A stretch of 64,000 bases of DNA from the NCBI GenBank assembly GCA_010094045.1, contig ML986595.1, positions 372,001 through 436,000 of the forward strand, in the 5' to 3' direction. The DNA comes from Lojkania enalia. Taxonomy: Eukaryota; Ascomycota; Dothideomycetes; Pleosporales. The position numbers and the translations under genes were made by a program. The notes beneath the pieces are model-generated. The model was not told the origin of the DNA, searched no databases, and was given only the letters and a program-made list of their open reading frames with translations. Below, in pieces: positions 1 through 64,000 of the stretch; within the stretch, counting starts at the first letter, position 1; every line of letters begins with the position of its first letter.

Positions 1-1505
1 GATGAGATAGTTTGGTATGCCCGCCTAATAGCCTATTTACTACTAACGTATATAGGCTATCTCAGCTCTGCAAGCAGCGCTGTAACCGTACTGCCGGCGA
101 AGGAAATGCTTAACACTGGTACACTTCATGCCGCTCTAAACAGAAATGTCTTAAATCTCTTTCGCGCTCGTAGAACTATTGACCCGAAAGTGTATTCGGA
201 GGTCTTAACATTAGGGTTTCATATTCTGCAATCGACCTGTGAAGGCGGCCCTGATTCCGAGCCCACCCCTCGCAGCACCTATCTTCCACTTTCCAATGTA
301 TCTTCGACGATAAGGGTGCATCTCCCAACAACAAGTTTCTCGCACTCAACTGTCCAGGCTGCCTCCTAGACATTGTTAGCGCCACCGCGTCCCTAGACAT
401 CATCAAAATCCTGCCTAAACACAACGTCACTATCGCCAGTTCCCGCCCCACACACGCTCCTGCATAGAATGGTCGTCCCGTCGTGATTAATCTAAATGAT
501 TCTAGAAGTTTACTATGCTATAATTAGTCTGGAATTTCTAAGAAGTTTTTAGTGTTATACTAAGAAATCATCTATACAGTGTCTGATTCATGAGATAATC
601 TTAATCTTAGAACCTAAGCTGGCCGCGGGATCAGTCCCGACTTCATATATGTGCGTGGTCAACAGGATATATTTTGTTTGTACCCTATATATTCTGAAAA
701 ATAAGCATGTTTTCGTCAAGAGACTCTAGTAACATGATCACAAACTCCATTTGTTTTGGCTTTACAGCCTGGAATCCCTGGGTTGGTTAGGATAATCGGT
801 AACTATCCGAATAGGTAAAGCTCCTGTTGAGTTTCGTTTAAAAAAAAAAAGGGAAATGGGAGACCCAGCTGGAGAAAATTAGCGCGATAGGACATCTATC
901 CCCGCCAAAGTAGCAAGATTCTACATTGGAGGCAGCTAATCTTTTTGCCAATTTGAATAAATTCTTATTCACTTTCCAATGTTCTACCCTGTCGGGAAAC
1001 CCTATTGAGCTATTAATATATTCAACAAGACGCATTTTCAATGAAGAGTCGAATTGTTTTCATCAACTTGTGTCTTTCTTGCGGCGACAGTTGTAAACTC
1101 CGGCTGAGCCTAAGTCGGTATTTCTGAGTTTGTGGCACCCCGATCAGTATGAAGCAGCCTCTGCAAATGCTAAACAGTTCTAATCGATCCTATACAAGAG
1201 AGAATAGGCAAAGCAGAATATACCATAGAACTCGCATCATTAAGAAAGGAGGATTGTGACTTTCATACGACGATCCTTAAGGGACATGGTTCTGAGTCTT
1301 AGATACGGGCGTTATCGATAGAGTACTTAGGTTTATGACTTGTGCCAAGCCATTGACGCGCCTTCACGCGTTTCGCTTGCGCCTTCCACTTTGCAGTTTA
1401 CTGTTTAACGTCCAGGTCTGCCATTCTGGCGCCTTTCTTTTCTATCGTGTTATTGTCTTCTAAGTGATTCATCGCATACGATACTAACACACTTTGAAGG
1501 CCATC
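1..1505. other. 5' flank without a supported gene; DPB4 upstream region
   Basis: No reading frame here looks coding: the open frames are short, without recognisable domains, and overlap on opposite strands. The first 1.3 kb is fairly AT-rich, with a short A tract near 840-850. The last 150 bases are the probable DPB4 promoter, pyrimidine-rich near 1430-1460 and carrying an MluI cell-cycle box (separate entry). Confidence 0.6.
1366..1371. promoter_or_regulatory. MluI cell-cycle box (ACGCGT) upstream of DPB4
   Basis: A perfect palindromic ACGCGT lies 135 bp before the DPB4 start codon, with a near match GACGCG just upstream at 1355-1360. In yeasts this is the binding site of MBF (Mbp1/Swi6 or Res1/Cdc10), which drives G1/S expression of replication genes. 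Seen: the motif and its position. Inferred: that it is functional here. Confidence 0.45.
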
Positions 1506-2367
1506 ATGCCCCCTAGAAAGAGCAATGCGTCCGCCGTCTCCCCCGAGGACTCCGCAAAAGCCTCCACCAAAGAAGATGGATTGAGCGTCGAGGTTCGGAC
1601 AATTAAACCCAAGTGATGAATTGTAACTGATAGCTATAGGACCTCAATCTCCCCAAATCCATAGTCCAGCGCCTCGCAAAGGGAGTGCTCCCACCGAACA
1701 CGCAGATACAGAAGGATGCGCTTCTAGCCATGTCGAAAAGCGCAACGGTCTTCGTAAATTACCTCACCCACCAGTACGTCATTGCGAAAGCTACATGCCT
1801 CCATAATAATTGAAGAAGACTAATATTTGGTGAAAGCGCTCAAGAAAATGCAGCAAGAAGCAATAAAAAGACAGTTATGCCAAAGGATGTCTTCGACGCG
1901 ATGATGGAGCTTGAGTTTGAAGGCTTTTTGCCACGTCTCGAAGCTGAAGTTGCTAGTGCGTAAAACTACATCTTTATTCTACCGCAGTACTGATATGGTC
2001 AGAATTTACCTCGATACAGGCCGATAAACGCAATTCCTACCGCAAGAAGGTCCGCGAGGAGAAAAAGGCACAGAAGGAAGCCGGCGATGGCAAATCGCGG
2101 TCAGTAAATGGGCACGCCGCTGAGGGTAATTCGCCGCCGACAAAACGAGCTAGACGGTCAAGCGTGGACAACGGAGAGCATGCGTCGGGTTCCGACGAAG
2201 AGCCTGATGTGGATGAGACTGTTGATGATGTGCAGGAGGAAGACGAAGTGGAGGAAGACGAGATTGATGAGGAGGCTGCAGAAGAAGGATTGACAGAAGA
2301 TCCACTCGAGGCGCGGGATAGCCAACCTGAAAACGACGATATGGCGGACGGCGACGAGAGCGATTGA
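1506..2367 (+). CDS. DPB4: DNA polymerase epsilon subunit Dpb4/POLE3, histone-fold protein
   Basis: Exons 1506-1592, 1640-1773, 1837-1955 and 2003-2367 give 234 residues; introns are 47, 63 and 47 bp. After a short N-terminal tail, residues about 30-115 form a histone fold of the POLE3 type, opening with [15 protein letters not shown] and holding [11 protein letters not shown], then a basic helix ending [14 protein letters not shown]. The last third is a strongly acidic Glu/Asp tail, as in POLE3 proteins that handle H3-H4. The family pairs with Dpb3/POLE4 in the leading-strand polymerase holoenzyme and also serves in a CHRAC-type remodeller. The third acceptor (AG at 2001-2002) was chosen because it restores the family sequence [12 protein letters not shown]. 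The start is the first ATG in frame. Transcription is probably G1/S-linked, given the upstream MCB. Confidence 0.93.
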
Positions 2368-2752
2368 TGCACAAGTTTACTATATGAAGTGGGGGTTTGT
2401 CTTGATATGCATGGGATGGCGTTAGGATTTGGGACACAGGCAGAACTTGATGTGACCAATGGACACACAACCTTAGTCTAGGTATGGCATTTGTCACAGG
2501 AGACGATACAACTTGATTATATCCGAGTAGGGACTTTTTCATTAGGGGACATCACCCTATTTTGCTAGTTGACGGCGTCACGTCCATAGACCTTGCCTTC
2601 AGCTGCTGAAGCCTACACGCATTAAGGAGATTTTTAAAGATGCCCTATCTCGGTTCGCACGCGTCCTAGTCATGGACCGGTCTTGCATCCTGTTTGACGG
2701 CAAATGGCATATGTGCCAAGGAACGACTGATTTCCCTCTATGTGTGGCTGCC
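2368..2752. other. convergent intergenic spacer
   Basis: This 385-bp stretch lies between the 3' ends of DPB4 and the minus-strand gene that follows. It should hold both 3' UTRs. I see no gene or repeat in it. Confidence 0.6.
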
Positions 2753-3342
2753 TCATGGCCGCCTTGGAATGCTGGGGTCTAGTGGATCGCCGTAGCGGGC
2801 TGCTGCTGTTAGAACATTTGACTTGGACTGCTCGAGCTGAGCCTACACTTAATCTGTAGTCCCTTGTCCGCAATACCGTCTAAAGCCCTACCCTCCTCCT
2901 CTCTCGCCCTATTATTCTTCCACTCCCAACCGGGCTGCTCTTCGTTCTTGGTCCATGTATACCCGGTCTCTTGGTCGACATGCACATTTTCTCCTGGTGC
3001 AGCATTTCTGTGTGAGGTTCGCGCGCGTTTTCCATTCGTATTCAGAGCAGAGGGGCTGCACTGGAGGCTAGTAGAATCTTCATCCCGACTGGCGACCTGT
3101 GGCGGGCCTTGTGAATTGGGTGGGGAGAGTTCAGAGGTGAGATCGAGACTGAAGCCGGAGGGGTTGCGCGGGGTGCTGGGCCCGGCGGCTTCGTCGGGGA
3201 ACATCTCATTGTCATCATCAAGAGCCTCAAGCTCGGGCGAGGAGTGCATTGTAGAGTCGCCGTCGGCGTCTTCAAGAGTGTCAGATGCCAACTTGGTGCA
3301 CTTAGATGGCGGGGTGCGGCGGGGAAGCACTGTACCTGACAT
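2753..3342 (-). CDS. conserved hypothetical protein with GYTW/WEWKN tail
   Basis: Exons on the minus strand are 3342-2847 and 2799-2753, giving 180 residues. The N-terminal 110 residues are Ser/Pro/Asp-rich and probably disordered. The C-terminal 60 are better ordered: a GYTWTKNEEQPGWEWKN motif, then a charged helix, ending KSRYGDPLDPSIP. Without splicing the frame runs into an implausible Ser-rich tail. The 47-bp intron (2800-2846, donor GTAGGC, branch ctaac, acceptor CAG) joins the helix to RYGDPLD, which resembles the tail of small conserved fungal proteins I recall but cannot name. No catalytic residues or membrane segments are visible. It starts 356 bp from the divergent SUZ-domain gene. 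A 191-residue frame on the opposite strand over the same bases is a shadow. Confidence 0.65.
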
Positions 3343-3698
3343 GTTTGCCGATTCTCAGGCCGAGCCAATCGAGCTATATGTTGGCATATACGGCGGCGTG
3401 GGAAAGAGGCAACGAGGGAGTGCGAGAGTCTATTGTTGACAGTCCGCGCAAGGCTACAGTAGACTGGACTGGGCGGATACGGTGGCAGGGGTGGAGGCAG
3501 CGGCGGGCAGCGGCTAGCTACCTGGATGGGTAGTTCCCGCGGTAGTCAAAAAGCTTAGACCAAGCCCCGGCTCGTTTCCACCTGCTACCTTCCAAAACTC
3601 TCCCGACTCTTCCCCACGTTAAACCCGGACCAAGCCTCTCGCAGGGCTTATACTATACACGACTCGTTGTTAGCCTTCTACCTACGCCGCGAAGAACA
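3343..3698. promoter_or_regulatory. divergent promoter region
   Basis: This 356-bp spacer lies between two divergent start codons (3342 on minus, 3699 on plus) and presumably serves both genes. I could not assign a convincing factor site. The open frame across 3306-3533 has no family features. Confidence 0.5.
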
Positions 3699-4591
3699 AT
3701 GTCCAAGAAGGGAGACGTGCCGGATGCGTGGGACGACGATTGGGAATCCCTCGCCGATGTACCTCTGCCCTATCCAACCGCGTTCGCCAGTCTTCTGTTA
3801 ACGCGTCTCAGAAACCAGAAGAGCCCCTGAAAAAGGATCAAGTGAGCGAGCCCAAATTGTCGAAGGCTGAGCGACGGGCAAGGCATGCGGAACTGAACCG
3901 CCAAATATGGGAGTCAGCGTAAGGTCCAGCAGAATTCCGCTTCCGCCTCAAATTTGACGGTGCGTCTCGCAGAGAGAACCCAGAGCCCAATCTGTTCCTG
4001 GAGGCCCACGACAACGTTCCCCTAAAATCTGCATTCAAGCCAAACGTTACCCTCCTGAGCCGCAAGCCTCCGCCCAAGGTCTTGTCTCGCAACGACGCGG
4101 CAGCTGGTATGGCGGATCTAAGCTTGGCGGATGATGACGATAGCGAAGAAGAGAGAAAGAAGCAGAATGAAGCATCATTTGCCGAGAGACAGGCTCGCGC
4201 GCAGAAGGAGCGGGCCGAAAAGGAACGGAGGTATGCCGAAGCGCGCGAGAGGCTCTTCGGTTCTCCTGCCCCGTCAGATGACTCACAGGGTCGTGCGTCG
4301 CCTGGCAAGCATACTAGGGGTAAAGGAAGAGTGAGAGGGGGACGTGACAGCCAGCCGCGATCGAGCAATGAACAGTCGCCTGCGCGCCCTACGGCTTTAG
4401 GACGGCAGCTCTACGACCCGACTTACTCACCAAAGCCAAGTTCCATCTATGTGCAAAAGAGGGAATCCAGTGGAAGCAGGCCAGGAACACCCAATGAGCA
4501 GCCCATACGTGAGCCACGAGGCCCTCAACCCATAGGTCGAGGTGGGAGAGGATTTGCAACAAGAGGCAACCACGCAGGTCCCGCCGTTTAG
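3699..4591 (+). CDS. SUZ/SUZ-C domain RNA-binding protein (SZRD1-like)
   Basis: Exons 3699-3758, 3812-3918 and 3973-4591 give 261 residues; introns are 53 and 54 bp. The N-terminus is acidic and Trp-rich (DAWDDDWESL). The middle contains the SUZ-type segment: a charged Arg/Glu/Lys helix (about residues 135-165) ending in ERLFG. The C-terminus carries the SUZ-C motif around IREPRGP followed by Gly/Arg (RGGRGF). SUZ and SUZ-C motifs bind RNA or localise proteins to ribonucleoprotein granules; the human relative is SZRD1. The low-complexity Ser/Arg/Gly stretch between them fits an RNA-binding tail. Starting at 3699 gives a coherent first exon. The protein is probably cytoplasmic. The exact mRNA targets cannot be read from sequence. 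Confidence 0.8.
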
Positions 4592-5348
4592 TCACTCTAC
4601 CAGGCCGAGTTGCGCTTTCGTGATGTACATTCCGGACGCATTTACCCCTGTCCCTAGGAATCCCGAAAGTATTAACCGTTGACTAACAGGACCTTTCATT
4701 GGGCAAAGAAGTCCAACGGATAGCACGTAGTCAGGAGATATGAGCATCCATTCCAGCAAGGTTTGAAATATGCCAGAGATGGCCGACCATTTGTCGGTTC
4801 CATGGAGAACAAGGGAGCCCCACAGCGCAGCGGCCCGCCCACCATTCGTGCTTAACCTGACAGTGCCTAACGCAGGCTGGCGTTGACGTTGTTATTGGAT
4901 AGACAAGGCATCTTCCATGAGCGAAACGTAGATTAACTTGCCTTCTCTGTGCACTCGCAGAACAGTTAACACCGGCTAAGTAGTCAAATAATAGATTTTA
5001 TGAAGAACATTTACTCTAGTTAACATATAATTTTATATTACTATTCCCTTCTCGTTTTCGTATTTTCTGATCCCTTTTTTTTCTTCTATTCCCGGGCAAG
5101 CGGCACTTGCCGTCGCTTTCTAATCCCTTGATAGGGCTTGCAAACCACTAAGTTGTTGGAATGCTAGGTATTTCAGTAACCACCTACAACAATGCCGGAT
5201 AACGCGCTCGTGTTTTACATGAGGCGCGTTGCTGCCCCTATAACTTCAGGCGCTCACCACTCCGTTAGTCGTCCTGCATCTGCTCACTCATTCTTATTCA
5301 TTCATCACTTTGTCTAATCGTTACTAGAGCACTTCATGTCAGTTCATA
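4592..5348. other. intergenic spacer, AT-rich in the middle
   Basis: No supported gene. About 4980-5060 is AT-rich and is followed by a pyrimidine-rich tract (tccctttttttttcttctattc near 5070), a common feature of fungal promoters. It is probably the promoter of the secreted-protein gene that follows. Confidence 0.55.
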
Positions 5349-6752
5349 ATGGACTGCAAGAAGACTCTAGCCATCCTGGCTATGGGTTTGAACGCTCATG
5401 CTGCTGCGTTACCTCAGGTGAAATTGCCCGTTGCGGCGCTCCCTGTTGCCATTCGTGGCGCTCTGCCCTTGTCGATGGGTACGACTACAGCTGTCGGTAC
5501 ATTGACCCTATTTTGTTTGCTTCTAGGCAGCTGTGCTTATGCTTACTATCTAGGCTCCCCTGCATTCACATTGTCAGCTGGAGGTGGCATTGTCATGAAT
5601 CCCTCCGTGACCAAGTCCGCTGTGTCTAGTGGTCTGGTGCCAAGCCTTGATGGTCTCCCTGTCTCCACCCCAGCGCTGCCAAGCCTCTCACTCCTGGATG
5701 TAGGAGTACCACCACTTCCCGCCATACCTAGTCTCAGCGGTCTTTCGCTTCCTACTACTCCGGACCTATCTGGACCATTACCAGCTGAGCTATCGGGTTT
5801 GCCAATAGACGGCCTCCCTAATACGCCACTTCCGGAAGACAAAGAAGCTTTAATCGAGGAAATTTGCTCGCTAGGGTCCGTCGTACTAAAGGCCCTTGTT
5901 GGTATCTTGAGTAAAGGTATTAGACTACTGCCTGGAGGCTTGCCTGCTGTTCCTACTATTCCTGATGTTCCTGATCTGCCAGTCCCACTAGCGGTCACCC
6001 CCCCAGCACTCCCAGTTCAGAAGAGGCAGCTTCCTAGTGGTGCACTTCCTAGTCTCCCTAGTTCTCTTGGAGGTCTTACGGATTCGCTCGGTGGAACAAC
6101 TAGTGGTCTCCCAGCAGTTGGTGGCCTTACAGGCTCACTTGGTGGAGCTACCGGTGTCCTTGGTGAAGCTACCAGTGCTCTTAAAGGCCTGCCAGCTATT
6201 GGTGGTCATACAAGTTCACTTGGTGGGGTTCCTGGAGGTCTTCCAGCCGTTGGTGGTCTTACGAGCTCACTCGATGGTGCAACGGGCAGTTCCTCCGCTG
6301 CCTCGTCCAGCGGGTCCCTTGGATCCGTTCCAGTTCTTGGAGATGCGCTTGGTGAAGCTTCCGTTGACACTGCCACTGGCACTCTTGACTTCGTTCCCAT
6401 TGTCGGCCCTGTAGTTGGTGGTGTGCTCGATGGGTTACTCGGCGGAAATTCTTTGCCGCTCGCTCCACTCACTGGTGCACTCGAAGCCCTTTCCGTGGTT
6501 GACCCAGGCAAGTTTGGTGACTTTGGCGACTTGACCAGCGTGTCCGACCTCCAGCAATCTGCCAGTACTATTCCGGCTGGAGACCTTGCGCTCATAAAGG
6601 CCTTACCCGTGAGTCCTGATCTTTCGTCTGTCCTGACGCTCGTGAAGGTCATCTCGTCATTGCCTGGTAAGGTTGCCAACCTTAAGGCTTCGGTTTCTGC
6701 TTTGGCGTTGCAAAATCTTGGATTACCCATACCCGTCCCTAGCCTTCCCTAG
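5349..6752 (+). CDS. secreted or membrane-anchored Leu/Pro/Gly-rich repeat protein
   Basis: The single open frame is 467 residues. It begins with a plausible signal peptide: MDCKK, a hydrophobic core and AHAAA as a possible cleavage site at residues 17-21. A second hydrophobic stretch follows at residues 50-68 (TLTLFCLLLGSCAYAYYL); it coincides exactly with an intron-like in-frame segment (separate entry). The rest is low-complexity. Leu-Pro pairs (LPSLS, PPLPAIPSL, PVPLAV) fill residues 95-230. Imperfect repeats of the type GGLTSSLGG and GLPAVGGL fill residues 238-310. A Leu/Val-rich C-terminal third ends IPVPSLP. Cysteine is scarce. I do not recognise a family; the composition suggests an extracellular or cell-surface structural protein. 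The ATG at 5349 directly precedes the signal peptide, so the start is well placed. Whether the protein is secreted or anchored depends on the splicing question. Confidence 0.7.
   Translation: MDCKKTLAILAMGLNAHAAALPQVKLPVAALPVAIRGALPLSMGTTTAVGTLTLFCLLLGSCAYAYYLGSPAFTLSAGGGIVMNPSVTKSAVSSGLVPSLDGLPVSTPALPSLSLLDVGVPPLPAIPSLSGLSLPTTPDLSGPLPAELSGLPIDGLPNTPLPEDKEALIEEICSLGSVVLKALVGILSKGIRLLPGGLPAVPTIPDVPDLPVPLAVTPPALPVQKRQLPSGALPSLPSSLGGLTDSLGGTTSGLPAVGGLTGSLGGATGVLGEATSALKGLPAIGGHTSSLGGVPGGLPAVGGLTSSLDGATGSSSAASSSGSLGSVPVLGDALGEASVDTATGTLDFVPIVGPVVGGVLDGLLGGNSLPLAPLTGALEALSVVDPGKFGDFGDLTSVSDLQQSASTIPAGDLALIKALPVSPDLSSVLTLVKVISSLPGKVANLKASVSALALQNLGLPIPVPSLP
5497..5553 (+). other. 57-nt in-frame, stop-free intron-like segment encoding a transmembrane stretch
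   Basis: The segment begins GTACAT, ends CTATCTAG, and has a branch-like gcttact about 9 nt before the acceptor. Its length (57) is a multiple of three, typical of introns in this window, and it has no stop in frame. Removing it restores a clean Gly codon at the junction and deletes exactly the 19-residue hydrophobic segment. It is either an intron, a coding sequence, or both by alternative splicing. Confidence 0.45.
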
Positions 6753-7683
6753 AGAAGATATTGAACCTAGAGATCAGGTCCCAGTTGGAGACATAGAAAT
6801 AATGGCGGATATAGGGAAGGGAGGTGGTGACGGGCTGGGGGAATGCGGTATGTGGGCGTTGTTTCGTTAGTGTTCGCTTCGTTGGGGTGAATTTTGAGAG
6901 CACAACGTTTCTGTTTCTTTAGTCGATTAGGTAGTTCACGAGATGTGGCTAATAAAACAAAAATCAACCTGCTCATTTTTGCATCATGTCCTCTTGAACG
7001 AATTGGAACTGCGAAGTATCTATAGTTTAATGAGCTGACGTTCAATGATTTACGTCTATATAATTGCTTGCGCATGCTTGAATGTCGAGTATGGTCGCAT
7101 CAGAATAGCCGCAGAGAATGTCCACATCTGTAGCCGACAACGTAGTCTCACGGCCAGTAAGTTCCGCCCCCATAAGCTCCGTTGTAGATTTCAAGGTGGC
7201 CATAATCGTCAAAGTGAAGGCGCTATCGGTAGTGTCTCTTCTTTCAACAGTGCAGTTCTCACACCTCTGGTGCCCACAAACTTCACAGTTAAGGTTGAGC
7301 TCTGGGTTCTCGGGCCCGTACCCACAATAGCACTGTTTCCATTAGTTTTCGTTTGAAGTACTTGTGAGACTAGGAGTCTCGTACGCAGAACCAAACTGTC
7401 GTCATATCCTTTAAACGAAGCAAGCCAGACTTTCAGCTTTGAGTTTCTGGATTCAAATAATGGCAAGGCTGAGCAAGAGGGAATTAGCACATAGCCCCCG
7501 CTTCAAGGCTGCAGCGCGGGGCGCATCCTTTATATTGGACCCCGCAGCAAGGGCTTTGTGTGCGCCTATCAGAGTAATGGTAGCTTAACGCGGTCTTCGT
7601 TGTCACAAGGACATTTTCCTGCTTTGCTATTCGATACAGTTTCTAATCGTACACGACATGATAACTTATTTCCACCTTATTGC
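6753..7683. other. intergenic spacer
   Basis: This lies between the 3' ends of the secreted-protein gene and the WD40 gene. Open frames here are under 105 codons, overlap on both strands and lack motifs. I see no repeat or RNA gene. Confidence 0.6.
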
Positions 7684-8986
7684 TTATGATAAACTTAAGA
7701 TATCCAAGGCTCCTCTTTCACTGAAGCGAGGGTAGATGCCTGGTACGCCTCTCTCGTTGCCCTTGATACCTTCATCAAAGTCATGACAGCCACTTGCTGC
7801 AACCACCATTTGCCCGTCATGACGCACCATAGTACTCGTAACCGGGTCTTCGCCAACATCAACCACCTGGTCCGCCTTCACCGGTCCCTCCTTCAAATAC
7901 GGATCTTTCCAGACGCGAATCTTCCCGTCCATCCCGCCGGCCCAGATTTCGTGCGAACAAATCCCCGAACTAGGATCCCAACCCCCCGAATACCAGACAT
8001 CGAACCCTAGCTTCTGCATTGTCATCGCGTTCCGTCCCTCACAATAGGCCAGTGCGAAGCTGAAGTTCCGAGCGTCGTAAATAGCGATCATATCTGAGTT
8101 TCGCTCCGCGATATACAGGTATGTGCCGCAGGGGCTCCACTTCACCTGGCTTACTCCATGGCCGATTCGCTCATCGACGTGCTGACCATGGAGCGTGTTA
8201 GGCAGATCGAAATGAGTGATCGCTTGCCCATAGCTATCATGGATGCCGACGCTTCGAGACCAGGTGCCTGTGGCGAGTACCGAACTCGAGGAAATGGCAA
8301 GAGTGGAGACGTAGCCTTTGTATCCGCGGCCGCCTCCTTTGAGTTTGTTGCGGTTCGAAGGAATTGTCTTGACGGTTTGGATCGGGCCGTCTGTTTTGTG
8401 GTGGATGTCGAAGATGGAGATCTGGTTCTTGGAGCCTGCGAGGAATTTTTGGCCGTCAAGGGAGAAGGTGAGACTGTAGGGAGCGATGACTCGCTCCGTC
8501 TTGTGGTCGATGAGCTTGTAGCTGGAGATTTTTGAAATCTCTACAGGCTCGAGCTTGCCAGCTTCAGCCTCTGAGAGAGACGCGGTTGCATCTTGTGATG
8601 CGCTGTGTAGGCTGATATATTGGTCTTTAATACTGAGGAGAACCCCTCTTCTGAGTAGGCTCTCCCCAGCATCCACCTGGTACGTCGAGAGTGCTCGCAC
8701 TGGGCTCGGCGCCGTGAAGCCGGCACATGGCCTCATGTGTAACTGAGATATTATATTGTATGCAAAGACAACTCTGCTGCAGTCCGCCGTAAAGACATAG
8801 GAGCCGTCTGCCGACAGCTGCGCTTCTCGTACGCTGTTTATATAGGTATATTCACCATCACCCGTATACCAACGCGTCAGCTACAAAAAGTTCGTTGCCT
8901 GTTTAACAGATGCAATACTTACTATCACTAGATTGTGCTTGTTTCGTGCTCGCAAGTAACTTCATCGTGAGACTTGCGCAGTTCAT
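7684..8986 (-). CDS. WD40 protein, WRAP53/TCAB1-SWT21 family
   Basis: The main exon is open from 7684 to at least 8825, ending in RGALDILSLS. Seven-blade WD-type repeats run throughout: LTFSLDGQKFLAGSKNQISIF, VSTLAISSSSVLATGTWSRS, VSQVKWSPCGTYLYIAERNS and EIWAGGMDGKIRVWKDP. The GHGVSQVKWSPCGTYLY and SRSVGIHDSYG blocks match the WRAP53/Swt21 group. In animals this group guides scaRNAs and telomerase RNA to Cajal bodies; in budding yeast Swt21 acts with the spliceosome. The 5' end is uncertain. The frame is open without an ATG up to 8880. An upstream exon with ATG at 8986 (8986-8923, donor GTAAGT) is in phase with an acceptor at 8827-8826 (402 codons), but the stronger-looking acceptor at 8881 is out of phase. 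A longer upstream exon is also possible. The divergent PET8 start is 175 bp away. Confidence 0.8.
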
Positions 8987-9161
8987 TGTCCTGTTAACGT
9001 GTAGTTGGATAAAGAGAGCTCTAATCTAAATAAGGTAATAAGCTCTGGTCGGTAGGGCTGACGCACAGGCCACCTCTACTACGTCCTAAGGTGTCCGAGC
9101 AGATGGATGCGCCGGGCATTGTCCGCCCTCAACTCTAACTGCTTGGGTCGTCGTCCCTACT
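8987..9161. promoter_or_regulatory. short divergent promoter with upstream ATG (9103-9138) before PET8
   Basis: Only 175 bp separate the two divergent start codons, so both core promoters must overlap here. On the plus strand an ATG at 9103 opens a 12-codon frame ending in TAA at 9138. A second ATG at 9107 opens an overlapping out-of-frame reading frame. If the PET8 transcript starts upstream of 9103, these would act as upstream ORFs. Confidence 0.45.
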
Positions 9162-10158
9162 ATGCAGCCTGTCCTCGACCCCGAGCGAGGCCGCGCATGG
9201 ATCGAGTCGCCATACCTACGCTCCTTAATTGTATGTCCTTCCCCACATGCTCCAGCTTCGCTCCCATCTCGCTCAATTGGCAGTCGAATGCTGATCCCCG
9301 AAGGCAGGTGGCCTAGCCGGCACAACAGTCGACCTCTCCCTCTACCCGCTCGACACGCTCAAGACCCGCCTCCAATCGTCGGCCGGCTTCACCTCGTCCG
9401 GCGGTTTCCGGGGCATTTATCGCGGCGTCGGTTCCGCGTTGATCGGTAGTGCGCCTGGTGCCGCGCTCTTCTTCATCACCTACGATTCAATAAAGCGACA
9501 CTTGATACCCTCCGAGCCGATAATCCGGCGGAATGCTGAAGGCAAGGAGTACAAAGAGTGTCCCGGCAATGGAGATGGCGAGGGAAGGGAAGCGCTGGTG
9601 CATATGCTCGCTGCAAGTCTCGGCGAGGTAGCGGCTTGTGCTGTGAGGGTTCCGACAGAGGTGGTCAAGCAGAGGGCACAGGCGTCGCAACATCCATCCT
9701 CACTGTCCTCGCTTTTGTATATTTTGAATCAGAGGCGGGCGCATGGGTTTATGCATGTCTGGATGGAGCTCTATCGCGGTTGGTCCATCACCATTATGCG
9801 CGAAGTGCCCTTCACGGTCATTCAGTTTCCGCTTTGGGAAGCTTTGAAGAGGTGGAGGGCGAATGCGAGCGGGAAAGCCGAGGTGTCGGGAGTGGAAGGG
9901 GGCGCGCTCGGTAGTATTGCTGGTGCGGTAGCTGCGGGCATAACGACGCCATTAGATGTGTTAAAAACGCGCATGATGTTGGCGAAGGAGCGGCAGCCCA
10001 TGTTCGCAATGCTAGGCTCAATATTGCGGGAATCGGGCCCGAGGGCCTTCTTTACTGGCATAGGGCCAAGAGTAGGCTGGATAAGTGCCGGAGGGGCAAT
10101 ATTCCTAGGGAGTTATCAATGGGCCAGCAATACTTTGGGTGGTATTGAAAAATTGTAA
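9162..10158 (+). CDS. PET8: mitochondrial S-adenosylmethionine carrier (SLC25 family)
   Basis: Exons 9162-9230 and 9304-10158 give 307 residues; the 73-bp intron has a ctgat branch. Three mitochondrial-carrier repeats are visible, each with the Px[DE]xx[KR] signature: PLDTLKTR (about residue 38), PTEVVKQR (about 139) and PLDVLKTR (about 239). ASLGEVAACAVRVPTEVVKQRAQ is diagnostic for the SAM carrier branch (yeast Pet8, human SLC25A26), as is AGGLAGTTVDLSLYPLDTLKTRLQ at the start. The protein should exchange cytosolic SAM for mitochondrial S-adenosylhomocysteine across the inner membrane, feeding methylation, lipoate and biotin synthesis. The start at 9162 puts ESPYLRSLI directly before the first repeat. 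The splice junction rebuilds the invariant AGGLAG. The low-complexity insert at about residues 93-105 in the first matrix loop is mildly unusual. Confidence 0.95.
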
Positions 10159-10379
10159 TATTGAAAGGTTTGTAAGCTTCAGAAGTTTTTTTATCGGGGT
10201 GTAAGATACGAATGCAAGACACCAAACTACATGTAGCATCAGACACTAACACCTATATTTATAGTAAGTCTTGTCAATAGCCAAGAGCATCAGGGTATGT
10301 GTGAGTCCAACTATCTACAGCGCCCTAAACAAGACGAATTTCTACAACACCACACAACATCATTGGTTAATGAGCTAAA

Positions 10380-13300
10380 TCACAAAGCTCTGCCTTCGAT
10401 AATCCCTCTGGAGCTGTGCTGGCTGCTTCTACCTGCGTCGGACGATGCCTTGCCTTCCGACGCTGCTGTGCTACGGGGTGCTGGGGGCGTCCCAGGGACA
10501 GGAGCGTGTTTGATTTCTCTACGGCCGTTGGATTTGTAGTAGAGAATAACATCACCGCCTCCTCGCCATACATGTGCACGAATGGATGCAAGGGTCATGG
10601 TCGGTGATATAAGCTATGATAGTGCATGAGCTTTAGCGACGGGTATACGAATAGAAATACGTACCTGGTTATTACAATAAAGTTCTAAATATTCCTCGGG
10701 TTTTAGGGCGTTTGGATCTTCCTTTTCAGGTGCCGGTTCTATTCGCTCGGCGACATAGGCCAAGATCTTACGAGCCCGTAACATGCGGTTGGCGTTTAGT
10801 CGATTGTTACTTATTGCCGTATTAGCTGTTCGAACTACTGTGTCTGAAGGGACGAAGAGGGGTATATACCCGTCCGTGGAGATGCTTGGAAGTTGATTCT
10901 GGTACGGCTCAAGTATGAAGCTAACTTTGACGATGTCTTTCAGTGGGGTTTGATTCTGCAGTATAGATTAGCAGGAGCATAGGGTGGAAGGAAGGACACC
11001 GCCATACTCGAAGGAGAACATCTGCGAGCCAAACTGGTGCCGTTTTTTCAATCAAGTCAGCCTGTTGGCCTAGAGAGCCCACATGGCCTTCAAATAAATC
11101 TGCAACTCCACCAGAATCGGGACGATCTTCTTGAATCAATATCGTCGTTGTGGCAGGTGGTTTTAGGACCGGCGTCTCGTTCGGTAAACTAGGAGCGATT
11201 TGTGAAGTAATGGTCAGGGCACCTAAGTTGACTTGCTCCTCGTATCCTAGCCGAATCTTCTGTACTACACCGTGAAAATTGTCTTCTATGACCCTTTCAT
11301 CGGCTTTGCTTGACCGAGAATCACTATCCTCTGATTTCTCATCCGTAGCAATAGGTTTGGGAGTCTCAGGAATTGGCGAGGTGGTACTGAACTTTTTCAT
11401 ATTGAAAGACATGTTGAATTTCTTGGAGAAAAGAGCCTTGCCCTTTTTCGTCTGACCGGGTGTATCTTCCATTGCTGGAGATTGTGGAAGCGCCTCTTGC
11501 GATGGATCAGCAGACGTTTCGGTCGAACTCTGGGCCTTCCCATTTCCATTCGTTGCGGGGTAGGCCGAAAAATAGTCAGAACCTTCCTTTGCCTGACTCT
11601 GCTGTGTTTGAGTTTTCTCCAACTGTGATCCTTCCTCTGTTGTAGATGGCAACGACATCGTTTGTTGAGGGCCATGGCCTACGCTGGTCGGAGGTAGGGC
11701 GGGTGTGGCGAGCCCAATCGACATACCTGGAGTGTTGAGTGGGAGATGGAAACCACTGGTAGCGCGGATGGTCGATCCAGAGGTCGGCCCCGATGCAGCC
11801 TCCTTCCACCCATTAATAGGAGTCTCAGGAATATGAATGCTAGTAGGGGCTTTGGCTCGATTCAAACCACTCGCTTTCTCTTGCAGAAGCATGTTCCTGA
11901 AATCTTCGTCTCTTTTAATCTCTTCGTCAATCAAATTTGAGAAAAGATATCGGAGTATCCATTTCCCGAGGTTTACTTGTTCATGTTAGCTCAATGCGCT
12001 TGGACAACATTTTCCCATTTAGTACATGCGCACATACTTCTTTGATCCTCGCGGAACTCGATCTTTTCTTCCAAATGTAGTTCATCCGCATACATTTCAG
12101 CATCAAAGCAATAGTTCTCTTCTAAAACACATGTAAGGCTCCCAGTCCTTGTATTAACTGCACACCAATGGGCAACAGTTTCCCGGGTGTTGACTTCTAG
12201 GACAACATCTTCGAGATGTCTCTTACCGAATGATTTAACGGGTGCGCACTTTAACCTGTTAGATGGTAAGGAAAATGGGGCCGACAAAACATACCTGCAA
12301 GAGATCCCATAGCATAACCTCACCAGCGGTATCGAGAGTCAAGACTCTCCTCCGGTCATTGAGCAGTACATGCTTGATAAGGCCATTTTGTCCCTCGATA
12401 GAAAAGTCTGGAAGATCTCGGCATGGAACAACCATGCCAGAGTCTGCTACCGATAATACTTCTGAAGGCTTCCGTGCACTAGCTACTGAGTACATAGTCG
12501 ATGCCTCAGGATCTTTCGCTGAGAACAAGGGGAACGGTGCTGTGTTGGACATTCGCAGTAGGGCCTTGAATGGAATCTTTGGCACGGCTCCACCCGGGGG
12601 CGGACTTGCCGTAGGAGGAGAAGGATAGCGCGTCCGGGTAGTGGCAACGCTGGATCTATGCCACTTGTAGGATTCCGGCAAAGCGACGTCAGCCGCTGTC
12701 TCGACGTCGTTCCATCTGTTTATGCTAGAGCTTGATGTAGCAGTCCAAATATAGTCTCCGGCTTGTATGACTTTATTCACTCCTTCATGCTCTTGGCACA
12801 CGGCTACCGACACTCCCTCGTCCATTTCAGGGCAATTCCGCACGTCGCTCTTTGCAACCATGCCTGATCGATCGGAGGAGTAGAAAATAGATAATTGAGG
12901 ATCGCTAGAGTAAAGCGACCACACACTATCATTGTGCATGGTGAGCGTATACATGCATCTACCCGCGGTCATGGACCACACCTTGACCGTCTGATCGGAA
13001 GAAGCGGTCATGATGGTGTCGCCATCCTGGGTAATGAGCACGTCCCGGACATTGTCTGTGTGTCCGACAAACTTGGTGACGCGCTTTCCGGTTCTTGCAT
13101 CCCACACGCGGACGATGCTTTCTGGACCGCCGCTGGCAATGATAGAGCTATTTGCCGCCAATGCATACACAGAGCCCTTGGCGGTGTTCTCGTCGTCGCC
13201 GACGGCTATTTGCAGCTTCTTCCCGGCGCCATTGAGGTCCCACAAGCTGATCTTGCGATCCAGCCCTCCAGACACAACCCAGTTCTCGTTCGGGCCAGGC

Positions 13301-13854
13301 GAGGCCACGCGCTTTACGTAGTCGGTGTGTAACCCGATGGTCTGGGGCGGAAGAATATCCTGGGCGGCGGGCCGCCATAGCTTCACGGTGATGTCTGACG
13401 ACGCAGAAACTAGCGCTTGATTGTCCTGCGCCAGCACGATGTCGTTGATCCAGTGCGTATGCGCCTGCACCTGCTGGCGGAACTGTGTCGGCGGGGGTTT
13501 GTAATCGGGCGCGCTGGAATCGGCAAACGGGTCGCTGTCTTCGTTGTGCTTTGGTCGCAGGTCAAGTTGCAGGTCCCAGGCGCATATCACGCCGTCGCGG
13601 CCGCCCGAATAACTATCGACGTCAATGCAACGTGCGCAACCGGCTTCTTGGAGTGCTCACAGAGTCGCATTGCCAGGGTCGACGGCCAGGCCATTTACGC
13701 CTAGCCTGTGCCCGCCGGCCGAGTTCGCAAGAGGCAAGACTACACACAGAGAAGAACGGGAATGTTAGTTTTGCATCAGTCGGCGCGCTTGAGGAATTAG
13801 GGATTGTGGGAGGCACCAACCATACGAGATTCTCTTCCGCGCGTTTCGCGCCAT
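10380..13854 (-). CDS. WD40-DUF3337 protein, WDR48/UAF1 (Bun107, Duf1) family deubiquitinase activator
   Basis: Seven minus-strand exons: 13854-13821, 13739-13661, 13612-12295, 12248-12038, 11975-11008, 10955-10665 and 10613-10380. They give 1,044 residues with six short introns (46-81 bp). The start [17 protein letters not shown] leads into WD40 repeats ([40 protein letters not shown]). The middle block [11 protein letters not shown], with [30 protein letters not shown], is the family hallmark. A Ser/Pro-rich disordered stretch follows. The C-terminal DUF3337 (SUMO-like) region ends in [26 protein letters not shown]48 proteins bind and activate USP1, USP12 and USP46-type deubiquitinases; in fission yeast Bun107 partners Ubp9. 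Every splice junction rebuilds conserved sequence in phase. Mammalian WDR48 is shorter (about 677 residues); the extra length is mostly the disordered insert. Confidence 0.93.
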
Positions 13855-14654
13855 CCGGCATCGATTAGGACGGGCTAAACATAGGGCGCTGGACGTGGGA
13901 GACCAGGCGTTGTTCTGTTCGAAGGGCAGTCGGGGGACGAGAATACGCAGGTTGGAGAGGGGAAGCCAGAAGAGGGGTGCTCCGAGTGGAAGCTGTGGTA
14001 AATGACGATGGAAGTCGGCCTTGGGCCCGGATGCCGTGAACAGCCCACTACGCTAAATACTGGCATTGCTTCGCGGAGGGGGTTGCGTGCATGGGGCGCA
14101 AGCGGGCCAAAACGGTGAACTATCTACGGACGGACAAGTGTACATCAGAGCGGCCTAGGGCATGAGAAGCAACGGAGGCAAGCCGTTGCGGCTGGTCCTC
14201 GTCGTGAATGGCCGCATGGCTAGTTGGAAGCGCGCAAGCACCGGCAGGACTTCTCCGACAGCGTGGCCCCCACGTTGTTCAGCTTCTTGGGTCAGGCACA
14301 GGGGACCAGGCACAAGGTTTGGGATAGCCCGGAACAGCCTCCCCCACCGCGCGCCGGGAACTACCCCGAGCTTGTTGGCTTGTTGGTTCAATATCACAGG
14401 CCTCGGGGCGACGCCGGGCCACACAGTACTTCCCAAGTCGTTGCCTCTAGTAATGCCTCGATGGGCCTATTTTCATCTGCTTAAAACACTCCCTTACAGT
14501 AATACCTATCGTCCCAGATCCAGCCGACGCTGTCGAGCATGCATGCATGTCCAAGAACACCCCGAGCAGCCCATCCTCCATTCGCGACATACTCCTGCAC
14601 TATACAAATTAATACACACCCCAAGCGTAACATGGCCAGCAAACATCCAGCAGC
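13855..14654. other. intergenic spacer upstream of the WDR48-like gene
   Basis: Moderately GC-rich. It holds the promoter of the minus-strand WDR48-like gene at its left end and the 3' UTR of CEF1 at its right. The 193-residue plus-strand frame (14162-14743) has no motif and overlaps the CEF1 end, so I do not call it. Confidence 0.55.
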
Positions 14655-17000
14655 TCAGCGCGCACCATTCACCTCTTGGAGGCTATCTAGCTCCTCCTTC
14701 CTTGTCCGATAGAGATCTTGTGCTTCACGCTCCCTTCGGCTAACGAAATGAACTTCATCGCGCAAACTCTCCAGTCGCCTGTTGATTGCCGACTGCTCCG
14801 AATACTGCATCGTCCTAGCTGTGTCGACCTCTATTTTGGCCTGCTCGAGCGCCTTCGACGCGGCAACGATCTTCTGGCGGAGAAGGCCCGAGCGCTTCTG
14901 ATATCCTCCAAAATGCAAAGCTAGCTTCTTCTCCAGCTTATTGGCCTTCTGCGCCGACTCGATAATCTTGTCCTGTGTGTTGTCGAACGCTTCCACCATC
15001 AGTTGGTGTTCATCTACCTCGTCTTCTTCGTAACCATCGAGACCTGGTAGTCTCGACGAGCTGTGCAGAGCTGTCCAAGCGGTCCCAAACTCTTCATGGA
15101 AAGCCCGTTTCTCTTTCTCGCTTGTGTTGGATACTTCCAAAGCCAGCTCCATCTTCGCCTTCGAAAGAGCATCATCACTGAACCTCTCGAGCGGCCGTAA
15201 ACTTCCAGTGACTTGTCCTCCGCCAAACTTCTGAATGTCATTCGCAATTAGCAGAGCGATTTCAGTCTCGACTTCCCGCTCAGCTGGGTCCGAGACATCT
15301 TCAGCCCTTTTCAACATAGCATCAATATCCACCCTTGACGGTCGCGGAAGGAACCTTTGTATAACCTGGGTCTGTCTTGAGAATTCAGCACGCTCTGCGG
15401 CCTCCTGAATCTCTCGATTTCTCCGGTCTCGCTCTGCGGCATCTTCTTCGGTTACTGCTACGATCTGTGCCTCTGCTTGCTCCTCTGGAAGCTCAAATTC
15501 CCACTCGGTCTCCTTCGGTTTCGGCAGGGCGGCAAGCTTGCTCTTAAGATTCTGCCTCATGGCATTCTCTCTGAACCTAATGTCCCGCGGAGTTTGACCA
15601 ATGAGTTGCATGCCATCGCCCTCATTCAAATGAAGACTATCCCGAGGGGTCCTCATTGGTGTTGCACCTAGCCCTTGACGCATTGGAGTAGCGCCAATGC
15701 CTCCATTTGGTTGCCGATAGGGTGTGGCCATCGGATTTGGCGTCACTATTTGGTGCCGAGATGCAGTCCCAGGCAACGCCGGAGGAGCCCCATCCTCAAT
15801 CAGATCCGGATTGTCACCACCCAGCAAAGCAGATTGAGTCCCATCTCTGAATCGGGCATTTCGAGCTTCGTTTGCAATAGTATCTTCCTCTTTAGGTGCC
15901 TGTGGAGTGCGGATAGGAGTGTTCTGGGCGATGCTGGAGTAATTCCCAATCAACCCTTGTGTGGCAGCATTTTCGCTACCCCCACTCGTTATAGCACGTT
16001 CTCCAGCCATGCCCATTTTGACAATATCTTCTAGCTCGGCCTCTCCCACCTGAGGTGCAGGTAGAACGAGAGCGCGTCGCTTGCTGCTCTGTTCCGCTTC
16101 CCGAATCCTTTGTGCTTGCGCGGCCTTTGCGTATGAAGTAGCGATGCTACCAGAGCCTTTCTCATTCTTTTTCCGCTTGTTTTCCCCTTGCTCTTCCATC
16201 TGCTCTGCCTTACGCTTGTTCGCTAGTTGTTGCTTCCGTGGATCAAAAGCCTCCCGCTCCCGTTCATTTTGTTCAAGTTCTTCGGTGGTGTCAAAAAAGC
16301 CCGCTGGAACCTCCCTTTCGAGCGGAACGTCAGCATTGTAATCGATGTGATTGCCCTTTTTAGGGGTTATCTTGATGTTGATGCCGGCAGCCTTCAGTTC
16401 ACGCCGCTTCTGTAGGAGTGCAAGTCTCCTAGACTCCTCCAATTGCCTCTCACGAGCCTTCCGCTTTGCCTTCTTTCCACTAACGTTCGCCAACCGTGCA
16501 CGGGCTTCGGACAGCATTTCCTTATCTTCCTCATCCATATCAATAGCGTCTGGCCTGGCAGGCCTGCTCTCAGCATATGCATCGACCTCGCCCGGGCGTA
16601 ATCGTCGAACATCGTCAGCGGAAGGGGCTACCGTCTCTCCACCCTCCGGGCCCGCGAGGCCCAGATCGCCACCCTCCCTAGCTTCCTGCTCATCTAGTAA
16701 TTTCTGATAGCGCTCCAGACATTGCGTTGCTGTCCTGCCGACGATAGGTGCTATTGTCCGCCATTGCGTAGGAAGCAGCTTGGCCATCGTAAGAAGCTTC
16801 TCGTCATCTTCCCTAGACCACTCCGTCTTCTTGATGGAAGGATCCAGCCATTCATTCCATCGTGCCTTGCATTGTTTCGCTGTCTTCTTTGCAAGGAGGG
16901 AGGCGCAACGCGCCCACTGATTGAGACCATACTTTGAGATTGCTGCCTTCAAAACCTCATCCTCCACGTTCGACCATTGCCCAACTTTTGTGACAACCAT
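14655..17000 (-). CDS. CEF1: pre-mRNA-splicing factor Cef1/Cdc5
   Basis: One uninterrupted frame of 781 residues. Two N-terminal Myb repeats occupy residues about 7-57 and 58-108: WSNVEDEVLKAAISKYGLNQWARCASLL, then KARWNEWLDPSIKKTEW, then TQWRTIAPIVGRTATQCLERYQKLL. All tryptophans expected of the fold are present. The long charged middle (RKARERQLEESRRLALLQKRRELKAAGI) and the Gln/Pro region with repeated GATPMR motifs are typical. A coiled-coil C-terminus ends near ELDSLQEV. Cdc5/Cef1 is a core member of the Prp19/NineTeen complex that stabilises the catalytic spliceosome, and it acts in the nucleus. The conserved N-terminus places the start at 17000. The absence of introns is unlike most other genes here. 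It is divergent from the small gene at 17284. Confidence 0.96.
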   Translation of the reverse strand: MVVTKVGQWSNVEDEVLKAAISKYGLNQWARCASLLAKKTAKQCKARWNEWLDPSIKKTEWSREDDEKLLTMAKLLPTQWRTIAPIVGRTATQCLERYQKLLDEQEAREGGDLGLAGPEGGETVAPSADDVRRLRPGEVDAYAESRPARPDAIDMDEEDKEMLSEARARLANVSGKKAKRKARERQLEESRRLALLQKRRELKAAGINIKITPKKGNHIDYNADVPLEREVPAGFFDTTEELEQNEREREAFDPRKQQLANKRKAEQMEEQGENKRKKNEKGSGSIATSYAKAAQAQRIREAEQSSKRRALVLPAPQVGEAELEDIVKMGMAGERAITSGGSENAATQGLIGNYSSIAQNTPIRTPQAPKEEDTIANEARNARFRDGTQSALLGGDNPDLIEDGAPPALPGTASRHQIVTPNPMATPYRQPNGGIGATPMRQGLGATPMRTPRDSLHLNEGDGMQLIGQTPRDIRFRENAMRQNLKSKLAALPKPKETEWEFELPEEQAEAQIVAVTEEDAAERDRRNREIQEAAERAEFSRQTQVIQRFLPRPSRVDIDAMLKRAEDVSDPAEREVETEIALLIANDIQKFGGGQVTGSLRPLERFSDDALSKAKMELALEVSNTSEKEKRAFHEEFGTAWTALHSSSRLPGLDGYEEDEVDEHQLMVEAFDNTQDKIIESAQKANKLEKKLALHFGGYQKRSGLLRQKIVAASKALEQAKIEVDTARTMQYSEQSAINRRLESLRDEVHFVSRREREAQDLYRTRKEELDSLQEVNGAR

Positions 17001-17283
17001 CTTCGAGGATAGTAGCGGTCGCGTAGATCAATCGAAAATGCACCGGTCCCGAAGATACGCCCGGCGCGGGCAGGTCGTGTCGCGTAGGCGTTGTGATGTC
17101 TGCTTCGTCGCAGAGGTAAGTTCGAGAAATGTTACGGTAGGTGAAGTCTTGGCGCACTAACCGTTCAAGTAACTAGCTCCACGGTCGCGTCAAGCTACAT
17201 TACCTTGACGTAACTGTCGTCTATTAAATAGCTACACCTATTCTTACTTCTAATACCTTAGAAAGTACCTAGGGAAGGAAATT
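17001..17283. promoter_or_regulatory. divergent promoter between CEF1 and the small plus-strand gene
   Basis: A 283-bp spacer between start codons at 17000 (minus) and 17284 (plus). I could not assign specific factor sites. Confidence 0.5.
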
Positions 17284-17685
17284 TTGCATGACATGTTCAC
17301 ATTTCGGCATTTGTTAAGGCTGGCTGTTCAACAAAGGCACCAAAGCCGTTCAAGCATAGCACCTTCAACATATTTTCCAAGTTCGCAATTCTATTCATCG
17401 GATGTCAGCCTAAGCTCAGAGCAATTGAAGGTCGACTCAACGGTGTGGCCTAAAAATTTGTATTACCTGTGGAATAAACGCTAAGTGAACCAGGAACCTA
17501 GAAAGATAACAACTCAGGAACACCATAGTCCAAAGAGAAAAACACAAGCGGAACTCGACAAAGAGTTAGAATTAAAGATGAAAGGTCTAGCAGGTGAAGG
17601 AGGAGAAGCCGGAGTCGAGTATGAGGATGGGCAGCCCATTGCTATGAAGCGAAGCGTACGGAACAATATGTTCCGCTACATATGA
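17284..17685 (+). CDS. small conserved fungal protein, possibly mitochondrial
   Basis: Exons 17284-17442 and 17494-17685 give 116 residues. The unspliced frame stops at 17482. A 51-bp intron (GTGTGG to CCAG, branch gctaag) joins two frames in phase. The second exon ends with a compact block (KMKGLAGEGGEAGVEYEDGQ, then PIAMKRSVRNNMFRYI) that I recall as conserved at the C-terminus of small fungal proteins of unknown function. The N-terminus is Arg/Ser-rich, without acidic residues for about 40 positions and with an alternating hydrophobic pattern (MFTFRHLLRLAVQQRH), compatible with a mitochondrial presequence. An internal ATG at codon 4 could also serve. It shares a short promoter with CEF1. 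Confidence 0.7.
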
Positions 17686-19040
17686 AACGATTTGCCGCTA
17701 TAGGTTAGGTGGCAAATGTATAATGTTGTATATTCGCCTAGGATAGAGTCAATGTAAGTAGTTCCTTTCCAAATCATGGATTGTTTTTCATAACCGTTAG
17801 TAGGTATGGACCGGGTCAATAGCTGCTTAAAGATCTTTACGCTGATATTTAAATCAGGGTCACGATCCGGTAGTATCGCGATTCCTAGGCAATCATGCAT
17901 TAGGCAACATTCCGTTAGAGCGCCCCCATTTGTAATATAGGTATGAGTTTGGAACTAAATGAAATTTTCAATCAGATGCTAGGGTTGGGAGGTCTGAACC
18001 CTATCATTCCAAAATTTACACTTCTCTCTAGCAGCCTGTTACCTTTGGTCCATCCATTCTTAGCGTCTAATGCCCATTGCGCATATGAGAGGAAAACTTT
18101 ACACTGAGCATGCAAATAGCCGTACTAGTATCTTCTTTTTCATGATCTCCTATCCTCTATATCTCCCCTTTTTAAACCTTCAGTCTTAATCCAATTCAGC
18201 CCTCTGCCTTACAACTCCAAACATACTACTTCTGTCTAGCTACCTGCGATTCTCTTCCCCAACCCTTTTTGCCTCTTATATATGCTGTTCTCCGGCTCGC
18301 CGACTTTCAACTGTATCTCTACACCTTTGTAAAACTTAATCCATGGCCAACATCCTTCATGCCCGGGCCTAAATCTGAGTACAGAACCTGCCATTTAGTG
18401 GAATAATCGACGCTCTGCGTCATCCTCTGCCAGTCTGAATATGCCGTTGTGTAGAAATAGCAGGATCTGGACCGGCAACGGCCGTAAGTAGTTTGCCTGT
18501 TTGAATAATAGGCGTTGCACCGAAAACAGAAGCGGCGACAAACGATGTTCCCGCTTTTTGAAGTTGAGTAGATATAAATGATGTGGTCCTTGAATGCTAA
18601 GAACCAGCAGAGGGATTTCTGGAGGGAGGCGGCTAGATCAAGCAGATGACTTAGACCTAGAGAGATGAAGAGATTAAAATTCACTCCAGAAGTGCTCCTG
18701 CGATAGGCTTGATATAGGGAGCAAATACCAACACCACCATGTTGACAGTGCACAAGCACCAAACTCCAACCCGATGTATCTCGGATGGAGGGTCAGCACT
18801 GCCCAAATGTGAACTTCTTTGAAGCTTAAGCCAATACAATATTCTCATTAGACTCATAGAGCAAGACGGATGAATAGCAAAAGCGAAATTCTTAGAAATC
18901 ACATGTTAAAAGCCCATCCAGCTAGATAGAAAAGGTTGTCTCTACACATTTTGGAGTCGACCGTGCTGTAAATATGCAACTAATGCAACATTGATCGTAA
19001 TGTCACATTCTAGGAGGCATAGACGGGTTGGAATAGCTTA

Positions 19041-19600
19041 GTGGAGGCCTGCTACGGCGGCGACTTCTTTGCCGGGGAGCACAAGGTTGATAGTCTCAAG
19101 TTTGTAGTGTATGGGACGAAATCTGGCAAGAATATCTGCACCCATCGCAACAACACTATCCCCAACTGCCACGGTTGCATGGTGCATAGTATCAGCCATA
19201 ATGATTTAGGCACAACGGGTGTCTCTCATTATGACTGCCCTTAGCTAGAATGGAGTGTTACCGACGCAGGCGGCAATTGCACAGATATCAGTGATGTTAC
19301 AAACAAGTGTAAAGAGCCGGGTTCTTTGGCTCCGAGGAGATCGTTCTAGGGGAGGTAGGGCAAATTGCGGCTAAAGGAAAACAAGTCAATATAGAAATTG
19401 GAGTTGAGATTTCCACTACGCATGGATTCTCAGTCGATATTTGTGGGGAGATGAAAGAGGTTGCCTCACTCGGCGTCAGCTATGAGTATAAGAACCCCCT
19501 ACTAGTCTCTGGCGAATTCTCTGATATTGTGCTTGCAGTCTCCACTACCCAAACCACTTCAACCATCACGATTCATTCTAGCATTAAAGAACCACTAGAA
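19041..19600 (+). pseudogene. possible degraded protein-coding relic
   Basis: Two stretches read like protein but lie in different frames. The first (19041-19244) has balanced composition with several Cys and His, for example VDSLKFVVYGTKSG and NCHGCMVHSIS, and ends at an in-frame TAG. The second, after about 150 bases with several stops, reads GVEISTTHGFSVDICGEM and VSYEYKNPLLVSGEF near 19405-19520. No start or splice model joins them cleanly. It may be the remnant of a secreted Cys-containing protein. The family is not recognised and the call is tentative. Confidence 0.3.
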
Positions 19601-20908
19601 TGCGCACTCTAGGTCTATTTTGCACGATTAATCGAAATCTGTGGTGACATGAGCGGAGGGAGTACGGCGAACACTTATTAGACCATCCACTCTCTCCTCT
19701 TAAGGAGTGCAACGTTGACGTGAAGACAATACATAACTTCTATATTATGTTCCCTTAACTCAGGGGTGATGGAAAGTCGGTCATCTTCCTCGCACAACAT
19801 GCGTAGTTTCCAAGACGAACAAAGACTTGAGGTTTATCTAGAAACAGAGTCTATCAATGCAGAAGGTATTCCATTACCCATGGATCAACAGCTCACTTCA
19901 TATTAGGATGCCCAGGCTAACAGCGTAGGAGAGTCAACTAACAATCCTATCTGCGATTCAGAGTTTAAGTGCGAGACAGACCGTTGAACACGATCATAAT
20001 TAGACAATACCATGGATGTTAGGGATACGCGACTCACTTCATGTAATAGTGGACTTGAATAATTTACGCTTGCATTGTATTCGATATATAGAGCACTAGG
20101 AGATATTGCATATAATACCCCTCCATGGTGTGATTTCTCTATCGTAGAATAAAATATCAAAATATAGTGGCATGGTTGGCTTTGTAGTTTCTCAACATGG
20201 CTTGAGACAGATTCGGAAAGAGACTGTCAACTTGACAAATTTTTGTAGTCGAAGCATGTTTTCTCCGTTGATCCTCATTAGCTGCGGCATTAGACTGAAC
20301 GACTGTACAGTGGAGGCTCAGGCTTTGTGCTACAACTGCTAGCCGCAGACCGCTACTCGAGTCGTTAAAATTCGTGGTGTGCTAGTTCCAATAAGCGTAT
20401 AGTACAGACTAATGGAGATAGCCATTAGCCGGAGCCCCCTAAGAAATTCATAACCTTTAGGGCTGCTACAATTAATGGAAGGTGCGCTCATGGATCGGAT
20501 CTAGGCACGGTGGTGCAAGGTAAGATGCTCGGGAGATGATCATATGCGATTGACAGTGGACAGCTTTCATAGGGACATTGTCGCCGAACTGCTTAGTCCT
20601 GAGACGAGGTAAAAAAAAAGAGCCGACGCGGATCAAATAGTGAACTTATGCAATGAGCAGCTGGCGAGGATAGCACTAAAATCAAAAGCCTTATTTTCTA
20701 CCCCGCCTCTCATTTATCATCTCAATAACGGCTTAATAGAAACAACTTGACTATTAGGGAAAAATAATTTCCTCTCATAAAAATTCCTTAAACACTCATC
20801 CCGTTTATAGACTCCAAAGCCTTGGCGACTCGGCGGTCGGCTTTGCAATCTTCTTCAATTGTCTTCGCACTTTAGTTTTTTGAGACCAAAGTAAGCCTCC
20901 TTGCAAAT

Positions 20909-21268
20909 CTAAATTGGGGTCTTCTTAGTCTCATTCGTGCTCCATGCATTTCCGCGATGTACAGATCTCCGCGAGTGGACACCGGGATTAAAGGGTGACT
21001 GATTGTGATAGATAGAAGCGTCGCTGATGGTATCAATAATAACAGATGGTAGATGGCGGCTCGTGATGGTAGACTGGCTGGTACAATGGAAAGCATTTGT
21101 CACTGGGCTTGCTGTCACAATTTGATGTTCACGAGGGCTCGTCAACGCCTCTCCCGTTTCTGGAGCGGCTGCGGACTTTGGTCTTAGTGGGTGGGCGATA
21201 GTGCGGGTGAACGCTGTCAGAGTAATGAGAAGAATTAAAATTTTATTATGACGATAATATCTTGGCAA
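20909..21268 (-). CDS. candidate small secreted protein
   Basis: A 119-residue frame. The N-terminus has a basic start (MPRYYRHNK), a strong hydrophobic core (ILILLITLTAF) and a plausible signal-peptidase site near TIAHP, about residues 25-27. The mature part is Ser/Thr/His-rich with a single Cys and several Arg-Arg or Pro-Arg sites (HSRRSVHRGN). There is no known domain. It lies alone in the gene-poor region, a setting often seen for fungal effectors, but the single cysteine and lack of homology evidence keep the call weak. It may be a chance frame. Confidence 0.35.
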   Translation of the reverse strand: MPRYYRHNKILILLITLTAFTRTIAHPLRPKSAAAPETGEALTSPREHQIVTASPVTNAFHCTSQSTITSRHLPSVIIDTISDASIYHNQSPFNPGVHSRRSVHRGNAWSTNETKKTPI

Positions 21269-24200
21269 ATCTCGTAGGGACTTGACAAAAAAGATACGGA
21301 AATTGATGTCAGGGAAGAACCGGGCTTGTTATAAATTGCCCAACTAGCCACAGCCTAGGAATCAATTGCGGGCTTTCCAGAAATTCTGGTATCATATAGC
21401 GCTAACCATATGGACTATCATAGACGAGAGAGAGGAGACCACGGAGCGCCTATGCTAGTTGTGCTTATATGCTTCTATTGTGTTGCTTGAGAATCTAACA
21501 TGTTGGTTTCCCTGGATATGTTCCTAACTGAAGCAACATGTATCCACTGGGCGAAGCCATATGTACCATGTATCACTGCAAAACCATCAATATATCAACA
21601 ATAAACGTGGTGTATCTTGGGTATCAGAAGTGGAGAGAAAGGAGCCCCGTCGCTGACGCGAGTGAGCGTGAGCGCGTGTGTGCAGGGATCGGGAAGCTTC
21701 GGCCCGCACCAGGGCCCTGAATCGCGCCATCTCTCGAAAGGTTATTTCAAGCTCACTCCACTGACGAAGTCTCAATCACTGCACGCCGCTGCCATTGAGT
21801 CTGCATCGCACGCGGTAAAATTGCGCCAAATAGAAGCTATCTAGATCTACTGGAGACGAGCTACAATGAGCGCATTTGGGGGCCCGGGAGGCGGCCAAAA
21901 GATCCAGAAGCCCACGCCGTATGTTTGACTTGCACAACCTCCCTGCCGTGCATGTCCGACCACGAAGAAGGACCATGTATCATCTGGATCCCTATAGAAC
22001 AACTTGTTGCTAATATATAGAATCCATGCAGACCCGAACGGGGCTCCTTCCCTCTCGATCATGACGGTCAGTCTGCCTTCGTCCTCTCCTTCGGCGCTGC
22101 GAGCGAGCGATCATCCCAAGACTCCGTACTCCAGCGTCTGTCCATAAGACTGATGTGCTATTCTAGGTGAATGCAAATCTATCATGATATCATACCTCCA
22201 ATGCATCCGGTCCCATAGGGGAAGCAACGACTCCGAGTGTCGCAATCACGCAAAATCATACCTGCAGTGCCGGATGGACCGGTACGTACTAGGATTTCCC
22301 TTTTATTGAATGCCTCCATATCTCTAGCCTCACAGGCTGCTCTCCCCGCCAGTTCAGGCAGTACCAAGCAAGTAAGGGAGATGAGAGTCCTGTGATACCG
22401 CCCTGTCAAATCTTCGAACCGGGTATTCGGTGCCTCTATGAATGTCTTGGGGGTAGGGGATCCTCTTCGGGAGAAAGGGATGGGAATATGCGCCCTTCAT
22501 TCTTCGTGACTTGTCATCTGAAACGCAGGGCTTTTCTGTATCTGTCTAAGCTGTCCGATTGCCAAATACCCTCCCTCATTCGTCTGTAATTCTCCGATAT
22601 CTTTTCATTGTCTACTTTATCCGACGCCTCCGACTCTACCCGTCTTCCTACTTCGCCTTGTCACACCGCCTCGGCTACTACCGAGTGAGGCTCTCCGTCC
22701 CCTGAATAGCTCTTTAGAATTGACAGTTCTGATCGTATCTGGGCACAGAAACCTGATGGCGCCTGACTCATTCAAGAACCTGGGTTTTGGAGAAGACTCC
22801 AATATCTCATCAGGATCGCCGCCTGCTACTTCACAACCCCTCAGTGCTGCGACTGCAACCCCATCGCAACTACAATCTCAGGGTCAAGATAAGCCCCGCA
22901 GATCCTAGCGTATCATTGGAGTGAAGGGTCTTAGGCCCTGATTGGCGGTTCGGTAGCATCCGAGTAGCCGAGCATATTCCGACCTCAACTCTTCTCTTGG
23001 GAGTGTAGCCTTTAACGACATGTCTGTGCGTTGTAGCCACGCAGTTCGGAGAGAGATCAAAAAGGGCTGCAGATTTGACAGGTTACATTACATGAAACCA
23101 TGCGACATCTGGCAGTGGCAACCTCTTATGAGACAAGGGCAAGACAGAATTGGATAGGAAGAAATCGATGATGGCGCAAGTAATCACGTGAGGGGAAAAG
23201 AGGGCAAAGATAGGCTGAAGTGACAACTCGACAATATGTGGTAGTCCGATCAGCTCAAATCAGGCCATATACAGTGATTTCGAGGCCGTGTAAGCACAAC
23301 AGCTAAGGGTTAAACCACACTGCGATTCCGGTGCCCTCCTAGCATCCGGAAACCGCGGGTACGAACATTGCAGCACAGATAATGTACTTAAGAAACTTCG
23401 ATACTGCATAGCCACAAGCCTAGTGCCTCCGTCACCCCCTCCCTTTCATATGTTTTTTACCAGGTCTTGTCTCGTCCCTCCAGAACACAACAGCCACAAC
23501 ATTCTCTCCTGGAGCTGCTCGCCTATTAGCCAGTGAAGTGAAACACAGCGTCAGCCGAAGTTGCAAATCAAGCTCAGCTGGACCGATCGATGGACAGATG
23601 GTGCAACGTTACACCCTCAGTAATACTTGCTGTAACCGAGCCACTGAACGTCCATCGGCCCGTTGCAAGAAGGCCGGATGCACGACGGGCCTGAAACGAC
23701 CATTACGGCCACCGGGTGGTCGGGGACACATGATCCGGTATCTGTGTTATCGTCGGTGGCAGATGGACTTATTTAGCGGGCATTTGGAGTCAGATGGGGT
23801 TGTGCGAGGTGACCAGATGATTCTGCAATAAGGGGAGAGAAGCATCAGATGTGACGGAAATCGCCGATGCGGTTAAGTGCTGTCGAGGTGTTCAACCGTG
23901 GATAAGGCAGCGTATGATGAATCAAAAGATTCGGGCCCGGTATAGCTGGCTTATGAATATAAATGCTGTGCGTAAAGAGATGATGTGGGTTGGGGTTATC
24001 GATTACGCATATCGGTGTCGATTACACCTATCATAAGAGAACAATATACAAATAATTAGCTTCCCATTGCACGGACATAGTAATAGTGGTGCAGCAGGTG
24101 TCAGCATCCCTGCCTGACATTTCATTGGCGGACGGAACCGTGCAGCTAGTATACTCAACCCAGCTCTGCCTAAGTTGTGTGCGAGCTTGAGTGCGTTTCC

Positions 24201-25046
24201 ACACTAGTCAAGCCCCCCAGAATCTTTGCAATGTTGGACCCTTTGATTCAATGCTTCCACAGCTACGCCACCGCTGTAGAGATGACGCATCATGTTTGGG
24301 CGAGAAAAGCCCCGGATATGTCCTGTAAGCAATGTACGCAGTGATATTCTCTCTCTCAACGCCATTACCCTTGTCCACATCCACCACACCCAGAAGAAAC
24401 AGAGAGTCGCATCCTGAGACCGCTCTTGGCTTTCGCCCTTCGTTAGCCTTCTTTTGCTATGCGGCCACCCGCCTTATCCCAAGACACTAAGACAATACCG
24501 CTTTTTGCTAGGCGCAAGACTACACACGCCCTTCGCTCAGTTAAACTCTGCAAGAGAATAGATGATTCGGATTGTCCCCATTGTCGTCCCCGTGCACAAC
24601 ACGCACGCCTACCCAACTAATCTCGATCACACTCCAAGCAAGGCGCACTGCTTACCGTATGCATATGATCCCACCAATTACAAAGCCGGGAGAAAAGGAA
24701 AAGGTGGACGAGATGTGTCGAAATCGACACGGCAGATGTTTGCTTTCTGCACTTCTTTTCCATCGCTATCGGCCACCTGCGACAGCACATGCTCAGCACT
24801 GCCTCTCGTCACTTCCCTGTCCTCTTTTGCACCGTACCATCCCCCGCCTTCTAGACGAGAAACCCTGCGCCGCCCTGCGAAATCAAATCCTTGGGACGCA
24901 CAACATACGTGTGCAACGCAGTCGGAGAATTAGTAGATCGAGGCTATGGGGTTGAAGGACGTAGCACAAGATCTAGTGGCAAGAGAGAGAGAGGGTGCGG
25001 GGACTGGTGGACAGGAGGAGCAGCGTTCAACAGGTATACGGGCTTA

Positions 25047-25078
25047 CGGCGGTGGCGGTGGCGGTGGCCGCGGTGGTG
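25047..25078. repeat. GGCGGT hexanucleotide repeat
   Basis: Imperfect tandem GGCGGT units (about five) sit in otherwise average sequence. On the plus strand they would encode Gly/Gly or Arg/Trp. No gene model needs them. Confidence 0.7.
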
Positions 25079-25909
25079 ATGCTTGACAAATAGCTGAGAT
25101 AGTGGCCGTCGGATGAATCCTTTTTTTTTTCCTTGCCTAGGCACAGAGACATGGGCTTTTAGTTTTCGATCGAAGCTTAGATGATCGCGATAGTAACATC
25201 ATATTTCTTGCTCGGTGACCTCTTCTTGAGTCTATGGAAGGTGGCGGTGCCGCAATTCATTGCCTCGTTACCTGCAAACCATCTGTTTTTCTAAGACAGA
25301 TAAGGCTGCATGGATGAGATACAGGCTTTAGCTCGGGTCTTAGGTCGATGACTCGTTTTGCAAGGCTGGAGAAGTAGTGGCTGTTGACTTAAATTGATAT
25401 TGAGGGCGTAAGGCGTGGCGCCGAGGGCAAACGGCGAGAATATAAGGCAGATACCACAAAAAGCAGGTAGCACCCAGCGCAATCCGAAATACAAGTATGA
25501 AGAATTAGTGATTGTATAATGGGTGGTACTAAATCATAAAATAAGTGTTCCATGCCTGTAACCCATCATAGATAGCAGTAATGAAATCCTAACAAGTAAT
25601 ATGCAGTAAACCAACAAAGGAAAATTCTGTCGCTAGACATTTCTAGCACACCACAACGTCATCTGATGTCGATGACGCCCAAAGTAGGCAAAAACATGAA
25701 ACCTTGAAACGCCCTCATCGCTCCGTGCTATGCCTCTCCTAAACTATGGGCATAATAATGGGGAATAATGGAGTGGTGATATTCAGACCCAGTGATTAAT
25801 GGCATCCAACATAAACCCAGACAATGCAACGCGAATACAGGGGACAACAAGGAGAGTATGGGAGTAGTGGGGTCCCACCCGATGTCGATAACGTGACAAG
25901 CGCCGAAGG

Positions 25910-25928
25910 AAAAAAAAAAAAAAAAAAA
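25910..25928. repeat. A19 mononucleotide tract
   Basis: Nineteen consecutive A residues in the spacer 3' of the bHLH gene. It could be a retroposition scar or simple slippage. No adjacent target-site duplication is evident by eye. Confidence 0.8.
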
Positions 25929-26372
25929 GCTAGGAAAATCAACCGATACAACTCCAAACCTGGACCGAAGATGAAGTCAGATGGCTTTCTTGTCTGTCGG
26001 AGCAGGTTATGCTTGATGAAAACAAGTGTAGCGCCGGGGATGATAGGTTGTAATATGTGGGTCGAAACATATTATGTAAGGAAATGGGTGTCGACTCTGA
26101 CCGTCTAATGACCAGCACAAACGGCGTGCGGAGAACGATTCCAGAGCCAAGAGGCGGGACAGGACAGGGACGTGTAGATATTCGGAGTATAGTCGTAGGT
26201 ATTATGGCGAGATGGAGCGTAAAGATAAGAGAATCCTCCTTAGACGTCCTGGAAATCGTATTCTAGCAAGCGCACATGTAGAGGGTTACAACATGTGTAA
26301 GGGTATCATGATTAAGAAACTGTTGCAGCGATGCAGATAGTGGTCAGCGTTGATCTCAAGCGGGCTCGACGC

Positions 26373-28100
26373 TCAACCCATGTCCATGCTGTTGTATTCG
26401 TCCTCCTCCTTTAGGCTAAAGGAGTTGCCGTTGCCGCTGCTCCAAAACTGTTGACTACTATTGTTGGTATTGGAGTTGGATCCACTACCACCACTCTGCA
26501 TTCCCGGGCTGAGGCTTTGAGGTGAGATCTGACTAAGTGGCTCGCCAGCGACATTGGTGTGCTTGGGCACCCGCAAGCCAGACCCTGGTCCGCGAGAGTA
26601 TTTGAAGTTATCGACGCCGTTCCTTTCGACAGCATCGACAAGCTCAGTTCGCATTCGGCGTTCATCTTCAGTCTCTTCAGATGGCCAATCCTCCCCAGTG
26701 ACTTGCTGAAGTCTTTGGGCCATTTCCTCATTCTCTTGGAGTTTCTTATACAGCATCCACATGAGGTCGCGCGTCCAGCTGACAGCACCATTGAGAATGT
26801 CTCCCTTGTTTGGCCCTTTATCCTTTTCTTCAATAGGTAGACCCTGTGTGATGTTGCCAGCAGCCCTTCTTCCGCTGCCGCCGGCTAAGAGAGATGTTGC
26901 CTGTGGGGGTGACATGCCACTTGCAGTGAGTGTGGGCGACAATGGGCCATGGTTGTTAATGTGCTTTCGGATTTTTTCATCCTCAAGACGATGCTGTGGA
27001 ACGAGGCGAGACAGATCATGGATTCGCTCATTGATGTTATCTCGGCGGCGACGTTCGACAAGATTGTGGGATTCGCGACGTCGACGTTTCTTGGCATCTT
27101 GCGATTGCCCAATATCAACTTTGGTGGGAAGAGAGGCATGCTTTCCGGATTGGAGCACTTCAGAGATCTGTTGATGATGCAATGCCGTATGTGGAGACTG
27201 CGTAGGAGAGTCAATCCAAGAGTGGGCACTCCCCGGCGTGTTATCCCACTGGCTTGATACACTTTGCTTATGCCGATGGTGCATATTTGTCATGATTGGT
27301 TGAGAGGCAAAGTTGCCGGAGTCGGGCGTACCAAGGTGAAGTCCGCCGATGGCTGGCGTCTTGGGAGACATAGGGCTACGATTATCGGATCCATTGCGGC
27401 TCATGGCACTAGGCATCCGTTGTCGGATGCCGCCGTTGTGCATGCCTTGGAAGGACATACGCTGTGGGGTGTTTGAATATTGTGAAAAGTCGAATGCCTG
27501 TGGCTGAACGAAGGGGCTTTGGATGGGAAGGTCGTCAGGTGTGTTAGAGTAGACCTGGTTGACGTTCGCATGGTTTCCAGACAAATGAGTGGGGTTTCCG
27601 TTCCCGGGGAAGAAGTTGTCTTGTTGCTCAAAGCCACCAAAGGCTTGCTGGCCACCCTGATCTAGGTTGCCTAGAGAGTCGGCAAGCTCGTCATCTGCTA
27701 TGCCAGCAGTTCCATGGATGTAACTATTGGAGCCACCAAACTGGTTGTTCATATTGAAACTACCACTCATAGTGAGATCGGAGGGGTTGATACCACCAAC
27801 GTTCTCATGAGCGGTGCTGAACTGCTGGTTTCCAAATTGTTGGGACATATCGAAGCCGTTCTGAGATAGATATCGGTTCGGGTTGAATTGCAAATCTTCG
27901 ACCTCTTCTTTGATGAAAGGGGCTGGCGAGCCTGTTCCAGCCATATTGTTAGAGAAGATATCGGCGTCTAGAGTATCGTCAGAAGGAGGATCGAATCGAA
28001 GGTCCAGCCTTGATAGGTGTTTTTGAGGAGAGTAGGAAGAAGGAGGGGTTAATAGGGCGTCCGCTTTAGGGACAGTCAGTAAGATACTGCCAGAGAACAT
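26373..28100 (-). CDS. bHLH transcription factor with long HLH loop
   Basis: One frame, 575 residues. The N-terminal 330 residues are Asn/Gln/Gly/Ser-rich, as in activation domains, with an acidic patch (FIKEEVEDLQF). The basic region ESHNLVERRRRDNINERI lies at about residues 340-358 and has the His/Glu/Arg pattern of class B (E-box CACGTG) binders. Helix 1 (IHDLSRLVPQ) is followed by an extended insert of roughly 60-70 residues (including SPPQATSLLAGG). Helix 2 follows at about residue 430 (KGDILNGAVSWTRDLMWMLYKKLQE), then a leucine-containing extension. This arrangement matches a group of filamentous-fungal bHLH regulators related to A. nidulans AnBH1, as far as I recall. The tail is Ser/Gly/Asn-rich. 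The nucleus is the expected site. The unusually long upstream region (28.1-31.5 kb) may carry its regulation. Confidence 0.88.
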   Translation of the reverse strand: MFSGSILLTVPKADALLTPPSSYSPQKHLSRLDLRFDPPSDDTLDADIFSNNMAGTGSPAPFIKEEVEDLQFNPNRYLSQNGFDMSQQFGNQQFSTAHENVGGINPSDLTMSGSFNMNNQFGGSNSYIHGTAGIADDELADSLGNLDQGGQQAFGGFEQQDNFFPGNGNPTHLSGNHANVNQVYSNTPDDLPIQSPFVQPQAFDFSQYSNTPQRMSFQGMHNGGIRQRMPSAMSRNGSDNRSPMSPKTPAIGGLHLGTPDSGNFASQPIMTNMHHRHKQSVSSQWDNTPGSAHSWIDSPTQSPHTALHHQQISEVLQSGKHASLPTKVDIGQSQDAKKRRRRESHNLVERRRRDNINERIHDLSRLVPQHRLEDEKIRKHINNHGPLSPTLTASGMSPPQATSLLAGGSGRRAAGNITQGLPIEEKDKGPNKGDILNGAVSWTRDLMWMLYKKLQENEEMAQRLQQVTGEDWPSEETEDERRMRTELVDAVERNGVDNFKYSRGPGSGLRVPKHTNVAGEPLSQISPQSLSPGMQSGGSGSNSNTNNSSQQFWSSGNGNSFSLKEEDEYNSMDMG

Positions 28101-31100
28101 AGTAGAAAGTTAAAGGCGTGGGTGATGGATAGAAAGACGTAGAGTGATAGAGAGAAAGAGGAAGAAGAAATGACAGGCTATTGCTCTGGCAATGAATATA
28201 AGGGAAAATAAAAGAGGACAGGACGAAGAGATAGATGTATTCAATGTGTGTCCCATGACAACAGGGGGGGTTAATGTGACAAGATGCATACTTACTAGAT
28301 ACGGGCATCACTGAAGGTTGCAGTGACTCGGAATGTGGTTGAGTGAGCCCGAGGACCGATTCTGGACCCCGGCCTCAACGATCTGAAACGATCTGTCTTC
28401 GACCTAGCCGAGTAACTACGGAATGCAGTCTACGGCTTGCAGGATGATTGACGCACGGGTCTGTTTGTGACCATATAAAGGCTTCGAAGGGCGTTTGCCA
28501 GATTGGGGGGACAAGCACGCCCTAAGCAAGCTAGGTGTACTCGCTTCAGTGGCTTGATACCGCTGGCAAGCGCGTTGTGACCTCGAGCAAAGATGGTGTT
28601 TGTCTGCATAAGAAGCGTTAGACCGGTATATTCCTGTGCCTGCGAAAGCAGTGGCACTTCAGTCCCAGGGCATTTCAAGCTTACCGGAACACGGGGCGTT
28701 ATGATATACCTTGGTGCCCGTACACTCTGCCCAGCAAGGCTGCTTCAGAGATGAACCTTGTAGGCCGTAGAGACTGAGTATTCCAAGGAGCTGGGTTGTC
28801 GGTTGGTTGGTGATTGAAAGGTGAAACGGCACGCAGGCTATTCTGGGAGGTAGTTGGCGATTAGGGCCGATTGCTGGTTCAGTAGCTCGTGGCTTGGTTC
28901 TCAAAAAGGTGCTGTAGGAAACATATCAGTGGCATGCTCGTACAAAGCTGGAGAGTCTAGCGGTTGAAGAGTTGGTTGCGTGGAGGTGGCGCATAGGGAA
29001 GCGGGCAGTAGAAAGCGAGCGTCGTCGGTGGAGAGTAGCCGCGCTGCACCCCAGTGGAGTGGAGACGGTGCCACATCGACCAAATGCAGAGAAACACTTG
29101 GTACATGTGGTCACACACAGCTGGGGCACCGGCGTTGGGGGATAGTATGTGCGAGCGGCGTAGGGGGCGGCGTTGGTGAAAAGAAAGCAGGACGGTTGAC
29201 TCACCTCAGAGCACACGGCCACAATCAAGCGGCGGACTCGCCCACGGCGCAGATGCAGGCGGCTTCAAGAGGAATTGAGCGCGCGGTTCGTAGTCCGGGT
29301 AGGTGCTGCGCGCAGAGGGCAGCAAACGCCGAGACGAGGGAGGGAGGGGATGGGACGGTCCTAGGCGGCGGGCGGTGAGATGATGGATTTGTTCTTTTGA
29401 GGGCAGCGACGACCGACAGGCGGGATTGCAGGCGGCGGCGGCGGCGGCGACGGTGGTGGTCAATTCAAGGCGGGGTGTGATTTCTGAGACCTTGTGCGAC
29501 CAGGGTGGAAAAAGACCAGGAAGCGGGCGGTATGGGGGGTTGCTGCGGTGGTTGAAGATGCGCGGGGTGCGTTTCCGAGTCGGGATGCGCTCGAAAGCAG
29601 GGCCGTCGCGGGGGCTAGCAGCGGCGGTAGCGGTTGGTAGTGGTGGTGGTGGGCTAGACAACAGGACAGACAATGCAATGATCGCGTAGTTCTTGCGCAG
29701 CAGCAGTGAGCCGATCTGGTCAGGAGAGGGGCGCTGAGCAGGATGCGCGAGAGAGAGGCCTGTAGCGAGGATGGGCGACGGCGAGGGGTTGTGTGGCAGC
29801 CGGAGCGGTCAGTCAGATCGAGTGCCAGGCCAGTGCCAAGGCCACCAGATTCAGCGAATCAACGCCGCCGTGGAGACGACGCAGCAGCAGCAGCCAGCGA
29901 TGGCCGATAGACGGCAAAAGGAAAAACAGACGGCTTCCGGTGCAGCACGGCGATGCAGATGCGTCCTGGAGCAGGCTATAGCACCGGGCGGCACGGCGGC
30001 GCGGAGCGGCTGCGATGTCTCGCAGCAGCAACAGTACTATGCAAGTGCAGCGCGCCTACAGTACAGTACAGGTGCTCCCTGTGGACGTCAAGGGCCGGTG
30101 ACGTCTAGGGCGCAGATGGCGTGCCCCAGTATCAGGTCCAAGGATGGGACGACGGCGACAACAATAGTATAGGCAGTAGTATTCGAATATATGGGAGGCA
30201 AGGCTGGCGGATGCTCGGGCAGCACTCGAGCGAACGAACGAACGAACCGAGAGCGGACGGTAGGCGGGCTGTGGATTGGATACCGCGGATGGTGCGGGAT
30301 CCTCAGCCTTTAAATAAATATGCTCTTCTCAGCGCGGCTCTTGCTCTTTGCCTGCGCACGCTGTGGCTCATCTACTTACCCTCTGAGCATTCACAATCTG
30401 GCGACCTAGACGCAGGCACACACCCACACACCCATACGCTCTCCCTCTCACACATACACCCACCCCTATAGAGAGCTACCCCTGTCCTGCCAGGCGTGTG
30501 TTTCCGGACCAGGCGGCCTCAGATGTAATGGTCATCCGCGGCCAGAGAAAGCGAGGATTAGGAAATGCCATAGCAGGAGGTCTCAGATTCGAGAGATGCC
30601 GGTGACTCAATGCTGGGAAACCATGGGTCGGCAGAGCAGCCGCACCAGCATCGCGCGTCACCCGTACAGTTTGCCTTGGCCATTCGCTGAAGGTGTGTTG
30701 CTTTGCTTGAGCGCTCGGTGGATCAAAGTGACGACCCAAGCCTCGGGAACACTAAGCTCCTCTAACCTTCATCTTCACTACCACCACACCACACCACAAC
30801 TGACCCATCCCAGCCCACCTCCGGGCCCCCAGCTACGCCATACTATTGCCATTCTGTGCCTTTACCCTTCTCGAGCTCCCCTCCCCAATCGCTTGCGGCC
30901 TCCGCCTATCCCCCCAGCTCGTGCAAGCCTCGCCTCGTCGACCCGCCCGGCCACCCTCCGTCTCTACCTAATCACAAGCCCCGCGCCCTGTCTGAGACGC
31001 TTTCGGACACCTACCATTGGCTCTCTACCTCTCCAAACCGCGGTTGACGCTGTGGAGATCATCTGCACTGCACGAAATCCTCCGCCCGTCGTGCAGTTCT

Positions 31101-31466
31101 GCTTCTCCTGTGCCGGCGTTTGTCCCCGCCTACTGTCTGTTACCCGCCCGCCGCACCACAGTAGCCACACACTGAAGCTAGGATTCAGGCTTGCAGCCAG
31201 GCCAGGCCACCAAAGCAGGGTTGGGGCGCACACGGCAGCTACCCTAGTGGCAGTCCAAGCCCGGATATCCTGTATCGCCTGCTGCGGCTCCTCCAAAACC
31301 CTCTCCAGTACCTTCTGGCACGCCGTGCGTGCGCTCTGCTAGCTTCTATATTCTCCTGCCACTGCTGCCCGGGACAGGCTTCTCAGTCTGTGTGCGAGTT
31401 CCAGCAAACCGTGCCCGCACCTTAGCCTCCCTCTTGCGAGTCAATAGTGTCTAGCATCCAGCCAAC
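28101..31466. other. 3.4-kb GC-rich non-coding region between divergent bHLH and SFT2 genes
   Basis: No convincing coding frame. The longest (248 codons at 30596-31342 plus; 155 codons at 29206-29673 minus) are Pro/Ser/Arg-rich by composition and have no motifs. The region is GC-rich between about 28.9 and 31.3 kb and contains a short CAG run (29881-29895), a CA-rich tract (30415-30470) and CT-rich tracts near 28100-28200. It is most likely a long 5' leader and promoter of the bHLH gene, or an unannotated non-coding RNA. Confidence 0.55.
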
Positions 31467-33222
31467 ATGGCCTCCGCCTCGTTCCGGGACTCGATAAACT
31501 CGCTTGGGTGGAGTAGAAGGGACCCGGACGTCCCCGTGAGCACCTCGTCCACCCCCTTCTTGAGCAGGCTTCAAAACCTGAACCCGTTCGGCTCCGGTGG
31601 ATACGTAAGACTACCCACCACAGAAAACCCCGGCGCTCCCCTCCCCGCTCCCTCAAGAAGGGAGGAAGAAGAAGGGTGGTTTGCGCGTAAGTTTTGTCTC
31701 TCTCTTGTACGGTGGCGAAAACATATCGCAAGCCTTTACTGCCTTCTGTCATGGCGCGTCGAGGCGCCAGCCTGTTTTGACGCCTTCGAGGCATTGAGCT
31801 GCTGCGCATCGAGAGATCTACCTCCCTTTGAGTATTATTGCAACGACTCAGAGACCCCATGATTACGCCAAATGGCCGAATCGTGAGGCTTGTTTTACAA
31901 CTACAGCCCTGAAGCTATCTCGAAGCATCCAGCAGAGCTCTGATGCAGAAGCCAGTCCGACAGTGGCACCTCGGTCTCTTATCCAGACGGTTTTTGAGTG
32001 CATCACCAGGCTGGCCACTGCAGCGATCGGCCTTCTGGTTGTGACAGAAGGGAGTTCCTGCGCAAATTGCCGTCGAATGCAGGAGGCTTGCATATCCGCT
32101 CACTGCTGCCTTCGCTCTGAACTTTGCTAACAACTAGCTTCGCAGTGAGTCGTTGGGATAGACTCCTCGTCTTTGGGGGTCTCATCCTTGCTGCAGCAGC
32201 CATGTTTGCTGTCTGTTTCGTGTTGATGTTCACAGGAGCTGGACTTTTCCGCCCGAGGAAATTCGCAATACTGTGAGTCCTAAGTTTGCCCCTTCTTTAC
32301 CTTTCATTCATGGCAGAATGCGCCCTGCAAGCCGCCTTGGAGTCCTTTGTCGAGACATGGGAAATAGTGGCACATACCACATTCGTACCCCGGCATATGG
32401 ATGCGCACTTTGGTGCACTTTTATCCAGGGAGGTTGTCCGACCTGGAGAGCCACTCTTGATCCGTCCAAACGGCGAATTCGGTGAATCTGTTCCGACGAA
32501 TAGAGAGCGACTCTCGTAGGCGTGCCACTTATATGACACCTCTAGCCACTCCACGATCGGCGTTAGACCACTTCCATCGATCATGCGTGTGCTAGGTCCG
32601 GGGCGCTGCAAGGGCCTACCTAATTCCAACTTCTCGTCGACCATGTCTCCCCTTGTCAGCTGCAGAATCCAAAGGCTAATCATTTGTTGCCTAATACAGG
32701 TGGTCTATGGGTAGCGTCCTATTCCTAGCGTCATGGAGTGTGTTGATGGGGCCGCTACAATATGGTAAGGACCACTCAAAAGGAACATCTATACGAAGCC
32801 TTCTACTGACTGTTGACCTTCTCGATAGTGCAACACCTCGTCTCTGGTCCGAGGCTGCCGTTCACAGCTGCTTACTTCGGCAGCATAGCCCTCACCCTTT
32901 GGGCGTCGCTAGGTGTAAGTCTCCCTTTACCACCCTGGTCCCTGCACGCATCCAAAGTCTACGCGCATCCCGCATGAACCCTGTCGCAGCTCGCACATGC
33001 CCCCCCACGCTAGGCTTATCGATAGTCGATTGCTCGTGTTTACTGACAGTCCGTCCGCGTGACGTGCAGCTTCATAGCACCCTTCTTACTCTCATCGCAG
33101 CCATTGTGCAGCTGGTTTGCCTCACCTGGTATTTGGTTTCATACTTCCCGATGGGCTCGTCAGGCCTACGGTTTGCTGCGCGCTTCGGGGGAAACCGCGT
33201 CGCAGCCTGGATGAACGATTGA
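31467..33222 (+). CDS. SFT2: SFT2-like Golgi vesicle transport protein
   Basis: Five exons: 31467-31686, 32146-32272, 32700-32764, 32829-32914 and 33070-33222. They give 216 residues, the usual Sft2 length (about 215). A hydrophilic N-terminus (WSRRDPDVP, REEEEGWFA) leads into four membrane spans: LLVFGGLILAAAAMFAVCFV, FAILWSMGSVLFLASWSVLM, FTAAYFGSIALTLWASLG and LIAAIVQLVCLTWYLVSYF. GPLQYVQHLVSGPRLPFTAAYFGS and the C-terminal SYFPMGSSGLRF are family signatures. Sft2 helps fuse endosome-derived vesicles with the late Golgi and interacts genetically with the t-SNARE Sed5. All junctions are in phase. Introns 1 and 2 are 459 and 427 bp, far longer than elsewhere in this window, and no coding content is evident in them. 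Confidence 0.92.
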
Positions 33223-35367
33223 GGGCGGGCGACAGGCTGCAAAACATGTACGAGTAGGGCAGCGAGGTTTGTGGCTGTGGTACATGGTGGACTCGAAGTA
33301 TGGGCGACGCGCCGCGCGTCGAACAAACAATGAAATCAGCTACATCATACCACTTAGAGCAAACATTCGCTGCAAGGATCTCATCATACTAACCATCACG
33401 TCGCATTGTCACGCATACCACGATTTGCACGATGTGCATGCTTCAACTCTGATTGATTCAGTGGCGACCTCAGTGCCAAGCAGGACAGAGACGATGTGCC
33501 ACACCAAATGCTCCTGACCCAAGGTTTCATTCCTAGCGCGTAGTTTGGACTTGATTTCTCAGCATGATAGAGAGTATCATGTTCCGACTCTCTATCTTTC
33601 GCTCGATAGCACTGATCAACCTCTGCGGCATTCGGAGTAGCCCTTCTATCGGGGCGACACCGGGACATTTCGACTGCGTTCCCGTGACTGATGAGGGTGA
33701 GGAGCAACCTTGGAACCCTTACACTGTCTTGCTTTAGCTTGGCACGCATCTTCTAGCGCCTTGTGCGGATCGTTGCCTTAATTCTCGCGTGGCTGATCGA
33801 ACTACTCAGCGTCGGATTGAACAGCCACCTACAATATTTCCACTACCACAGCACAATGCGAACAGCTGCTCCGCACACATCAGACAGGGACGTGGATGAT
33901 CCGGAGCCGCCTCGGGCTCGCGCAGCAGCCGTTCGAGGCGGCACACGGATTTCTGCAATGCGCAGGGTACATCTAGTGTGGGTCCAATGTATTTACTGCT
34001 CGATAGAGCTGAGATGGATCCTGAGGGTGCAACACACTATCTCAATGTCGTCCGGGGCACCAGACTTGTTTCGTGATCACTCAATAATGGCTCGACTAAG
34101 CACTCGGGGGCGACAGGGAGGGCGGGCATGGGCCTCGTGATATTGCGTTTCCCTTCCAAGATGGGCAATTTCGAAAGATGGTGTTGTGGCAGGGATCGGT
34201 CTCAAATTGTATTTCCCCGCACTGCACATTGAGCCTGGGCGCTTACGACGGGGACGCCACAACGTGTCGGGATGGTGGGTGCGGACGCAGCTAGCAAGCC
34301 ACTTTTACATCCCCCCCATCTACCTGTCGTCGAAGCACGGGCATTCGTCTCGCAGTCGGCGGCGTCGGCGGCCGGGGCGCATCCGAGAACGATGAGCCCG
34401 TGCGAAATGCAACTCTAGCTCATATCGATTCGGCAACGAGCACCGCCGTGTGCCGCCGAAGCCGGGCGAGATCTAAAGTTAGATAATTGCCCCCGCGGAG
34501 TGATTCCAACCCTGGTACGGGCCTAGATGTAGACGATATTGATTCATGGGAAAGCAGTAATAATACGAAGACGGCGTTGCGGGTGCAACCAGCATCTCAC
34601 TTGCATGAGGGAACACAAACAAGATTCAAAGATTACTGGTAAGAGATGCGAGATGGGTTCGGGCGTAGGCGAACTCCGCAGCGTCGTACAGTGCATGAGC
34701 GTGTCTAACAAGGCTGAAAGAAGGTTATTGTGGCTGTCTTCCTGATATTGAAGTGGACGTTCTGATCGGTTGGGGGGAGTAAGCCTAGTTCTTGGCCATC
34801 ACCTGCAGCCCTGGAGATGAGGCCGGAGGAAAGCCGACTAGTCGCTGACTGAGGTCTGACCAACACCACCTTCACTCGAACTTCTTCGGTCCGACGTTTT
34901 TGCGGGGCCCGTCAATACGCTCTTCTTGGCCCATGCTCGCAAGCTTGAACCCCAGATGGGAGCTACCCCTCTTCGGAGAAGCATCGGCAGTTGAGCGTCC
35001 AGCAACTGCCATCTCAGAACGCGGAATTTTGGCGTCTCGCGCTGCTTCAATTCTCGCGTCGGTAACACCAGCGATTGGGTAGTTCTCAGACGCCTAACTT
35101 AATGGCTCGACTCTTTGCCCCATTGAATCGCCTGAGAGGCCTCGGGGTGGGGCAATGCTTTTATACCAGTGAAATTGTGTCACAGCATGTGGGGTCAATG
35201 AAGATCCATTTCAAAAACTCGAGTTGCTTCTAATTATCCTCAAGTCTCCTTGCTTTCGTTGGTTCCTGAATCAATATCTGTGCCGTTCGGTCTAATAACC
35301 AAGTGTAACCTTGTTCCCATTCCCGGGTTTTCTAACAGCCCTACCCCACGAGCAATTTCAATCCAAC
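33223..35367. other. 2.1-kb intergenic region
   Basis: No gene supported. Frames of up to 125 codons (for example 33763-34140) have no motif and compete with opposite-strand frames. It includes the 3' end of SFT2 and the promoter of the dioxygenase gene. No repeats stand out. Confidence 0.55.
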
Positions 35368-37379
35368 ATGCCTGTCCAACTCGAAGACCCAAAAGAGTAT
35401 CAGAAGGTATTTCATTGGGCAGAGACACAGAAGGATGGAAGCATTCCGTCCTTTGCAACGAGGAAGAATGACCCTTATGAGGTGAGCTTACGTCTAGCTG
35501 CTTTCGATTCGTGAGGGATGCTTTGCTGACATCTTGTGTCAGTATCAATCAGGATTCAACAATTCGTACGTCATGAAGACCCTACACAACATGTTAAGCC
35601 AATACATCTGACGAAAAGCTCAAAAGCTTCGCTTCGGAAGCGGTTCCGGGTCGGTGGCACGTCCGTCAGCGGCTTATGAGCTTAAATTGACAGCGAAATA
35701 GGCACTATTCCACAGGGACAGAACAGTCCACGATGTGTCAGATTTGGACTTTATGCTGAGCAGATGACTGCTTCCGCGTTTGTCGCACCAAGACACTTAA
35801 ACAAGAAGGCGTGGCTTTATCGCGCCCGTCCGGCCGTTGCTCATCAAGGGTTTGTAAGAATCCCTGCTTCCATCAGCCCTATGTTTAGGAGACAAAGACA
35901 AAACTAAATAGGAAATTAAATGACTCCTCAAAGCCCATGTTCGGGCAAGTGAGGTATTCATATTCCGGGCCTGTGCCACGTGGGGATTGCGTGCGAGAGG
36001 GGCAGAGAATATTAGCACTCGGTCCTTGTCGACGGCGTTTACACGGCCTGTCGCATACCGCTTAGGCTATTAAAGATGTCATTTGCTGACCACCGTCTAG
36101 ACTGAGCTTCCGGACAACAAGGACACGGAATCTAATTTCCTGCCTCTCAACCCTCGTGTCCATGTGTCACCGACCCAACTCGCGTGGCTGCCATTCGATA
36201 TCCCTACGGATGGCGAGATTGATTTTATTTCTGGACTTAAGACAATCGCCGGATCCGGCGATCCGACCTTGAGGGAAGGTAAAACCACGCTCACGGTCCT
36301 CAACTACATTAGGCTTTATTGCTGATAAATGTTTAAATTTAGGCCTGGCGGTGCACATGTTCTTGGCTAACAAGAGCATGGAGCACAGAGCGGCGGTTAA
36401 CTCGGATGGCGATTTCTTGATTGTTCCGCAGCAGGGGTCTTTGGATATCCAGACAGAATTTGGTATGCTATTCGTGCAGCCTGGAGAAATCTGTGTGATC
36501 CAGAGGGGACAGAGGTTCAAGGTTACTCTTCCGGATGGACCCACTAGGGGCTACATTCTCGGTATGTTATTAGAGAGCCATATCTAACCTCGTAAATACA
36601 GTTAACATGCCATAGAGATCTGGGGTTCAAACTTTGAACTCCCCGAACTTGGCCCTCTCGGCGCCAATGGACTCGCGAACGCTCGAGACTTTCTCCACCC
36701 GGTCGCAAAATACGAGATCGAGAGAGCGCCATGGGAAATAATCTACAAACTCGGTGGCAAGTTTTTCAAGAGCACGCAAACTCACTCGCCCTTCGACGTT
36801 GTTGCATGGCACGGAAACTACGTCCCATATAAATACGACCTCACCAAGTTCGTGAACGTCGGATCCATCTCCGTCGACCACATTGATCCTTCCATCTTCT
36901 GCGTTCTAACGGCAAAATCTCGCGACCCTACCGCCCCTCTCGCTGATTTCCTGATCTTCTCACCAAGATGGGATGTCGCAAGTCACACTTATCGGCCGCC
37001 ATACTACCACCGCAACGCAGCATCAGAGCTCATGGGTCTCATCTATGGTGAGTATGCCGGTCGCTCCGACGAGTTCCAACCTGGAGGCGTTTCATTCGAA
37101 TGCGGTTTCGTGCCGCACGGCGTAGCATACGAGGAGTTCAAGGCAGCCAGCGCGGAGCCTCCACCAGAGATGCGCATCTCCAAAGACGCCATTGCATTCA
37201 TGATGGAGAGCTCCAGACCCTTCACAATTACCGATTGGGCCTGGAACAGCAACAAGAAACACGAACATGAGCCTAAGATGTGGGATAACCTGGTCGATAA
37301 CTTCTCGAGCCACAGGGACGAGGTCGAGAAAATTCTAGTTGAGGGGGTAAAGAAGCTTGAGATCTCAAACGGGCACTAA
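35368..37379 (+). CDS. homogentisate 1,2-dioxygenase family protein (possibly a divergent paralogue)
   Basis: Seven exons: 35368-35481, 35543-35565, 35627-35649, 35702-35853, 36101-36278, 36343-36561 and 36616-37379 (490 residues). Exons 2 and 3 are both 23-nt micro-exons; the donor after exon 3 is GTCGGT. The family sequence runs from end to end: [49 protein letters not shown] and [12 protein letters not shown]. The expected Fe ligands are present with human spacing: His368 (YYHRN), Glu374 (SELMG, +6) and His404 (VPHGV, +36), equivalent to human H335, E341 and H371. Position 398, equivalent to human His365 (SLH), is Glu here (SFE), and the following C-terminal region differs from canonical enzymes. 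Canonical HGO opens the homogentisate ring to maleylacetoacetate in tyrosine catabolism. No fahA or maiA gene is adjacent. Either canonical or paralogous function is possible. Confidence 0.88.
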
Positions 37380-38210
37380 ACTACACCTCGGGGATGTTGG
37401 CGTCCTTCGGAAGTAGTCATTCCGTACTGAAAGCCGGAGTGTGTATCTAGGTGTTCTATATAATTCGTCTAGAAGCTTCATGATAGTCACGCCTCTCGCG
37501 CAATCCTCACCATTCACATGGCTCTCCCAGAAGATTGTAGTGCCTTCGTGCTCGTCCAACGTCCGGCGACCCGAATTTCGGAGGCTTGCTTCCCTCTAGT
37601 AGGGCACCAAAGGGGGTAACATGATGCGTGATGGTCGTTTTAACTGCGCCGTTCCACGATATAAGCTGAGGGTAGCTGAAACCGTGCTCTATGCACGTTG
37701 GACGTACTGTGTGATCTTCGGTCTTGAAGAACTCTAGATTAATGGTGACTGGGATGCTTCATACCATGCCATAGTGGTGTACTCAGTATTGCGGCTCTAC
37801 GGGTTGCGCCGAAGACGTATCATTTTCGATGCTCAACGGCCGGCGGGGTAAACGAACTGCGCCACATTTTGAAGCGCGAAACTGCGGAGCGCCACAACTA
37901 AAGTCATTCTAGTCATATATGAGTGACCAACCCGGCTGCGCCCTTTTCTTCCTCTTGTTTGGCCGCCCTCCCCCTTTTTGTTCCAGTTTGACCGGAAAGG
38001 AGCGCCTTGAGTCTCGGAGAAAGCGCCATCCCCCGGCCCGCGAAAGTTGTTACCTGGATGCCCTCTGCTTTTAAGCAATTTCTCTCACTCCTCCATGTTC
38101 TCTCCCCACCAATTGTTTACATACCGTCGCGCCTGCAGGTATTCCAACATTACACGCCCCTAATCCGACCATACCCCATTTCCACGGTGAGCCTACACTC
38201 TGCTGCCACC
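37380..38210. other. intergenic region upstream of TRL1
   Basis: No separate gene supported. From about 38007 the TRL1 frame is already open, with an in-frame ATG at 38058 that would add 51 residues (Leu/Ser/Pro-rich, Arg-containing). I prefer the ATG at 38211 because of its strong GCCACCATGG context and the conserved start that follows. Confidence 0.5.
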
Positions 38211-40694
38211 ATGGCGCACCGCACGACAGCCCCTTATGCGCCCCAAGACCCTCACGAAATCCAGCAGCTCGTGCACGCCCTCGAGTCGCACAAAGGCAAA
38301 AAGTCCAAGACCGGTGGCTTCTCCGTCAAGAAGCATACTTTCAATCTGCCCAATGGCCGATCGGTAGACTCGTGGAGAATGAATGACTGGGACTACAAGA
38401 AGCCAAACCTGCCAACCTATGCGCGCGGTCTGTTCACATACAAGACGCTAGACGGCAAGTGCGAGATCGCAGTTAGGGGATACGACAAGTTTTTCAACCA
38501 CCAAGAAGTCCGCAAGACGGAGTGGTGGAACATTGAGAAGCACACACGAGGACCGTACGAGTTGAGTGTGAAGGAGAACGGCTGCATTATCTTCATTTCA
38601 GGCCTCGACGACGGATTCCTGCTTGTATGCAGCAAACACTCGACAGGTGCGCGGGGAGATGTAGAGCTTAGCCATGCAATTGCAGGCGAACGATGGGTAG
38701 AGAAGCACCTTGCGACCGTCGGCAAGACAAAACAAGATCTAGCTAGGAAGCTTCGAGAGATGAATGCTACGCTTGTTGCAGAACTATGCGATGACGAATT
38801 CGAAGAGCATGTGTTGGCATATGCCCCTGAGCAAGCCGGCCTGTATGTTCATGGCATCAACTTGAACCTCCCAGACTTCGCTACCTACCCGGGGCACTTA
38901 GTAGACAAATTCGCCGATGAATGGGGAATGAAAAAGGTCATGTATGTCATGGAGGACGACATCGATGAGGTCCACCGTTTCCTAGACAAGGTCGCGGAAA
39001 CTGGAAATTATGCCGGACGTGATACCGAGGGATTCGTCATTCGGTGCCAGGCACGAGAGAATGAAAGTGCTCCATACGTTGACTGGTTCTTCAAGTACAA
39101 GTTCGAAGAGCCATATCTTATGTATCGACAGTGGCGAGAATGCACAAAGTCCATGATTGCTGGCAAACCCCCCCGCTACAAGAAGCATGAAAAGATTACC
39201 AAGGAGTATTTGGACTTTGCTCGACGACGATTTATGGAGCAGCCAGGATTGGCTAAACAATACAATCTAAACCATGGTATCATTAAGCTACGAGACGAAT
39301 TCCTAATATCTCGTGGAGTTACCGGGTCAGACATCATCCGTCAAGAGATGGAAAATGGCGAGGTTCATCCGAAGGACGTTACCCGTAATATTGTTTTGGT
39401 CCCTGTCGCGACTATTGGCTGTGGCAAGACTACTGTGGCACTGGCTTTGGTCAAACTGTTTGGATGGGGCCACTTTCAGAATGACAATGTGAAGGTCAAG
39501 AAGGGTCGCCCTCAGGTCTTTGCAGATACTATTGCTTCTTTAATGGTCACAAACCCGGTCGTTATTGCTGACAGGAATAATCACCAAAAGCGCGAACGCG
39601 ACCAACTGATCAATGATGTGTCCCGAACTGTCCCTGATGCTCGTTTCGTTGCTCTGCATTATGTTCACGACCGATCGAACTATGATAACATCCGAAAGGC
39701 TACTCGAGATCGCGTTCTCACACGTGGTGATAATCATCAGACAATTCAGGCAGGTTCGAAGGGACAAGACGAAATAATTGAGATTATGGAAGGTTTCATG
39801 TACCGCTTCCAGCCGATAGATATTACTGATGCGCCTGATGATGCTTTCGACTTGGTTATCGACCTGGATCCTACAGTATCGTCCCGAGAGAATCTGGAAG
39901 TCATCATTGAGAAGTTAAGCGGTGTATATCCTGCACTGTTCAAAGACCAAGACCTGCCCTCGGATGCTGATCTCGATGCTGCAATTGATTTGGCCATGAA
40001 CGACTACAAACCGGACATCAAGATGAACCTGTCACGTGGCGGCAACAAAAATCAGAGCCAGAATCAACATCAGAACAAGAGGCAAAAGCAGGATGAGCTG
40101 AAAGCAAAGAAACCACCTAAGATAGAGTATTTCTCTGTACGATTGAACACGCAGCAAATCAACTCCACCCTTGATGCTACGTTCCGTGACCAGACCGCCC
40201 AGACCGCGCGATTCTATCGTCAACTCCAGCAGTCACGTCGTGTGCAACCGGAGTTCCATGTGACGCTGATACACCGCGCCTCTACTCCCCAAAACCAGGT
40301 GTACTGGGACAAGTTATTGAAGTTGCACGAGGCTTTCATGCAACAAACGGACGCCAAGAGATCGTGGGAGCCAGAGCTCGGAAAATGTAGCGTTCATCTT
40401 GAACGCATAATCTGGGACGACAGGGTAATGTGCTTTGTTGTTCGCCTGAACGGCTCTAGCACCTTTCACGTCGAAACCGAAGGCGGGTCTAGTACTGAGG
40501 AGCTTGTCTTCAAGACCGTGAATCCAGTCGCGCATATCACGGTCGGAACGGCAAATCAGAGCATCAAGCCGAAGGAGAGCAATGATTTGTTGCAGAAATG
40601 GTTGAATGCAGGTTCTGGTAGCGAGACGGGTATTGGTGAATTAGCTATTAAGGGCAATGTTGTACTGGATGGTAGTGTTAGGGGTGTATTTTAG
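38211..40694 (+). CDS. TRL1: fungal tRNA ligase Trl1 (ligase-kinase-cyclic phosphodiesterase)
   Basis: One frame of 827 residues with the full three-domain order of fungal tRNA ligase. The N-terminal adenylyltransferase has the nucleotidyl lysine in SVKENG (Lys121) and downstream motifs EGFVIRC and WFFKYKFEEPY. The central polynucleotide kinase has the P-loop ATIGCGKTT (about residue 401-409). The C-terminal 2H phosphodiesterase has both signature histidines, FHVTLIH (His683) and VAHITVG (His775). The enzyme joins tRNA halves after intron removal and, in fungi, the HAC1/hacA mRNA halves of the unfolded protein response. A basic Gln/Asn/Lys linker (about residues 607-630) separates the kinase and phosphodiesterase domains. 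No intron. An alternative start at 38058 could add a possible organelle-targeting extension. All catalytic motifs are intact. Confidence 0.96.
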   Translation: MAHRTTAPYAPQDPHEIQQLVHALESHKGKKSKTGGFSVKKHTFNLPNGRSVDSWRMNDWDYKKPNLPTYARGLFTYKTLDGKCEIAVRGYDKFFNHQEVRKTEWWNIEKHTRGPYELSVKENGCIIFISGLDDGFLLVCSKHSTGARGDVELSHAIAGERWVEKHLATVGKTKQDLARKLREMNATLVAELCDDEFEEHVLAYAPEQAGLYVHGINLNLPDFATYPGHLVDKFADEWGMKKVMYVMEDDIDEVHRFLDKVAETGNYAGRDTEGFVIRCQARENESAPYVDWFFKYKFEEPYLMYRQWRECTKSMIAGKPPRYKKHEKITKEYLDFARRRFMEQPGLAKQYNLNHGIIKLRDEFLISRGVTGSDIIRQEMENGEVHPKDVTRNIVLVPVATIGCGKTTVALALVKLFGWGHFQNDNVKVKKGRPQVFADTIASLMVTNPVVIADRNNHQKRERDQLINDVSRTVPDARFVALHYVHDRSNYDNIRKATRDRVLTRGDNHQTIQAGSKGQDEIIEIMEGFMYRFQPIDITDAPDDAFDLVIDLDPTVSSRENLEVIIEKLSGVYPALFKDQDLPSDADLDAAIDLAMNDYKPDIKMNLSRGGNKNQSQNQHQNKRQKQDELKAKKPPKIEYFSVRLNTQQINSTLDATFRDQTAQTARFYRQLQQSRRVQPEFHVTLIHRASTPQNQVYWDKLLKLHEAFMQQTDAKRSWEPELGKCSVHLERIIWDDRVMCFVVRLNGSSTFHVETEGGSSTEELVFKTVNPVAHITVGTANQSIKPKESNDLLQKWLNAGSGSETGIGELAIKGNVVLDGSVRGVF

Positions 40695-41450
40695 AGACAG
40701 AGTTGTTAGTGAAGCGAGATGCTGACGAGAATTGGTGGCTTGAACCAAATGCCCGAATAGATAACGGTTTCATCACTCATGGAGCTAATGGAAAAGGCAT
40801 GGTAGGCGTTTACATTCATATTAGCAAGGCACATCTTATCTTGTTTGATAGTCGTAAGGGGACGGATCTCTACATATATTGAAAAACGTTAGGTCCTGAA
40901 AGATAGTAGGCAACCAACTCTGTTATACATTCTAACTAAGATCTTTCATTTGCTAAGGGTCGGAAAACGCCAGCCCCCGCAAGACTTAATTGAGCGCGCA
41001 TAGAAACGACCTAGATGATGTATTAAAAAATGCGTGCCCCAATATATTTTTACAAAGCAAACGATCTTACAGTATTTACACAATTACGACTAACCAACTA
41101 ACAATTAAGGAGTGAAATAAGCATATTACCAAAAAACGACGGGTCAGATAGTCAGCCGAGGTAAAAAGCACGCAATCCTAAAAGATGGACCTATGACAAA
41201 TCAGAGTGGGTATATGCGCATGTTTTTGATTTCAAAGACGGGAATATTTTCACTCACTAACGCAATATTTCCGTTACTTAATGGACCTCTATTGCTATTG
41301 CAGAGCGAACTAGGAATTTTCAAGTTGGCTTTTTTTGGAGTTGCGAGGCAGCGTTGTAGCGAGATCGACGGTTAGACTATTCCGTACCTCCCTGATAAAC
41401 ATCACAAGCGGATCGCAATAGATATCAATTGCCCTTCAACACCGTTCACA
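40695..41450. other. AT-rich intergenic region
   Basis: Contains the TRL1 3' UTR and the promoter of the oxidoreductase gene. It is AT-rich from about 41020 to 41300. No coding frame with motifs is seen. Confidence 0.6.
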
Positions 41451-42898
41451 ATGGCCCAGAAAGACATCAACAAAGGCGTTCCCAATCTCCCTTACTTCAC
41501 CCCTCAGCATGTCGTTTCCCCAGGCACACCTTTCCCAGGCATTAATCCAGAAGAAGTCCCAACACTCTTCAAACCCCTCAAGATCCGCGACCCCACCCTG
41601 CGTAACCGCATCATCGTAGCACCGATGTGCCAATATTCGACTGCTTCCTCAGGACCCGACACGGGAGCCCTAACAGACTACCACATCGCGACCCTCGGCC
41701 ATTACGCGCTCAAGGGATCGGCGCTAGTCTTCACCGAAGCAACGGGCGTCCAGGCCAATGGGAGAATCAGTCCCAATTGCCCCGGGATCTGGGACGATGC
41801 GCAGATCCCGGCTTTAAAAAGGGTCAGCGACTTTATAAAGTCCCAAGGCGCGTTGTCGGGCATCCAACTAGCACACGCGGGGCGCAAGGCTTCGACGGCG
41901 GCACCGTGGCTCTCGTCGAGGGATAAAAAGATTAGTATGAGAGCGACGACAGCGAGCGGTGGGTGGCCAAAGGACGTCGTCGGACCCATGGGTGGCGAGG
42001 AGTGGACGTGGGACGGAAAACCGTCCACGGATCCAGCGGGCGGGTTCTGGGCTCCCAAGCAGCTGAGCGAACGAGATATCAAGGAATTGGTCCGGGACTG
42101 GGCGAGCGCGGCGGAAAGGGCGGTGCGGGCAGGCGTCGATGTCATTGAGATCCATGGCGCTCACGGGTATCTAATCCATCAGTTTCTCTCGCCGGTTACG
42201 AATCAGAGGACGGATGGGTATGGGGGTTCGTTTGAGAATAGGACGAGGTTGCTCGTTGAGGTTATTCGCGCTATTCGCGCTGTGATTCCGGAGAGCATGC
42301 CCTTATTCTTGAGGATTAGTTCCACTGAATGGCTTGAAGAGACGGATATGGGCAAGAAGTATGGTTCCTGGGACGTTAAGAGTTCGATCAGACTAGCAAA
42401 GCTGCTGCCAGGTCTCGGCGTGGATCTACTAGACGTAAGCTCGGGGGGCAACCATCCAGGGCAAAAGATAAATATGTTCGATTCGAAGGATTATCAGACG
42501 CGGATCGCCGCAAGCATTCGTTCGGAGCTGAAGAAGGAGAATCTGAATTTATTGATTGGAGCTGTGGGATTGATCACCGAGGCCGAGCAGGCGAGGGATA
42601 TTGTCGAAGAGGGCGGTGCAGCAGCGAAGTTAAACGGCGCAGATGATTCAATCGCTCATGAAGCTAAAGCTGCTGTCCAGATGACACAGGGCCAGGAGCC
42701 CATGGCCGATGTCGTCCTCGTTGCTAGGCAATTCATGAGGGAGCCGGAGGTGTGTATTCGCAATAATGCATTCTTAGTGTCGACGTGTCTTAGTTGCTAA
42801 CTTTTGACTATTAGTGGGTCTTGAAGGTTGCTTGGAAGCTGGGCGTGGATGTTGCATGGCCGAATCAGTTTTTGAGGGTTAGGTTCCCGAAGTTATGA
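41451..42898 (+). CDS. NADH:flavin oxidoreductase, old yellow enzyme family (YqjM-like)
   Basis: Exons 41451-42749 and 42815-42898 give 460 residues; the 65-bp intron has a gctaac branch. The FMN-binding TIM barrel begins at about residue 40 (LFKPLKIRDPTLRNRIIVAPMCQYS). The Cys in APMCQYS is typical of class III, thermophilic-like or YqjM-type OYEs. The substrate-binding pair is in IQLAHAGRKAST (HAGRK), followed by IEIHGAHGYLIHQFLSP and NQRTDGYGGSFENR. The barrel closes with LIGAVGLI and ADVVLVARQFMREPE. The second exon (WVLKVAWKLGVDVAWPNQF) is a normal family C-terminus. Such enzymes reduce activated C=C bonds with NAD(P)H and FMN; the natural substrate is unknown. The N-terminal 40 residues (TPQHVVSPGTPFPG) are a common fungal extension. 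It converges on the HET gene with 174 bp between. Confidence 0.92.
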
Positions 42899-43072
42899 TT
42901 AAGGCGTCGCAATAAGGGTAGCATAGCCCTATTGAAAGATAGATAATGGCGCATATCGAGTCGAACGTCCGCATTTGACTCAATATTTGTTGGTGAATCG
43001 TTTGATAATCATAGCTTGGAATCTATCACTTTAGTTAAAGCATAGCGGCAAGTCTACGAATCAAATAGAGGA

Positions 43073-44356
43073 CTAGAGCTCCCCCATCTCTGTATCTCTG
43101 TCCACTGCTGCCCACCTAGCATCATGAGACTCAATCGAGGCAAGAACTTGGTCGAGTTGACTATTCTCAAGAACTAGCAGAGTCCGGGTCCGATTGCCAA
43201 TAAATTCAGCCTGATCGAAGGTATGCCACTCGGAGCAATCTATTCTCCTATAGGCCTTGCATTTCATGCCATTTAGAGTGCAATATGTATCTTCGATTTG
43301 TCTCAAGGGGAGACATAGGATTTTCCAGCTTCCTGCAATACAGATATCGCACTGAAGTGCCGCATATATGCAGTTCGACGACTTCTCAAGAACAAATGGC
43401 CGGATTTGTAGACCGACGTTCGTCATGCTGTATGCAGCTAGATAGTCTGGCGCCCATAGGCCTAGAGTTGGAGTGTCACGGAAGTTGGCGGGAGTATGTG
43501 CCAGGAGCCCGCTGCTCAAATATGGTCCGCGCCAGGCAAATATCGTCTGGTCGAAAGACTTCTTCATAATCTCGTCTTGCAATCGTCTGAACGCATTTTC
43601 CAGGCCTTCGCCATACAAGACAGCCATGTTGACGCCAAAGATTCCCATCAGGCTATATGCCAGGTCTTCGGGTCGCGAAGTCTCGCGTCGAGAAGCCCAC
43701 GACATGCGCTCTGCGATGCAGATTGAGTTGAGCTTCTTGCTATTCCTCAGCACCAACACAGTGATCCCCGTTATACATGAAATTACATAGTACATCTTGT
43801 CTGGCCCCCACATGTCATTGGGGATCATGCTCCAGTCTTCAGCAAGGAAAACGCGTTTTCTTGACGCAATCAGCTCCTGTAATGTCCACCCACGCGTGAA
43901 CCATCGACTTTTCTCGAAGGCCTCTTTCAGCACGGCATCGCTTTGTGGATCTTCTACAGCGGATTTCGGAGGAACATCACTGAGGTATACAATGCACAGC
44001 TCAGCCGCGCCATACCAGTGATACATACTGTTAATGGCCTCGGAGAGCTCAGCACTGCTCCTCTTATCAATGCATACCTTCACATGGGTTTAGTACTAAG
44101 CGCTCAAACTCATACGTTAGCGTTTACGCACGGTATCCATCCAAACCCATTCGTATCCATAGGCTTTTGCAGCATGAGCGAACTTCAGGATCTTCTGGTA
44201 GCGGCCTAGCTTTTGGAAGGCTTCGATGGCAATGTTGGCACCCTCATAGAACTGCACTTCGTCATCTGACCACGTGTGGGAGAGGATGGCGTAGGATGGG
44301 AGGTTGGTGCCGTAGAATTCCTTAAGTTTTAGGGTTTCTGTGTTTAGGAGCCACAT
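43073..44356 (-). CDS. HET-domain (heterokaryon incompatibility) protein
   Basis: Exons 44356-44132 and 44077-43073 give 409 residues; the intron is 54 bp. The HET domain fills the first 200 residues. Hallmark blocks are SYAILSHTWSDDEVQF (residues 20-36), WVWMDT joined to VCIDKRSSAELSEAINSMYHWY at the splice site, and WFTRGWTLQELIAS. Next comes the usual post-HET segment: MSWASRRETSRPEDLAYSLMGIFGVNMAVLYGEG and AFRRLQDEIMKKS. The C-terminal 170 residues are an undefined beta-rich extension (GLWAPDYLAAYS), without an NACHT, ankyrin or WD-repeat module. HET domains trigger cell death on non-self recognition in fungi; most genomes carry many copies. A stretch of unusual codon use is not obvious. 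The protein looks intact, and its partner is unknown. Confidence 0.9.
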
Positions 44357-45077
44357 TTTATCGTAATGCTTGATGCTTATATGATATCTAGAGTCCTTGA
44401 GTATTTGATCGAACTATAGATGGCTATATGTGTATGTAAATATATTGGTGGAGGGGTTGAGAAGTAGGGCTTGGACGATTAGGCTGTGGCGCTGAGCTGA
44501 ACGAGCTATCTATGCGTCAGCCAATCAGAATATCATGCATTTATGGCGGTGGTGTAGATGGTAGTTACATCTGGTTGTCTTGCTCTTAGTTTATAGGGCG
44601 TATGATACTAGGCGGTTGATTACTCAAATGCCAATGACTAAATTCAAACGTCTTTCCCTTGAGTAGACAGTGTCAATTTAAATACATTACAACTGAACCG
44701 TCATCCGATGATAAATTCTCAGGTGGTTGACTCATATCGTGAATCAAGAATAAAGCTTTTGGTGACCTGCATCGCGCTATGAAAGGGATGTCAAACAAAG
44801 ACGCTTGAGATTCGATGATAGACATTACCGGTTAGCGTGCATAGCTAGGAATGAGATGACTAGATGAGAGGTGGCCGCTCACGTGAAAAGCGGACCGGAT
44901 CATTTACCCCACCGACGCACGAGCCAGCGCTAGGGCATCCCACCTTCTAATTCACTCCGCCGCGGCATTGTTTGTGACCGTGTACTAGCTCGCATCAGCG
45001 GGCGCACCTCTCCACTACAGCGCGCGCTCATACGATCACCACTCTGTCACTCGCTGGGCTATAGCTCCTCATTCACC
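44357..45077. promoter_or_regulatory. divergent promoter of HET gene and CKB1
   Basis: This 721-bp spacer lies between two divergent starts. A perfect CACGTG E-box occurs at 44880-44885 (within TCACGTGA), 193 bp before the CKB1 ATG; it is a typical target of bHLH/bZIP factors. The last 150 bp before CKB1 are rich in short GC words. Functional assignment is inference. Confidence 0.45.
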
Positions 45078-45537
45078 ATGGACGACTTCAACAGCGAGAC
45101 TGACAGCGACTATACAAGCTACTGGCGGGACTGGGTACGTACATGCACGAGCTTTGCAAGACACGACGCATGGCTGACAAAACTGCGTTCACACAGTTCA
45201 TATCCTCGCGGGGGAATGAATACTTCTGCGAAATTGATGAGGAGTACTTGACGGATCGGTTCAACCTTACGGGCCTGAACACTGAGGTTCAATACTACCA
45301 GCACGCACTCGACCTCGTGACGGATGTTTTCGACTTCGACTGCGACGACGATATGCGCGAGGCGATTGAGAAGTCGGCGAGGCACCTGTACGGCCTCGTT
45401 CATGCACGATACATTGTCACAACTAGGGGTTTGGCGAAAATGGTATGTATAATCCCTTATCTCCTCTTCCTCCTCCCACATATACACACGTACTGAGTGG
45501 CGCGCCGTCATGCGCGAGACAAAAAAGCGGAAGAACC

Positions 45538-45568
<31 letters not shown>

Positions 45569-46069
45569 AATGAATTAACAGCAAAAACGCAAATGTAGCT
45601 CGAGAAATTCAAGAAATCTGACTTCGGGAAATGCCCCCGCGTTCTCTGCGAGGCGCAGCCCCTGCTTCCTATGGGTCAGTCCGACGTCGCAAACACCTCC
45701 CCCGTAAAACTCTATTGCGCCCGCTGCGAGGACCTTTACAACCCCAAGTCATCGCGCCACGCCATCATCGACGGCGCCTACTTCGGCACCTCCTTCCACA
45801 ATATCTTGTTCCAAGTCTATCCCGCTATGCTGCCGCCCAAGAGCCAGAGGAGGTACGAGCCGAGGGTTTTTGGGTTTAGGGTCCATGCAGCGGCGTCGCT
45901 GGCTAGGTGGCAGGCGGACGAGAGAGAGAAGATGAAGGAAAGGCTAAGGGTCGCAAGGATTGAGACTGGGTTCGAGGACGAGGATGAGGAAGACGAGGAC
46001 GACTTAGGCGAGGAGGACGAGGAAATGGAGCTGGCGGATGCATTTGAAAGTGCTGTTGTGCAGCACTAG
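45078..46069 (+). CDS. CKB1: casein kinase II regulatory (beta) subunit
   Basis: Exons 45078-45134, 45197-45442 and 45599-46069 give 257 residues. The start (MDDFNSETDSDYTSYWRDW) and FISSRGNEYFCEIDEEYLTDRFNLTGL are near-invariant in CK2 beta. Four zinc cysteines, at positions 113, 118 (CPRVLC), 141 and 144 (CARC), form the dimerisation finger. GTSFHNILFQVYP and YEPRVFGFRVH follow. The C-terminal 60 residues are acidic (EDEDEEDEDDLGEEDEEMEL), as in fungal Ckb1-type rather than Ckb2-type subunits. The beta dimer holds two catalytic subunits in the CK2 tetramer and tunes substrate choice. In fungi it also affects clock and growth phenotypes. Intron 2 is 156 bp with a 40-bp A-rich (AAAAG)n tract near its 3' end. 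Both junctions are phase 0. Confidence 0.96.
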
Positions 46070-46885
46070 TGCTAGCGACTGCGACGGATACCCTCATGAG
46101 TCATGAGCGGGGTTTTGCGTTTCTGGTGAATAGGAGTATTGCGAGAAGTATATGGGTAGTATCATTGCGAGAAAGACCGTTAAAGCATGGCAAGGCGCAA
46201 GGCGTTCGGTAGGCCCCTTGCTCAATTGTTAATAATACCAACCATTTCATATTTATCAAAATAAATTCACAAATGCAAGGCATGCGAGGAAGCGCTCATT
46301 TTTTTTTTTTTTTTTTTAACTTAGAACCAGATTCTCTTTGTCTCTTTCTCTCAGGATTCTTTAAAAGAAGCGAAGGGGTATCTATCACTACACATCTGCA
46401 CCTCATGAACCGCTCCCGAAAAGGATCACGTTAGCTAACCAAAGATTACGAAACGACAATTCAAAAAACAAAGAAAAAAAAAATTATTTTAAAAGATAAG
46501 AGCCTCTCCAAACCCAATCCTCTTACACACTAGCACAACACGGAACCCCCCAAGAATTCCCTTGAAAGGAGCCATTAAAGATTCCAGTAGAGATGCATTT
46601 GAGTAAGAGAAACGAAGCATGTCCTCGAGACTCCAGGATAACAAATGACGAAAAACCCAATGCATCCAAGCCCATGTCCATGCAAACAATACAGCGCTGT
46701 TCAAAACGTAACGTTGTACACTGCGTGGAAAAAGACAGAATGGAAACTGTATCGGATGTGATTAGACCGGTCTAACGTGGCGTAGATTACGAGCCGGTCT
46801 GATGCGAGAAGGGTGCCGTCAAAGGAATTCGAAGACGCCAGCGCAATGCAATAGAAACGACTATCAATCCCTTATTCTTTCCTCA
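46070..46885. other. convergent intergenic spacer with homopolymer tract
   Basis: Between the 3' ends of CKB1 and the giant repeat gene. A T19 tract occupies 46299-46317 and an A-rich stretch lies near 46470-46490. No gene supported. Confidence 0.65.
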
Positions 46886-49800
46886 CTAGAAAATCTTCTT
46901 GAACCAACTCCCTCTCTTTCCACCGCTAGGTTCGGCCGGGCGCCCATCCCATGTTCTGATAGGCGAATCGGTGTAGGTAGGAGGCGGCGCTGCATAGCTC
47001 TTCCTTCTACTCTTGCGGTCCCTATCCTCATCACTCCCTCGAGGACCTTCATAATGAGATTTCCTGCGATGATGCTTGCGTTCAGATCGTTCGCGATCCT
47101 TATCTCCCCCGGCGCGCTCTCGTTCCTTGTCACGTTTGGTCTTCCGTCCGGCAATGCGAAGGCGGATCTCTTCATCCGCAGAAGGTGATTCTTCGTCTCC
47201 AGGGGCATCACGTGCCCCTGGTGGGGGGTCGAGGACGGTCTCGGCGAGGGGTACTGGGAGCGGGGGTTCGTCGGAGAGCGAGTGGACCCATGAAGATGTC
47301 TTGTCGCCACCTTTAACGAGGTATGGCTGATTGTCTACAACCTCATCCCTCGGTGTGGGACGAGAGCTGCGATGACTCCGATGACGAGACTTATGTTCTG
47401 TCTCATTGCGCTCATCAAAGTAATCTGTAATGGGCCCCCCGTTGGTAGTTGGATATTCTGAGTTACGTTTGGCACGACGCTCGTCTCGGCGACGACGGCG
47501 GTCCGCCGGATCCTCATCCATGTGTGACCGGTAGCGTTCGTTGCGAGGGCGTGAGCTCTCCTGGTCTTTGTCCTTGCGCCGAGAGCGATGCTCGCGATCG
47601 CCGCCTTCCATAGCTCTGCGCTCCTCTCGTTCTGCCCTCCGTTGCTTCTTCTCCTCCATGCGACGAAGCTCGGTCTCGGCCTCCTTGTTGCGACGCTCGA
47701 GTTCTGCCATCTGGCGTGCTTTCTTCTCTGCAAGAATGGCTCGTTCCCTTTCGCGCTCACGCTCACGACGACGCTCTGCCCGAGCCTCAGCCTCCTCAAG
47801 CTCGGCGCGCTGTGCTTGCTTCTCTGCCTCGCGTCGGGCGCGGCGCTCAGCACGTCGAGCTTCGCGCTCGGCTTCTGCATCGCTGCTACCCCCGTTCATT
47901 TCAACGTCGCCGTCGGGCATATGCGAGGAGCGACGGACACTGCGGCGCTCATGACGCAACCGCTTCGCCTCGTCCTCAGTCGCGGCGCCGCGTGTGGACG
48001 ATCGCTTACGACGTCTGCGCTCGTCTTCGGTTTCGTAGGCTGTTTTGCGTCGCTCACGCCTGTCATCGTCCCCGGTGCGTTTACGGGAGCTGAGGCCAAA
48101 CATGCTCATCAAGCCGCCTGCTGCAGTTGCAGCTGCCATGTCTTTTGCGCCCGAGTTTCCGCGGTCGCGGCGCTCTCGTTCTCGTCGGGGTGGTTCAACA
48201 GGTGCAGGCTCAGTGTCGAGTGGGCCGACATCAACGGGATCGTCAGCGCTTGGTGGGGCGGTCAACGGTTCAGCTGGGGTGACGGGGTCGTGTTTTGATT
48301 TGTGGCTGGATGACTCAGCTTTGGGGGCGGGAGTAGGCGACGGCGGCGCCTCGTCATCCAACATGTCCATGTCATCGTCAATCGCATACGGGTCCGGGAC
48401 CGCTGCACGTGAATGGTTAGCCACACCTGTCCGCCCGTGCCGGACGAATTTCTCACCTCTTGCCTTGCCCTTGGCCGTTGTACTTGATCGCCTACTGACC
48501 GATCTCCGCATGCCCATCACCTTCGCTGCTTTCGAGGAAACCACCTTAGCATCCGTATCCGTCTGAGGGGGGGACATCATCGCGACATCTTCATCAACCG
48601 AGGGACGTCGAGACAGTGTCCTAGGGGTCGCAGATGTCCGACGTGACTTGGTACTGCGGGGAGGTGGTGGCCCGAAGAGCGAGGAGAAGCCAGTGGATGC
48701 ACGGGTCGACTTGGAGCGGGATGGTGTCTTGCTGATCTTGTCGGAGCCTGACGACTTTGACATGACGTCTTTCTCCTTCGTCGTCGAGACGCGTGCTGAT
48801 TTTGACCTCGCTAAGGCTGGCTTCGCAGGTGTCGCTGTGTTTGTTCCATCGTCGCCAGACTGTTTACGTGCTGGCTTTTGTCTCTGGACGGAACCCGCCG
48901 CGGCAGCACCCCAGAAGCCCCAAGATGATGCATTTGTGTTGCGCACGACCTTTGTGCGTTCCTTTTTGACGGGCTCTACTTTTGCCTCGGGTTCTAGTGG
49001 AGAAGTTGGAAGTTTGGTTGTGGCATCGTCAACATCTATCACTTCTACGAGGTCTACAATGTTATCGACGGTTGCGGGAGGCGGAGGCGGAGGCGGTGGT
49101 GGCGGCGCCTCGACGACAGACGCTGTTGTCGCCTTGCTGCTCTTCTTGGTTTTCTTCGATTTTTTGTCAGCTACGATTACGACAGGTTCTGGCTCGGGTT
49201 CTGCCGGGGCTGCAGCGGGAGCATTGAGGTCGATCAAATCCATCTCATCATCCATAGGGAAACCACCTGGAACAGGTGTGGCGATTTTGGGAGCTTCTAC
49301 AACAGGCTCGGGCTCAGGGATTACGAGAGGATCAGCGAGCCCTTTTGTCTTTGACTTCAAAGAAGACTTGGTGGCAGCACTCTTTTTAGACTTTGATGTC
49401 TTCTTAGGGGTTGCCTCGATGATCTCGACGGCAGGAAGATCTGGTGGAGGAGGAGGCGGAGGTTCTTGTGGTTCTGGTTCAGGGTCAGGTGCAAGTTCTG
49501 ACTCGGGTTCCACAACTTTATTCTTCTCTTTGAGAGCCCTTAACCGTTCTGAGACCAGACCACCAGACTTAGACGTCAATTTCTTTGACTTTACTGCCTT
49601 GGGTGGCGGATCGTCGACTACCGGAGGTTCTGGTACATTCGCCACATCCATAAGCGAAACCTCCTGTGCTGACTCCGCAATTATTGGCTCTTCCTTTTTG
49701 GGCTCGGACTTCCTGGTCTTCCGAAGTGAGATGCCCCAGGCACTGCCCCAGCCGCCGCTAGATTCTTCTTTTTGTGTGTCTGTCTCGAACTCGGCCATCA

Positions 49801-52800
49801 AGTCTGTCGCAAGTGCATCCCGTTTGTCCGAGGGAATATCGTCAATTAGTTTCAACAGGTCTTCGTCAACGGGTGCTGCAGGAGGCACGGGGGGAGGAGC
49901 AGGTTCTTCAACTATCCTGCCCTTCTTCTTCTTAGTCTTCTTGGACGAGGTACTTTCAAGAAGCTCCTTTTCGGCGGCAACACGGGCAGCTTCGGCCTCC
50001 TCTACCGCCTTTTGAGCCCGTTCGGCGGCCTCGGCGGCCTCTTGAGCCTCACGATCCAATCTCTCTTGTTCTTCCCGCTCTTTCATTTCTCTAGCTTCGC
50101 GGGCCTTCTTTTGGCTTGCTGTCTCTTTCTTCTTTGTAGTACCCCAAGAACCCCAAATACTGGTGCTTTCTTCGGCCTCTCTTTTGGCGTGAGCAGCCGC
50201 TTCCTCGGCTTCTTTGGCCTCCCTTTCTAACATCTCTTGCTCCTCACGTTCCTTCGCGAGGCGTTCTTGTTCTTCCTTCTCTGCACGCTCCTTTTCTTCC
50301 TGTTCGAGTCGTTCCTTTTCCTCCCGCTCCTTCTTCTCCCTAGCCTCTCGAGCCCTCTTCTGAGCCTTCGTTTCTTTCTTAGAACCACCCCAGATGCTGC
50401 CCCATCCTGAGCTCTTCTCTGCTTCTTCGGCATCTTTCTTCGCTTTCTCAGCCTCTTCCGCCTCAATTCGGGCCCTTTCTGCAGCTTCCTCCGCCTCCTT
50501 GAGTTCCTGCTCAAGGCGCTCCTGCTCCTCCCTCTCTTTCGCCTCTTTTTCTAAACGCTCTGCTTCCTCTTTTTCCCTCTTTTCCCGAGCCTTCTTCTCC
50601 TTTGTGGTCTCCTTTTTGGGCTTAGTCACGGCCGTTCCCCAGGTACTCCACGTGCTTCGTGCGGTATCGGCAGCTGATTCTTCTTTCTTTTCCTCGGCCT
50701 TTGGTTCGTCAAGTTGAATAAGATCTTCTAGAGTATCTTTCGGCTTGGATGATGAGGAATCCTTCGTCGTAGTCTTGCTAAGCTTGCCAATATCATCTGT
50801 GGGCTCGTCTTTTCCTTTCTTTTTCTTCTTCTTGGATGTAGAGAAGCCCCATAAATCATCTTCCTCCTTCTTTTCCTCCACTGGAGGAGCCTCAATTTGT
50901 TTCGGCTCGGGAGCCTCTGGCTCTAGGAGGTTATCGCCCCTTTCGCCAGGGGGGGTAGGTACCGGAGGTGGAGCGAGAACCGAGCCTTTCTTGCCCTTCT
51001 TGGTCTTCTTACTCATGTTAAATGCAGCGCTTCCCCAAGGATCTTCTTCGTCGGGCTTCTGGACCGGTGCATTATGCATCTCCTCCGTCACTTCAATTGG
51101 GGTGTCCTTCTTGGAAGCCTTCTTAGTCTTCTTCTTGCCCCACGACGGAGTTCCCCACTCATCTTCTTCCTCTTGTTTTGGCTCCTCGACTCCATCAGGC
51201 TCTTGGACTGTGGGAGCCGGGTCTTCAGCTGCAGGCTCCGGTTCTGGGGTTGGCTCGGGCTCGGGGTCGACCTCTACTGCTTTACCCTTCTTCTTTTTCT
51301 TGCTACCTCCCCAGATAGCACTAAATCCCCAGGCATCGTCCTCTTTCTTTTCAGGCTCGGGCTCTGGTTCTGGTTCTGGCACAGCTGCGGGGGGCGCAGG
51401 CGCTTCTGGCGGGGGTGATAGTTCTACTACTTTCTTACCCTTCTTACCCTTCTTTGTTGTAGTTGTAGCCCAATTTGACCAGTCATCTTCTACCTTCTCA
51501 GCAACTGGCGGTGGTGGGGGAACTTCTACAATAGGATCTTCCTTTGGAGCTTCGGGCACGGTAGCTGAAATAGGCCCCTTTTTCCCTTTCTTCCCTTTTT
51601 TAGTGACAGTGGTACCCCAATCGCCCCAAACATCGTCAACAGGCTTCTCTTCGGCAGCCGGTTCGGGTGGTGGTGGTGGCGGCGGCGCGGGGGATTCTTC
51701 AACTTTTGGTGGTTCTTCCTTGGCGCTCTTTTTCCCTTTCTTTTTCTTGGTTGTTGTAGTTCCCCAAGCCGCGTCACCCCAGATGTCATCATCTTTCTTT
51801 TCTGGTTCTTCAACCTTGGCCGGTTCGGGTTCGGGTTCGGGTTCGGGTTCAGGATCAGCTACCTTGCCAGCTTTTTTAGCTTTTGCTAACTTCTTCTTTT
51901 CTTTGTTGCTAAGGCCAAAACCCCAATCATCTTCTTCCTCTTTGGGCGGCTCGGCGGCTGAGTTAGGGGTGGGCTCGGGCTCGGGCTCGGGCTCGGGCTC
52001 TTTGGTAGGTTCGGGAGAATTTACTGGTTCCTCTTTTCCCTTTTTGCCCTTTTTCTTCTTCGTCGAGACACTGAACGAGCCCCAATCGTCCGCTGGGGGG
52101 CTTGTATCTTCGGTTGCTAGGGGCGGAGGGAGCGCCTCGACTTTGGGTTCCTTTTTAACCTCCTCAACAACATTTTTTTTCCCTTTCTTCCCTTTCTTTC
52201 CAGTTGTAACAGCGCCCCAGCCCCACGTATCATCCTCTTTGACGGGTTCTGGTTCTGGTGCAGGCTCGGGCTCGGGCTCTGGCGGAGGGGGAGGCGGAGG
52301 TTCCTCAATAGCTATAGCGCCCTTCTTCTTTTTCTTCTTATCTTTTGCGCTACCGAATGAAAAGGACGCCCAGGTATCCTCGTCCTCTTTGGGCTTGTCC
52401 GGCTCAGGCACTGGGGTTGGTTCAGGTTCTGTGGGAGTCTCTTCAACCAAGGCAGTGCTGCCTTTTCTGTTCTTCTTCTTAGCCTTACCACCAAAACTAA
52501 AACCCCAGCCCTCATCTTCTGCAGATTTGTCTTCAATTGGCGCAACTGCTGCAGCAGCAGGCGCGTTGAACGCGTCGAAATTAAAGTCAAAGCCCGAGGA
52601 GTCCTTTTTCTTTTTATCCGTGGATCCCCACGGGTTATCTTCTTTGCCCTCGTCTTTGTCTTTCGGCTCATCGAGGGCACTATCAAAACCCCAGGAAGAC
52701 TTAGTTCCCCAACCAGATCCTAAGCCAGAAGTCCAGCTAGATAGTCCTCCGCTAAAGAAACCCGGCGATTTAGCAGCTCCTGTATCTCCAAAACTCATAT

Positions 52801-53938
52801 CAATTTTAGGTGCTGCGGCCGTAGAATCGTCAAGATTAATATCGTCAAATGTTGTGGCTGGGTCTGCTGCAGGTTCAGGATCCTTTGGAGGTGGTGGAGC
52901 TGCAGGTTCAGCCGCCTATCGTGGGGTTAGTGTACGCGCAACGTGTAATTAAGCAACCGAAATTGCGAACCTTCCCCTTTTTACCCTTCTTCCCCTTCTT
53001 CCCCACGGTCGCGAACGTTCCCCAATCATCATCTGGTTTAGCTTCTTCAACCTGGTCGGCCCAACTTAGATCGCCAGCGGCAGTTGTCGCTGCTGCGGCA
53101 GCTTCTTCTTCTTCTTCCTTTTTCTTTCGGTCCGCCTCCTCTTCCTCCTCTTTTTTCTTGCGCTCGGCTTCTTCTTCATCCTGTGCTTTCTTGCCTTTCT
53201 TTTTCTTTTTCTTACCAGTGTCCCAATTAGCCCACTCATCGTCGTTGTTGTCGCCACCTCCGCCTCCTCCCTCCCCACCATCGCCACCACCCGCGCCTCC
53301 GTTTCCTCCATCTGCGGGAGGATCGCCGCCGCCGCCCGAACCTCCAGTCGCCTCCTCTTCCTTCTTCTTGTCCCCATCGTCGTCCCAATTAAACGCATTG
53401 TTCTTCTTAGCTGCAGCCTTCTTCTTCTTCGCATGCGACTTGACCCCATCCTCATTGAAGCCAAAGTCAATCGTCGCATGTAAAGATTTTTCGTCGAAAT
53501 AGAAGGAAGAGTCAGGTGAAGCATTACAGCTAAGACGCAGACAATTGGGAACATTAGAACAGAGAGAGGGATTGAGTGAGGGAAACGGTGTATATTCAGG
53601 TGTTTGCGCAGCGGCGAGAGCATCGGTGGTGGTGTAGTCTGGGGGGAGGTCTGCGAGTGTGTCATGGTAGGAAGGGGGGGGCGACTTGTCGTTGACAGAG
53701 CTTGGAAGCCAGAGCTCAGGCGACGGGACTGGGCTCGGAGGGAGGAATTCGGATAACTGAGTTGCGAGATCGCGAATCTTCTGGTCGTTAGCGCCGAAGC
53801 TGCGGTGTGATGTGTACAAATATAGAGCATTAACTAGTCACAAGACGGCCATTGCACTCTTGAGAATGAGGGAGAACCCCGGGCCAGAACAATTAGAGTA
53901 TGCTAAAGAAGACGGATGTTTTCATACCGAGATCGCAT
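46886..53938 (-). CDS. giant disordered protein with tandem acidic-WG-polyLys modules
   Basis: Proposed exons: 53938-53928 (11 nt, Met-Arg-Ser), 53799-52971 and 52915-46886, giving about 2,289 residues. Introns are 128 and 55 bp; the second has a cactaac branch. Residues 1-130 are Pro/Ser-rich. From there to about residue 1,050 some 20 modules repeat the same grammar: a Pro/Glu spacer (PEPEPEPEP), an acidic run, a Trp-Gly core, then KKKKGKK. Examples are DDTWGWGAVTTGKKGKKGKK, DDVWGDWGTTVTKKGKKGKK and DDWGSFSVSTKKKKGKKG. Three long Glu/Lys/Arg helices follow (EKKAREKREKEEAERLEKEA type). The middle is Ser/Lys/Pro-rich, then an Arg/Glu (ERERERERA) coiled-coil region, ending GGKRGSWFKKIF. No enzyme domain is present. 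The Trp/Gly-acid pattern recalls Argonaute-binding GW/WG platforms; septal-pore or structural roles are equally possible. The N-terminus is uncertain (next entry). Confidence 0.75.
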
Positions 53939-54221
53939 TATCCCCTTGTCGTTTCTTCCCTTTGTCACGGCGTTCTAGCCGGTCCAGGACCTCAAATATA
54001 TCCCCCATTATTCCTGTAATGGGCTCGGCATCCTCATTGTCGCAAGCAACCATACTCCCTGAGGTATAGTTGCTTGTCTCCAAGGCACGCATGCTGTCGG
54101 TGCTGCTCTCCCTCCACTTTGACTTCCACCTGTTACTCTCATCCGATCCAGTCTTCGATAATCGCCGGATCTTTCGTCTCGCATATGGAGCGGCGCGGCG
54201 TGGATTGGAGGAGAGTGACAT
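53922..54221 (-). other. possible alternative N-terminal exon or upstream ORF of the giant gene
   Basis: A 99-codon minus-strand frame begins at an ATG at 54221 and ends just beyond the proposed donor at 53927. Its last part reads like protein (PITGIMGDIFEVLDRLERRD). However, its phase at that donor (0) does not match the acceptor at 53801-53800, which needs phase 2. Joining it would require the acceptor within GACCAG near 53784. It could be a true first coding exon with another splice path, an upstream ORF, or leader sequence. Confidence 0.35.
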
Positions 54222-56190
54222 TGTGCGAAAGGCCCGGGTGCGTAGAGGCGCGCGAGTAGAGGGAGGGCGGGAAAGGCGGGCACATGAGCGATGGTGCAAA
54301 TCCGCGAGGACTGATCGAGGGGGCAGTGGAGGCGGAGAGAGGTCGAAATGGTGGGTGGAGGGCGAGGTGGTCGCGCGACGGGGTGTGAGACTATCCGGCC
54401 GTTGCAAGTTGAGCTGCTTGTAGTACGTAGGTAGGTAGCAAGACGGTGCCGGTCCCCAGGAAGCGAATTCGATAGTAGATGCTAGCAAAGGCGCGCGAAG
54501 ACGCTCGCAAAGGTAGGATACGCAGCGTCGTCAAACGAGAGTCGGCGGTAGTAGATGTCCGGTGTAGTGCAGTGCAACGCAGCGCAGAGCGCGATGCAGA
54601 CGAGCACACTGGGGGCGAGGAAAGGGGGGTCTCTAGCTTTGACTTGGAGGATCCTTCTGCTGCGAGTGGTCACAAGGCTCGAATTCGCTTTGTGGGTGTT
54701 TTGGGAGGGAACGTGCCGACGGCAGGTAGTCGGAACAGGCTTAGCAGGCCCTCGAAACGAGGCAAGGAGGGCTCGATAAGAGACGATAGGCTGTTTCAAC
54801 GGGCTTGTCAACTTCAGACGGCACACTCACGCCCGGGTCAGCGGGCAAAATTCACAGCCGGGGGCCGGGAAATGGAGTCCACGACGGCCAGCAGAGGACG
54901 AGGACGAGGACGAGGACGAGGCGGATGGAGGATGCGATGTAAACAAGCAGCCGCGCAGTAGCGGATCGGATTCAGATGGCGGGACGCATCGACATAAGTC
55001 TAAGGGCCTGCAGCGTCGCCGGTCAGGGAGCAAAATTTGTTGGCTTAGCTGCCGCAACTGCATGAGCCATGCAGCGCGCCCTTGATCCTGTGTCTGTGTG
55101 TGTGGTGGATGAATGCGTCAGTAGTGTGCATCACGTCGTGAAGCCGCCGGAAGACGTCCATCCACGCTTCCCGGCGCCCGCACCACGCCCACACCACGCC
55201 CACACACTATACAGGATACACCACTAAGGCTCCACAAAACTCCAGCAGGGCCCCTCGAGCGCGCCCCCATAGCGCTCTCATCATTGGGGCATCCTGTGCC
55301 TTTACGAGACGACTCTCGTGGCTGGAGAGTGGCAAGCTCACCGCAACTTCGCTGCCCTCCCACGATTGGCCGGGCCTGATATTAGTTCCTCTTTCCGCCG
55401 GCCGCGGGCATTACCATAGTAATGAAAACGACGCCCATGAGAGCATCCTATCCCCAATTGTGACCAAATCGCACGCCGTCTATCCCACTTCGGGCCGAGG
55501 ACAGCGCATTTGCTGACGGAACTCGAAAAATATCTGCTTGGAATTCTGCGTGTCCATGTGTTGTACGTGGGGCTCGAGACAGCCTGTCGTGAAGAAACTT
55601 GAGGGGAAGTCCTGCCAGTGGGGTAATGTTTCCCTTTGGGCCTAACTGACCAATTCCCTATGTACCAGACAGTAGTATTAGAGGATCTCCCATTGCATCA
55701 TGTAGCTTCTATTATTGGACACTAATGAATAGCTTAGTCCTTCTGGGACAAGACGTGAAAAGGATCCCGTCATTGTGGACCAATGCCAACATACGTTGGA
55801 GCTCACCATGCGATTCCACCCTCCTGTCCCGGGTATCAGTACTAGTTGTCAACCAAAGAAACCACTCTGCCCGCAGTGGGGCACACGTAGGAGACGTCTT
55901 GTCTACAGCTTTCCTACGATAGATGACCACTCCAAAAGGAAGAAAAAGGAAAACAAAACCAAAAAAAAAAAAAAAAAAAACTTGCGCCAGTAGTAAGTGT
56001 ATTTGTCGCCGCAGACAGGTGCTCTTCCGACCGCACATAAGCAGATATAGACAAAGGAGAATATGAATGAAATACATCCAACAAGTCGATTTGTAAAACA
56101 TGTCGCTAAACCGCAGCAATAACATCTAAACATTAGCGAGGTATATATCCTAAAGGAAATAAGTAATAAACACGGAATGGATTAAAAAGA
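53939..56190. other. 2.25-kb GC-rich upstream region of the giant gene
   Basis: No other gene supported. Frames on both strands near 54.0-55.0 kb are Arg/Ser/Pro-rich by composition. A GAGGAC hexanucleotide repeat covers 54894-54920. An A20 tract lies at 55961-55980, just 3' of the next gene. The length suggests a long regulated promoter or leader. Confidence 0.55.
54894..54920. repeat. GAGGAC hexanucleotide repeat
   Basis: About four tandem GAGGAC units followed by GAGGCG, in non-coding sequence upstream of the giant gene. Confidence 0.75.
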
Positions 56191-58687
56191 CTAAAATGGC
56201 TGGCCCTCCAACTCCTCGCCATTGAGAACTCGTCGCGCCTCATCAAGCCTTCGACGCCATTCTTTCCGTTCGTACTGGTCCCCAAACGTGCTCTGGAGGT
56301 TTGCGCAAACCTCCTGGAAGCTCGCTGCGAGGCTGTGGATGAGCTGTTTTTCTTCTTCATTGAGAGCGAGTCGCGGCTCCGAGTGAGATGGTGTTTCAGT
56401 CAAGATAGAAAAGAGCTTCGATATTTGAAGCCCGGAAGTAATGTCACTCCCAGGGAAAGAGACGCGCAAAGTCTGCGATGTCTGACCGGGGGACCGGTTA
56501 GACTTTGATCGCATGTCAGCCACAGAATCGGAGGGCGTGGACACTCCGTTCAATGTGGCGTATTGCGATGCAGTCGGCTGCTGTACGGGCAGCATCTGAC
56601 GGGAGAAGTGGTCCATCTCCTCGTTCTCGTCCTCATCATCCGACTGTTCCTCGGCTGCAGTTGCAAAAGTCGCCACGGTCGAGACGGAATCCACGCTAGA
56701 ATTGCGCTGGTGGAAGGAGATCCTTTTCGCCGAAGCCGTGGACTCCTGGCGCGTGTGTAAGGCGGTTATGGGTCTAGTTGTGGCAACTGAGTCGTTTGAA
56801 CTTGCACTCGATCTACGACTGGTGGAGCTATATGTTCCCATAGCACTGTGTAGGAAGAAATGCTCATAATCGAAAGCATCTACGCGATCTTCATGGCGCT
56901 CGGCAACAGGCATTTCATATACGGCATCTTCATACACGCTGCCGCCCGAGGGTTCGAGGTCTTCATCAACTGAAACGAAATCACCATCATCCATGCCCTC
57001 CTGCTCACGATCTAGGTCCTCTATATGAGTGTCCTCTCGCAGGAGATCTTCTGCATCTGTATAATGGCTTTCAGAATATTCTTGCTCGCTTTCGAGATCT
57101 TGCTGCTCCAATGAGTGCTGGTTTTGCCTAGAGCTATTCGCTCGCTTGCGTGGAGGTGTAACCTCGCTGAGCTTCGGAGCGGACTCGTCAAGTTCTCCGT
57201 CCTCGTAAAGCGGTCTCTGCCCCAGGGACTCTTTCCTTCCTACAGTGCTAGCATCTGTGGTGAAAGGTGCGGTCGCAGGTTTATAAGTTTCTGCACCTCC
57301 ATACCATATCTCTGCCGAGGTGAAGGGGCTTGGGGTGCGTAGACTTTGCAAGCTGCGCCGTCGCAGGCTATCTTCCTGGGCTCTTTGCTTAAGGCTTGAG
57401 ATTCTACCCTTCAAGTCGCTCATTTGACTTCGCAAATCAGTAGCGGTGGAAGCCGACCGATGGAGTTTCGGGCCATCTTCATTTTCTAGCAGCGTCTCAA
57501 GGACATTTGGCGGTGACTTCGAACCCCTAGAATGGGAACGCAAGGAGTGCTCAGGGTCTTCGCTGTTCCACCCAATGCTCCGCGATCCGCGCATTACCTC
57601 AAAACTGCGGGACTCTCTGATAGGAAACCGCCTATTTCCATGGCCTTCTGGTAACCACGGCCCGCTCCCTACACCCATGGCACTTGAAGCTCTTTTATTC
57701 GGCGCCGTCCTAGTAGTATGGGGTGGAGTAAAGTTGATCTGAGTTTCGCTAGCAACTCTAGAGTGACCATTATTGCCATTAGATGAGAGCGGCGAGGAAT
57801 GATATGGCCGCGTTCTCGGAGGTATGGGACCTATTCCAGCATACAACCGTCTGTCCCGTTCACGGGCGGCTGCAAGTTGTTGAGACAGTTCTGACTGCAT
57901 TTTCATAGTGTTAAGCGTGGGAGAAACCACCAAAGACTGCCGAGCCCCTCTGAGATTCCCTTCCATCACCTGTTTCCTGTCAGCCTGCTTTGAACATCAC
58001 GCATTGGCAGACATCGCATACGTTTAATCGTTTCTTAGCGTTTGCCAGAATCATTTCAGCCCGCCTGCTGAGGGCGGCCGAAGAGTACATGTCATCATCA
58101 ACTTCACTCTGACCGTCCAACCATCGTTCGTTGTCCATGTCTTCTTCCCCGGGGGTTTCTGTTGGGGAGTGGTCAGGTACCTCATCTTCCTCCAAAACTA
58201 CCCCGCTGTCGTCAAACTCGTTCGAACTGTCAAAACCAGGCCACTTCAAGGTCTCCATTTCGTCGCTTTTCGGAGAGTCCGATGCATTGCTCGCCCTCTG
58301 TGGTTGATGATTGCCCCAATTGTCCACGTGCCTTGTAGACAGGGAGTCATTGATGGTTGGAGAAGAAGCCAGCGCATCGTCCCGCGCATAGCTCTTTCTC
58401 GAGCTGCCATCCGAATCGCCCATGGTGCGCAGTGTCGAGCGAGATGAGCGCGAGGAGAGGGGCGGGGATTTTATCTGCGGCGAAGGCCGACGAGTGGTCG
58501 GTGGGGACGCGAGCTTGATGGTGAGCGCTGAGTGATTCGAATGATGGTATAGGCTCGAGGGCGACGGCGGGCGCTCGACATACGGTGCGGGTGACGAACT
58601 GCGCAGCGAGTCGGCCTCGGGAAGAATCATGCCAGCATCGCTCAGGACCGGCGAGCGCGGAGTCGGCAGCCCATTGGGAGCAACCAT
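56191..58687 (-). CDS. conserved hypothetical protein, mostly disordered with ordered C-terminus
   Basis: Exons 58687-58022 and 57969-56191 give 814 residues; the 52-bp intron joins KKRLN to VMEGNLRGAR in phase 0. The N-terminal half is Ser/Pro/Arg-rich (NGLPTPRSPVLSD, SPAPYVERPPSPSS). Residues about 195-250 are more conserved-looking: WLDGQSEVDDDMYSSAALSRRAEMILANAKKRL, then SPTLNTMKMQSELSQQLAAARERDRRLYAG, likely helical. A short coiled coil (LRSQMSDLKGRISSLKQRAQ) follows at about residues 410-430. The C-terminal 70 residues (NEEEKQLIHSLAASFQEVC, then QYERKEWRRRLDEARRVLNG) form a probable helical domain I recall as conserved in filamentous fungi without known function. Acidic patches and many Ser/Thr-Pro sites suggest phosphoregulation. 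The start at 58687 has a good context (ACCATGG). Confidence 0.8.
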
Positions 58688-59472
58688 GGTTGACGGCTTC
58701 CTTATATCAGGTCGCGGCCGCGCATGGCTGAGTTCCGGGAGGATCGAGTGCGCACCTGTCGTGGGCTTGCAACGGCGCTTTGGGGATCGGGATTCGTGGA
58801 TTTGGCCTGTATCTGGCGGGGGACACGAGCACGACGCGTGCAACCATCAATCTCAGCTCGCGACAGCTTGGAGAGACGGTGTTCAAAGTTTTTGAGACTG
58901 GCCCATGCCGCCCGTTTAGGGGCGATGGCTCGCCCTGGCCATTGGTTACATGGCTCGCCTGCCGTTCTCCGCCGGCGCCATGCTAAGAGTCCTTCCCTGC
59001 AAATACCATGCCGTGGTAAGACTATTAGACCGCCTTGGGCCAAACATGGCCGCTGTTGCGCATCGCTACATACATACGTACCGCACCTCTCGCACCGAAC
59101 CGCCCGCAGCTAGACCCACCAGGGCACCGGTCTACGCACATATGGATTGGAGAGTGCGGAGAGACCACACAAAGGCCACAGGACAACATTCTGGACGCCG
59201 CGGAACCTGACTTGTTTTCGCCCGTGTCCAATCCATCACCCTTGACGGGCCTGTGTCCGCATCTGACGCGCCGCTGAAGGGGTGGTCCCAGCACCGTAGA
59301 TTAGTGTCCAGGGCCGACGGACGTAATTATTTTGCCTCGACTGGTGCGCCTATACACTCTGTACAGTACCTACCGATCTCGCCGAAGGAAATGAGCCCTG
59401 CCCCGCCAGCCGGCCATTGCTTCCTGCACGCCATGTCGAGAGTTTGAGGTCCTGCAATATGTCACCATCGGT

Positions 59473-59504
<32 letters not shown>

Positions 59505-59796
59505 ATGCATGCATGCGTGTATGTTATGCGCACCACGACACTCGTGACAGCATGGTAGGAAACGATTTTTGTGGTACTTTCTCCATGCAGCCGGCTCTGA
59601 TAGCCGGTTTGTTCTAACCATATAACTCTACTTGCCGTGGCGAATAGCCCAGCAACCATAATCGAGGCTAACACCGTGGTCATCGCTGCGAATGCAATGC
59701 CTTATGCGCTGCCCAAGAGCATCTGTAAAAGCACAAATTTTGACCTTGCTCATGCACCCGTGCTCGCTATGCAACAATACCGGAAAACAAGTATAT
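58688..59796. other. intergenic region
   Basis: Carries the promoter of the 814-residue gene and the 3' end of SLD3. Frames here lack motifs. It contains the TTGC repeat listed separately. Confidence 0.6.
59472..59502. repeat. TTGC tetranucleotide repeat
   Basis: About seven tandem TTGC units are followed by a short CATG-type run (catgcatgcatg, 59505-59516). A likely microsatellite in non-coding sequence. Confidence 0.85.
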
Positions 59797-62415
59797 TTAC
59801 AAGAAGTCATCATCATCATTCCAACCTAAAGCATCGTAAATCGATGCTTCGTCGTTGCCCTTGGCAGGGTTCGAAAAAATTGGGAAAGGGGATGCAGCAA
59901 TCGCTGTAGTGGTTTTGATTGGCGTCGTCAGTACGTCAGGCGGGGCAGTGGGAGTCTTGCTCGAACAAGGTAGCGGGGCTCTATCTTTAATAGGCGTTGC
60001 AAAAAGCATCCTGCGACTCGCCGCCGAGGTCAAGAAGACCTTGTTGTTCGGGGCTCTGGTAGGCGTCTCGGCGACACTATGCCCGGCTGAAGATCGGGCA
60101 GTTGCAGTGTGAACAGTTCCTGGATTCGACGAGGTCAGATGCACCACGGAAGAAGGGATACAGAAATTGCTCGAAAGCGGTGCATCCATTACATTATCTC
60201 GAACGAACGGATTTCGTTGCTGGACAGGTGTCTGTTCGCCGATGGCGTCCTTGGTTCTCTTGATGACCCGTGGTGTTGCCGAAACTTGGACATCTTTTAT
60301 GATTTTGCGAACAGGATTTGCTGGCTTTCGTGATTTATTGGTAAGGCCCAGTCTTCGACGTTCAATATCATCCGCATAGCTCCCGGCTGCAAGACTTCGA
60401 TTAGGCTTTTTCAAAGCTGAGATTGCTTCTTTCAAGTCTTCTTCGACCCTCTTCTTTTGTTTCAATTTCGCCGCTGCACCTGCAGTTGGTGTGCTCAGGT
60501 CAATTTGGCGTCCTTTGAGGAGGTTAAAATATGACATGGACTGCCTTGCGGCCGCAGAAGGACTACGTTGCAATGGAATTGCAGTCAGTGGTATCTCGCT
60601 ACCCTCCCGTTTTATATCGTGGACCAGGGCAGAATCCGTGACAGAACGGTTCAAGGATGGTGTTGCCCGTTGCTCTCTAACCCGGGTTGTTGTGTCGGTT
60701 AATACCCGTCCAAAGGATCGCCGCGCCTTCTTTGGCTCTGGTTCTTTAGGTTCTCCGGATTTTTGCGATATTTTTGGGGGTTTCATGGCCTTCCGCTTCG
60801 GTGGGGATGTATGTACTGGGCCACCAAGCTTCTTGCTAATCATTCTGGCCTGTTCTGGAAGCCTGTTCATGTAAAATGGTACAATGACTTCAACACAGAA
60901 ACTTTGTAGACGGTCTTTTCCGGAAGGACCTTCACCAGTATGTGACGGTATCGCATCGAAGTCGAATATCTCGTCCTGATCCACAGACTGCCAAATACAT
61001 AGTTTATCAAGAAGTAAATCTAATTGGAGTTTGATATCGTCGAGCTTCCTCTTCCGCTTCTTTGGTTTCGCCTGAGTGTCTGCCAGAGATTGTGTCTCGG
61101 CATTATGGGTTTGGACGTCCTCCAGTGGCTCTTTGTACGCCGACAAGGCCTCGAGTGCCAAAATTTCGAGCATTAAAATCATCTGGCCAAGAGTTTCGCG
61201 AACGCGCAAGTCTCCGATGCGCCTTTTGATCCTCTGCTCAAGGGTTTCCTCGCCGTGTATTTCTAGGTTCGGTAGCTCTGACATCCACCACTTCTTGATT
61301 ACGTCCCTTTCCTGAGGATATACGCCCTCTCTGCTCAACTTTAACTTCTGCTTCAACTTTCTAGTCTTGGATGCTCCATCAACCGCATCATCGTCCGAAT
61401 AGCAGCTAAGGGGGATAGATCTAATGACATCCGGCAACTTCTCTCGATATTTCTTGTCACTAGCTTTGTGACTAAGAAGCATCGACCTGAGGAAAGTGAC
61501 CAAGTCGCACGTTGGCGGGACACCTTCAGGTGAAGTGAATGCCATGCGAATTCGAGTAATTGGTCCTTTAACAAAGTACGCTAATGATGTCTTCGACATG
61601 TAAACAGCATCTAGGTATTGTTGGACAAGATTTTCGAGGAGCTGCTGCGGAGAAGGTGCTGCGACGGGAACATCGCCAGGTACATGAATTGTGTTTTGGT
61701 CAATCCGTGTATCCTCACTCACAGCTTGGGCAGAATGAGCCAGTGATACTTCAGACTCGATAATCTCCGGCTTTGGCAGCAGCATGGCAATTCGAACACG
61801 TTTTTGGGGCCTTTCGTCTGGCAGAGTCTGTAGTGTGGCTTGCTTCCACCATACTTCACCCTCGCTCTCTTTCTGTTCCGCTTCCGCATGCCTCGGATAA
61901 AGTGCCAACTTCGCAGGGTCCCATAAATCCCCAACATCCTTTTCCTTTAGCCAGTTGGCTAGCTTGCATAGACTGAAAACATGTGGTTGGACACGTTCAA
62001 TCGCATAGAGGAGCTTGTTGGTTTCATAGCGTGCGATGAGGATCTTCTGTGGGGGGTTTTCCACATTGTTGGCATTGTATGGCTTCTCTAGAATTTCAAT
62101 ATCCGCAGAGAAGAGACGGTTGGGAGCAAAATCCGAATCTGGAGATGTGTCGAGGAACGTGAAAGGGAGCTGTGAGCGGCCAATGATTCGAATTGGTCTG
62201 AAGGTGGATGGCTTATCGTACGGCAACTCCGGGCGTGATTTGATTGTGAAAGATTTGTTGAAGGCCCCAAGCCCACAGATGCTGTCCCGTTTCCGCTTAG
62301 TCGGGAGTTGAGCTTTGGACTCAAAGTTGTGTTTTGGTGGCCGGCCAAGAATTTTGGCAGGGTCCTTAGACAGTGATTGGGGAACTGTCTTCGTAGAGAG
62401 TGTGTAGGGAGACAT
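59797..62415 (-). CDS. SLD3: DNA replication initiation regulator Sld3
   Basis: One frame of 872 residues. Residues about 270-560 match the Sld3/Treslin domain that binds Cdc45: LLENLVQQYLDAVYMSKTSLAYFVKGPITRIRMAF, then FLRSMLLSHKASDKKYREKLP, then VIKKWWMSELPNLEIHGEETLEQRIKRRIGDLRVRETLGQMILMLEILALEAL. The N-terminal part (ILIARYETNKLLYAIERVQ, HVFSLCKLANWL) fits the region that binds Sld7 in yeast. The C-terminal third is disordered and basic, with many Ser/Thr-Pro sites (PTAPPD, TTPIKTT, FATPIKD) suited to CDK phosphorylation and Dpb11 binding. Sld3 recruits Cdc45 to loaded MCM and is a limiting CDK target. The identification rests on the domain pattern from memory. The start at 62415 is the first ATG. 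Partial MCB and E-box elements lie upstream. Confidence 0.85.
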   Translation of the reverse strand: MSPYTLSTKTVPQSLSKDPAKILGRPPKHNFESKAQLPTKRKRDSICGLGAFNKSFTIKSRPELPYDKPSTFRPIRIIGRSQLPFTFLDTSPDSDFAPNRLFSADIEILEKPYNANNVENPPQKILIARYETNKLLYAIERVQPHVFSLCKLANWLKEKDVGDLWDPAKLALYPRHAEAEQKESEGEVWWKQATLQTLPDERPQKRVRIAMLLPKPEIIESEVSLAHSAQAVSEDTRIDQNTIHVPGDVPVAAPSPQQLLENLVQQYLDAVYMSKTSLAYFVKGPITRIRMAFTSPEGVPPTCDLVTFLRSMLLSHKASDKKYREKLPDVIRSIPLSCYSDDDAVDGASKTRKLKQKLKLSREGVYPQERDVIKKWWMSELPNLEIHGEETLEQRIKRRIGDLRVRETLGQMILMLEILALEALSAYKEPLEDVQTHNAETQSLADTQAKPKKRKRKLDDIKLQLDLLLDKLCIWQSVDQDEIFDFDAIPSHTGEGPSGKDRLQSFCVEVIVPFYMNRLPEQARMISKKLGGPVHTSPPKRKAMKPPKISQKSGEPKEPEPKKARRSFGRVLTDTTTRVREQRATPSLNRSVTDSALVHDIKREGSEIPLTAIPLQRSPSAAARQSMSYFNLLKGRQIDLSTPTAGAAAKLKQKKRVEEDLKEAISALKKPNRSLAAGSYADDIERRRLGLTNKSRKPANPVRKIIKDVQVSATPRVIKRTKDAIGEQTPVQQRNPFVRDNVMDAPLSSNFCIPSSVVHLTSSNPGTVHTATARSSAGHSVAETPTRAPNNKVFLTSAASRRMLFATPIKDRAPLPCSSKTPTAPPDVLTTPIKTTTAIAASPFPIFSNPAKGNDEASIYDALGWNDDDDFL

Positions 62416-62651
62416 TGAAAGCTGGCATGACGCTGCGTGTGGTGTGGTAGTGTGCGGGGTTCGAGTTGAGTTTACAGTTGACAGTCGTGTTGCTCGACGC
62501 GCGCGCTCGACACGAGAATTGGACGTGGCACGTGCGCCACTAGCCTCATTACGTCATCTGCCGAGGCGTGACCACCGCAAGTGTGGGAGAGGAAACAGGT
62601 AAACCACTTCACACGCTTTCCTAAGGTGGGATATTCTATATATTATTAAAA
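62416..62651. promoter_or_regulatory. divergent SLD3 / F-box-like promoter with E-box, CRE-like and partial MCB sites
   Basis: Within 236 bp: GACGCG at 62496-62501 (MBF-like core), CACGTG at 62529-62534 (E-box) and ATTACGTCAT (ATF/CRE-like) around 62548-62557. These are perfect or near-perfect core motifs. Their use is inferred from known fungal factor preferences. Confidence 0.45.
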
Positions 62652-63275
62652 ATGGTGGTTCCATCGATGGCTCCCATCTTTCGACTGCCAGTTGAACTTC
62701 GGTATGAAATATACCGCTGTCTTTGCCGCGATGAGTTCATCTGCTACCCGTTTTGCAATTCCCCAATTACCGCTATCAATCTAGAGGCACCTCCTCGCCA
62801 ACTTCTTCTGACCTGCCACCAAATCTACGATGAAGTGCGCACTTACTACTATGGCACCGCCACGTTTCGCCTCGCCTCGATCGGAACTTCGCAAATTAAG
62901 CGTGAGGATATTAGTGCGGGTACACTGATCGCTCTAGGAGAGGCAAGGAAGGTTGAACTGATGCTGATGTGGAACATGAACGGAAACAGAAAGAAGAGGG
63001 GACCGAGTAGTTGGCCATGGTGGATGAATGGTTGGTTGGAAGAGCAAGTGGCGTTGCTAAGAGATGTTGCACACAAACTAGAAGTCGTTGCTATTGCAGT
63101 AAGAGATGCCTCGCACTACAGAGATTGGGAGCAGAAAAAGCCGATGCTGGAACCTCTACAGTTACTCAAGGGAAAAATACAATTTGCTGTCACTGAAGTC
63201 ATTGCAGCCGATGATATAGAAGAGAATCTCAGGCAGGATATTGAAGGCTATGTGAGGGAACTCAATAGTTCGTGA
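62652..63275 (+). CDS. F-box-like fungal protein
   Basis: One frame, 207 residues. IFRLPVELRYEIYRCLC (residues about 8-24) is the F-box-like helix typical of a large fungal family. It is followed by the common block PPRQLLLTCHQIYDEVRTYYYGTATFRLA. The C-terminal part is helical and charged (VALLRDVAHKLEVVAIAVRD), without leucine-rich or WD repeats. Such proteins may link to SCF ubiquitin ligases through Skp1 or may only share the fold; substrates are unknown. A second ATG six codons downstream (at 62667) is an equally good start and sits closer to the conserved motif. It shares a 236-bp promoter with SLD3. Confidence 0.75.
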   Translation: MVVPSMAPIFRLPVELRYEIYRCLCRDEFICYPFCNSPITAINLEAPPRQLLLTCHQIYDEVRTYYYGTATFRLASIGTSQIKREDISAGTLIALGEARKVELMLMWNMNGNRKKRGPSSWPWWMNGWLEEQVALLRDVAHKLEVVAIAVRDASHYRDWEQKKPMLEPLQLLKGKIQFAVTEVIAADDIEENLRQDIEGYVRELNSS

Positions 63276-64000
63276 CTGTTCTACTTTGAGGGGGTTCAAT
63301 TTGTTTTACTATGTCCTACTATAAAAAGTGCAATATGCTTGACTACCAGACCGTCGTTGCCCTTGCTCTACATTTGCATCCTACACGATTTTACAATCCT
63401 TTTCAATCATTTCATAACCCGAGGTCGAAATGGCAAAGATTGAGCTGTAGGGCCGAATGTGTTCAGAGTGCCAGGTATCATCTCAGCCGTCGAGAATACC
63501 AGACAGTTCTAAAGTCCCAATTGAGTCCGCTACTTCAATGATACCATCACTAACGACTATAGGAACCGAATATCAGCATCCGCTCCTACGAACTTAAGCT
63601 ATAAACCAGCGGATGAGTGGGAAAGTGGGTGATCGTTGCGATCCGCATAATAATAATCCGACAGATTTAAGTGGGTAGCCGGTTATGATGTACACGGCAA
63701 CGAGTGAACCGGCGGCTTAAGTGGATGGCTATTGCGATTAACTCTCCAACTTGGCGCAAGCTCTCACATACAGGATGAAAACAAAAGCCTCTACCCACTC
63801 CAACGTATCTTAGTAGGCTAACGCGCTAAACTCAATTTGGTGATAAGCTAGAGGGGCACTCTATAGCATCAGACGGCAATGATCAAGGTCTTCTTACCCT
63901 GAGAACCGTAGGAGGTGAAGTTTTTTGTATTTTTTTTTCTTTCTTTTCTTTTCTTCTTTTCACATATCACTACAAGATTTCCCAGAGGATGCTTTGTGGG
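63276..64000. other. 3' flank
   Basis: No gene supported. A T-rich tract lies at 63924-63960. The short frame at 63311-63541 has no motif and begins within the probable 3' UTR. Confidence 0.6.

What the first reader, a model, noticed from the sequence alone, without database searches (positions are those of the whole stretch)
46886..53938. Giant protein of about 20 acid-WG-polyLys modules
Seen: a roughly 2,290-residue disordered protein in which one grammar recurs about 20 times: Pro/Glu spacer, acidic run, Trp-Gly core, KKKKGKK block. The Trp and the basic block are kept while spacer lengths drift, which suggests selection on each module. Known: Trp flanked by Gly and acidic residues in disordered arrays binds Argonaute in GW182, Tas3 and plant NRPE1/SPT5L; the basic blocks could bind RNA or anionic membranes. 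Inference: a multivalent scaffold for small-RNA machinery, an RNA condensate or a septal plug. I recognise no named family.
Basis: partly seen in the sequence, partly recalled or inferred. Interest (0 to 1): 0.75.

Follow-up and report, generated by a model that had tools for sequence, protein, structure and literature searches.

The report
Giant disordered fungal scaffold protein
A fungus encodes a very long floppy protein built from repeated acidic-tryptophan-lysine modules, with relatives in many lichen-forming and other sac fungi and no known function; it probably works as a multi-armed glue that gathers partners into clusters.

Summary
A three-exon model on the minus strand (53938-46886) gives 2,289 residues, with 14 strict and up to 23 looser acidic-Trp-polyLys modules. 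The pattern exceeds controls. It is directional across 159 proteins (1457 forward, 120 reversed), and array Trp is kept in 81% even when hidden from the aligner. The genome shows one copy; exons 2 and 3 have no Pfam match over cut-off. All names shown among 158 listed homologs are 'hypothetical' or 'uncharacterized'; the named sources are Dothideomycetes and Lecanoromycetes (three looked up, the rest recalled).

The Argonaute reading is not supported: Gly follows Trp in 59% of modules, and 67% have a second aromatic at +2 to +5, mostly W-x-x-F/W.

Not in the finding: an N-terminal tandem PY element, PPxY-x5-D-x-PPxY, in 34 of the 38 proteins with an N-terminal PPxY, and conserved C-terminal motifs ending in KRGSWFKKI.

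Best explanation: a block-polyampholyte, sticker-and-spacer scaffold that condenses as the nucleolar protein Treacle does, docked by PPxY to a WW protein, perhaps the genome's Rsp5-type ligase. Its site in the cell is open. An unnamed family, but a variant of a known kind.

The parts
46886..53938 (-). Whole gene: exons 53938-53928, 53799-52971, 52915-46886; 2,289 aa predicted; one copy found in the genome
   Evidence: frame, splice sites; no paralog found with two pieces of the protein
53634..53678 (-). N-terminal tandem PY element PPSYHDTLADLPPDY (residues 45-59); family pattern [PL]P-x-Y-x5-D-x-PP-x-Y
   Evidence: 38 of 159 proteins have PPxY in the first 260 aa; 34 of them have the tandem with a 7-residue spacer, all 34 with the Asp; 0 of 3180 shuffles
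50726..53270 (-). Main array of acidic / Trp-x-x-aromatic / polyLys modules (residues about 181-1010, interrupted by intron 52916-52970)
   Evidence: blockiness of charge z = 10.2; positive blocks z = 15.2
49856..50668 (-). Three W-x-x-W or W-x-x-x-W modules separated by roughly 80-100-residue Glu/Lys/Arg helix-like spacers (residues about 1030-1300)
   Evidence: sequence; helix inferred from composition, not modelled
48908..48964 (-). Conserved KKERTKVVRNTNASSWGFWG region (residues about 1598-1616)
   Evidence: invariant K, R, V, S, W, W in 31 rows; [SA][SN]WGFWG in 102 of 159
48371..48394 (-). Conserved DPYAIDDD motif (residues 1788-1795)
   Evidence: invariant columns; pattern found in 144 of 159
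47597..47878 (-). 94-residue single helix (residues about 1960-2053), the only long element modelled with confidence in the last 730 residues
   Evidence: model residues 401-494, ten-residue means 85-96 except the last stretch (55); 510 of 730 residues under 50; shorter helices weaker
47285..47305 (-). Conserved DKTSSWV motif (residues 2151-2157)
   Evidence: T[SA]SWV in 119 of 159
46889..46918 (-). Conserved C-terminal tail KRGSWFKKIF (residues 2280-2289)
   Evidence: loose tail pattern in 130 of 159

Best explanation
It is a single-copy, almost wholly disordered scaffold. Shown: alternating acidic, aromatic and lysine blocks, conserved in order and direction; a conserved N-terminal tandem PPxY in most relatives whose N-terminus shows a PPxY; conserved C-terminal motifs. 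Inferred: acidic blocks of one module pair with lysine blocks of others, and the Trp cores act as aromatic stickers, so the protein condenses by itself or with RNA or partners (block-polyampholyte coacervation, as reported for Treacle). Inferred: the N-terminal tandem PPxY docks a WW-domain protein, most likely the Rsp5-type ubiquitin ligase, which could tag the scaffold or its clients and so control the condensate. The lysine blocks and Arg-rich C-terminal half make a nuclear or nucleolar site slightly more likely than a septal or cortical one, but the site is not established.
For: Charge blockiness of the array against 500 shuffles: z = 10.2 overall, 15.2 for positive blocks, 5.4 for negative blocks; net charge -41 in 830 residues. 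Order acid-W-base 1457 against 120 reversed. Trp and Lys are the best-kept residues in 44 pairs. Last 730 residues: mean pLDDT 49, one long confident helix. Tandem PPxY with a 7-residue spacer and Asp in 34 of the 38 proteins with an N-terminal PPxY. The genome has a locus with C2, three WW and HECT segments on contig C19. Literature: Treacle is described as a block polyampholyte whose alternating charge blocks stabilise condensates, and scrambling its charges reproduced the condensation-defective phenotype (PMC11996177, passages); K-blocks with E-rich regions are described as a nucleolar grammar enriched across eukaryotes, fungi included (PMC10936679, passages).
Against: No localisation, condensation or binding data exist here. 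In the passages seen, nucleolar K-block proteins are not described with a conserved Trp in each block, so charge alone does not explain why Trp is so conserved; a specific Trp-binding partner may be needed. Phe in the array, the commonest second aromatic, is not better kept than average (66%; 63% masked), and 458 of 1444 modules have no second aromatic within seven residues. The C-terminal part is hardly blocky (z = 2.0). PPxY with a seven-residue spacer is wider than the two-residue spacing that gives the tightest WW-tandem binding in animal proteins (PMC6744271, passages). The tandem was found in 34 of 159 proteins; many others are probably N-terminally incomplete, but annotated models P0001, P0004 and P0021 have only one strict PPxY, P0027 has a six-residue spacer, and P0005 and P0144 show no match.
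Confidence: 0.45

Rival explanations
1. Each module is a linear motif for one specific Trp-pocket partner: the acidic-aromatic pattern D-D-x-W-[GAS]-x-[FW] resembles motifs that bind the ear domains of AP-1/GGA clathrin adaptors (for example WNSF of GGA1), and the polylysine and tail bind membrane. The protein would then be a trafficking scaffold with PPxY recruiting Rsp5.
For: Second aromatic at +3 is the commonest position (637 of 1444); acidic residues at -3 and -2 in 61% each (249 modules of 34 proteins). GGA1 binds AP-1 through a WNSF sequence (title of a cited reference seen in PMC11375261). Rsp5-type ligase locus present.
Against: A pattern relaxed from the acidic-Phe ear motif (motif recalled, Phe replaced by Trp) fits only 258 of 1444. 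Polylysine directly behind the core is not a feature I know of ear ligands. The AP-2 form WxxFx[DE] fits 2 of 1444.
Confidence: 0.12
2. Septal-pore plug protein: a disordered protein that aggregates at the pore on wounding, like SPA/SPP proteins of Neurospora and Aspergillus.
For: Named relatives are all Pezizomycotina as far as looked up or recalled; giant disordered protein. SppN of A. [quoted passage not shown]
Against: SPP/SPA disordered regions are reported biased to Arg/His with antipathy to Lys/Gly; this array is 17% Lys and 0.5% Arg. No sequence link to any SPA/SPP protein could be tested; none of the names shown is so annotated.
Confidence: 0.15
3. Argonaute hook: the Trp residues fill the PIWI Trp pockets and the protein organises small-RNA machinery.
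For: Trp in disordered repeats with small and acidic neighbours; PIWI matches at three loci of the genome, two of them near full length. AGO hooks are disordered repeats with conserved Trp, mostly GW and WG (PMC10991848, passages); Trp separated by ten or more residues, as in TNRC6 (PMC9262622, passages), is met between clusters.
Against: Gly beside Trp in 916 of 1444 modules (63%), and WG without a nearby second aromatic in 300 (21%); polylysine at +6 to +16. In the Argonaute at L009 the aligned counterparts of AGO2 residues F653, F659, K660, E695 and Y698 are I, H, P, G and E, and R688 is K, while P590, A620 and L694 are kept (read from the alignment; list of pocket residues recalled; second Argonaute not examined).
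Confidence: 0.07
4. Low-complexity drift: charged repeats kept by composition alone without a specific function of the modules.
For: Spacers vary and many modules are imperfect (14 strict of 23 clusters); random Trp placement already gives up to 13 strict modules.
Against: Trp conservation above all residues tested but Lys in 44 pairs, also when masked; directionality 1457 to 120; conserved C-terminal motifs.
Confidence: 0.06

Closest known systems
Treacle (TCOF1), a block-polyampholyte nucleolar scaffold
   Same: Long disordered protein of repeated acidic and basic blocks with a basic C-terminal part
   Different: No sequence relation tested or claimed; no conserved Trp module or PPxY described in the passages seen; animal protein (PMC11996177, passages)
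K-block + E-rich-region nucleolar proteins
   Same: Lysine blocks interspersed with Glu-rich stretches
   Different: Here blocks are preceded by a conserved Trp core (PMC10936679, passages)
GW/WG Argonaute-hook proteins (GW182/TNRC6, NRPE1, SPT5L, Tas3)
   Same: Disordered array of Trp with acidic and small neighbours
   Different: Second aromatic at +2 to +5 in 67% and polylysine behind each strict module
SPA / SPP septal-pore proteins, SppN in particular
   Same: Disordered, Pezizomycotina, conserved proline-rich N-terminus in SppN
   Different: Lys-rich array rather than Arg/His-biased; no sequence relation tested
Rsp5 adaptors with PPxY (alpha-arrestins and others)
   Same: PPxY docking element near one end; Rsp5-type ligase locus present
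   Different: No arrestin or other folded domain found

Membership tests
Argonaute-hook (GW/WG) proteins | Several Trp with adjacent Gly in a disordered region | tested here: inconclusive
   GW or WG in 916 of 1444 modules, but a second aromatic at +2 to +5 in 972 of 1444
Argonaute-hook (GW/WG) proteins | Binding to the PIWI Trp pockets of the host Argonaute | not testable with these tools
   Pocket positions (recalled) partly not kept in the one Argonaute examined; no binding data
SPA/SPP septal-pore proteins | Localisation to the septal pore | not testable with these tools
   needs tagging
SPA/SPP septal-pore proteins | Disordered regions biased to Arg/His, poor in Lys/Gly (a reported bias, not a strict definition) | tested here: not met
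   array Lys 17%, Arg 0.5%, His 0.1%, Gly 8%; the C-terminal part is 17% Arg, 2% His, 7% Lys, so the failure concerns the array
Lah / leashin Woronin-body tether | Sequence relation to Lah | not tested
   no Lah sequence at hand; Lah is described as a transmembrane protein (title of PMC5345055, listing); Pfam finds nothing over cut-off here
AP-1/GGA ear (GAE) ligands | Acidic-Phe type motif (recalled) | tested here: inconclusive
   258 of 1444 fit a relaxed pattern with Trp in place of Phe
AP-2 alpha-ear WxxF ligands | WxxFx[DE] (recalled) | tested here: not met
   2 of 1444
Atg8 (LIR), Pex14 (WxxxF/Y) and kinesin-light-chain (W-acidic) ligands | Wxx[LIV]; Wxxx[FY]; W[DE] (recalled patterns) | tested here: not met
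   90, 48 and 89 of 1444
Block-polyampholyte condensate scaffolds (a working type, not a homology family) | Non-random alternation of charge blocks | tested here: met
   z = 10.2 against 500 shuffles of the array; only 2.0 for the C-terminal part
Block-polyampholyte condensate scaffolds (a working type, not a homology family) | Condensation in vitro or in cells | not testable with these tools
   needs purified protein or imaging
PY-motif (WW-binding) proteins | PPxY/LPxY in a disordered tail | tested here: met
   tandem element in 34 of 159 (34 of the 38 with PPxY in the first 260 aa); binding itself not tested

The most novel reading that the evidence does not exclude
The acid / W-x-x-aromatic / polylysine unit is a new self-complementary sticker: about twenty copies in one chain form a fungal condensate whose assembly is gated by a ubiquitin ligase (or another WW protein) clamped on a rigidly spaced tandem PPxY. 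It would define an organising protein of Dothideomycete and lichen-forming fungi for which I found no description.
Probability: 0.3. Interest if true: 0.72.

Novelty: new variant of a known kind. Interest (0 to 1): 0.5.

Why it matters
The searches list 158 relatives (some fragments, and only part of the hits shown) of a giant protein without a functional name; the listings give a precomputed Pfam domain for just one of them (P0132), and the window's own exons 2 and 3 have none over cut-off. The pattern is regular enough to test charge, aromatic and PY contributions to condensation one at a time. If it marks a compartment, it would give a handle on cell organisation in lichen-forming and rock-inhabiting fungi.

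Tried and rejected
Family libraries: Pfam gives nothing over its cut-off for exons 2 and 3 (PPP4R2, NYD-SP28 and Presenilin on exon 2 all lie below their cut-offs and look like charge-composition matches). Other family libraries were not tried. Solved structures: none at E 0.01 for exon 3.

Paralogs: the C-terminal 804 residues hit only themselves. A 1,005-residue array piece hits itself and a weak overlapping self-match in a frame with 18 stops.

Known Trp motifs (patterns recalled): LIR 90, Pex14 48, KLC 89, AP-2 WxxFx[DE] 2, of 1444 modules: rejected as explanations of the array.

SOFT/PRO40, a WW protein found at septa, as PPxY partner: the best single-WW locus outside the HECT ligase (C22) proved to be a PhoD-type phosphatase, so I did not find SOFT; of the other WW loci only C10 was also scanned with Pfam and C76 only fetched. 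In PRO40 the WW domain was dispensable for the tested interactions (PMC4154660, passages).

Tree of the conserved C-terminal block (34 rows chosen out of 135): the window protein falls in a 14-row group whose named members are Dothideomycetes (support 94, not starred), at an open fork, on a long branch (1.24), with no starred set around it; P0040 and P0140/P0141 have very long branches and were probably cut at the wrong place. Taxonomy was looked up for three names only; the other classes are recalled.

Structure: one of two jobs used; no fold search was run, because the model is mostly of low confidence.

Literature: in the listings I saw no title or abstract about this protein; the lists were capped and subscription papers are mostly not held (Lai et al. 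2012 was not held).
Full report
Gene. The finding's coordinates describe a spliced gene on the minus strand. Exons 53938-53928, 53799-52971 and 52915-46886 join in frame into 2,289 residues; both introns have GT..AG ends. Exon 3 is one open frame of 2,009 codons. The start codon and the 11-base first exon are predictions; no transcript was available. The large plus-strand frame opposite the gene (50718-52949) mirrors low-complexity codons and is not evidence of a gene.

Modules. With Trp residues at most 12 apart taken as one cluster, the protein has 27 clusters, 23 of them ahead of the conserved C-terminal WGFWG; 14 pass a strict acid-before, base-after test. In 1000 shuffles of the whole protein the largest count is 6; in 1000 random placements of the Trp alone the largest is 13, so the count alone exceeds the harder control only narrowly. 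The order is the stronger evidence: 1457 acid-W-base against 120 reversed over 159 proteins. Tandem Repeats Finder sees no module-length array in the gene, only periods of 6 to 33 bases, and lysine is coded by both codons (178 AAG, 103 AAA), so the pattern is held at the protein level.

What the core is. Over 1444 strict modules of 159 proteins, Gly follows Trp in 857; the first further aromatic lies at +3 in 637, +2 in 160, +4 in 115 and +5 in 60, and none occurs within seven residues in 458. In the smaller set of 249 modules from 34 proteins, Asp/Glu occupies -3 and -2 in 61% each, and Lys is the commonest residue from +6 to +16. The unit is therefore acidic, Trp usually with a second aromatic close behind, polylysine, rather than a GW repeat.

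Family. Three searches returned 33, 202 (120 listed) and 93 hits, together 158 listed proteins. Named sources include Cercospora, Baudoinia, Friedmanniomyces, Elasticomyces, Coniosporium, Oleoguttula and Delphinella (Dothideomycetes) and Xylographa, Xanthoria, Letrouitia, Heterodermia and others (Lecanoromycetes); taxonomy was looked up for Coniosporium, Xylographa and Oleoguttula, the rest is recalled. Some models are labelled partial or look like fragments. The window's genome shows one copy.

Selection. I took 135 of the 159 proteins (those with a WGFWG-type landmark; 24 dropped) and picked 44 non-overlapping pairs out of 824 eligible ones, 60-92% identical in the C-terminal block. Trp in the array is identical in 88%, Lys 85%, Phe 66%, and the others lie between 49% and 73%, His at 36%. 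Because aligners favour Trp, I masked ten residue types in turn: Trp 860 of 1066 (81%), Lys 81% (helped by long runs), Glu, Pro, Asp and Gly 68-69%, Phe 63%, Val, Met and Tyr 51-53%. Trp is kept beyond what the aligner forces; Phe, the usual second aromatic, is not kept better than average, which weakens the bi-aromatic reading.

N-terminal element not in the finding. Residues 45-59 read PPSYHDTLADLPPDY. Thirty-eight of 159 proteins have a PPxY in their first 260 residues. Thirty-four of these have [PL]P-x-Y, exactly seven residues, PP-x-Y, and all 34 have Asp as the sixth spacer residue; no shuffle of 3180 gives the pattern, and it occurs nowhere beyond residue 400. The other four are P0001, P0004 and P0021, with one PPDY only, and P0027, with a six-residue spacer. 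PPxY and LPxY are recognised by WW domains (PMC8509885, abstract in the listing). The genome has a locus with C2, three WW and HECT segments on contig C19, the make-up of Rsp5 (recalled). In animals very tight tandem binding needs a two-residue spacer (PMC6744271, passages), so modest affinity is expected here.

C-terminal part. Conserved motifs stand in otherwise variable sequence: SSWGFWGA, DPYxIDDD, TSSWV, KRGSWFKKI. A model of the last 730 residues from 31 aligned sequences has mean pLDDT 49; its one long confident helix spans 94 residues, about residues 1960-2053 (71 residues of the whole model reach 90). No folded domain is apparent. This part is Arg-rich (17%) and hardly blocky in charge (z = 2.0).

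How it may work. The array is nearly neutral overall and strongly blocky (z = 10.2). Treacle, described as a block polyampholyte, condenses through such alternation, and scrambling its charges reproduced the condensation-defective phenotype (PMC11996177, passages); K-blocks with E-rich regions favour the nucleolus and are reported enriched in nucleolar proteins of 11 species, with fungi named (PMC10936679, passages). I infer the same physical principle here with an added aromatic sticker, and docking through PPxY. Localisation remains open. Confidence 0.45 for this statement as a whole.

Rivals. Argonaute hook: the genome has Argonautes, but the motif is not GW-like enough and several recalled pocket positions differ in the one Argonaute examined. 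Septal plug: composition of the array differs from the reported SPA/SPP bias; SppN's disordered body and proline-rich N-terminus (passages) keep the idea alive. Clathrin-adaptor ears: W-x-x-F is suggestive, but only 258 of 1444 fit a relaxed ear pattern. LIR, Pex14, KLC and AP-2 patterns fail.

Verdict. Observation confirmed, with a correction of the core. The interpretation as a multivalent scaffold is supported, the Argonaute link is not. An unnamed, conserved family; new variant of a known kind; interest 0.5.

Noticed in passing
window 59800-62553 (-): Open frame with a full Sld3 STD domain (DNA replication regulator), about 6 kb upstream of the giant gene.
   Followed up: no
window 37992-40691 (+): Fungal tRNA ligase with ligase, kinase and phosphodiesterase domains.
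   Followed up: no
window 36606-37376 (+), 41376-42797 (+), 43076-44089 (-): An exon-sized frame of homogentisate 1,2-dioxygenase, an NADH:flavin oxidoreductase, and a weak HET-domain match.
   Followed up: no
window 56194-57996 and 57983-58846 (-): Two open frames of 601 and 288 codons without a Pfam match at E 0.001, upstream of the giant gene.
   Followed up: no
window 53634-53678 (-): Tandem PPxY with a seven-residue spacer and Asp, conserved in relatives; became part of the main account.
   Followed up: yes
L017 1645-4176 (-): A PhoD-type phosphatase that carries its own WW domain and a PPPAY stretch.
   Followed up: no
G000:C4:623141-623886: Third PIWI match in two pieces with a stop in each; a divergent, intron-split or decayed Argonaute.
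   Followed up: no
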